From Wohlfahrtiimonas chitiniclastica DSM 18708 (GTDB lineage Bacteria > Pseudomonadota > Gammaproteobacteria > Cardiobacteriales > Wohlfahrtiimonadaceae), in NCBI RefSeq assembly GCF_000375345.1, contig NZ_AQXD01000002.1:90123-127376 (forward strand): 37,254 bases of DNA. The letters are read 5' to 3'. A program made the position numbers and the translations under genes. Positions 1 through 37,254 of this stretch are shown here, piece by piece (the stretch's first letter is position 1; the number at the start of each line of letters is the position of its first letter). Below the pieces are notes generated by a model. The model was not told the origin of the DNA, made no database searches, and saw only the letters and a list, made by a program, of their open reading frames with translations.

Positions 1-48
1 AAAAAAAATACACTTTTGTGTCAAAAATGAAAATATATTATCCTGAAT

Positions 49-107
49 CATACAAATTTTTAGAATCACTTTTCAGTAGAATGGCATGATTTTATAAAAT
101 TTGTATG
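49..107. repeat. 12-base inverted repeat beyond the msbA stop
   Basis: Bases 49-60 (CATACAAATTTT) and 96-107 (AAAATTTGTATG) are perfect inverted copies separated by 35 bases, in the AT-rich stretch after the msbA stop codon. Two near-identical copies of TTTTCAGT(A)GAAT lie at 70-82 and 109-120. On the msbA strand the stem is AT-rich and no U-run follows it, so it does not read as a typical intrinsic terminator. It may be a weak terminator, a protein site or chance in AT-rich DNA. No gene is visible in 1-128. Confidence 0.4.
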
Positions 108-128
108 GTTTTCAGTGAATTATTGGTT

Positions 129-1880
129 TTACGCCGATTCTTCTCCTAAACGATAAAGTGACGCATAAATGTTGTTTTTTTCCAACAATTCTTGGTGTGT
201 GCCCATTTCGACAATTTTACCTTGTTCAAAAACAACAATCCGATCGGCTTGTTCGATGGTGCTCAAACGGTGCGCAATGATGATGGTGGTTGTATCTTCA
301 CTGAGCACTTTAATGCTCTCTTGAATGTCAAATTCGCTCTTCGTATCTAAGCTGCTTGTGGCTTCATCGAGGATCAAAATCGGCGCTTTCTTATATAAGG
401 CGCGCGCAATGGCAATGCGCTGACGCTGCCCGCCAGAGAGTTTGGCGCCATTTTCACCCACATGTGTGTGTAAACCTTCTGGCATCGCGCTGATGAATCC
501 CCAAGCATTGGCATTTTTAGCCGCTGCTTCGATGCGCTGCCAATCAGGATTAGGATCACCTAAGGCAATGTTGTTTGCTAATGTATCGGCAAAGAGCACC
601 ACATGCTGGCTCACATAACTGATGTGTTGACGATAATCGCGTAAAGAGAGTTCAGCCACATTATAACCATCCACCAAGACTTTACCTTCCGTTGGTGTAT
701 AAAAGCCGGCAAGGAGATTGGCAAAGGTGCTTTTTCCGCTGCCAGAAGCACCGACAAGGGCAACCGTCTCTTTCGGGCGAATTTTGATGGAAAGATCTTT
801 AAAGATGTGCGCCAAATCATCCCCATAACGAAAGCCCACATGATCAAAGCGAATGTCGCCAGAGATGTGTAACGGCAAATGCTCAGGATTGTGATGAGTC
901 GCTACGTCCTTTTCAATTGGTGCATCAATGAGGCTAAAGACACTTTCTGCACCCGCTAAACCGCGTTGTAACGATTCATTTAAGCGCGTTAAACGTTTAA
1001 TCGGGTTGAGTAAACCCACCATTGCGCCAAGGGTGGTTAAAAATGCACCGGGCGTTAAACCATCAGGGCTCACTTGATGCGCCGCATAACTGATGATGAA
1101 TGCAATACAAAACACAATCAGTAGCTGCACAAGTGGGCTTGCGATTTCAGAAGCCACCATGATTTTCACATTCACGCGTTGCAACTGCTCGTTGGTTTTC
1201 TCAAAGCGTTCGCGCGTAAAATCATAAGCGTTAAACAGTTTGATCTCTTTATTGCCGCGAATGGTCTCTTCGGTGATGTGATTGAGTTCGCCCATTTCAG
1301 ATTGCGCGCGGTGAGAGAGTTTACGCAAGCGCTTAGAGACAATGCGAAGCGTAATGGCAATGAAGGGCGCAACGATGAACATCACTAAACTGATCTGCCA
1401 GCTGTTATAAAACATCACAAAGAGTAAACCGATGATCGCAGCGCTGTCTTTAATGAGCGTCACTAAAGCAAAGGAGCTGATGGTCAAAAGCTGATTGACG
1501 TCAAACGTCAGTTTAGAGAGTAGGGCGCCTGAGCTTGTTTTATTGTATTCGGCAATCGGTAAGGTGATCAGGCGATCAAACATCTGTTGGCGCAGCGTTT
1601 TAATCACTTTTTGGGCAATGAATTGCATCCCGACATTCCCAAAAAAGCCAAAGGCGCTTTTAATGAGGAAAACGCCGATTAAAATGAACGGCATCATTTT
1701 AATGAATTCAGGGTCTTTATCAAAAAAACCTTGATCTAAAATGGGCTTTAAAAGGGCAAAAAGTCCCGCTTCGAGCATGCCGGATAAAGCGATGGCCACC
1801 AATGCGAAGATCAAAATGCCTTTGCGCTGACTGGTGTAGGTCAATAAGCGTTTATATAGTTGAAGACTCGAGGTTTGCAT
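129..1880 (-). CDS. msbA: lipid A export ABC transporter MsbA (permease-ATPase)
   Basis: Half-transporter of the inner membrane that, as a homodimer, flips core-lipid A (and helps phospholipid export) using ATP. The 583-residue protein has the usual MsbA length and order: six membrane helices in about residues 20-300, then the nucleotide-binding domain. Visible motifs are Walker A GASGSGKST (377-385), signature LSGGQ (481-485), Walker B ILILDE (501-506) and the H-loop histidine (about 537). The ATG at 1880 is the only good start; a weak extended -10 (TGG-CATAAT, bases 1906-1914 on this strand) lies just upstream without a clear -35. It is the last gene of a leftward series after pal, from which it is separated by a hairpin. 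No lpxK follows in the 128 bases left of it, although that is a common partner. Confidence 0.95.
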   Translation of the reverse strand: MQTSSLQLYKRLLTYTSQRKGILIFALVAIALSGMLEAGLFALLKPILDQGFFDKDPEFIKMMPFILIGVFLIKSAFGFFGNVGMQFIAQKVIKTLRQQMFDRLITLPIAEYNKTSSGALLSKLTFDVNQLLTISSFALVTLIKDSAAIIGLLFVMFYNSWQISLVMFIVAPFIAITLRIVSKRLRKLSHRAQSEMGELNHITEETIRGNKEIKLFNAYDFTRERFEKTNEQLQRVNVKIMVASEIASPLVQLLIVFCIAFIISYAAHQVSPDGLTPGAFLTTLGAMVGLLNPIKRLTRLNESLQRGLAGAESVFSLIDAPIEKDVATHHNPEHLPLHISGDIRFDHVGFRYGDDLAHIFKDLSIKIRPKETVALVGASGSGKSTFANLLAGFYTPTEGKVLVDGYNVAELSLRDYRQHISYVSQHVVLFADTLANNIALGDPNPDWQRIEAAAKNANAWGFISAMPEGLHTHVGENGAKLSGGQRQRIAIARALYKKAPILILDEATSSLDTKSEFDIQESIKVLSEDTTTIIIAHRLSTIEQADRIVVFEQGKIVEMGTHQELLEKNNIYASLYRLGEESA

Positions 1881-1923
1881 AATTCTGGGGCATCAAAATA
1901 AAATAATTATGCCACAGATAGCA

Positions 1924-1956
1924 AAAGCGCACTGAAAGAATCTTCCGGTGCGCTTT
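1924..1956 (-). terminator. probable terminator after pal
   Basis: A perfect 9-base stem, AAAGCGCAC (1924-1932) against GTGCGCTTT (1948-1956), lies 28 bases beyond the pal stop. Read leftward, the stem ends in TTTT followed by GC, so the U-run is short and partly inside the stem. I read it as the terminator of the tolB-pal transcript; it also precedes the likely msbA promoter. Confidence 0.6.
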
Positions 1957-1984
1957 GATTTTGCTTGAAATTGTGCAAAAAGGC

Positions 1985-2506
1985 TTAGTAGATGATCTCT
2001 ACGCGGCGGTTTTGTGCCCAAGAACCTTCACCTGAACCACCCACAGCAGGGCGCTCTTTGCCATAGCTGACGATGCGGATTTGGTTGGGATTGACGCCTT
2101 CTGACGTCATCAATGTGGACACCGCTTTTGCACGGCGTTCACCTAAGCCGATGTTGTATTCGCGGGATCCGCGATCATCGGTGTGGCCTTCTAAGATAAT
2201 GCCACGTGATGGGTTTTTACGAAGCTCAGCTGCATGCGCACTCACGACATTGTAAGACTCTTGGCGTAAACGGTCGGAGTCAAAGTCAAAGTAGATGATG
2301 CGATCTTCTGTGCCGCGTTTACCATACATAGAATCATAGTAGGTGCTTGCCTGTTCGCCATTGTAGCCTGTGCCAGCGCCGCCATTGACGCTGCCATAAC
2401 CACCATCGCCATATCCATTCTCACCACTGCCTGATGTGGAAGAACAAGCAGCAATGAAGGTAGAAAGGCAAACGATGCCCAAAAGCTTGAGACTACTTTT
2501 TTTCAT
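1985..2506 (-). CDS. pal: peptidoglycan-associated lipoprotein Pal
   Basis: Outer-membrane lipoprotein of the Tol-Pal system that binds peptidoglycan and helps constrict the envelope at division. The 173-residue product starts with a lipoprotein signal (MKKSS...) and lipobox FIAAC, followed by a Gly/Ser/Tyr-rich linker and a C-terminal OmpA-like domain with IIYFDFDSD, ILEGHTDDRGSREYN and QNRRVEI signatures. I chose the ATG at 2506 because GGGAGA sits just upstream; an in-frame TTG at 2518 would add four residues and leave the signal peptide less standard. It lies 41 bases downstream of tolB. No cpoB/ybgF gene follows it. Confidence 0.95.
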   Translation of the reverse strand: MKKSSLKLLGIVCLSTFIAACSSTSGSGENGYGDGGYGSVNGGAGTGYNGEQASTYYDSMYGKRGTEDRIIYFDFDSDRLRQESYNVVSAHAAELRKNPSRGIILEGHTDDRGSREYNIGLGERRAKAVSTLMTSEGVNPNQIRIVSYGKERPAVGGSGEGSWAQNRRVEIIY

Positions 2507-2547
2507 GGTTTCTCCCAATTAAATAATTGATCGGTACATTTTCGTGA

Positions 2548-3804
2548 TTAATTAGACCAAGCTGGCTCTCGAACATCTGAAGCGTTGCTTGAGAATTTTT
2601 GCGTGACACTGCCATCGTTAGACACAGCGTTCAAACCGCCCACACCATTGGCATAAATGATCATGTGACCATTGCTAGAGAAGCTTGGTGCTTCATCTTT
2701 GCCGCCATTGGTTAAGCGTTTGGTTGCGCCGGTTTGTAAGTCGATGATGGCAATCCCAAAGCCATTGCCGCCACTGCCACGATTCATCACTGCTAAATAG
2801 CGACCATCATTGGAAATGGAAGGGCTCGCATTGTAGTTGCCTGAAGTGGAAACACGTGTCGGTGTGCCACCATTTGGCGTCATGCGATAAATTTGTGGTG
2901 CGCCTGTTCTGTCGGAAGTAAAGTAAATCATGTTGTCTTTACCCCAAACTGGTTCTGTATCAATGCTTGCATTGTTGGTTAAACGTGTTAAACCTTTACC
3001 ATAAATGTCAGAGGTGTAAATTTCAGGGTTACCATCTTTAGACAAAGTGAATACTAAACGTGAACCATCTGGCGACCATGAAGGTGCACCATTGATGCCC
3101 GGTAAATCTAACACAACGTGACGCTTGCCTGAGTAAACATCTTGCACCACGATTTTACTTTTCTTACCTTCTAATGAAGAGTAAGCAATTGAGCGACCAT
3201 CAGGAGACCATGCAGGCGATAAAATGGGTTCGTTAGAGTTAAAGATGGTGCTTGGATATGCGCCATCTGCATCTGAAACAATCAATTGATATTGACGACC
3301 ATTTTTCGCAACATACGCCACTTTCGTATCAAAGGAACCTTTGACACCTAAGATCTTCTCATAAATGGCATCGGCCACTTGGTGTGCGGTTTTACGCCAT
3401 TGGCGTTCATTGTTTGCACCCACTGTGTATACACGCTGAAGCATCGATTGCTTAGAGAATGTATTCACTAAATCCACAGAAATCTGATTGCCACGCACCG
3501 TTAAAAACACTGCATATTGCACGCCGCGCTGCATCCAAGCTTCGCTATTGATGGCCGCAGGGCCGGCTGTGGGTTCCGGTGAGTTTTTAGAAGGCAATGC
3601 AATGAAGCGCCCAGAGCGTGCTAAGTCACCACCTGCCACTTGCTCAACAAAGTTACCGAGTTGATCATTTGAGTAAAGCACAATCGGAATGGCGTTACTC
3701 GCTGATTTCGTCACCTGAATTTTTAATTGGGCATGACTTAAGGTGATCAAAGATAACAGCGAGAAGAACAACCAAAATGAGAGTTTGACGACATGTTTTT
3801 TCAT
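2548..3804 (-). CDS. tolB: Tol-Pal system protein TolB
   Basis: Periplasmic beta-propeller protein that binds Pal and is recycled by TolA. The 418-residue precursor has a Sec signal peptide ending LSHA-Q (about residues 1-26), an N-terminal TolB domain, then a propeller built of repeated WSPDG-type blades (for example SPAWSPDGRSIAYSS and PSWSPDGSRLVFT). The frame stays open to 3918, but the ATG at 3804 is preferred: it has AAGGGGTG upstream and gives the signal peptide directly, while the longer form would bury it. It lies 22 bases after hpt and 41 bases before pal. tolQ, tolR and tolA are not in this window, so tolB-pal is separated from at least its immediate usual neighbours. Confidence 0.94.
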   Translation of the reverse strand: MKKHVVKLSFWLFFSLLSLITLSHAQLKIQVTKSASNAIPIVLYSNDQLGNFVEQVAGGDLARSGRFIALPSKNSPEPTAGPAAINSEAWMQRGVQYAVFLTVRGNQISVDLVNTFSKQSMLQRVYTVGANNERQWRKTAHQVADAIYEKILGVKGSFDTKVAYVAKNGRQYQLIVSDADGAYPSTIFNSNEPILSPAWSPDGRSIAYSSLEGKKSKIVVQDVYSGKRHVVLDLPGINGAPSWSPDGSRLVFTLSKDGNPEIYTSDIYGKGLTRLTNNASIDTEPVWGKDNMIYFTSDRTGAPQIYRMTPNGGTPTRVSTSGNYNASPSISNDGRYLAVMNRGSGGNGFGIAIIDLQTGATKRLTNGGKDEAPSFSSNGHMIIYANGVGGLNAVSNDGSVTQKFSSNASDVREPAWSN

Positions 3805-3826
3805 TGTTACACCCCTTGAGATGATT

Positions 3827-4381
3827 TTATGATTCGTTAAGAGCCCAGATGCTGCTGAGATTGCGCCAGTATTCGTGGCAATCCATACCGCAACCAAAAA
3901 CGTAGCGATCCGGCACATCTAATCCAATATAGTCTACTTTAAAGTTTTTAGGTTTACGAGTGTGCACTTTATTAAATAATGTGGCAGTGTACACTTTTGT
4001 TGCGCCCATATCTGTTAAAGCGTGTGTGATCGCTTCTAATGTATTGCCTTCATCAAAGATGTCATCGACGAGCAATACAGGGCGACCTGCTACAGGAATG
4101 CTTGGCGGTGCTACCCAATGTAATTCACCGCCAGTGGTTTCACCGCGATAACGGGTGGCATGTAAATAACCAATTCTAAATGGGAAATTTAAACGAGATA
4201 ACAATAAACCGCCCGGAATCAGCGCACCATTCATCACCACTAACACCACAGGATCTGCATCATGGAGATCTTTTTCGATCACCACAGCCATTTGATCAAG
4301 CGCATCATTAACCGCTTGAGCTGAGATGATTTCTTCGGAGTTCGCAAGGATTTGTTGCGCCTTATTGTCGGGATTTGACAT
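3827..4381 (-). CDS. hpt: hypoxanthine-guanine phosphoribosyltransferase
   Basis: Cytoplasmic purine salvage enzyme that joins hypoxanthine or guanine to PRPP to make IMP or GMP. The 184-residue protein has the type I phosphoribosyltransferase fold. The PRPP-binding motif VLLVDDIFDEGNT is at about residues 100-112, and the VVMNGALIPGG loop is near residue 50. It is of the short hypoxanthine-guanine type common in gammaproteobacteria; substrate preference cannot be read off with certainty. It lies 26 bases after hemA and 22 before tolB in a leftward run, with no promoter obvious between them. Confidence 0.88.
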   Translation of the reverse strand: MSNPDNKAQQILANSEEIISAQAVNDALDQMAVVIEKDLHDADPVVLVVMNGALIPGGLLLSRLNFPFRIGYLHATRYRGETTGGELHWVAPPSIPVAGRPVLLVDDIFDEGNTLEAITHALTDMGATKVYTATLFNKVHTRKPKNFKVDYIGLDVPDRYVFGCGMDCHEYWRNLSSIWALNES

Positions 4382-4407
4382 GAATTTTACCTATTTAGAT
4401 GATTAAA

Positions 4408-5685
4408 CTAACGAATTTTGTGTTTCGGGGCAGCGGTGTAGTGCGCCAAAATTTTATTGACGGTTTCGCTGTCGCCTTCTTGCTCAAGAGTTTTGAGCAG
4501 GTTGATCAGAGGATGCAGGACACGATTGCTCATTTGTGTGACCACTTGGTCAATCACATCGTCCATCGGCTGAGTCTGTTCACGGTGAGTCAGTTGCTTC
4601 GCTTTACGCAACGTGACGCCTTTTTGCTCATCCACATAGTGGAAGATGGCTTGTAAATGAACCGATAAGTCTGCCAGTTGCAGCCAATCGTCCCATTCAG
4701 ACACACTGCGTTGAATGTAGGTTTCAGCTTCTTTTGCCGCAGCTTCGCGTGATTGATAGTTCTTTTCAACGATCTTATTGAGATCATCAACGGAATATAA
4801 GTAAATGTCATCGAGCTCATTGACGTTTGCATCAATGTCGCGGGGCACAGCAATGTCCACCATTAAAATGGGTTTATTGCGACGGGCTTTTAAAGCACGT
4901 GCTGCCATCTCTTTAGAAATGAGGGAAAAAGGCGCGCCTGTTGAGGCGATGACAATGTCCGCCTTTTCTAATAATTCGGGAATGGCTTCTAAAGGATGCA
5001 CGGTGGAGGGAATCGCTAAACGTGCGCTCATCTCTTTTGCGCGGCTTTCTGTGCGGTTGGCAATGGCTAAGGATTGAATGTTCGCTTCAATCAAATGCTC
5101 TGCGACTAATTCAATGGTTTCACCAGCGCCAACTAAGAGCGCGCGCTGCTCAGAGAGATCAAAGATCTGCTTTGCCATTTGCACAGCGGTGTACGCAACA
5201 GAAATGGTGTATGCACCAATGTTGGTTTCTGTGCGGATTTTTTTAGCCGTCTGAAAAGCGAGCTGAAAGAGCCGATTGAGGGTTTTGCATAAGGCATCGG
5301 CTTGCTTTGAGTACTCAAAAGCATTGCGAAGCTGCCCCATGATTTGCGGCTCGCCTAAAATAAGGGAGTCTAACCCAGCGGTGACGCGCAACAAATGCGC
5401 CACAGCGTCGTTATTTTCATAGTAATAGTGATACTGTTCGATGGTTTCCATGGAGATTTTTGCATGCTCTGTCCAGAGGGCAAAAAAGTCCTGCACGGGC
5501 ACAGTTAAATCATCAATATAAAATTCTGTGCGGTTACATGTGGAAAGAATGACAGCGCCGGTCGCCCACCCATTATTTTTGAGTGTGTGTAAAAATTGTG
5601 GCACTTTTTCAGGCAATACGGAAGCTTGCTCGCGAATTTCAACGGGAGCAGCCTTGTGATTGATGCCGAGAGCTATTACTGTCAT
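4408..5685 (-). CDS. hemA: glutamyl-tRNA reductase HemA
   Basis: Reduces glutamyl-tRNA(Glu) with NADPH to glutamate-1-semialdehyde, the first step of C5-pathway tetrapyrrole synthesis. The 425-residue protein begins MTVIALGINHKAAP and carries the catalytic STCNRTE motif with Cys50, exactly where it lies in characterised homologues. After this come the NADPH-binding domain (LLVGAGETIELVAEHL, about 183-198) and a C-terminal dimerisation helix region. The reading frame is open for 18 codons upstream (to 5739), but homologues start at the ATG at 5685. A 90-base AT-rich gap separates it from the upstream glycosyltransferase and probably holds its own promoter; I could not pick a convincing -35/-10 pair. 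Confidence 0.95.
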   Translation of the reverse strand: MTVIALGINHKAAPVEIREQASVLPEKVPQFLHTLKNNGWATGAVILSTCNRTEFYIDDLTVPVQDFFALWTEHAKISMETIEQYHYYYENNDAVAHLLRVTAGLDSLILGEPQIMGQLRNAFEYSKQADALCKTLNRLFQLAFQTAKKIRTETNIGAYTISVAYTAVQMAKQIFDLSEQRALLVGAGETIELVAEHLIEANIQSLAIANRTESRAKEMSARLAIPSTVHPLEAIPELLEKADIVIASTGAPFSLISKEMAARALKARRNKPILMVDIAVPRDIDANVNELDDIYLYSVDDLNKIVEKNYQSREAAAKEAETYIQRSVSEWDDWLQLADLSVHLQAIFHYVDEQKGVTLRKAKQLTHREQTQPMDDVIDQVVTQMSNRVLHPLINLLKTLEQEGDSETVNKILAHYTAAPKHKIR

Positions 5686-5775
5686 TGGTGGTTTGAATAA
5701 TAGAAAGAGTGAATTCGTAAAAGTTGCATATCTTAGCAAATTTTACGCCATTCTACATCTAAAAGAAAACGATCG

Positions 5776-6867
5776 TTAGAGGGATTGATATAAGTCGCGT
5801 AATTTTTCCTGACTCAATTCGATGGTATCGGTGATCGGTGCAATCTGGGCTTGATCTTTCGGTGTGCTCAGAATCTCTAGGACTTTGTGATAAAGTTCAG
5901 GCAAATGATTGGGTGAAATGCGCCCATTTTCATAAAAGCGCGATAAATTTTCCCCAACGCCGCCATAATTAAAACCAATCACGGGCGTGCCGCAGGCAAG
6001 GGCTTCGAGCACCGTTCGTCCATACGATTCAGGCTTTGTGGTGAGGGATAATGTGATGTTGGCCCGTGTATAAATCGCAGCCATCTCATCACAAGTGCCA
6101 TACCAAAGGATGGATTCTGTGAGCCCTTTTGCGGCAATGAGTGCCTTCATCTCTTCATAAAATGGGCGATTGCGTGCATCATAACCGCCCACAATTAAGG
6201 CTTTAACATGCGAAATGCCATTATCCTTAAGCTTTGCCATGAGCTCAATTAAAAGGGGAATGCCTTTAATGCGAGTGATGCGCCCCGCGAGCAGCAAAAT
6301 TTGATCCTGCTCAGTGATGCCAAGGGTTTGAAGATGCGATTTCATTGCATCTGGCACTTTAACATTTCGATGAAAGATATTTGGGTCAATGCCTTGGGTG
6401 ATGATGGCAAAGCGATTCACATCCGCGCGTGGATAAGCATTGATTAAATAATCTTCTAGCGCTTTCGACACCACAATCACGCGATCAGCCTTGAGCATCT
6501 GTTCACTGTAGCGGCTGATGGAATTGAAACCATGCACAGTGGTGACAATGTGCGGGCGAATCTTGACGCGCTTTAATGCAAAATGCACCAGCCATGCTTG
6601 CAAACGTGAATGAATGTGAATGATGTCCGGCGCAATCTCATCAATGAGCTTGGCAAGTTTGCCAATTTGCAGCACTGAGCGCAGATTCTTTTTTTCAATG
6701 GGTAAAGTAAAGTGCGTTGAACCGGCTTTTTCTAGGCGTGAAACCAAGCGCCCACCGCTTGAAATCACGTAACTTTCAGCATACGTGGCAATGTGGGCAC
6801 AGTTTTCGAGCACATAATATTCCACGCCCCCTTGATTGAGGGCGGGCAGAATTTGCAGAATCTTCAT
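5776..6867 (-). CDS. GT4 family glycosyltransferase (probable LPS core)
   Basis: A 363-residue retaining glycosyltransferase of the GT-B fold. The N-terminus (MKILQILPALNQGGVEYYV) is the typical glycine-rich acceptor-domain start. The C-terminal domain has LLLAGRITRIKGI, then the E-x7-E donor-binding motif in PESYGRTVLEALACGTPVIG (about 280-300). It starts 9 bases after the Slp-like gene and lies near gmhA, which makes an LPS inner-core precursor. A role in core oligosaccharide assembly is therefore likely, but the donor and acceptor cannot be assigned from sequence. No signal peptide; expected at the cytoplasmic face of the inner membrane. Confidence 0.85.
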   Translation of the reverse strand: MKILQILPALNQGGVEYYVLENCAHIATYAESYVISSGGRLVSRLEKAGSTHFTLPIEKKNLRSVLQIGKLAKLIDEIAPDIIHIHSRLQAWLVHFALKRVKIRPHIVTTVHGFNSISRYSEQMLKADRVIVVSKALEDYLINAYPRADVNRFAIITQGIDPNIFHRNVKVPDAMKSHLQTLGITEQDQILLLAGRITRIKGIPLLIELMAKLKDNGISHVKALIVGGYDARNRPFYEEMKALIAAKGLTESILWYGTCDEMAAIYTRANITLSLTTKPESYGRTVLEALACGTPVIGFNYGGVGENLSRFYENGRISPNHLPELYHKVLEILSTPKDQAQIAPITDTIELSQEKLRDLYQSL

Positions 6868-6876
6868 GAGAAAGGG

Positions 6877-7353
6877 TTAGAGATCGTATTTATACCCATA
6901 GCGTGGTTTGCTGCTTGGGCTGAACATCGGCTGAGAGGCACGCCAAATGCGATAATCATCGGCGGTGATCATGATGACAGTGCTTTTGCCATAGCGTTCG
7001 ATCTGTGCAACATCGGTGATGCGGCCAATGGCAGAAAAACGCACGTTATCGAGTTCCTCTGGCGGAATGTAACCATTGACGATGACAATCGCGCGATCTT
7101 TGTTGTTGGCAATCTTAGCCGGCGCGGACTCTTCATTGAGTGGTGCGCTTGCGATCTCAATTTGTGTTTGTGAGGGCGAATATTGATACGCAATCACAGG
7201 GCCGCCCACAATCATTTTTTTGCCTAAAATGGCTTTTGCTGGCTGTGAAACGGCCGCTTCATACGTTAAAGCATCTTTTGCCGCAGAGCCAAACGTGGAT
7301 GAACACGCCGCTAATACGAATGTTAAAGGTAAAATTTGGAAGATTTTTTTCAT
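6877..7353 (-). CDS. Slp-family outer membrane lipoprotein
   Basis: A 158-residue lipoprotein precursor: signal peptide MKKIFQILPLTFVLAAC with lipobox VLAAC, then a small beta-rich domain. Its features (VGGPVIAY near residue 50, the VNGYIPPEELDNVRFSAIG block and a late ITADDYRIW segment) resemble the Slp family of starvation- or stationary-phase-inducible outer membrane lipoproteins, whose precise function is not known. The ATG at 7353 is favoured over an upstream in-frame start at 7383 because GAGAG lies before it and the signal peptide then begins at residue 1. It lies between gmhA and a glycosyltransferase gene in a leftward operon. Confidence 0.75.
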   Translation of the reverse strand: MKKIFQILPLTFVLAACSSTFGSAAKDALTYEAAVSQPAKAILGKKMIVGGPVIAYQYSPSQTQIEIASAPLNEESAPAKIANNKDRAIVIVNGYIPPEELDNVRFSAIGRITDVAQIERYGKSTVIMITADDYRIWRASQPMFSPSSKPRYGYKYDL

Positions 7354-7369
7354 GGTTCTCTCGTTCTTA

Positions 7370-7951
7370 TCATGATGGGGCAAAGAGCGCCGTTTCGATC
7401 AATTGGCAGAGCATGTGTTCCACCAGTAAATGGGATTCTTGAATGCGTGGCGTGTGCGTTGAGGGAATTTTGATCATCACATCACACAATTCATCCATCG
7501 TACAGGCTCGGCTGCCGGTTAAGCCGATGGTGTAAATGCCTTTTTTGCGGGCAGCTTTTACGGCATTGACAATGCTTTCAGAGTTGCCGGAGGTGGAAAT
7601 GGCAATCAATGCATCATTTGGTTGCCCGAGGGCTTCAACTTGGCGGGCAAAGGTATAATGGTAACCATAATCATTGCCAACGGCTGTTAAAATGGAGGTG
7701 TCTGTGGTGAGCGCAATGGCCGGTAAACCTTCGCGCTCTAACTCAAAGCGCCCGACCAATTCTGCGGCCATGTGCTGAGCATCAGCCGCTGAGCCGCCAT
7801 TGCCCACAATGAGGATTTTGCCTTGCTCGCGATAGACGTCGATCAATGTTTCAGCCACGTTTTCTAGGGTGGCAATGAGATTGGCATCTTCTAAAATGGC
7901 AGCTTTTGTGGCAATCGATGCTTCAATTTGTGCAATGATGTTATCTTTCAT
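7370..7951 (-). CDS. gmhA: phosphoheptose isomerase GmhA (SIS domain)
   Basis: Converts sedoheptulose 7-phosphate to D-glycero-D-manno-heptose 7-phosphate, the first step towards ADP-heptose for LPS inner core. The 193-residue protein is a single SIS domain with [17 protein letters not shown] (about 49-65), [14 protein letters not shown] (about 117-130) and the late [11 protein letters not shown] helix that carries the active-site histidine region. The close relative DiaA, a DnaA-binding SIS protein, is the main alternative; the conserved Glu in AAELVGRF and the ESHLLVEH histidine segment favour the isomerase. Its first 11 bases overlap the end of ubiD, so the two are probably translationally coupled. 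Confidence 0.85.
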
Positions 7952-9413
7952 ATCCGTACTCTTTTAAAATTGTACTCACTTTATCCACCACTTCTGGCGT
8001 CATTTCAATGGGTTCGCCCCATTCACGATCCGTTTCGCCCGGCCATTTATTGGTGGCATCTAAACCCATTTTAGAGCCAAGCCCAGAAATGGGGGAGGCA
8101 AAATCTAAATAATCGATGGGTGTATTGTCCACCATGACCGTATCGCGAATCGGGTCCATGCGTGTGGTGATCGCCCACATCACATCATTCCAATCGCGGC
8201 AATTGATGTCCTCATCCACAATGATGACAAATTTAGTGTACATAAATTGACGCAAGAATGACCATACACCGAGCATCACGCGTTTGGCATGCCCCGGATA
8301 CTGTTTTTTAATACTCACCACCGCCATGCGATAAGAGCAGCCTTCGGGCGGTAGATAAAAGTCCACAATCTCAGGAAATTGTTTTTGGATGATGGGCACA
8401 AACACTTCATTTAAAGCAACGCCAAGCATAGCAGGCTCATCCGGTGGGCGTCCTGTATATGTGGAGTGATAAATGGGATTTTTACGATGCGTGATGCGCT
8501 CGACCGTCATCACAGGGAAATGATCCACCTCATTATAGTAACCGGTATGATCACCGTAAGGACCTTCTGGCGCCATGTCATCAGGATAAATGTAACCCTC
8601 TAACACGATTTCAGCATAAGCGGGCACGGTCAATTCATCGGAGATGAGCGAGGGTGCCACATAGGTTTTTTTACCGCGCAACAAACCTGCAAATGCGTAT
8701 TCAGATAAAGTGTCTGGAATGGGTGTGACGGCAGCAATGATGGTGGCAGGATCTGCACCTAAAGCCACGGCAACCGGAAACGGTTTACCTGGATTTTTCA
8801 GTTGAAATTCACGAAAATCCAATGCGCCACCACGGTGCGCGAGCCAACGCATGATGATGCGATTTTTACCAATCACCTGCTGACGATAAATCCCGATGTT
8901 TTGACGTTTTTTATGCGGACCTTTGGTGATGGTCAATCCCCAAGTGATCAAGGGCGCTGCATCTTTTGGCCAACATTTTTGAATGGGCAGCGTGCTTAAA
9001 TCCACATCCTCTTTTTCAATCACCACATCGCGGCAAGGCGGCGATGATAAGGTTTTTGATTTCATGGCGAGCACTTTTTTAAAGATTGGGAACTGCTTGA
9101 TCATGCTGCGTAGGCTTTCGGGCGGTGTGGGCTCTTTTAAAAAGGCGAGCAATTTGCCGATGTCTCTTAAACGGGCAGGATCTGTTTCGCCAATGGCGAG
9201 GGCAACGCGCTCAGGTGTGCCAAATAAATTGGTCAGCACAGGAATGGTATGATCTTTTGGATGTTCAAATAACAGGGCAGGGCCACCTTGGCGCAGCACA
9301 TGATCAGAGAATTCTGTCATCTCTAAATTCGTGTCCATTTCATGGGTAACACGCTGTAGTTTGTTGTTTTTTTCTAAATAATCGATGAATTCTCGTAAAT
9401 CTTGAAATTGCAT
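7941..9413 (-). CDS. ubiD: UbiD, 3-polyprenyl-4-hydroxybenzoate decarboxylase
   Basis: Prenylated-FMN-dependent decarboxylase of ubiquinone synthesis. The 490-residue length matches the family (E. coli protein about 497). Recognisable stretches are the N-terminal [12 protein letters not shown], the [17 protein letters not shown] region, [20 protein letters not shown] with the catalytic acidic residues, and the late [11 protein letters not shown] block. The ATG at 9413 gives the start seen in homologues (MQFQDLREF); an in-frame ATG at 9428 would add five residues and cannot be excluded. It is the first gene of the leftward run, 27 bases from a near-consensus extended -10 on this strand. Its flavin prenyltransferase partner UbiX is not in the window. 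Confidence 0.95.
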
Positions 9414-9440
9414 GCCCACTGATCTCATCCAAAAAAATCG

Positions 9441-9470
9441 ATTATAACATTAATGAAAATGGTCTGTTAT
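9441..9470 (-). promoter_or_regulatory. leftward promoter of ubiD operon
   Basis: On the minus strand, TGT-TATAAT (extended -10; the hexamer is 9441-9446) is preceded by ATAACA (9465-9470, 4 of 6 matches to TTGACA) with an 18-base spacer. Transcription would start near 9434, giving a leader of about 20 bases for ubiD. It is the exact mirror image of the rightward promoter. Confidence 0.7.
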
Positions 9471-9473
9471 AAT
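9444..9473 (+). promoter_or_regulatory. rightward promoter of the LOG-orn region
   Basis: On the plus strand, TGT-TATAAT (hexamer at 9468-9473) is preceded by ATAACA (9444-9449) with an 18-base spacer. Transcription would start near 9480, giving a leader of about 36 bases before the ATG at 9516. The -35 of each promoter overlaps the -10 of the other because bases 9441-9449 and 9465-9473 are perfect inverted copies. Confidence 0.7.
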
Positions 9474-9515
9474 TCCCCGCCCGTGAACAGACAAAATCAA
9501 AAGAAGAGGGCAAAC

Positions 9516-10118
9516 ATGTTGTGGGATGTGCATCAAATCGATTCGGAATTGAAAGAAGCAAAACGTGTACTCAATGATTTAGGGCGCGCGGTTACCATTT
9601 TTGGCTCTGCACGCATTCCTGAGGATGATCCTTATTATGTGGCAACGGTCAATGTTGCCAAAGCGATCGCACAACAAGGTTACGCCATTATTTCTGGCGG
9701 TGGCCCTGGCATCATGGCCGCGGCAAATCAAGGCGCGGTGGAAGGTGGCGCAGAATCTGTGGGTTTAAACATTATCTTGCCTCGTGAACAGCACCCGAAT
9801 CCTTATCAAACCCGCTCATTGCGATTTTCTCAGTTTTATCCACGTAAAATGAGTTTTTTCAATTATTCATGTGCGTACATTTGTATGCCGGGCGGTTTTG
9901 GCACACTCGATGAGCTCTTTGAAGTGATGACGCTTGTGCAAACAGGTAAATTACAGCGTTCACCGGTGATTTTGTATGACAGTGGCTTTTGGGCGCCTGT
10001 GTTTGAATGGTTTAAAACCACATTGCTGGATAAAAAACTCATCAGCACAGATACATTTGATTGGCTGCACATGGTGGATTCTGTTGAGGATGTTTTGGCG
10101 GTGCTTGATAAAAAATAA
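9516..10118 (+). CDS. LOG-family (TIGR00730) phosphoribohydrolase-like protein
   Basis: A 200-residue Rossmann-like protein of the LOG family. It carries both family signatures: SGGGPGIMAAANQGA (about 60-74) and PGGFGTLDELFE (125-136, the PGGxGTxxE motif that binds the nucleotide phosphate and holds the catalytic Glu). Characterised members hydrolyse nucleoside or cytokinin 5'-monophosphates to the free base and ribose 5-phosphate; the natural substrate here is unknown. The ATG at 9516 is chosen because AAGAGG lies 8 bases upstream and the domain begins soon after. The frame is open to 9453, but that would start upstream of the likely transcription start. It is the first gene of the rightward run. 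Confidence 0.85.
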   Translation: MLWDVHQIDSELKEAKRVLNDLGRAVTIFGSARIPEDDPYYVATVNVAKAIAQQGYAIISGGGPGIMAAANQGAVEGGAESVGLNIILPREQHPNPYQTRSLRFSQFYPRKMSFFNYSCAYICMPGGFGTLDELFEVMTLVQTGKLQRSPVILYDSGFWAPVFEWFKTTLLDKKLISTDTFDWLHMVDSVEDVLAVLDKK

Positions 10119-10152
10119 CCATCACGCAAGGGCACACAGCACAAAGCAGCCG

Positions 10153-10161
10153 TGATAAAAT
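10153..10161 (+). promoter_or_regulatory. possible extended -10 upstream of orn
   Basis: TGA-TAAAAT at 10153-10161 in the 80-base gap between the LOG gene and orn matches an extended -10. No good -35 lies 16-18 bases upstream. A 6-base inverted repeat (ATCACG/CGTGAT) overlaps its 5' side. It could give orn its own transcript. Confidence 0.35.
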
Positions 10162-10198
10162 GGCAGCTTTATTGAATCAATTATTGAAAAGGTAGAAC

Positions 10199-10741
10199 AT
10201 GCAGTCAGATCGTTATTTGTTTTGGGTAGATTTAGAGATGACCGGTTTAGAAGAGAACCTAGATCACATCATAGAAATTGCCTCCATCGTAACGGACAGC
10301 GACTTAAATGTTGTGGCCGAAGGTCCTGTGATCGCCATTCATCAGCCGGATGATGTGTTGGATTTGATGGATGACTGGAATCAAAAAACGCATGGTGAAT
10401 CTGGCTTGATTGAGCGCGTGCGTGAAAGCAATATTGGCCTTGCTGAAGCCGAAGAGATGACGTATGAATTCTTACGTTTATGGATCGCAAAAGGTTCATC
10501 GCCTTTGTGTGGCAACAGCATTGGCACTGATCGCCGATTCTTAAAGCGCTACATGCCCCACATTGATCAATATCTGCATTATCGCAATGTGGATGTGAGC
10601 TCATTTAAAGAGATGATCAAGCGTTGGTATCCGGATGGCGCGATGTATGAAAAACAAAATACACACAAAGCCTTAGATGACATCCGTGAATCGATTGGCG
10701 AATTGAAGTTCTACCGCACCCATTATTTACAACAACATTAA
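10199..10741 (+). CDS. orn: oligoribonuclease Orn
   Basis: 3'-5' exoribonuclease that degrades short RNA oligomers, mainly dinucleotides (including pGpG from c-di-GMP breakdown), to mononucleotides; often essential in gammaproteobacteria. The 180-residue protein has the full DEDDh catalytic set: D11 and E13 in WVDLEMTG, D111 in NSIGTDRRF, and H156 and D161 in [11 protein letters not shown]. Length and motifs match the family. A Shine-Dalgarno-like AAAAGG precedes the ATG. pgpA follows after 14 bases. Confidence 0.96.
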
Positions 10742-10755
10742 TCGAGGAGCGCACG

Positions 10756-11253
10756 ATGCACAGCAAACATGATCACTCTGTCAAGATGACGATTAAAACG
10801 CCCGCGCAATTTTTAGCGTCCGGTTTTGGTTCAGGCTGTGCACCGGTGGCGCCCGGCACTTTTGGGACATTGGCAGCGGTGCCATTTTGGTTTGCGATGA
10901 CATATTTACCAGATTTATGGTATGCCGTGATCACAGCGTTTGTTTTTGTGTTAGGTTGCATCGTCAGTGATCAAGCGAGCCGTGAGCTCAATGTGCATGA
11001 TCATGGCGGCATTGTGATCGATGAATTTGTGGGCTTTTTCATTACGATGTTTTTAGTGCCTGTGAACATTTATACGGCGATTTTGGGCTTTGTGCTCTTT
11101 CGCATTTTTGATGTGATCAAACCTTGGCCCATTCAATGGGTGGATCAAAAGATGAAAGGTGGCATTGGCATCATGGTGGACGATGTATTAGCTGGCATCA
11201 TGGCATTGATCAGCATTCATTTGATCCTTTGGGGTTATGCGGTGCTTAGCTAA
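10756..11253 (+). CDS. pgpA: phosphatidylglycerophosphatase A
   Basis: Inner-membrane phosphatase that converts phosphatidylglycerol phosphate to phosphatidylglycerol. The 165-residue protein has the PgpA signatures FGSGCAPVAPGTFGTLAA (about 25-42), GGIVIDEFVGFF (about 85-96), FRIFDVIKPWPI (about 115-126) and the late MVDDVLAGI. It has about four membrane segments. The ATG has GAGGAG upstream at good spacing. The last 17 bases overlap the start of the nuclease gene. The usual partner in many gammaproteobacteria is thiL; here it follows orn instead. Confidence 0.93.
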   Translation: MHSKHDHSVKMTIKTPAQFLASGFGSGCAPVAPGTFGTLAAVPFWFAMTYLPDLWYAVITAFVFVLGCIVSDQASRELNVHDHGGIVIDEFVGFFITMFLVPVNIYTAILGFVLFRIFDVIKPWPIQWVDQKMKGGIGIMVDDVLAGIMALISIHLILWGYAVLS

Positions 11254-11857
11254 ACGCATCGGGCGTTATGTTCGATGGCGAATCGGTAAAGCGCGCAGCA
11301 ATCCGCGCTTTTATCAGCATTTATTGGTGCCAATTTGCTGCATTGCGCTGCTCATCATCTCCAGCTTTTATGTGCCGAAAGGGCAGAGATATGATGATGA
11401 AGCGTATGATGTTTATCCCATTGTTATCACTTGCCAATTAGAGCGCATCATTGATGGGGATACAGTCGTTATGCAATGCCCAAAAGCCCATGATCCACGT
11501 GAAACATCGCGCCGCTCTGTGCGCATCTGGGGGATTGATGCCCCAGAAACAGGGCAAAAGCCGTGGGGTAAAATGGCCACGCAAACCCTGACAAAGATCA
11601 TCGGTGCACATCGATCGATTGAACTTCAGGTGATGGCAAAAGATCAATATGGCCGATTATTGGCTAAACTGTTTATTCAAGCGCAGGATGTGGGGCTTGA
11701 GATGGTGGAAGCAGGCGCTGCGGTGGTCTATGCACGCTATAATCATGATCAAGACTACATAAATGCACAAAAACGCGCTAAAATGTCCCGATTAGGCATT
11801 TGGCAAACAGCTGGCGCGCAACAACAACCCGAACAATGGCGGCGGCTGCATCCGTAA
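11237..11857 (+). CDS. membrane-anchored thermonuclease-family (SNase-like) protein
   Basis: A 206-residue protein with a basic N-terminus, one hydrophobic segment (about residues 29-45) and a staphylococcal-nuclease-like OB-fold domain. Catalytic-type residues are present: IIDGDT (71-76), RIWGIDAPET (96-105, metal-binding Asp, catalytic Glu region) and DQYGR (136-140, catalytic Arg region). The Arg-rich cytoplasmic side and lack of a clear cleavage site suggest a membrane anchor with the nuclease domain in the periplasm; a cleaved signal is the alternative. The start overlaps pgpA by 17 bases with GGGG just before the ATG. Biological substrate unknown; DNA or RNA cleavage is inferred from the family. 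Confidence 0.82.
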   Translation: MRCLAKRIGRYVRWRIGKARSNPRFYQHLLVPICCIALLIISSFYVPKGQRYDDEAYDVYPIVITCQLERIIDGDTVVMQCPKAHDPRETSRRSVRIWGIDAPETGQKPWGKMATQTLTKIIGAHRSIELQVMAKDQYGRLLAKLFIQAQDVGLEMVEAGAAVVYARYNHDQDYINAQKRAKMSRLGIWQTAGAQQQPEQWRRLHP

Positions 11858-11873
11858 ATCATTTGGTATAGAT

Positions 11874-12488
11874 ATGTTTTTAAATCATCGAGAAGAAGAA
11901 TTAGCCCACAACGAATCCCTCCTTTTGTCACAATACACACATTGGTGGATTTTTGTCGTGCCAGGTTTATGGCTGTTGGCAGGCATTTATTTAGCATTGA
12001 ATGCTGCGCTCCATGGCTCGTTTTCTCTTTATTCGTTGTTGATGTGGCCAGCGCCACAAAGTGGCACAGGGCTCAGTTATACGGTGCAAAGCTATCTTGC
12101 GATGGGATCAGAAGTGGTGCAAGCGCATCTACCACACTCGATGTATGAATTTTTAAATGGCATCCGCTTGCATCCGCGCAAGTGGCTCAGCCAATTGGTG
12201 CTGCTTTATGCGTTGTATCGCTTAGTGCGAGCAACGTTAACATTTTTAACCACTAAAGTGATGGTGACAGATCAACGCATTTTAGTGGTGACAGGGCTTT
12301 TTCGCCCACAGCGCGTTGAATTTCCGCGTTTACATGTGGATGCCTTTCACATTAAAAAAGGCTTCCTGAGCCGATTCATGGATGTGGGGACATTGATCAT
12401 TCAGGCTTCTGGTGGTTTAACGGCACGTTTGCCCGCCATCAAAATGCCTGAAGCTTTGACCACATGCGTTGTTGAGAATGAAAAATGA
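11874..12488 (+). CDS. membrane protein with bacterial PH domain
   Basis: A 204-residue protein with two membrane segments (about 23-47 and 105-127) separated by an unusually long loop of about 55 residues. A C-terminal bacterial pleckstrin-homology-like (YdbS/bPH2 type) domain follows, with TKVMVTDQRILVVTGLF and PRLHVDAFHIKKGFL. Members of this group are poorly characterised membrane proteins. The end overlaps the start of the lipid-transporter permease gene by 4 bases (ATGA), so translation is likely coupled. A role alongside the lipid transporter is plausible from position only. Confidence 0.7.
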   Translation: MFLNHREEELAHNESLLLSQYTHWWIFVVPGLWLLAGIYLALNAALHGSFSLYSLLMWPAPQSGTGLSYTVQSYLAMGSEVVQAHLPHSMYEFLNGIRLHPRKWLSQLVLLYALYRLVRATLTFLTTKVMVTDQRILVVTGLFRPQRVEFPRLHVDAFHIKKGFLSRFMDVGTLIIQASGGLTARLPAIKMPEALTTCVVENEK

Positions 12489-13603
12489 TGATGCTGACGC
12501 AAAACAATAATCAGTTGATGCTTGAGGGCGAATGGACAATTGGCAATACGCCCGTCATTGAAAAATCCATTGCGGCGATTGATTGGACGAAGCTCGACTT
12601 ATCCAATGCCATTGAGATCAATGGCAGCGCTTTAACCTCATTAGACACAAGCGGTGCTTATTGGATGGGCACGATTGTCAAAGCGTTAAAAGCCAAAAAT
12701 GGTCAAGCAAATTTAACTGCGTTTCATGGTGAATTTGCGAACTTGGTGAATTTCATCTCCGATAAGATGAATGCCTTTGAGCCCGATGCTTTAGATGATC
12801 CGAAAAAAGATCCTTTCTTTGTGGCGGTGGGGAAGCGCACCTATTTGGCGAAAGATCAAACCTATCGCTTTTTTGACTTTATTGGCCAAGTGGCGATGGT
12901 GACGTTTAAAAATCTCGCCCATCCTTGGTCGATCCGCTGGAAAACCATGTGGTCAAATGTGCAAACGGGCGGCGTACAAGCACTCTTTATCATCGGTTTA
13001 TTGAACTTTTTGATCGGCATCGTGATTGCTTATCAGGGCGGTGCGTTGTTAAAGCAATATGGTGCGAACATCTTTGTGGTTGAGTTGATTTCGATCTCGA
13101 TGCTCAGAGAATTGGCACCATTGATGACGGCCATCATTGTAGCCGGGCGGACAGGTTCTGCGATCGCGGCGCAAATTGGCACCATGGTGGTCAATGAAGA
13201 GGTGGATGCACTGAGCACCATTGGCATTAATCCACTCGATCAATTGGTGGTGCCAAAGATGTTAGCGCTCATCATCGCGCTTCCATTTTTAACCGTATTT
13301 GCAGACGTGTGCAGCGTGTTTGGCGGCATGGTGCTCGCGAATACTTATTTAGATGTCTCTTTTAGCACCTTCGTCGAGCGCATTCCGCAAGTGATGACGG
13401 TGGATACGTTATTGGTGGGCTTAGCGAAAACACCGTTGTTTGCCATCATCATTTCATTGACGGGTTGCTATCAAGGCTTTCGCGTCAGTGGTGGCGCAGA
13501 TAGCGTTGGGCAACAAACCACCATTTCTGTGGTGCAATCGATCTTTTTAGTGATCATTTGCGATGCGATTTTCTCCATTATTACAAGGAATGTGCCGATC
13601 TAA
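12485..13603 (+). CDS. MlaE-like lipid ABC transporter permease with N-terminal STAS domain
   Basis: Inner-membrane permease of an Mce/Mla-type phospholipid transporter. The 372-residue protein is a fusion. Residues 1 to about 105 form a STAS-like domain (the role of MlaB in E. coli) with a DTSG motif near residue 55. The rest is the MlaE permease domain with family stretches GALLKQYGANIFVVELISISMLRELAPLMTAIIVAGRTGSAIAAQIGTM (split here: the ELAPL and GRTGSA blocks are at about 211-230) and NPLDQLVVPKM. About five to six membrane helices. It overlaps the preceding gene by 4 bases and the ATPase gene by 1 base (TAATG). A separate mlaB gene is therefore not needed. Confidence 0.9.
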   Translation: MMMLTQNNNQLMLEGEWTIGNTPVIEKSIAAIDWTKLDLSNAIEINGSALTSLDTSGAYWMGTIVKALKAKNGQANLTAFHGEFANLVNFISDKMNAFEPDALDDPKKDPFFVAVGKRTYLAKDQTYRFFDFIGQVAMVTFKNLAHPWSIRWKTMWSNVQTGGVQALFIIGLLNFLIGIVIAYQGGALLKQYGANIFVVELISISMLRELAPLMTAIIVAGRTGSAIAAQIGTMVVNEEVDALSTIGINPLDQLVVPKMLALIIALPFLTVFADVCSVFGGMVLANTYLDVSFSTFVERIPQVMTVDTLLVGLAKTPLFAIIISLTGCYQGFRVSGGADSVGQQTTISVVQSIFLVIICDAIFSIITRNVPI

Positions 13604-14388
13604 TGACAGAAACAGTAGACAATAACATTGCCATCGAGATTGAGCACCTTTATAACCGCTTTGGCACCCATTCAGTGCATGAAGATCTCAATATGACGGT
13701 GCAAAAGGGTGAATTGGTGGCATTGGTGGGCGGTTCAGGCTCAGGGAAAACCACGTTGCTGCGCTCGATCATCATGCTGCTAAAACCCTATTCAGGGCAA
13801 GTGTATATGTTTGGTGAGCCGATTTGGGGCATCAGCAATCAGCAACAAATGCAGCTGCGTAAGCGCTTTGGCATGCTCTTTCAAAGTGGGGCGTTGTTCA
13901 GCTCTTTAACGGTGTTAGAAAATGTCATGGTGCCGATGAAAGAACATTTAAAGCTCTCAACAGCGGAGATGAAGGAGCTGGCAGAGCTTAAAATTGTGCT
14001 CTCTGGCTTGCCTGCCCATGCGGCCAATCTCTATCCCCGTGAGTTGTCAGGCGGGATGATTAAGCGTGCATCCCTTGCGCGTGCATTAGCACTTGATCCG
14101 CAATTACTCTTTTTAGATGAACCGACCGCAGGGCTTGATCCTGTGGGGGCAGGGGAGTTTGATGATTTGATGAATCAGCTCAAAGACTCGCTTTCATTGA
14201 CCATCATGATGGTGACACACGACCTTGATTCATTGTGGGCTGTGACGGATAAAGTGGCATTTTTGGGTGAAAAGAAAATTTTGGCCTATCAACCGATGCC
14301 AGAGTTGGTGAAAGACCCACATCCATTGATTCAAAAGTATTTTCAAGGGCCAAGGGGCCGAGCAACAGAGGAAGCTTATGGAAAATAA
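13603..14388 (+). CDS. MlaF-like ABC transporter ATPase
   Basis: Cytoplasmic ATPase that powers the MlaE-like permease. The 261-residue protein has Walker A GGSGSGKTT (43-51), Q-loop MLFQSGALFSSLTV (91-104), the MlaF-type signature LSGGMIKRASLARA (148-161) and Walker B LLFLDEPTAGLDP (168-180). The LSGGM rather than LSGGQ signature is typical of Mce-associated ATPases. The ATG at 13603 overlaps the permease stop (TAATG); a longer frame from 13558 would run inside the permease gene and is rejected. The last 11 bases overlap the MCE gene. Confidence 0.93.
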   Translation: MTETVDNNIAIEIEHLYNRFGTHSVHEDLNMTVQKGELVALVGGSGSGKTTLLRSIIMLLKPYSGQVYMFGEPIWGISNQQQMQLRKRFGMLFQSGALFSSLTVLENVMVPMKEHLKLSTAEMKELAELKIVLSGLPAHAANLYPRELSGGMIKRASLARALALDPQLLFLDEPTAGLDPVGAGEFDDLMNQLKDSLSLTIMMVTHDLDSLWAVTDKVAFLGEKKILAYQPMPELVKDPHPLIQKYFQGPRGRATEEAYGK

Positions 14389-15319
14389 ATTCAGTTTTGC
14401 CGCCGTTGGCGTATTTGTGGTGGGCTTTAGCATTGCGCTGTTAGCGCTTGTGGTGTGGCTCACCGTGGGAACCGATAAGGTCAAATATCTGCCTTATAAA
14501 GTGGTGACCAATGAGTCAGTGTCTGGTCTATCTGTCAATTCTGTGGTGGATTATAAAGGCGTGGATGTGGGCGTTGTGCGTAAAATTGAGCTCAATGACT
14601 TAGATCCCCGTTATGTGATCATCTCCCTTGACATTGCGGCAGGCACACCGATTAAATCGGATACAGAAGCCGTATTAACCAGCCGCGGCATCACGGGATT
14701 GGTGGGCGTGAGCTTGCGTGGTGGCACAGAGAGTGCGCCAAATGTGGTGCCCACTGAAAGTGATCCTGTGCCAGAGATCAAAAATGGCCCTTCGTTATCG
14801 CAGCGTTTAGACACGGCATTTAATGATGCCACACGCGCATTGAGCGGCGTTTCTGAAAAGTTGGACATGGTGCTCACCACACAAAATGCTGAGCATGTGA
14901 ACAATATTTTGCGTAACCTTGATGTGGTCACCAGTAACTTTGCAGAAAGCTCAGAAGATTTAAAAGAGATGGTAGATGATGCCAGTAAATTCTTCCGTGG
15001 TTTAGAGCCGAAGATTGACAGAGCATTGTCAGCGATTGATTCTTTCAGTGCCATTGCAGAAAATGTGAAAACAGCCTCCGATGGCTTAACCTCAACGCTT
15101 GACAATGCAGACAGCACCTTAAAAGCATGGGGTGCAACAGCGGTGGAATGGCGTAACTTTGGGCAATCTGTGCGCTCGCAAGTGCCAAATTTAAATTCAA
15201 CATTTACAGAGCTCAACAATGTGTTGTATCAAATGTCATTGTTGATCACGCAACTGAACAATCAGCCGAACTCATTGATCATGGGTAAAGGCAAACCAAA
15301 ACCAGGCCCAGGTGAATAA
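14378..15319 (+). CDS. MCE-domain substrate-binding protein
   Basis: Periplasmic lipid-binding subunit anchored in the inner membrane. The 313-residue protein has one N-terminal membrane helix (about 9-31) and a single MCE domain (about 38-125; VSGLSVNSVVDYKGVDVGVV and LTSRGITGLVGVSL). A long, largely helical region (about 140-290) with regularly spaced hydrophobics and a Pro/Lys/Gly tail (KGKPKPGPGE) follow. It is longer than MlaD (about 183 residues), which ends soon after the MCE domain. The helical tail may form a coiled-coil needle or reach the lipoprotein encoded next. Start overlaps the ATPase gene by 11 bases. Confidence 0.88.
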   Translation: MENKFSFAAVGVFVVGFSIALLALVVWLTVGTDKVKYLPYKVVTNESVSGLSVNSVVDYKGVDVGVVRKIELNDLDPRYVIISLDIAAGTPIKSDTEAVLTSRGITGLVGVSLRGGTESAPNVVPTESDPVPEIKNGPSLSQRLDTAFNDATRALSGVSEKLDMVLTTQNAEHVNNILRNLDVVTSNFAESSEDLKEMVDDASKFFRGLEPKIDRALSAIDSFSAIAENVKTASDGLTSTLDNADSTLKAWGATAVEWRNFGQSVRSQVPNLNSTFTELNNVLYQMSLLITQLNNQPNSLIMGKGKPKPGPGE

Positions 15320-15328
15320 GGAGTGATG

Positions 15329-15916
15329 ATGAAGATGAAATTAACAGGTTTAATGGCGGCAATGCTTGTGATGGCAGGGTGTTCTTCTGCGCCGTATAAA
15401 ACGCAATACACCTTAGCCACTGAGGGCGCAAACATTGTTGAAACAGCGCATCAAAAGCCTTATGGCATTGTGGTGGGTGATGTGAAAAGTTTTGGCATGG
15501 GCAACAATGTGGACATGACCTATTCACGTGATGCCAATACAGTGGAGGTCTATACGAAAAGTGCATGGGTCGAGCCGCCTGTTCAGCAGATTCAAGTGGC
15601 AATTGCCAATGGTTTGATGGCATCGAATGCGTATCGTGATGTGGTGGTGTCACCGACGTCATTGACGGGCGCGTATAAAGTGGACACCACCATTCAAAAA
15701 ATGCAGCAATATTTTGACAATGGCCACAGTTATGTGGAGTTGAGTTTGATGGTGCGTTTACTCAATAACAGCCAGCAAAAATTGGTGTTCTCGAAAAAAT
15801 ACAGCATTAAAGAGCCTGTCGAAAGCTTAAATGCAGAGGGCGGCGTTGCGGCTTATAACAGAGCGTTAACGCGTTTATTGCCAGAGATCATCCGCGATAT
15901 TACGACACAATCATAA
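15329..15916 (+). CDS. ABC-type transport auxiliary lipoprotein (PqiC-like)
   Basis: A 195-residue outer-membrane lipoprotein precursor with signal MKMKLTGLMAAMLVMAGC (lipobox VMAGC) and a domain of the ABC transport auxiliary component family, whose PqiC member is associated with the PqiAB MCE system. The pattern YDRDANTV-like (here YSRDANTVEVYTKSAWVEPP), then a VQVAIANGL helix fits the family. Several start codons are stacked (GTG 15323, ATG 15326, 15329, 15335); AAGGAG at 15318-15323 places the ATG at 15329 at the best spacing. It is the fourth component of the transporter and gives the system an outer-membrane part. Confidence 0.8.
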   Translation: MKMKLTGLMAAMLVMAGCSSAPYKTQYTLATEGANIVETAHQKPYGIVVGDVKSFGMGNNVDMTYSRDANTVEVYTKSAWVEPPVQQIQVAIANGLMASNAYRDVVVSPTSLTGAYKVDTTIQKMQQYFDNGHSYVELSLMVRLLNNSQQKLVFSKKYSIKEPVESLNAEGGVAAYNRALTRLLPEIIRDITTQS

Positions 15917-15924
15917 AGGCCATC

Positions 15925-16815
15925 ATGCAGTATCAACACATCATTGAGGCGTTGCCCGCGCCAGATTTTTCAGAGTTTGTGCCGTTAAAGTGGCAACATC
16001 ATGCTGTGGGCTGTATGCATGCGCGCATTGTGCCATTGTTGGCAAAATATCCACATATTTTTCAAGATGTGGATGGGCAATCCATGCGCTTTACGGATGA
16101 GTTTTTAGCGCTCGACATTGCAAAGCGTTCTGCATTGCTTGAGATCGTCAGTCATGATTTAAAGGCGAATCATGTGGTGCCTAATTGGCGAGATGAACTC
16201 TTTACTGTGTATTTAGATGCTGCGCGCACTTTGCCACTCTTTCAAATCGAGCGGGGTGTGTTGCCAGTGCTTGGGTTACAAGCGCACGGTGTGCATTTAA
16301 ATGGTTTCACTTTCATCGAAGGTGAGCCGCACATTTGGATTGCAGAGCGCTCAGCAACGCGCCCGATTGCCCCTTTAAAGTTGGATCAATTGGTGGCAGG
16401 TGGCTTGCCTGCCGATCTCACGTTGCTTGAGAATGTTTGTAAAGAAGCCGGGGAAGAAGCCGGCATTCCTGAAGTGGTGGCGCGTACTGCTCAACCCTTT
16501 GGCAGCTTGCAATATCTAACGCCCGCTGAAGATGGCTTTGGCATTCGCAATGACATGCTTCATGCCTTTGACATTGAGCTGCCCATTGATTTTATGCCCC
16601 ACAATCAAGATGGTGAAGTGGCACGCTTTATGCGTTTGCCTTTGCCAGAATTATGGGCAATTTTGAAAAAGCCTGATCAATTTAAACCAAACACAGCTTG
16701 GGTGATGCTTCATTTTTTATTGCGCCGCGGTTGGCTAGATGTCTCTGAGGCGGAAGCTCGTTATTTAGCTGAACATTTATCACTTTCAGGAAATTATGCA
16801 CCACATCATCATTAA
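15925..16815 (+). CDS. Nudix hydrolase with N-terminal DUF4743-type domain
   Basis: A 296-residue protein. The N-terminal part (1 to about 110) resembles the domain found in front of Nudix domains in yeast and plant relatives sometimes annotated as thiamine pyrophosphokinase-related. The Nudix domain follows (about 112-250) with the box GGLPADLTLLE..CKEAGEEAGI (159-181): the Glu residues of REUxEE are kept, with Lys in place of the usual Arg. Some relatives act on oxidised thiamine diphosphate analogues; the substrate here is not known. It lies 8 bases after the lipoprotein gene and overlaps the GNAT gene by 20 bases. Confidence 0.8.
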   Translation: MQYQHIIEALPAPDFSEFVPLKWQHHAVGCMHARIVPLLAKYPHIFQDVDGQSMRFTDEFLALDIAKRSALLEIVSHDLKANHVVPNWRDELFTVYLDAARTLPLFQIERGVLPVLGLQAHGVHLNGFTFIEGEPHIWIAERSATRPIAPLKLDQLVAGGLPADLTLLENVCKEAGEEAGIPEVVARTAQPFGSLQYLTPAEDGFGIRNDMLHAFDIELPIDFMPHNQDGEVARFMRLPLPELWAILKKPDQFKPNTAWVMLHFLLRRGWLDVSEAEARYLAEHLSLSGNYAPHHH

Positions 16816-17227
16816 GGGTCGCACAGACCCAACGATTGCGGAGGCTTTTGCCATTCGTGATGCTGTATTTACACAAGAGCAAGGCTACGCCGCAGAGATT
16901 GACATCGATGATTATGATGACATTGCCCATCATGTGATTGTGTATCAGGGTGATCAAGCCATTGCCACAGCGCGCCTCATTCCTTTGGGGAATATTGGTA
17001 AAATAGGGCGCGTTGCGGTGTTAAAGTCTCATCGTGGGCAGGGCATAGGATTGCTTCTGATGCAGGCGCTCATGACGCAGGCAAAACAATTGCCCATCAC
17101 ATCACTTGCGCTCTCGTCACAAGTGCATGCCATTGCCTTTTATGAAAAATTAGGCTTTGTGGCGGAAGGTGAGATTTATCTAGAAGATGGCGAGCCGCAC
17201 ATTCATATGGTGAAAAAACTAGCTTAA
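16796..17227 (+). CDS. GNAT family N-acetyltransferase
   Basis: A 143-residue single-domain acetyltransferase. The acetyl-CoA pyrophosphate loop is SHRGQGIGLLLM (about 78-89), preceded by the beta-strand IGRVAVL and followed by the LSSQVHAIAFYEKLGF motif (about 107-122). The overall layout with an N-terminal IRDAVFTQEQGY is that of YjcF/ElaA-like small GNATs; substrate unknown. AGGAAA precedes the ATG. The start overlaps the Nudix gene by 20 bases and the end overlaps the convergent ung gene by 9 bases; I find no terminator between them. Confidence 0.88.
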   Translation: MHHIIIKGRTDPTIAEAFAIRDAVFTQEQGYAAEIDIDDYDDIAHHVIVYQGDQAIATARLIPLGNIGKIGRVAVLKSHRGQGIGLLLMQALMTQAKQLPITSLALSSQVHAIAFYEKLGFVAEGEIYLEDGEPHIHMVKKLA

Positions 17228-17896
17228 GTCTGCCCAATCAATCGGCGTTTTCCCATGTGCGATGAGGTAGGCATTTGCCTTGGAAAATGGGCGCGAGCCA
17301 AAAAATCCACGATATGCCGACAAAGGTGAGGGATGCACAGAGGCAATTACGCAGTGCTTTGACTCATCTATGAGGGCGCGTTTCTTTTGCGCATGGCTGC
17401 CCCATAAGATAAATACGACATGCTCACAGTTTTGATTGATCATGCGGATGGTTTCGTCCGTTAATTGCTGCCAGCCAATGTGCGCATGGGAAGCGGCTTT
17501 TGCAGCTTCAACAGATAGAGAAGTATTCAATAAAAACACTCCTTGCTTTGCCCAATTGATGAGTGAGCCATGAGCGGGCGGCGTAAATCCTTCAATGTCT
17601 GTGCTGAGCTCTTGATAGATGTTGCGAAGCGAAGGTGGTACTTTAATGCCATGATGCACAGAAAAAGCAAGGCCATTGGCTTGATTCGGCCCATGATAAG
17701 GATCTTGCCCTAAAATCACGACTTTCACTTGATCAGGCGGCGTCAGTTGATAGGCACTGTAGCGCTTAGCCTCTGTTGGATAGATGGTTTTTCCGGCATT
17801 TAATTCAGCATTTAAATATGCATAAATGTGTTGGCAATAGGGCTTTTTGCCTTCTGATTGTAGGAAGGGCTGCCAGGATTTTAGGTGGTTTGACAT
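17219..17896 (-). CDS. ung: uracil-DNA glycosylase
   Basis: Family 1 uracil-DNA glycosylase, which removes uracil from DNA at the start of base excision repair. The 225-residue protein has the water-activating motif GQDPYHG (63-69, catalytic D65) and the late HPSPLSAYRGFFG motif (188-200, catalytic H188 and minor-groove loop). Both match the family, as does the length. The frame is open to 17983, but the ATG at 17896 (MSNHLKSW) is downstream of a good promoter on this strand, and the longer form would begin inside the intergenic inverted repeat. It is a single leftward gene between two rightward blocks. Confidence 0.96.
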   Translation of the reverse strand: MSNHLKSWQPFLQSEGKKPYCQHIYAYLNAELNAGKTIYPTEAKRYSAYQLTPPDQVKVVILGQDPYHGPNQANGLAFSVHHGIKVPPSLRNIYQELSTDIEGFTPPAHGSLINWAKQGVFLLNTSLSVEAAKAASHAHIGWQQLTDETIRMINQNCEHVVFILWGSHAQKKRALIDESKHCVIASVHPSPLSAYRGFFGSRPFSKANAYLIAHGKTPIDWADLS

Positions 17897-17935
17897 GGAT
17901 AAATGTTTGACAATAAAATAAATTAATATCCCTGG

Positions 17936-17964
17936 ATTATAACATTTGTTTATAATGCCACCAA
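17936..17964 (-). promoter_or_regulatory. ung promoter
   Basis: On the minus strand, TTGGTG (17959-17964, 3 of 6 matches to TTGACA) is 17 bases before the extended -10 TGT-TATAAT (hexamer 17936-17941). The twelve bases GATTATAACATT around this -10 are identical to those at the ubiD promoter (9440-9451 and 17935-17946). An isolated plus-strand TATAAT lies at 17951-17956 without a good -35. Confidence 0.7.
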
Positions 17965-17968
17965 ATGG

Positions 17969-18050
17969 CGGTGACACATACAATTTTTACCACTCTATTA
18001 ATCACTTAATGATTCAGTTTAAAGAGATATAATGATTGTATGTGTCACCG
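17969..18050. repeat. perfect 16-base inverted repeat around the neuB promoter
   Basis: CGGTGACACATACAAT (17969-17984) and ATTGTATGTGTCACCG (18035-18050) are exact inverted copies separated by 50 bases. The right copy covers the predicted neuB transcription start and is followed at once by TTTTTTGTTTTTATTTT. Read rightward from upstream, the RNA could form a 16-base-pair stem before a U-run, as in an intrinsic terminator with a long loop. The pair could alternatively be two operator sites. No target-site duplication flanks it. Confidence 0.75.
18028..18033 (+). promoter_or_regulatory. predicted -10 of the neuB operon
   Basis: Consensus TATAAT at 18028-18033, with only a weak -35 (TTAATG at 18006-18011, 16-base spacer). 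Transcription would start near 18040, inside the right arm of the inverted repeat, giving a leader of about 40 bases. The poor -35 suggests a need for an activator, or low basal activity. Confidence 0.5.
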
Positions 18051-18080
18051 TTTTTTGTTTTTATTTTCCAAGGAATCATT

Positions 18081-19112
18081 ATGAAAATTGGTCATTTAGA
18101 GATCAGTCGCACGAGTCAGCCGATTGTGATTGTGGAAATTGGCATCAATCATGAAGGTTCATTACGTACAGCCTGTGAAATGGTGGATGCCGCCCATCAG
18201 GCAGGTGCACAAATCATCAAACATCAAACCCATATTGTGGAAGATGAGATGAGTCAAGCGGCTAAATCTGTCATCCCTGGCAATGCAGATGTGTCAATTT
18301 ACGACATTATGGCGCGCTGTGCGCTCAATGAGCAAGATGAGCGGGCATTAAAAGATTATGTGGAATCTAAGGGGATGGTCTTTATCAGCACGCCTTTTTC
18401 ACGGGCGGCCGCTGATCGTTTAGAACGTATGAATGTGCCCGCGTATAAAATTGGGTCAGGTGAATGCAATAATTATCCATTGCTTGAACACATTGCAAAA
18501 TTTGGTAAGCCCATCATTTTAAGTACGGGCATGAATGATTTGGCAAGTGTGCAAAAAGCTGTGGCAATTTTTGAGGCCCATGGGGTGCCGTATGCTTTGC
18601 TGCACACCACCAATTTGTATCCAACGCCTGCACATCTGGTGCGTTTAGGGGCGATGGAGGTACTGGCCGATGCATTTGTCAATGCACCGTTTGGGCTTTC
18701 TGATCACACCACCTCAAATTTGGCTTGTTTTGCTGCGGTGGCACTGGGCGCTACGCTGTTAGAGCGCCACTTTACGGATCATAAGTCACGCCCTGGGCCA
18801 GACATTATCAATTCGATGGATGCCCAAGAATTGTCTGAACTCATTCATGGCAGTCGCCTCATTCATCAAATGCGAGGCGGGGAGAAAAAAGCGGTACCTG
18901 AAGAGCAAGTGACCATTGATTTTGCCTTTGCCACGGTTGTCAGCATTCGTAACATCGCTAAAGGTGAAACATTGACGATGGACAATGTATGGGTCAAGCG
19001 TCCTGGTACGGGTGACATTAAAGCAGAGCACTTTAAAAGTTTACTGGGTAAAAAAGCAACGCGTGACATTGCCTTGGATGAGCAGTTGCGTTGGAGTGAC
19101 ATCGATGGCTAA
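18081..19112 (+). CDS. neuB: N-acetylneuraminate synthase
   Basis: Condenses N-acetylmannosamine with phosphoenolpyruvate to N-acetylneuraminic acid. The 343-residue protein has a TIM-barrel (about 15-270) with EIGINHEGS (19-27), the [13 protein letters not shown] stretch (123-135), SDHT (207-210) and ERHFTD (228-233). A C-terminal antifreeze-like (SAF) domain follows (about 280-343). Long stretches read like the Neisseria meningitidis sialic acid synthase, for example [11 protein letters not shown] and [11 protein letters not shown], which favours true sialic acid over legionaminic or pseudaminic acid. The ATG at 18081 follows CCAAGGA; the longer frame from 18036 lies inside the inverted repeat. 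Its end overlaps neuC by 8 bases. Confidence 0.94.
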
Positions 19113-20241
19113 AGTCATCTTATTTGTGACTGGTACGCGTGCAGATTTTGGCAAGTTAAAAGCCCTTATTCAAGCCACAGACATGCTAGAAGGGTTTGAG
19201 TATCGTCTATTTGTGACGGGCATGCACATGATGGCACGTTATGGTCATACGTATCGGGAGATCGAAAAATCTGGCTTTACAATGGAAAAATATTGTAATC
19301 AATACCCCAATGAGCCGATGGATCTCATTTTAGCTAATACCATCAATGGCTTGTCGCGTTATGTGCATGAGATGCGGCCAGATGCCATTGTCATTCATGG
19401 GGATCGTGTGGAAGCGCTTGCAGGCGCAATTGTGGGCAGCATCAGCAACATCCGTGTGATTCACATTGAAGGTGGAGAGCGAAGTGGCACCATTGATGAT
19501 TCATTGCGCCATGCCATTACTAAGTTATCCCATGTACATTGCGTGGCCAATGCAGAGGCAAAAGCACGCGTGATACAGTTAGGTGAAGCTGCGAAATCCA
19601 TTTATGTGATGGGTTCTGCGGACATTGATTATATGAATCCTGAGCAATTGCCCAACTTAACAGAAGTCAAAGATCGTTATGACATTCCTTTTGATCGCTA
19701 TCACATAGTTCTCTTTCATCCTGTGACCACAGAAGTTGAGCAGATGGCACAACATGCGCGGGCATTGGTGGATGCATTATTGGCATCTAGCGATGCATTC
19801 ATTGTGATTTATCCAAACAATGACAATGGCACCCATGACATTTTACGTGAATACGAGCGTTTACAAGGCAATCCACGCATTAAAATTTATCCTTCTGTGC
19901 GTTTTGAATATTTTTTAACATTGATTCATCATGCGGTTTCCATCATTGGTAATTCAAGTGCGGGCATTCGGGAAGCGCCGATTTTTGGTGTACCTTCCAT
20001 CAATATTGGCACGCGTCAAAGCTTGCGCTTTAAGAGTGAATCCATCATCGATTGTGATTATGATCAAAGGGAGATTATGCAGGCGATTGCTACAGTGAAT
20101 CAATTGACGGAACGCTTTGCAGCGTGTGAGTATTTTGGCACCGGGGACAGTCAGGCACGCTTTTGTCAGATGCTAACCGATGAGGCAATGTGGCAAATGC
20201 CGCTGCAAAAAGTGTTTCATGATGTCATGGTGGAGGGATAG
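19105..20241 (+). CDS. neuC: UDP-N-acetylglucosamine 2-epimerase (hydrolysing)
   Basis: Makes N-acetylmannosamine and UDP from UDP-GlcNAc, supplying NeuB. The 378-residue GT-B-like protein starts [17 protein letters not shown] and carries [18 protein letters not shown] (about 159-176) and the UDP-binding region [24 protein letters not shown] ([11 protein letters not shown] at about 289-299). Sequence is close in pattern to the meningococcal sialic acid enzyme. The ATG at 19105 overlaps neuB by 8 bases and is chosen over a longer frame from 18985. neuA follows 1 base after the stop. Confidence 0.94.
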
Positions 20242-20242
20242 C

Positions 20243-20917
20243 ATGATTGGCATCATCACTGCGCGTGGCGGCAGCAAAGGCATTGTACAAAAAAACATTG
20301 CGCCCTTAGCCGGCACACCACTGATTGTCTATACATTGCAAGCAGCAATCGATGCTGATGCATTCACGCGCATCATTGTGTCCACTGATTGTGCTGCCAT
20401 TGCGGATGTGTGTGCAGCATATCCTGTTGAGGTGGTGTTGCGTCCTGCATTACTGGCCACGGACACGGCAAGCAGTGTTGATACGGTTGCACATGTTTTA
20501 TCTGCTTGCCAAATTCCTGAGACAGAAGATTTTATGCTGCTTCAACCCACATCACCCCTACGTACAGCGGCGCATATTTGTGCCGCCATTGAGTGTTATC
20601 AGAGTCAATCAGCTGCAGTTTTGGTGAGTGTATGTGCCACAACGCATCCGCCTCATAAATGTTTGGTGAAGGTTGGGGATGATTATCAGCCGTTGTTTGA
20701 TTGGGCGCATTTGAGCATGCCAAGGCAACAATTGCCCGAGACACATCACATCAATGGTGCCATATATATCTGCCAAGTGGCTGCTTTTTTAAAGGCGCAG
20801 AGCTTTTTTGCAGAGCCATTGGCCATTTATGAGATGGATGCACTGAGCAGCGTGGACATCGACACGCCATTGGATCTGGCATATGCAGAGTTTTTATTGC
20901 AGCAGGCGGTGCCATGA
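20243..20917 (+). CDS. neuA: CMP-N-acetylneuraminate cytidylyltransferase
   Basis: Activates sialic acid with CTP to CMP-sialic acid, the donor for sialyltransferases. The 224-residue protein has the nucleotide-binding loop ITARGGSKGIVQKN (about 5-18), LLQPTSPLRT (about 93-102), PRQQLPE plus the NGAIYI strand, and the metal-binding SSVDIDTPLD near the C-terminus. GGAGGG precedes the ATG at 20243. It overlaps the flippase gene by 4 bases (ATGA). No neuD acetyltransferase is present in this operon. Confidence 0.93.
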   Translation: MIGIITARGGSKGIVQKNIAPLAGTPLIVYTLQAAIDADAFTRIIVSTDCAAIADVCAAYPVEVVLRPALLATDTASSVDTVAHVLSACQIPETEDFMLLQPTSPLRTAAHICAAIECYQSQSAAVLVSVCATTHPPHKCLVKVGDDYQPLFDWAHLSMPRQQLPETHHINGAIYICQVAAFLKAQSFFAEPLAIYEMDALSSVDIDTPLDLAYAEFLLQQAVP

Positions 20918-22125
20918 AGTCTACTTTATTGAAAGAGAGCAGCATTTATTTAGGCGGAGAATTGATCAGTAAAGCGCTGCCATTTTTATTGTTGCCCTAT
21001 TTAACGCGCGCCCTTGGCACAGAAGGATTTGGTGAGCTCTCTTATTACATGGTGTGGTTAGCACTCATCACTATTGGCATGAGCATGAGTCAAGAGGGTG
21101 CGATTGCTCGGTATTACTATTTTTATGGGCGTCGTGCACTGCCGATGGTGATGTGGGCGGGCTACTTAATGAGCGGGGCTGCGGCATTGGTACTGATGAT
21201 CATCGCCATCAGTTATGGCTCAGCCGTTGGCATTTATTTAACGCTGATCGCTTTATTGCAAACGGCATTGGGCGTGCAGCTTTCTTTGCGGCAATGCCAG
21301 CGACAAAGCGTGGCTTACATTACCATTCAAAGTCTATTTTCTCTCAGCAATGTTGCACTGACGCTGTTTTTCTTGCATGTGTGGCAACCGACAGCAACGC
21401 TCGTCAATGATCGTTTGTTGGCAATGTTATTGGCCAATGGTATTGCCTTTATGGTGGCGATCAGATGGGGCAGGCAAACATTAAACATGCGCATTCGTCC
21501 ATCCTTTCGGCAATTGCGCTTAGGTTTGCAATACATTTTGGCATTTGGTGTGCCGTTGATTTTTCATCATCTGAGTTTTTTTGTCAAAGGGCAGGTGGAT
21601 CGCTTTTTCATTTATCAACATTATGAGTCCTCTGAGCTTGGGGTTTATTCAGCAGGTGTACAACTTGCTGCGATTCTCCCCATTTTATTGATGGCCGTGA
21701 ATAAGGCATTATTGCCCCATTTTTATGGCAGCCTTAAACGTAATCAAGCTGCCGTGCGGGCAAAACTCCCTCGTTATTTTGTGATCAGTTTAGGCGGCGT
21801 ATGTTTACCAGCAATGATTGCTGCGGCACTGCCAAACAGTTTGTATCTATGGTTTTTAGGGGAGCATTATGGCGAGAGCCAATATTACACCGTATTTTAT
21901 CTTTTAGGATATGGATTGACGGTGCCTTACTTAATTGTGGTCAATTATCTATTTTATTTAGGTTTAAATAAACAGATCGCCGCCGGTAGCTTGATGAGCG
22001 CGGTGGTGTACTTAGGATTGCTGCTGATTTTTGGACAGTTTTCCATGCAATGGATTCCGTTTGCTTTGATTTTCAGTAACCTCTTTTTAATTGGGTATTT
22101 AGTGCGATGCGTAAAGAAACATTAG
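20914..22125 (+). CDS. wzx: Wzx-type oligosaccharide flippase (first copy)
   Basis: A 403-residue membrane protein of the polysaccharide flippase group (MOP superfamily). It has about 12 hydrophobic helices, the N-terminal ELISKALPFLLLPYLTRALGTEGFGELSY typical of Wzx (key residues L-P-Y-L-T-R-x-L-G near 27-36), and basic residues in the mid-section (VDRFFIYQHY). It should flip undecaprenol-linked oligosaccharides, here presumably a sialic-acid-containing or precursor glycan. It overlaps neuA by 4 bases and the sialyltransferase by 19 bases. A second flippase is encoded at 30908. Confidence 0.85.
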   Translation: MKSTLLKESSIYLGGELISKALPFLLLPYLTRALGTEGFGELSYYMVWLALITIGMSMSQEGAIARYYYFYGRRALPMVMWAGYLMSGAAALVLMIIAISYGSAVGIYLTLIALLQTALGVQLSLRQCQRQSVAYITIQSLFSLSNVALTLFFLHVWQPTATLVNDRLLAMLLANGIAFMVAIRWGRQTLNMRIRPSFRQLRLGLQYILAFGVPLIFHHLSFFVKGQVDRFFIYQHYESSELGVYSAGVQLAAILPILLMAVNKALLPHFYGSLKRNQAAVRAKLPRYFVISLGGVCLPAMIAAALPNSLYLWFLGEHYGESQYYTVFYLLGYGLTVPYLIVVNYLFYLGLNKQIAAGSLMSAVVYLGLLLIFGQFSMQWIPFALIFSNLFLIGYLVRCVKKH

Positions 22126-23063
22126 AAGCGGTGTTCATCTGTTTGACGCCATTACAGATGGTGATTGCAGAAGCCATCATTCGTAACAATAACATTCAGC
22201 GCTATGGCGTGCTTGGCATTTTTGCAGATGAATCGAAGCATAAATATTATTTTGAGCGTTTAACAAAGAATGCAATCTGGCATCACCATTATGTACAGCC
22301 CACAGGATTGCATGGATTGTCGGTGATTCGTGCCGTGCGAGCCTTTAGACAAAAGATGCTGCAAGCATTGTCAATGTATACGATTGATACGCTCTATTTG
22401 GCATCGATTAGCCATCCGTATCTACAAGCATTGGTGTACCGTCTGCCTTTTGAGGCTTTACATACGTTTGATGATGGTTTAGCAAACATCTATCCGCATT
22501 CCCATTATTACGCGGATGATTGTACGCAGGGCTATAAAAAAAGAGTGTGGCAATATTTAGTGGGCAAACATTCAACGCGCGAAATGCGGGCATTGAGTAA
22601 AAAGCATTGGACGATTTATGCAAATCATCCGAACATTATTGAGAAGATTGAGCCATTGACATTATTTCCCATTGAAATGGATGATCAGCCACGCACAGGG
22701 CAGATCAATATTTTGCTTGGGCAACCATTGTATGAAATGTATCCGCAATGTGATCAAGCCTTTATGGAACAGGTGATTGACGCCTTAAAGATTGAATACT
22801 ATTTTCCGCACCCGAGAGAAAACTATGTTTTGAATCATATGGTTAATGTGATGGATTCGCCGCTCATTTTTGAAGCGTACGTTGCAAATTTGTATCAAAC
22901 CCATGATGTGGCGGTGATCAATGTCTATTCATTTTTCAGCTCTGTGTTGGTCAATGTTGCCCATTATCCATTTGTCAAAACATATGCCATTGATGTTGAT
23001 GCGATTGATCGAGACATTTATGCAGTGCTCGATGCGGTTGGGGTTGAGCGGGTGAAAATATGA
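22107..23063 (+). CDS. GT52 family sialyltransferase (Lst-like)
   Basis: A 318-residue inverting glycosyltransferase resembling the GT52 family, whose best-known member is the Neisseria lipooligosaccharide alpha-2,3-sialyltransferase Lst. Matching blocks are the N-terminal CLTPLQMVIAEAI, TFDDGLANI (120-128), NILLGQPLYEM (201-211), YYFPHPRENY (231-240) and INVYSFFSSVL (271-281). It lacks the N-terminal membrane anchor of Lst. Directly following neuBCA, it is the likely acceptor-side enzyme, moving sialic acid from CMP-sialic acid to a galactose-like residue. Some GT52 members transfer other sugars, so donor is inferred. It overlaps both neighbours (19 and 4 bases). Confidence 0.82.
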   Translation: MRKETLEAVFICLTPLQMVIAEAIIRNNNIQRYGVLGIFADESKHKYYFERLTKNAIWHHHYVQPTGLHGLSVIRAVRAFRQKMLQALSMYTIDTLYLASISHPYLQALVYRLPFEALHTFDDGLANIYPHSHYYADDCTQGYKKRVWQYLVGKHSTREMRALSKKHWTIYANHPNIIEKIEPLTLFPIEMDDQPRTGQINILLGQPLYEMYPQCDQAFMEQVIDALKIEYYFPHPRENYVLNHMVNVMDSPLIFEAYVANLYQTHDVAVINVYSFFSSVLVNVAHYPFVKTYAIDVDAIDRDIYAVLDAVGVERVKI

Positions 23064-24022
23064 AAATATCGGTGATTGTGCCTGTCTATAAGGTCGAAAA
23101 ATATATTGGCAAATGCATACAAAGTTTATTAGATCAAACCCATACCAATTTTGAAGCTTTAATTGTGGATGATGGCAGTCCTGATCGATCGATTGACATT
23201 GCTAAAGAAATGGTGGGGAATGATCCGCGTTTTATTTTCTTAGAAAAAGAAAATGGTGGATTATCCAGTGCCCGAAATTATGGCTTAGATCACGCAACGG
23301 GTGATTATATTGCTTTTTTAGATTCAGATGATTGGTTAAAACCCACAACGTTTCAATTATGTTGCACAGCATTTCAGCCAGATGTAGACGTTGTTTTATT
23401 CGGCATAGAGGTTGTGAATGAGCAGGGAAATATTCAGCACCATATGATGCCAGATCTACAGGCATATTATGCTCAACAAGATATATTGTTGCTCAATGAA
23501 ACCATTAATTTCTCGGTATGGAATAAAATGTATCGACAGAGTGTTTGGCAGCATCGTAGATTTGTGACAGGCTTGATTTATGAAGACAAAGAGCTGATGG
23601 GCATCTTGTTATATCATAAGAAAATGGTGGTTTTAAAAACAGCGCTGTATTGTTATGTGCAGCGCACAGGATCGATCATGAATTCTTATCATCAAAATAC
23701 GCTGAACAGTTTGCAATATATTTATGGGCAATATCACAAGTTCTTAGTGAGAGAAGGATTGTTCGATCAATATAAGGATTATTATCAACGAGGTTATATT
23801 AAGTATTGTCTGTATAGTATGGCGTTACAAGTGTGTCATTATAAAGGTGATGCTCGTGTATATCGAGATGATATTCTCATGAAATTAGAGACAAGATTGA
23901 TTTCGATAAAAAATATCATTCATCATTACGGTTTGATGTCTAAATACACCATAGTGTCCGTTGCATTTTTACTCATGCCCAGAATATTTGCCTATGCTCT
24001 TAAGAAGTGGAGACATTTATAA
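23060..24022 (+). CDS. GT2 family glycosyltransferase
   Basis: A 320-residue GT-A enzyme. The N-terminal domain has ISVIVPVYKVEKYIGKCI, the nucleotide-binding VDDGSPD (about 36-42), ENGGLSSARNYGLDHA and the metal-binding FLDSDDW (about 91-97). The C-terminal part (about 230-320) ends in a hydrophobic stretch followed by basic residues, likely a membrane association. Sugar donor unknown. It overlaps the sialyltransferase by 4 bases and the next gene by 1 (TAATG). Confidence 0.88.
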   Translation: MKISVIVPVYKVEKYIGKCIQSLLDQTHTNFEALIVDDGSPDRSIDIAKEMVGNDPRFIFLEKENGGLSSARNYGLDHATGDYIAFLDSDDWLKPTTFQLCCTAFQPDVDVVLFGIEVVNEQGNIQHHMMPDLQAYYAQQDILLLNETINFSVWNKMYRQSVWQHRRFVTGLIYEDKELMGILLYHKKMVVLKTALYCYVQRTGSIMNSYHQNTLNSLQYIYGQYHKFLVREGLFDQYKDYYQRGYIKYCLYSMALQVCHYKGDARVYRDDILMKLETRLISIKNIIHHYGLMSKYTIVSVAFLLMPRIFAYALKKWRHL

Positions 24023-25134
24023 TGGGTCAGGGGATCAAAAAAATTGCACTCATTGCTGACTCAGAAGGATATGGCGGCTTAGCAAAATCTACTGAAAGAT
24101 TAACCACTGCACTAGTGGGGCAGGGGGAAAATGCTACAGCATTTTATATCCCCTCTGGGAAGTTTGGTTTTTTACAAAGCTATGTGAGGTTTTTTAGAAC
24201 ATTGCGGAAGTTTGATGTATTGATTTTAATGCATTTTCCTGCAATTTTAATGGGCATTTGCTTACGCATTATGAGATTGCAATCATGCAAAATTAATGTG
24301 ATCCATACGGATCTCGTAGGGTTTTATCAGCAGTGTTCATGGTTTAAAAAAGGTGTTTTACGATTACTGATCCATTGTATTCGAAATGAAAAAATGGTTT
24401 TTGTCTCTTATGAGGCAGCAGAGCGTGCACAAACCTATTTTAATTTAAGTGATGTGCTGACCATTTATAATTTAGTGGATGAGTTTATTGATCCTATGGA
24501 AAACAATGGGCAAGGACCAGTACAAAAGAAGCAGTTTTCATTTGGATGTATCGCACGCTTACATGAAAGTAAAAATATTGATGTTTTAATTAAGGTGTTT
24601 GCTGCTGTTGCAAAGCAATATCCGGCAGGATTTTTAACATTAAAAATTTATGGTGATGGTCCAGAGTATGCGCGATTGAAAGATTACGCTGCAGGATTTT
24701 TAGCACAGAATGTGATTCAATTTTATGGTTATGTTGATGATGTAAAAATCATCTATCCATCACTAGATGCAGTGGTGAGCTTATCGAGTATTGAAGGACT
24801 ACCATTAGTCATTTTAGAGGGGCTTGGGCATGGTAAACCCATTTTTCATACGGCGTGTCCTTGTGGGCCAATGGAGATTTTAAATCCTAATGTGAATCAT
24901 CGATGGCAAGAAAATCAATGGTGCATCAGAACACGTTATGGCTTTTTATTGCGTCCTGAACCACAGGTTCAACATTATGTTTGTGAGCTGTCTGAATATC
25001 AACATCATTATGTTACAGCATTGGTCAGTTTTATTGAATATTATTTGCATCATGCGATTGAGCAATATGATTTTTCACAATTTTCTCAAGAAAATATTGT
25101 CCAAAAATGGCAACAATTAATCAGAGGTGAATAG
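24022..25134 (+). CDS. GT4 family glycosyltransferase
   Basis: A 370-residue GT-B glycosyltransferase. It opens with KKIALIADSEGYGGLAKST; the C-terminal domain has FGCIARLHESKNIDVLI, LKIYGDGPE and the donor motif SSIEGLPLVILEGLGHGKPI (E-x7-E, about 257-276). The ATG at 24022 overlaps the previous stop (TAATG); an in-frame GTG at 24007 is less likely. Donor and acceptor unknown. GC is already somewhat lower than in the neu genes. Confidence 0.86.
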   Translation: MGQGIKKIALIADSEGYGGLAKSTERLTTALVGQGENATAFYIPSGKFGFLQSYVRFFRTLRKFDVLILMHFPAILMGICLRIMRLQSCKINVIHTDLVGFYQQCSWFKKGVLRLLIHCIRNEKMVFVSYEAAERAQTYFNLSDVLTIYNLVDEFIDPMENNGQGPVQKKQFSFGCIARLHESKNIDVLIKVFAAVAKQYPAGFLTLKIYGDGPEYARLKDYAAGFLAQNVIQFYGYVDDVKIIYPSLDAVVSLSSIEGLPLVILEGLGHGKPIFHTACPCGPMEILNPNVNHRWQENQWCIRTRYGFLLRPEPQVQHYVCELSEYQHHYVTALVSFIEYYLHHAIEQYDFSQFSQENIVQKWQQLIRGE

Positions 25135-25135
25135 T

Positions 25136-25864
25136 ATGTTCAGTATTATCATGCCCGTTCATAATGGTGAAGCCTTCATTAAAGCGGCGATTGACAGTGT
25201 ATTGGCGCAGTCTTATTACGAATATGAGCTCATCATTATCAATGATGCTTCAACTGATCAGAGTCTTGCAATGATTGATGCATATCGAGCTCAAGATGAG
25301 CGGATTGTTTTATTGCATTCTCAAGAAAGGGGAGTGGCTGCAGCCCGAAATGTTGGTATTGCTGCAGCAAAGTATCGCTACATTTGTTTTTTAGATTGTG
25401 ATGATGTGTGGTTGCCACATAAGCTTGAGCAGTCTTTCGCTTACTTTGCACAGGGTCATACGATGCTCTATGCCTTTTACACGCGTTGTAATGCAAAAAA
25501 TGAGGTTCTCAATCTCGTTAAAGCCCCTTTAGTCATCGATTATGAACATTTATTAAAGGGCAATTGTATTGGCAATTTAACTGGCGCTTATGACAGTACA
25601 GTGCTTGGTAAGTTTTATCAGGAAAATATTCGCCATGAAGATTACAGAATGTGGCTCAGTATTGTTAAAAAAGCTGGGTATGGCATCTGTATTCCTGAAA
25701 GCTTGGCTTATTACCGTGTGAACGCGGGATCACTTTCGAGTAATAAATTTAAAAGTTTATTGTGGACATGGCGCATGTATCGTAAGCACTTAGGGTATGG
25801 TCTGTGGCAATCTTTATATTATTGGTGTCATGCTGTGGTTAGAATGTTGAATAAACGCTTCTAA
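25136..25864 (+). CDS. GT2 family glycosyltransferase
   Basis: A 242-residue GT-A enzyme with FSIIMPVHNGEAFIKAAI, INDASTDQS (about 35-43), GVAAARNVGIA and the metal-binding CFLDCDDVW (about 83-91). AGAGGTGA lies before the ATG at 25136; an in-frame GTG at 25127 is the alternative. A late DYRMWLSIVKKAGYG motif is the usual ED-Y/W catalytic region (here HEDYRMW). It is the last gene of the first polysaccharide module; a 111-base gap follows. Confidence 0.86.
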   Translation: MFSIIMPVHNGEAFIKAAIDSVLAQSYYEYELIIINDASTDQSLAMIDAYRAQDERIVLLHSQERGVAAARNVGIAAAKYRYICFLDCDDVWLPHKLEQSFAYFAQGHTMLYAFYTRCNAKNEVLNLVKAPLVIDYEHLLKGNCIGNLTGAYDSTVLGKFYQENIRHEDYRMWLSIVKKAGYGICIPESLAYYRVNAGSLSSNKFKSLLWTWRMYRKHLGYGLWQSLYYWCHAVVRMLNKRF

Positions 25865-25939
25865 ATGAGAGAAAATTTAGCGAGGTTAATTTCAAAAATG
25901 GTTTATACTAGTAACAAGTAATAGTAAAAAATTTATATT

Positions 25940-25958
25940 ATCAATAAAGAATATTGAT
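25940..25958. repeat. short inverted repeat in module gap
   Basis: ATCAATA (25940-25946) and TATTGAT (25952-25958) form a 7-base inverted repeat in the AT-rich gap (25865-25975) between the two polysaccharide modules. The gap also has AT-rich -10-like hexamers (for example TATACT in 25900-25910). It may hold an internal promoter or a regulator site, but I see no convincing -35. No U-run follows, so it is not a clear terminator. Confidence 0.35.
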
Positions 25959-25975
25959 TAATTAGCAAATACAGT

Positions 25976-27271
25976 GTGGGGTCTGTTTTGGTAGAGAGTC
26001 AGCAGCTTAGGCATTCTCGTTGGTATGAGAGAGTCATTTTTAACTTTTGGTTTCAGATGATACTAGGGTTTATTCTGGTAGGTGTTTTGCCATCCATTAT
26101 TATTTGGCCTAAATTATTGCATTTAGACCCTATATACTTTTCAGATACCCGTACTTATACAACAGTAGCTAATATTTGTGCTTTTTTCTTGTCTTTTATG
26201 CTGTATAAAAAGATTCAAAAATTTCCAGATGCACGATCCATTATCTATTTATTGCCATCTGTTACACTCTCATGGGGTGCAATTATGGGTGGTATTTTTT
26301 TGTTAAAAGTGGAGTATTCTCGTACGGTTTTATTAGTGGGATATTTGATCGCCAATACATGGACAGTCCTAGGTTATTATTTAGGTAAGCGTTATTATTG
26401 TTTAAAATTAGCGGTTGTGCCCTATGGAAATTATCAAGAGCTCGAGCAATTTAAATCCATCGATACCCGCATTTTAATTGAGCCCACGCTTGGCAATACG
26501 CGCTTTGATGCGGTTGTGGCAGATTTACGTAGTGATATGCCAAACGAGTGGCAAACCTTTTTGGCCAATTGTGCACTGGCAAACATCCCTGTGTACCACA
26601 GTCGGCAGATGGTGGAACAATTGACAGGGCGCGTTAAGATCACGCATTTGTCTGAAAATATTTTTGGTGCGCTCTATACACGATCCACGTATGGCATGGT
26701 CAAACGCTGTGCAGAGATTGTATTTGTGCTCCTGTTGTTACCCATTTGGCTGCCATTGATGTTGATTTTTGGTCTCTTGGTGAAACTTGAGAGTCAAGGG
26801 CCAATGTTTTTTACTCAAGAACGTGTAGGGCTTGGGGATCAAGATTTTACTGTGTATAAGCTTCGCAGCATGTGCCAAGATTCCGAAAAACAAGGGGCTC
26901 AGTTTGCCACACAAGGGGATGCACGTGTGACGCGTATAGGGAAATTCATCCGTAAAACGCGCATTGATGAGATTCCACAGTTTATTAATATTCTCAAGGG
27001 CGACATGAGCCTCATTGGCCCACGGCCGGAACAGCGCGTTTTTGTGGAGCAATTTAAGCAAGAGATTCCTTTTTATTCATATCGTCATGTGGTGCGCCCG
27101 GGGATTTCGGGGTGGGCTCAGGTGACGCAAGGTTATGCGGCAAACAGCGATGAAACAAGCATCAAACTAGAATATGATCTCTATTATATTAAGCATTTCT
27201 CTTTTTGGCTCGATGTGCTCATTGTGTTTAAAACCATTAAAACAATGCTGACAGGGTTTGGGGCAAGGTAA
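25976..27271 (+). CDS. polyprenyl-phosphate sugar-1-phosphate transferase (WbaP-like)
   Basis: Initiating enzyme that transfers a sugar-1-phosphate from a UDP-sugar to undecaprenyl phosphate, starting the repeat unit. The 431-residue protein has four N-terminal membrane helices (about 25-145), a soluble central domain and one more helix (about 245-265). The catalytic bacterial sugar transferase domain follows: FTQERVGLGDQDFTVYKLRSM, KTRIDEIPQF, KGDMSLIGPRPEQ (about 340-352) and RPGISGWAQV (about 377-386). Domain order fits the WbaP group (galactose or glucose phosphate), but the sugar cannot be fixed. No good ATG exists: GTG at 25976 or TTG at 25988 are the candidates, with no strong ribosome site. 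Confidence 0.85.
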   Translation: MGSVLVESQQLRHSRWYERVIFNFWFQMILGFILVGVLPSIIIWPKLLHLDPIYFSDTRTYTTVANICAFFLSFMLYKKIQKFPDARSIIYLLPSVTLSWGAIMGGIFLLKVEYSRTVLLVGYLIANTWTVLGYYLGKRYYCLKLAVVPYGNYQELEQFKSIDTRILIEPTLGNTRFDAVVADLRSDMPNEWQTFLANCALANIPVYHSRQMVEQLTGRVKITHLSENIFGALYTRSTYGMVKRCAEIVFVLLLLPIWLPLMLIFGLLVKLESQGPMFFTQERVGLGDQDFTVYKLRSMCQDSEKQGAQFATQGDARVTRIGKFIRKTRIDEIPQFINILKGDMSLIGPRPEQRVFVEQFKQEIPFYSYRHVVRPGISGWAQVTQGYAANSDETSIKLEYDLYYIKHFSFWLDVLIVFKTIKTMLTGFGAR

Positions 27272-27283
27272 CTAAGGACAATC

Positions 27284-28342
27284 ATGAAAATTCTAATCAC
27301 AGGCGGCGCAGGCTTTATTGGTTCTGCTGTTGTGCGCCACATCATTGAGCATACACAAGATCATGTGTGTAATATTGATAAATTAACGTATGCAGGTAAT
27401 TTAGAGTCGCTACGTTCAATAGAAAATAATGAACGTTATCAATTTAAGCAGATCGATATTTGTGATCGCAGTGCGTTAAACAGTGTATTTGAAGCATTTC
27501 AGCCAGATTGTGTGATGCATTTAGCCGCAGAATCTCATGTCGATCGGTCAATAGATGGTCCTGCGGCATTTATTGAAACCAACATTGTGGGCACATACAC
27601 ATTATTAGAAGCGGCTCGTCAATATTGGCTCACGTTAGATGATGCTAAAAAAAGCGCTTTTAGATTTCATCACATCTCAACAGATGAAGTTTATGGTGAT
27701 TTAGCAGGGACTAATGATCTATTTACTGAAACAACAGCCTATGCACCAAGTTCTCCTTATTCAGCGAGTAAAGCGAGTTCTGATCACTTAGTGCGTGCAT
27801 GGGAAAGAACATATGGTTTACCAACCATTGTGACCAATTGCTCGAATAATTATGGCCCCTATCATTTCCCTGAAAAATTAATTCCATTAATGATCATCAA
27901 TGCATTAGATGGTAAACCTTTACCCATTTATGGTGATGGTCAGCAAATTCGTGACTGGCTGTATGTAGAGGATCATGCTCGTGCATTATATAAAGTGGTC
28001 ACAGAGGGGAAAGTGGCACAAACCTATAACATTGGTGGCCACAATGAAAAAGCCAATATTGATGTGGTTAAAACGATTTGTAATATTTTAGATGAATTAA
28101 AACCTCGCCAGGATGGCAGTCAATATGCTGATTCAATCACGTTTGTAAAGGATCGTCCAGGACATGATTTACGTTATGCCATTGATGCGAGTAAAATTCA
28201 GCGAGAATTGAATTGGGTGCCTAAAGAGACATTTGAAAGTGGCATTCGTAAAACGGTCGAATGGTATCTCAATCATTTAGATTGGTGTCGTAATGTCCAG
28301 GATGGTAGCTATCAAAGAGAACGATTAGGAGCAGATGTATGA
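27284..28342 (+). CDS. rmlB: dTDP-glucose 4,6-dehydratase
   Basis: Converts dTDP-glucose to dTDP-4-keto-6-deoxyglucose. The 352-residue short-chain dehydrogenase-type protein has [11 protein letters not shown] (7-17), [19 protein letters not shown] with the catalytic Thr-Asp-Glu, and YSASK (about 161-165). AAGGA precedes the ATG. It overlaps rmlA by 4 bases. As rmlC and rmlD are missing, the product most probably feeds WecE downstream, not dTDP-rhamnose. Confidence 0.95.
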
Positions 28343-29214
28343 TGAAACAAACAAAAGGCATTATTCTAGCAGGTGGCTCAGGTACGCGCTTGTACCCGAT
28401 CACTAAGGGCGTGTCAAAGCAACTTTTGCCGATTTATGATAAACCGATGATCTATTATCCACTGTCTGTGTTGATGCTTGCGGGTATTCGTGAAGTATTG
28501 GTGATCAGTACACCAGAAGATATGGAAGGTTATCAACGTTTGCTCGATGATGGTTCACAGTTTGGCATTAACATTAGCTATGCAATTCAGCCAAGTCCGG
28601 ATGGTTTAGCACAGGCTTTTTTAATTGGTGAGGAATTCATTGGTGACAGCAATGTTTGCTTAGTGCTTGGGGACAATATTTTTTATGGCCAAGGTTTTAC
28701 ACCCATGCTGAAAGAAGCAATGAACCGACAAACAGGTGCGACAGTTTTTGGTTATCAGGTGAAAGATCCTGAGCGCTTTGGTGTGGTTGAGTTTAATGAG
28801 CACAAACAAGCCATTTCCATTGAAGAAAAACCCACTAAACCACGATCGAACTTTGCAGTGACTGGTTTATATTTCTATGATAATGATGTGGTTAAAATGG
28901 CTAAATGTGTCGAGCCCTCACCACGTGGAGAATTAGAAATAACGAGCATTAACCAAGCTTACTTGCAACGTGGTGATTTGCATGTTGAATTAATGGGGCG
29001 CGGCTTTGCATGGTTAGATACTGGTACACACGAGAGTTTATTAGAGGCGGGTATGTTTGTCGAGACCATCGAAAAACGCCAAGGTTATAAAATCGCATGT
29101 TTAGAAGAGATTGCCTATAACAATGGTTGGCTCACTAAAGAGCAATTATTAATAATTGGGCAAAGCATGAGTAAAAATGCTTATGGACAATACTTATTGA
29201 GCTTGCAAGGGTAG
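28339..29214 (+). CDS. rmlA: glucose-1-phosphate thymidylyltransferase
   Basis: Makes dTDP-glucose from glucose 1-phosphate and dTTP. The 291-residue protein has [21 protein letters not shown] (about 7-27; glycine-rich loop and Arg), [16 protein letters not shown] and VLGDNIFYG (about 109-117) with the metal-binding Asp. AGGAG lies 7 bases before the ATG at 28339; a second ATG at 28342 is possible. Composition is still at core-like GC (25 of 60 bases in a sample at 28441-28500), in contrast to the gene that follows. Confidence 0.95.
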
Positions 29215-29218
29215 ATAT

Positions 29219-29785
29219 ATGGCATATTTAACACAAATACAATTAGAAAATATGGGATTTAAATCTATTGGTACAAATGTATTAATCAGTGATAAAGCTA
29301 GTATTTATAACGCTGATCAAATAGAAATAGGAAATAATTCTCGCATTGATGATTTCTGTGTTGTATCAGGTAAAGTTATTATAGGTAACAATGTACATCT
29401 TGCTCCATTTTGTTTAATTGCTGGCGGCAAAGAAGGAATTTTATTTGAAGATTTTTCAGGGGCAGCATATCAAGTCCAAATATTTACACAATCAGATGAT
29501 TATAGTGGAAAAACATTAACGAATCCTACGATTCCTTTAGAGTATAAGTTAGAGATACGAAAAGCCGTTTATATTAAAAAGCATGTCATTATAGGTGCGG
29601 GTTCGATTATATTGCCTGGTATAGTTTTGGAAACAGGCTGCTCAGTTGGAGCTATGTCTTTGGTGAGAAAAAGTACAGAACCATGGGGGGTCTATGTTGG
29701 GAATCCTGCAAAGAGATTAAAAGATAGAAAGAAAGATTTATTAATTTTAGAAGAACAGTATTTGGCAGAACTAAAAAATGATTAA
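29219..29785 (+). CDS. left-handed beta-helix (hexapeptide) acyltransferase, probable amino-sugar N-acetyltransferase
   Basis: A 188-residue acyltransferase with hexapeptide repeats: IEIGNNSRIDDFCVV, KVIIGNNVHLAPFCLIAGG (about 53-71), IKKHVIIGAGSIILPGIVL (about 120-138) and the closing YVGNPAKRLKDR. The group includes acyltransferases acting on sugars and nucleotide-amino sugars. It overlaps wecE by 8 bases, so I infer that it acetylates the amino group that WecE installs, giving dTDP-Fuc4NAc; O-acetylation of the repeat unit is the alternative. GC falls sharply here (15 of 60 bases at 29221-29280). AAGGG precedes the ATG. Confidence 0.75.
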   Translation: MAYLTQIQLENMGFKSIGTNVLISDKASIYNADQIEIGNNSRIDDFCVVSGKVIIGNNVHLAPFCLIAGGKEGILFEDFSGAAYQVQIFTQSDDYSGKTLTNPTIPLEYKLEIRKAVYIKKHVIIGAGSIILPGIVLETGCSVGAMSLVRKSTEPWGVYVGNPAKRLKDRKKDLLILEEQYLAELKND

Positions 29786-30914
29786 ATTTAATATTCCACC
29801 TGTTATCGGTACAGAAAGTACTTATTTGAATGAATCTATACAAAATCAACACTTATGTGGTGATGGGCCTTATACAAAAAAATGTCAGAAGTGGTTTGAA
29901 GATAATTTTAAATCTCAAAAAGTTTTATTAACACCATCGTGTACACATGCTTTAGAAATGGCAGCGATCTTGTTGGATATTCGAGACGGTGATGAAGTTA
30001 TTATGCCGAGTTATACCTTTGTGAGTACAGCAAATGCTTTTGTATTACGAGGGGCTAAAATTGTATTTGTCGATATCCGCCCTGATACAATGAACATTGA
30101 TGAAAAAAAAATTGAAGCTGCAATTACTGATAGAACGAAGGCTATAGTTCCTGTGCATTATGCTGGTGTGGCTTGTGAAATGGATACAATTATGTCATTA
30201 GCTGATCAGTATAACTTATTTGTAGTGGAAGATGCAGCTCAAGGAGTTATGTCTAACTATAAAGGACGTGCTTTGGGAGCAATAGGTCATTTAGGTGCAT
30301 ATAGTTTCCATGAAACTAAAAACTATACCAGTGGTGGTGAGGGTGGTGCATTATTAATTAATGATGCTAGATTTTTGGAACGTGCAGAAATTATTCGTGA
30401 GAAAGGTACGAATAGAAGTCAGTTTTTTAGAGGAATGGTTGATAAATATAGTTGGGTTGATATAGGGAGTAGTTTTTTACCAAGTGAATTGCAAGCAGCA
30501 TATTTATTTGCACAATTAGAGGCAGCAGATACAATTAACCAAAATAGGTTGTCTGTATGGCAGTTATATTATAATTCTCTAGAATGTTTGCAAGAGCAAG
30601 GAAAATTAGAGCTTCCAAATCTTTCTGATGGTATTAAACATAATGCCCATATGTTTTATATTAAAACTAAAAATTTAGAAGAACGAACTCAATTAATGGA
30701 CTTTTTGAAAAATAATAATATTCAAACGGCATTTCATTATATTCCACTACATTCAGCACAAGCAGGTTATAAGTATTCAAACTTTCACAGTGTAGATGAA
30801 TATACTACAAAAGAAAGTGAGAGATTATTGAGGTTACCCATGTGGTATGGATTATCACATGAAGATATTGATTTGATTTGTTCAAATATCCTAGCGTTTT
30901 ATAATAAATGTTGA
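29778..30914 (+). CDS. wecE: dTDP-4-amino-4,6-dideoxygalactose transaminase WecE
   Basis: PLP enzyme of the DegT/DnrJ/EryC1/StrS family that aminates dTDP-4-keto-6-deoxyglucose with glutamate to dTDP-4-amino-4,6-dideoxygalactose (Fuc4N). The 378-residue protein reads like E. coli WecE throughout: VLLTPSCTHALEMAA (49-63), EVIMPSYTFVSTANAFVLRG (73-92), EDAAQGV (151-157), HETKNYTSGGEGG with PLP lysine K181, and REKGTNRSQFFRGMVDKYSW. Its closeness to WecE favours Fuc4N over the Qui4N and Fuc3N aminotransferases. Overlaps both neighbours by 8 and 7 bases. Confidence 0.9.
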   Translation: MIKFNIPPVIGTESTYLNESIQNQHLCGDGPYTKKCQKWFEDNFKSQKVLLTPSCTHALEMAAILLDIRDGDEVIMPSYTFVSTANAFVLRGAKIVFVDIRPDTMNIDEKKIEAAITDRTKAIVPVHYAGVACEMDTIMSLADQYNLFVVEDAAQGVMSNYKGRALGAIGHLGAYSFHETKNYTSGGEGGALLINDARFLERAEIIREKGTNRSQFFRGMVDKYSWVDIGSSFLPSELQAAYLFAQLEAADTINQNRLSVWQLYYNSLECLQEQGKLELPNLSDGIKHNAHMFYIKTKNLEERTQLMDFLKNNNIQTAFHYIPLHSAQAGYKYSNFHSVDEYTTKESERLLRLPMWYGLSHEDIDLICSNILAFYNKC

Positions 30915-32323
30915 AAAAATTTTTAATCTATGCAATAGGGCCTATTACTAATGGGATTTTTGCATTAATAACATTGCCAGTATTAACTTGGTATTTCTCT
31001 CAAGAAGATATTGGTAAATTTAGTCTATTACAAACACTTCTTAGTTTGGGTGTATTATTGTTTAGTCTAGATTTACATCAGGCTTATGTAAGACATTATT
31101 ATGATATTCAAGATAAGGGTAGATTGTTTAGACAGTCTTTTTATCCAAGTTTTATTTTTTCTATATTAATTATATGTGTTATATGGGGTATAGATTCACT
31201 ATTGTCTTATCAATTGATAGGATGGTTTTTCCATCTGCCCGATAACGGTCTGTATCTGTACACTTTAATCAGTTTAACAATTATTTGTTTAGTATTTATT
31301 AATTTTTTATCACACCAACTCAGAATGAGCGAGAAAGTAATCGCCTATTCAGTCACGCAAGCACTTTCAAAAGGAATGTTATTAATATTTGTGTTGTTTG
31401 GTATTTCTTTATTCGAAGTTTTAGATTTCAAAATATTGGTATTGTTGAATACAGTTGTTACCATTCTTCTTGTATTAATTTTTTTGTTGATTAGTAGAAA
31501 AAATTTGTATACCAATTTTATTGGAGATATTTCAATAAAAGAATTGAAAATTTTATTTAAATTTAGTTTGCCATTGATTCTAGGTAGCGCAGCATACTGG
31601 GGATTGTTATCACTAGATCGTTTGTTTTTGAATTACTATTCAACTTTATCTGAAATAGCGTTATATTCCATATCAGTTACTGTAGCTTCTAGTTTATTTC
31701 TTGTAGTTAGTATTTTCTCTACGATATGGCATCCAACACTGTATAAATGGATTCATAATGGTGTAGATAATAAAAAAATATTTTGTGTAATTTCTAATAC
31801 AGCATGTCTAGCATTTATTTTGTGGTCATTATTTGGGATGTTATCTTGGGTAGTTCCTTTAATTCTTCCGATAGGTTATGAAGGAATTGATTTATTAATT
31901 GTATCTGCTATTGCACTGCCTTTATTTTATTTGATGTCAGAAACAACTATGGTAGGTATTTCAATTACTAAGAAAACCATTTATATAACTATATCATCTG
32001 TATGTGCATTATTTATTAATAGTATTTTAAATTTTTATTGGATACCAAAGTATGGTGCGATAGGGGCAACTCTTGCTTCAGCGGCTTCTTTTTTTCTGTT
32101 ATTTATAATTCGAACAGAGGCTAGTTCTTTTTTATGGAATCGTTTACCAAGAATTCGTATATATATATTAAGCGGTATATATTTATCATATACGGTTTTT
32201 TTGTTATTTAATGAAATTGATATCTATATCAGATGTATAGTGTGGATGATATTATTGATATTTTCAATTTTTGTTTTTAGAGAAGATCTACTAAAAGTTA
32301 AAGAGGTTTTTAATAGATGTTAA
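30908..32323 (+). CDS. wzx: Wzx-type polysaccharide flippase (second copy)
   Basis: A 471-residue membrane protein with about 12-14 hydrophobic helices and the Wzx-type N-terminus LKKFLIYAIGPITNGIFALITLPVLT. Expected to flip the Fuc4NAc-containing repeat unit for the adjacent Wzy. It is very AT-rich (18 of 60 bases G or C at 31081-31140) and differs from the first flippase in length and sequence, so the two are not a recent duplication. Overlaps wecE by 7 bases and the following gene by 7. Confidence 0.84.
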   Translation: MLKKFLIYAIGPITNGIFALITLPVLTWYFSQEDIGKFSLLQTLLSLGVLLFSLDLHQAYVRHYYDIQDKGRLFRQSFYPSFIFSILIICVIWGIDSLLSYQLIGWFFHLPDNGLYLYTLISLTIICLVFINFLSHQLRMSEKVIAYSVTQALSKGMLLIFVLFGISLFEVLDFKILVLLNTVVTILLVLIFLLISRKNLYTNFIGDISIKELKILFKFSLPLILGSAAYWGLLSLDRLFLNYYSTLSEIALYSISVTVASSLFLVVSIFSTIWHPTLYKWIHNGVDNKKIFCVISNTACLAFILWSLFGMLSWVVPLILPIGYEGIDLLIVSAIALPLFYLMSETTMVGISITKKTIYITISSVCALFINSILNFYWIPKYGAIGATLASAASFFLLFIIRTEASSFLWNRLPRIRIYILSGIYLSYTVFLLFNEIDIYIRCIVWMILLIFSIFVFREDLLKVKEVFNRC

Positions 32324-33555
32324 TTATTTATTCTGCTTTGGTCTTAGGAGGTATTGAGACTTTTTTTGTACGTCTTTGTGAGCAGAGATACTTAGAGGGT
32401 AAGAATACAAAAGTGCTTTTGTTATTTCCTAAATCTAAATCTGACCCTTTTTTAATAGCAAGATTAGAAAAAATAGCGGATATTTACTATCTTTCAGATA
32501 TAACTTATTTTTGTAATATTTTTTTTTCTTATTTTCCATTATTGGCATTATTTAGGGCGAAAAAAGTAAAAGAGCTTTTTTCTGATGTATCACAAATACA
32601 TGTTACATCCGGTAGACATGCAGTATTAGCTAACCATTTACAGCATATGATGGGGATGGACTTGTCAATTACAATAGGTGTCTATCACTCCAAAGAGTTT
32701 GCATGGAAATATAAAAATTGTGAAAATTTTTATTTTGAGAAAACAAATCGTCGTTTTATATTAGATTTTCTCCCAAAGAAAAATATTTTCTTTTTCTCTG
32801 ATAGTACGCGTCAATATTATACAGAGTTGTGCAGTAAAAATTTCACTTCATCTCAAATATTTAGATTAGGTGTTATTAATCATGATATTACTATGTCTAG
32901 TAAAATATATAACAAACAAAAGATATTAAAAATTGTATCAATTGGGCGTTTAGTTAACTTTAAACAGTATAATTTGTGGATGTTGGATATTATATATGCT
33001 TTAAAATCTGACAATATTCAAATATTGTATGATATATATGGGACAGGACCTTTATATGATATTATGAAGTGCAGGATTAATGAGTTAAATTTGCAAAATA
33101 ATGTTTTCTTAAAAGGAAATTTACCTTATAACGATTTTAACTCGACTGTATTAGGGTATGATATTTTTGTTGGTAGTGGTACTGCAATTGTTCAAGCAAG
33201 TGCTTTAGGTGTTGTATGTATTGCTGGTATTGAGTCAGAGAAAAATCCAGTGAGTTATGGTTTCTTTCATGAATGTTATAAATATGAGTACCATAGAAAT
33301 AACCTTACTTTGCCTAAAGTTCAAGTATTTGATTTAATTCATGATTTTCTGAGTTGGAATAATAGTGAGAAAATATTAATATCTAAAAAACATGTTCTGG
33401 CGAGTAAAGATTTTGGAATAGAACAATGTAGTTTAGAATTTTCTAGAGATTATGATATAACAGGTTATTATCAAATATCTAAATTTAAATATGTATTAAG
33501 TGAGTTAGTATTTTTTTTATACTCTAAAATGAAAAAATTTAATAGGTATAACTAG
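32317..33555 (+). CDS. divergent GT4-like glycosyltransferase
   Basis: A 412-residue GT-B-like protein, with LVLGGIETFFVRLCEQ near the start (compare GG-x-E-x-F-x in GT4 enzymes), then IVSIGRLVNFKQYNLWMLD (about 208-226), YDIYGTGPLYDIM (about 241-253) and DIFVGSGTAIVQASALGVV (about 284-302). In this last block, the usual second Glu of the E-x7-E donor motif is Gln and the first is not evident. It may still be active, since some relatives keep the VGSGTA form. The C-terminal 100 residues are unusual and rich in Lys, Tyr and Phe. Donor unknown. Shares the low GC of the cassette; overlaps Wzy by 1 base (TAGTG). Confidence 0.7.
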   Translation: MLIIYSALVLGGIETFFVRLCEQRYLEGKNTKVLLLFPKSKSDPFLIARLEKIADIYYLSDITYFCNIFFSYFPLLALFRAKKVKELFSDVSQIHVTSGRHAVLANHLQHMMGMDLSITIGVYHSKEFAWKYKNCENFYFEKTNRRFILDFLPKKNIFFFSDSTRQYYTELCSKNFTSSQIFRLGVINHDITMSSKIYNKQKILKIVSIGRLVNFKQYNLWMLDIIYALKSDNIQILYDIYGTGPLYDIMKCRINELNLQNNVFLKGNLPYNDFNSTVLGYDIFVGSGTAIVQASALGVVCIAGIESEKNPVSYGFFHECYKYEYHRNNLTLPKVQVFDLIHDFLSWNNSEKILISKKHVLASKDFGIEQCSLEFSRDYDITGYYQISKFKYVLSELVFFLYSKMKKFNRYN

Positions 33556-34592
33556 TGAGTAAGCATATTAGTACGTTTTTTTGTGGTATAACGATTATAC
33601 TGATAGCGCTTTTAGTAGGACTTAGAGGTGATACGCCAGATACTCAGGTATATTGGTATGTTTATCAAAATATACAATTATATAATTTATCTAATCCTTT
33701 GTTATTCTATAGTCAGACTGGTATGGAAATTGCCTTTGGTTGGTATAGCTCTTTTATGCATCTTCTAGGCGCCAATAATATTTTTTTCTTTTCTTTTTAT
33801 TCCTTTCTTATTTTATTAACAATTGTTAAATTATCTAGGTATATTCATGTATCTTTATTTTATGTGATGCTATCTTACTTATCAAGCAGTTATTTTTTTA
33901 TTCAACAGTTCATGCAGATAAGGCAAGGATTAGCTATATCTGTAACAATGTTAATTTGCATTGCAATATTACATAGAAGGTTTACTCATTGTAAATTGCT
34001 TTATCTATTCTTGATGCTATGTATTTTAATTCATCAAACCTCTATAGTTTTGATTGTTATATTTATGTTGTTTATTTTCTATGAAAAATTTACTGTTTTA
34101 AAATCAAGTGTGTTAATTAATATACTGCTTATTATTTTTATTATATTTATGATAAAATATATAGTTATGCCTCAGCTTATAATTTTAAGCTCCAGGGTGG
34201 CTAGTTATAGCGAAATTAGTGAGTATTCTTTTGATCGCTCACTTTTATCATTACCTAATATTCGTGCGATGTTGATATTGATATTTATTTATTTATTAAC
34301 AAATAGAAAATTATATTCAGTTTTGACTTATAGATTTTTATTTTTTTGTATAGTATTAGCTGTTATATTTCGGATAGGGTTTTCAGAGTTTGCTATTTTA
34401 AATGGTCGAATATCTATTGTGGCCTCATTTGCTGAGGTTTTTATCATACCGATGGTATTGTTATATCGGTTTAGCTTTCATTCTAGACTAATATTAATAA
34501 TTATTTGGTTTGTAATGCAGGGATATATTTCTCTTTTTATACAATCTGCTATATTAATAGATACATATTTTAAGCCATTGGTGAGTATTTGA
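33555..34592 (+). CDS. wzy: EpsG-like O-antigen/capsule polymerase Wzy
   Basis: A 345-residue protein with about nine to ten hydrophobic helices and the EpsG-family pattern VGLRGDTPDTQVYWYVYQ in the first periplasmic loop (about 21-38), followed by FQQFMQIRQGLAISV-like (FIQQFMQIRQGLA, about 115-127), the conserved Arg-Gln near the third helix. I infer that it polymerises undecaprenol-linked repeats in the periplasm. It starts with GTG in TAGTG overlapping the previous stop. Very AT-rich (for example 34501-34560). Wzy proteins are poorly conserved, so the call rests on topology, motif and position. Confidence 0.75.
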   Translation: MSKHISTFFCGITIILIALLVGLRGDTPDTQVYWYVYQNIQLYNLSNPLLFYSQTGMEIAFGWYSSFMHLLGANNIFFFSFYSFLILLTIVKLSRYIHVSLFYVMLSYLSSSYFFIQQFMQIRQGLAISVTMLICIAILHRRFTHCKLLYLFLMLCILIHQTSIVLIVIFMLFIFYEKFTVLKSSVLINILLIIFIIFMIKYIVMPQLIILSSRVASYSEISEYSFDRSLLSLPNIRAMLILIFIYLLTNRKLYSVLTYRFLFFCIVLAVIFRIGFSEFAILNGRISIVASFAEVFIIPMVLLYRFSFHSRLILIIIWFVMQGYISLFIQSAILIDTYFKPLVSI

Positions 34593-34593
34593 T

Positions 34594-35415
34594 ATGCAAT
34601 TTTCGATTTTATGCTCTATTTATTATAAAGAACAATCAGAGCATCTCTCTCAAGCATTATATAGCATTTGGGATGCACAAACGATTCATCCTACAGAAAT
34701 TGTGTTGGTCAAAGATGGTCCATTGACACCTGCCTTAGATGCAGTGATTGCTGAGTGGCAATTAAAACTCGGTGATATATTTAAGGTTATTGCTTTAGAA
34801 AAAAATGTTGGATTAGGCAAGGCATTGAATGAAGGATTAACTCATTGCTCATATGATTGGATATTCCGTATGGATACAGATGACATTGCTGTCCCTAATC
34901 GCTTTGAGTTGCAGATTCAATATATTAAAAATCATCCAGATATCGCATTACTTGGCGGACAGATTGCAGAATTTATGGGGGAAGAGAGTCATATTACAGG
35001 ATGTCGAATGGTGCCAGAAACCACAACTGATATTGCCGAATATGCTAAATCCCGCAATCCATTTAATCATCCAACTGTAGCGATGAAGAAGAGTGTGGTG
35101 CAAACAGTGGGGCAGTATCAGCATCATTTATTGATGGAGGATTATAATCTATGGCTACGCGTTATTGCTGCGAGCTATGAGGTTGCGAATCTACCAGATA
35201 TATTATTATATATGCGCTCAGATGGTTTACATGGTCGGCGCCGTGGTTGGGTCTATGTTCAAAGCGAATGGCAGATGCTTCAATTAAAAAGAACGTTAAA
35301 GCAGCAATGCTTACCTAAAGCATTGCCACTATTCATAGTGCGAGCAAGTGTACGATTATTACCTGCGTCTTTATTGCAAAAATTGTATAAACTATTGCGT
35401 AAAGGTAATCACTGA
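34594..35415 (+). CDS. GT2 family glycosyltransferase (AmsE-like)
   Basis: A 273-residue GT-A enzyme: FSILCSIYYKEQSEHLSQAL, EIVLVKDGPL (about 35-44), NVGLGKALNEGL (about 70-81), the metal-binding RMDTDDIA (about 90-97) and the late HHLLMEDYNLWLRV (about 177-190). It resembles the amylovoran-type AmsE subgroup. GC returns abruptly to core-like values here (25 of 60 bases at 34681-34740), so it marks the right edge of the AT-rich cassette. It ends 19 bases before galU. Confidence 0.86.
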   Translation: MQFSILCSIYYKEQSEHLSQALYSIWDAQTIHPTEIVLVKDGPLTPALDAVIAEWQLKLGDIFKVIALEKNVGLGKALNEGLTHCSYDWIFRMDTDDIAVPNRFELQIQYIKNHPDIALLGGQIAEFMGEESHITGCRMVPETTTDIAEYAKSRNPFNHPTVAMKKSVVQTVGQYQHHLLMEDYNLWLRVIAASYEVANLPDILLYMRSDGLHGRRRGWVYVQSEWQMLQLKRTLKQQCLPKALPLFIVRASVRLLPASLLQKLYKLLRKGNH

Positions 35416-35434
35416 TTTTTATAAAGTAATGAAT

Positions 35435-36307
35435 ATGATCAAAAAAGCCATCCTCCCTGTTGCCGGTTTAGGCACCCGATTTTTACCCGCAAGCAAAGCC
35501 ATTCCTAAAGAGATGGTGACGGTTGTGGATCGCCCTGTGATTGAATACGTGGTCAAAGAAGCTGTCAAAGCGGGCATCACAGAAATCATTTTGGTGACGC
35601 ATTCCTCAAAAGCGTCGATTGAAAACTATTTTGATCGCAACTTTGAGCTTGAAACCACATTGACTCAGAAAAAGAAATTTGATCTCCTCGAAGAAATTAC
35701 TAACATTGTGCCGAGCAATGTGAGCATTGTTGCGGTGCGCCAGCCTGAGCCCCTTGGCCTTGGGCATGCGGTTTTGTGTGCAAAAAGTGTGATTGGCGAT
35801 GATGATTTTGTGGTGTTATTGCCAGATGTGCTCATTAAAAACAGTGAGGCAATGCATGATTTAACTTTGATGATCGAGCGCTTTGATGCCACGAATCATG
35901 CTCAAATTATGGTGGAAGCGGTGCCAAAACATTTAGTCGATCAATATGGCATTGTGGATGTTGAGCAGACACCCGAAGAGGGGCAAAGCATTGTGATGCG
36001 TGGAATTGTGGAAAAACCCGCCATTGAGGCTGCACCCTCTAACTTATCCGTAGTGGGGCGCTATGTGTTGCCAGCACGCATCATGGCGCTGTTAGAACAA
36101 ACACCAAAAGGCGCAGGCAATGAGATTCAGCTCACGGATGCGATTGCAATGCTACAAAAAGAAGCGCCAATTGAGGCGTACCGCATGCAAGGGCAAACCT
36201 TTGATTGCGGTAGTAAATTGGGGTATCTCAAGGCAGTATTGCATTATGGGGTGGATCATCCGACCCTTGGGGCAGATTTTAAAGCAATGATTGACGAGTT
36301 AAAATAA
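35435..36307 (+). CDS. galU: UTP-glucose-1-phosphate uridylyltransferase
   Basis: Makes UDP-glucose from UTP and glucose 1-phosphate. The 290-residue protein has ILPVAGLGTRFLPASKAIPKEM (split as VAGLGTRFLP at 8-17 and KAIPKEM at 20-26), then RQPEPLGLGHAVLCA (about 109-123) and VLLPDVLI (about 130-137). The ATG at 35435 gives the start MIKKAILPV seen in shorter GalU homologues; ATG at 35429 would add two residues. The reading frame upstream is open to 35348 but overlaps the glycosyltransferase and is rejected. Supplies UDP-glucose for the locus; galU then a dehydrogenase gene is a common capsule-end layout. The next gene overlaps by 1 base (TAATG). Confidence 0.95.
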   Translation: MIKKAILPVAGLGTRFLPASKAIPKEMVTVVDRPVIEYVVKEAVKAGITEIILVTHSSKASIENYFDRNFELETTLTQKKKFDLLEEITNIVPSNVSIVAVRQPEPLGLGHAVLCAKSVIGDDDFVVLLPDVLIKNSEAMHDLTLMIERFDATNHAQIMVEAVPKHLVDQYGIVDVEQTPEEGQSIVMRGIVEKPAIEAAPSNLSVVGRYVLPARIMALLEQTPKGAGNEIQLTDAIAMLQKEAPIEAYRMQGQTFDCGSKLGYLKAVLHYGVDHPTLGADFKAMIDELK

Positions 36308-37254
36308 TGCACATTACGATGATTGGGCAAACGTTGCAGGCAAATGTCTTAACTGAACTGTTCAGTGCTGTGGGTAATTGTGTGCATCATGAGCCGACTT
36401 TAAAAGGCATCGCGATTGATCAGCTGCCTACGCACATGGATGTGTTGTGTTTATGTGTGCCATCTCATCAATTTGAGCAGGCGTGTGAATTTTTACAGAA
36501 ATTTCAAAATCATACTGCACCAAAGCTCATGATCAATGGTGCCACTTTTGGTTTACATGGCACTGCGCAATTGGCAAAAATGTATGATCAAGCGCCATGG
36601 TGTTATCTGCCCGATACCATTCAAGAGGGCAATGCCGTGGACAGCTTTGTGGATGCTAAACAGATGATTGTGGGCTGTGATGATGAGCATGCCCGCCCAT
36701 TGATGCAAGAGCTATTGCGTCCGTTTTTCCCGCGCCCGCAGCAAATTTTATGGATGCCATTGCTTGATGCGGAGCTCACCAAGCTCTCCATTTCTGGCAT
36801 GCTTGCAACGCGCATCAGCTATATGAATGATTTGGCCAACATTGCTGAGAAGTTGGGCGTGGACATTTTAAACGTTCAGCAAGGCATGGCCGCAGATACG
36901 CGCATTGGCGGCAGTTATCTATCTGCAGGTGTTGGCTTTGGTGGCGCGAATTTTTCCCATGACATCACCATGCTCGCTTCAGAAGTGGCACAAAATGGTG
37001 GAAAAAGTCGTTTACTTCAGCAAGTGTGGGACATCAATGAGGATCAAAAAGAGATCCTATTTCGTAAGCTTTGGCACCATTTTGCCACGGATTTACAGGG
37101 CAAAGTGATCGCCATTTGGGGGGCGGCATTTAAAGAGAACACTGCAAGTATTCAGCATTCGCCCATTCATAAGATGCTGAGCGCACTCTGGGCACAAGGC
37201 GCGATTGTTAAGCTGCATGATCCGAAAGCATTACCTAAAATTGCTGCGCAATAT
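36307..37254 (+). CDS. UDP-glucose dehydrogenase-like protein lacking catalytic motifs (partial, runs off right end)
   Basis: An open frame from ATG 36307 to the last base (316 codons, no stop). The middle and C-terminal parts clearly resemble UDP-glucose/GDP-mannose dehydrogenases: QEGNAVDSF (106-114), DAELTKLSISGMLATRISYMND (AELTK 155-159, then MLATRISYMND), GVDILNVQQGM, and WGAAFKENT (271-279). Key sites are altered. The N-terminus MHITMIGQTLQAN has no GxGxxG. About 45 residues of the Rossmann domain are missing compared with typical members. The catalytic-Cys block GYGGSCFPKD reads GFGGANFSHD (210-219; Asn215 in place of Cys), the KYAANA Asn is Ser163, and NTDDMR is NTASIQ. Lys159 and Asp219 are kept. 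The frame is intact with normal codon use, so it is not an evident pseudogene. Confidence 0.85.
   Translation, partial: MHITMIGQTLQANVLTELFSAVGNCVHHEPTLKGIAIDQLPTHMDVLCLCVPSHQFEQACEFLQKFQNHTAPKLMINGATFGLHGTAQLAKMYDQAPWCYLPDTIQEGNAVDSFVDAKQMIVGCDDEHARPLMQELLRPFFPRPQQILWMPLLDAELTKLSISGMLATRISYMNDLANIAEKLGVDILNVQQGMAADTRIGGSYLSAGVGFGGANFSHDITMLASEVAQNGGKSRLLQQVWDINEDQKEILFRKLWHHFATDLQGKVIAIWGAAFKENTASIQHSPIHKMLSALWAQGAIVKLHDPKALPKIAAQY

Follow-up and report, generated by a model that had tools for sequence, protein, structure and literature searches.

The gene that lies directly downstream of galU in a 37,254-nucleotide stretch of the Wohlfahrtiimonas chitiniclastica DSM 18708 genome (hereafter, the window) is, as far as its sequence allows us to judge, the visible part of a conserved pseudoenzyme family related to the UDP-glucose 6-dehydrogenases (UGDs), a family that also includes the gene known as ugd in Acinetobacter capsule loci. 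We designate it here ugdP (UGD-family pseudoenzyme gene). On balance, with odds slightly better than even, we favor the idea that UgdP is a pseudoenzyme that binds UDP-sugars and serves to sense or regulate the supply of UDP-glucose, probably through GalU.

The ugdP gene and its genomic context

Within the window, ugdP extends over positions 36307..37254 of the forward strand, comprising the first 316 of its 389 codons, with the remainder located past the window. It is preceded on the same strand by galU (35435..36307; 290 codons plus stop; PF00483), which encodes a UDP-glucose pyrophosphorylase and ends on the A of the ugdP ATG, within a TAATG overlap at 36305..36309 (forward strand). The initial annotation had described an uninterrupted gene coupled to galU in this way, and both the shared A and a frame open from the ATG at 36307 to the end of the window were confirmed. 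The full gene was obtained from the source genome (1.99 Mb, completeness 100), where it consists of 389 codons plus the stop (G000:C2:126429-127598; L005:2430-3599) and encodes a protein of 389 aa. A single N is found in codon 317, at the first base past the window (L005:3378; G000:C2:127377). The product of the window galU shares 76-94% identity with its counterparts in four further Wohlfahrtiimonadaceae genomes that were queried, and 78-79% with those of two Acinetobacter genomes.

Upstream of galU, the stretch 18985..34592 (forward strand), nine of whose ORFs were scanned, contains capsule-type polysaccharide genes, whose products include a UDP-GlcNAc 2-epimerase, two flippase-like proteins, glycosyltransferases, an initiating sugar transferase, an aminotransferase and an EpsG-type polymerase, in agreement with the polysaccharide locus proposed at first. 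The presence of two flippase-like proteins (Polysacc_synt; 20914-22122 and 30908-32320) in one such locus is a separate observation.

A canonical ugd was looked for downstream, and none was found; the genes located there are instead gpi, then galE, then pgm on the opposite strand. A profile search of the source genome with PF00984 detected no protein besides UgdP. The best match to PF03721 (28.3 bits with its neighbours; cut-off 27) was a 276-aa frame without PF00984 and unlike a UGD, as were three further matches at 20-22 bits. The suggestion that the window protein might control a true dehydrogenase therefore found no support in this genome, where PF00984 picks out UgdP alone, and for the same reason we discarded a role of UgdP as companion to a canonical UGD within one cell.

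UgdP descends from the UGD superfamily

The window protein scored above the Pfam cut-offs for PF00984 (86.8 bits) and PF03720 (89.8 bits), and below that of the NAD domain PF03721 (12.5 bits, 23.4 for a same-genus relative; cut-off 27). In NCBIfam, it reached 210.7 bits versus a cut-off of 700 for the TuaD equivalog, and fell barely below the cut-off of the NDP-sugDHase subfamily (189.0 versus 189.8), which was exceeded by the relative in locus L009 (203.9). Classification as an active UDP-glucose 6-dehydrogenase was rejected on these NCBIfam scores and on the absence of the catalytic Cys and of GxGxxG/PF03721.

The solved chains nearest to the window protein by sequence were those of BceC, in an alignment that starts at residue 101. 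An AlphaFold model of the protein from Wohlfahrtiimonas sp. G9077, 86% identical to that of the window, was built from 32 rows (mean pLDDT 78, pTM 0.58); its N-terminal part was confident and its central domain weak, and the geometry of the pocket could not be read from it. Both Foldseek (best TM-score 0.56) and VIA-align ranked UGDs first for this model, the latter with Z scores of 27.5 for 3gg2 (rmsd 8.1, 337 aligned residues) and 26.5 for BceC. The PF00984 and PF03720 domains, the fold and the residues of the UDP-sugar site together place the window protein in the UGD superfamily by descent. With active UGDs of the TuaD/BceC type (2y0c-e, 3gg2) it shares the three-domain fold (model residues 1-390), both domains and the UDP-sugar site residues, whereas UgdP lacks their Cys, their GxGxxG and seven residues of their VGTPxDxDG loop.

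Distribution and single origin of the Cys-less family

A protein-guided scan of named genomes yielded 366 relatives, and the best 80 were kept: 76 Acinetobacter loci, Wohlfahrtiimonas sp. G9077, Wohlfahrtiimonas larvae, an Ignatzschineria MAG and a genome labelled Advenella alkanexedens. This last entry (LAM0050, L104) carries an Acinetobacter-like galU-ugdP-gpi block under what we take to be a betaproteobacterial name, and is probably misnamed or mixed. Similarly, in a contig titled Acinetobacter baumannii ACIN00150 (L082) the start of ugdP resembles that of A. guillouiae (L060) and not that of the OXA-51-positive genome described below, so that it perhaps belongs to another species.

The G9077 protein is 100% identical to that of the same-genus genome G003, and the latter shares 86% identity with the window protein; the window genome falls in one genus group with G003 and G001, the carriers of the G9077 and W. 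larvae genes. Five of the six genomes of this genus contain ugdP, the sixth being 81% complete. Across the family, 15 of 18 genomes gave a match and 14 have ugdP, in one case split over two contigs, the remaining match (G013) being distant (24% identity). With the A. pittii protein as query, 169 of 175 Acinetobacter genomes gave a match at E 1e-20 or below, and among the matches listed the whole query was covered with no internal stop. The PF00984 proteins of the six genomes without a match were of the Gna/WecC type (five) or the E. coli type (one).

Six weaker matches correspond to a second, divergent Cys-less Acinetobacter type (GAS[VI]NA; GFGG[GS][NS][LF]TRD), whose loci are flanked by galU and gpi on two sides (L244, L245, L218, L224, L226, L229, L230, L231). 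Two second-type loci that were read further have pgm and lepA-like genes near, apparently outside a capsule locus. A PF00984 search of 25 genomes (24 Acinetobacter and the one labelled Advenella) showed that the other proteins read carry GYGGYCLPKD or GGHC, with an intact Cys, and that some Acinetobacter genomes have an E. coli-type UGD alongside UgdP.

Among 369 sampled gammaproteobacterial genomes, with a cut at E 1e-70, at least seven further full-length Cys-less proteins were found at 36-43% identity (G479, G472, G309, G426, G504, G260 and G399), together with a divergent fragment with stops (G572) and three other full-length matches read that are active UGDs (L232, L233, L235). Genome G504 harbors, besides its Cys-less UgdP, another match of the sort that active UGDs produce (G504:C7:323357-324637 and G504:C7:476669-477541), and could help to separate the two functions.

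Trees were limited to rows with good start sites. In a tree with eight outgroup dehydrogenases, 28 Cys-less proteins formed one clade with 100/100 support, and the same 28-protein clade was recovered at 100/100 when the outgroups were omitted. The root and the internal branching order are infirm, because rooting the tree did not bring the active UGDs together in one clade, several end branches were long and two long rows were joined. The Cys-less proteins are thus one old gammaproteobacterial family of single origin.

Residues lost and retained in UgdP

To compare residues, the 28 Cys-less proteins were aligned with 11 active UGDs, and human UGDH numbering was mapped by motif; every residue named below is present in 11/11 active UGDs. 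The family signatures recognized initially in the window protein (EGNAVDSF, AELTK...ATRISYMND and AFKENT) are present. Its dinucleotide loop GxGYVG is replaced by GQTLQA (residues 7-12; 36325..36342, this and the following on the forward strand), with Thr at Gly2 of GxGxxG, Ala at Gly3 and Leu at the Tyr. PDTIQEG takes the place of PEFLKEG (residues 102-108; 36610..36630), so that Glu161 becomes Asp103 and Glu165 is kept. In the stretch K-L-S-I-S (residues 159-163; 36781..36795), Lys220 is kept as Lys159 and Asn224 becomes Ser163. Arg260, which contacts the sugar from across the dimer, is kept as Arg199 (36901..36903), and GFGGANFSHD replaces GYGGSCFPKD (residues 210-219; 36934..36963), with the catalytic Cys changed to Asn215 and Asp280 kept as Asp219. 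Finally, the segment of residues 276-283 (37132..37155) begins with K276, the conserved Lys339, and contains ASIQ in place of DDMR.

Several of these features had been noted in the initial annotation, and the comparison with the 11 active UGDs bore out the absence of GxGxxG, Asn215 for Cys, Ser217-His218 for Pro-Lys, the exchange of T-D-D-M-R for T-A-S-I-Q, and the conservation of Lys159 and Asp219. The protein is also shorter before the active site as claimed, by 51 residues (position 215 versus 266 in 11/11 active UGDs) rather than the estimated 45 or so. The changes at Asn224 and Glu161 and the loss of seven residues of the VGTPxDxDG loop add to that list. Base-call errors hiding standard motifs were ruled out, because the same motifs recur in other genomes: they are identical in another genome of the genus at 86% protein identity, and Asn is found at the Cys position in 80/80 loci.

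Throughout the family, the catalytic Cys is present in 0/28 members (Asn 23, His 2, Ser 2, Tyr 1) versus 11/11 active UGDs. Gly2 of GxGxxG is retained in 0/28, Gly3 in 1/28 and the Tyr of GxGYVG in 0/28, and seven residues of VGTPxDxDG, the loop on the NAD side, are missing in 28/28. Asn224 (5/28), Glu161 (1/28, with Asp in 27) and the Arg of DDMR (2/28) are also mostly lost, and Thr131 is kept in only 21/28. On the UDP-sugar side, the equivalents of Lys220, Arg260, Lys339 and Arg442 are found in 28/28 each, with Lys339 and Arg442 being, we assume, UDP contacts in human UGDH; Glu165 is kept in 27/28 and Asp280 in 26/28. In the best 80 of the 366 relatives, which overlap partly with the 28 aligned proteins, the Cys position was Asn, Asn224 was Ser and Asp280 was Asp in 80/80 loci. 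The Gly-loop pattern was read by script in 77 of these 80, the other three (L078, L081, L088) having GKTLYA. Motifs were read in these 80 loci and in further individual loci, part of the 169 Acinetobacter matches among them. The Asn224 position is Asn in five divergent members (L238-L242), Ile in two (L236, L237) and Ser in the other 21, so that the active site appears to have decayed in steps.

A study of human UGDH describes Arg260 as binding the glucose held by the neighboring subunit, proposes that residues 260-280 sense whether a site is occupied, and ascribes to Lys220 the stabilization of the transition state; it also gives roles for Cys276, Asp280 and Thr131, and reports that Lys339Ala converts the hexamer into a dimer (PMC3184952). 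With the NAD site and the thiol lost, UgdP would bind no NAD in the usual manner and form no thiohemiacetal, so that the two-step oxidation should not run and UDP-glucuronic acid should not be made. The proposal of a putative pseudoenzyme made in the initial annotation is supported, as the Cys and the seven NAD-loop residues are missing in all 28 members of a single clade whose dN/dS is far below 1. The survival of substrate binding, hinted at by the same annotation, receives residue-level support from the four invariant UDP-sugar-site equivalents; these include the Arg that reaches the partner, which suggests that the most likely state of UgdP is a dimer with UDP-glucose or another UDP-sugar bound, this binding probably serving as a signal.

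The same conservation could also be read as the mark of a new enzyme, whose old UGD pocket now converts a UDP-sugar in another way, independently of NAD. The equivalents of Lys220 (28/28) and Asp280 (26/28), the Asn found at the Cys position in all of the best 80 loci, and a TFGL[HY]GT loop conserved in the main clade with few exceptions would be consistent with such a reaction. However, both the Cys position (N23, H2, S2, Y1 of 28) and the loop vary across the wider family, so that there is no single new catalytic residue common to it, and we regard this explanation as unlikely.

Linkage of ugdP to galU and gpi

Using the window galU and gpi as queries against the fetched flanks, we found one or both at 55/55 ugdP loci (galU 49, gpi 52) versus 2/28 active-UGD loci, a further difference between the two groups. 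These counts are to be read with the composition of both sets in mind, since the 55 loci (30 of the Acinetobacter main type, 6 of the second type, 12 from Wohlfahrtiimonadaceae and 7 divergent) are not independent, and at 25 of the 28 active-UGD loci the flanks span no more than about 1.5 kb, beyond which looser linkage could lie. With the same limit on flank length, the low count at active loci led us to reject inheritance of the linkage from active UGDs. The gene order is galU-gpi-ugdP in six of the divergent genomes and galU-ugdP in one, and in two Acinetobacter genomes galU and ugdP are separated by 115-117 bases. The linkage also holds where no capsule genes were seen nearby, as on the recA side in L239, the pssA/leuA side in L241 and the lepA side in L244 and L245 (names from ORF reading).

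Full-length GalU was detected in 14/14 genomes chosen for having UgdP (E 2e-83 or better), whereas the same search, run with a positive control, recovered it in 0/10 UgdP-less genomes, where the best match was 1.6e-12 and the matches read were RmlA-like or one 55-residue piece. Two of these ten genomes are about 80% complete and six have no completeness figure, five of the latter holding the capsule-locus gene gna; the joint absence of GalU and UgdP could equally reflect block loss of one operon or assembly gaps. At least, none of the ten has retained GalU while losing UgdP. The 55-residue piece (G005:C124:6137-6301; L266) is 49% identical to the end of GalU, lies beside rml-like genes and is perhaps a remnant.

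These data bear on the suggestion that the window protein controls GalU. The association itself stands, in the form of adjacency and of joint presence and absence, and control is the regulatory step that we infer from it. Speaking against such control, many bacteria run GalU without UgdP, and gpi or the gap of 115-117 bases stands between galU and ugdP in the genomes named above. Given such constant neighbors, the likely target is the pathway that leads from glucose-6-phosphate to UDP-glucose, with GalU as the first candidate: a catalytically dead UGD relative, retained beside the genes of UDP-glucose supply, would most likely contact GalU and set the output of UDP-glucose, much as proposed for GalF. 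In Escherichia coli, GalF was proposed to interact with GalU and to regulate UDP-glucose in earlier work cited in the available part of PMC4643126. Like GalF, UgdP would be a relative turned partner of the UDP-glucose pathway, its contact with GalU being suggested by linkage and joint absence. GalF differs in being a relative of GalU with weak activity, according to the same part of that source (PMC4643126), whereas UgdP derives from an enzyme that uses UDP-glucose, and may by analogy represent a parallel solution drawn from another enzyme.

Location in the capsule locus of both the window genome and the OXA-51-positive genome G049 would fit another function, in which UgdP serves the capsule machinery as a scaffold or target, for example as a substrate of the Wzc tyrosine kinase, with the UDP site kept only for folding. 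In a phage-resistant A. baumannii mutant, ugd carries an insertion at position 1137 (PMC10904470), which hints at a capsule role. Nevertheless, this insertion lies upstream of gpi and may be polar on it, and ugdP also has galU and gpi as neighbors at loci with no capsule genes seen close by, which leads us to consider such a function improbable.

The ugd gene of Acinetobacter baumannii capsule loci

Genome G049 carries a bla gene above the OXA-51 cut-off (647 versus 600 bits), which we take to be the usual marker of A. baumannii. Its K locus has the order galU - ugdP - gpi - galE - pgm - lldP-like, and its UgdP contains GTTLHA and GFGGENFSHD. The K-locus ugd of A. baumannii is therefore the same protein in this genome, the one OXA-51-positive genome read; its published label is UDP-Glc dehydrogenase, and its sequence is without the required residues. 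In the passages available, ugd is one of eight genes always present in the K locus, with a second homology group accounting for 2.1% (PMC9676051), and is labelled as a UDP-Glc dehydrogenase that makes UDP-GlcA (PMC9676051, PMC3628348). A 2025 capsule paper still treated GlcA as a sugar that a locus carrying the common genes galU, ugd, gpi, gne1 and pgm could supply (PMC12111749). The passages seen of three A. baumannii Tn-seq papers contain no mention of ugdP (PMC10249906, PMC7481262 and PMC12604733, the last with a UDP-glucose/GDP-mannose dehydrogenase, ABUW_3830 / A1S_0052). Our search of the open-access literature found no paper joining UDP-glucose dehydrogenase with pseudoenzyme. We take ABUW_3830 / A1S_0052 to be gna, and Kasimova 2018, on Ugd2, may already comment on the universal ugd.

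The proteins Ugd2-Ugd5 of A. baumannii also belong to the UGD superfamily and are present in some K loci. Unlike UgdP, they have been assigned to GlcA, which the available text of PMC9676051 ascribes to ugd2-ugd5 in 24 loci. This assignment is one of the points against UgdP being a still-active dehydrogenase with unusual chemistry, an explanation that would agree with the modelled UGD fold (Z 27.5 for 3gg2, 26.5 for BceC) and with the listing as UDP-Glc dehydrogenase in the same source (PMC9676051). The loss of the Cys and of NAD-site residues in 28/28 members and the retention of ugdP in a source genome with no other PF00984 protein are the others, and we consider such activity very improbable.

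The preferred reading of UgdP as a sensor can be extended to a more specific form, which we put forward tentatively and at somewhat less than even odds: that UgdP is a UDP-sugar sensor that evolved once from a UGD in Gammaproteobacteria and works allosterically in partnership with GalU, possibly also with Gpi, and that every K-locus ugd of A. baumannii encodes this sensor and makes no UDP-glucuronic acid. The genome read already puts in question the annotation of this gene as the UDP-GlcA maker. The sensor, if real, would explain why GlcA-containing capsules need the additional ugd2-ugd5. Should UgdP be a pseudoenzyme, predictions of capsule composition would change, a control point of UDP-glucose supply would become testable in A. 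baylyi ADP1, a harmless strain used in the laboratory, and the family would provide an example, extending over all its members, of an enzyme turned regulator within a pathway that it once drained.

Purifying selection on ugdP

Pairwise dN/dS values were calculated by the Nei-Gojobori method; dS exceeded 1 in many pairs, which makes the figures rough, yet they are far from 1. Overall, ugdP gave values of 0.02-0.11, similar to those of galU and gpi. The medians for ugdP, galU and gpi were 0.038, 0.049 and 0.034 in the A. baumannii group (15 pairs) and 0.047, 0.035 and 0.050 in the A. haemolyticus group (15 pairs). The corresponding values were 0.073, 0.053 and 0.055 in the A. ursingii group (3 pairs), 0.022, 0.055 and 0.052 between A. 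soli and A. baylyi (1 pair), and 0.107, 0.078 and 0.074 between the window genome and Wohlfahrtiimonas sp. G9077. Consequently, ugdP is under purifying selection and is not a pseudogene. A lone decaying gene was likewise discarded, given its presence in 5/6 genomes of the genus, the matches in 169/175 Acinetobacter genomes and the low dN/dS. Gene decay would agree with the relaxed constraint on the former NAD domain and with the one divergent copy with stops (G572), but has practically no probability in view of an omega of 0.02-0.11 and of the 169/175 Acinetobacter genomes with a match, the listed ones covering the whole query with no internal stop.

Within the protein, the former NAD domain had the highest omega in 3/4 pairs (those with all figures), reaching 0.154 versus 0.088 and 0.078 for the other parts in the Wohlfahrtiimonas pair, and the central part was the most identical domain in 4/4 pairs.
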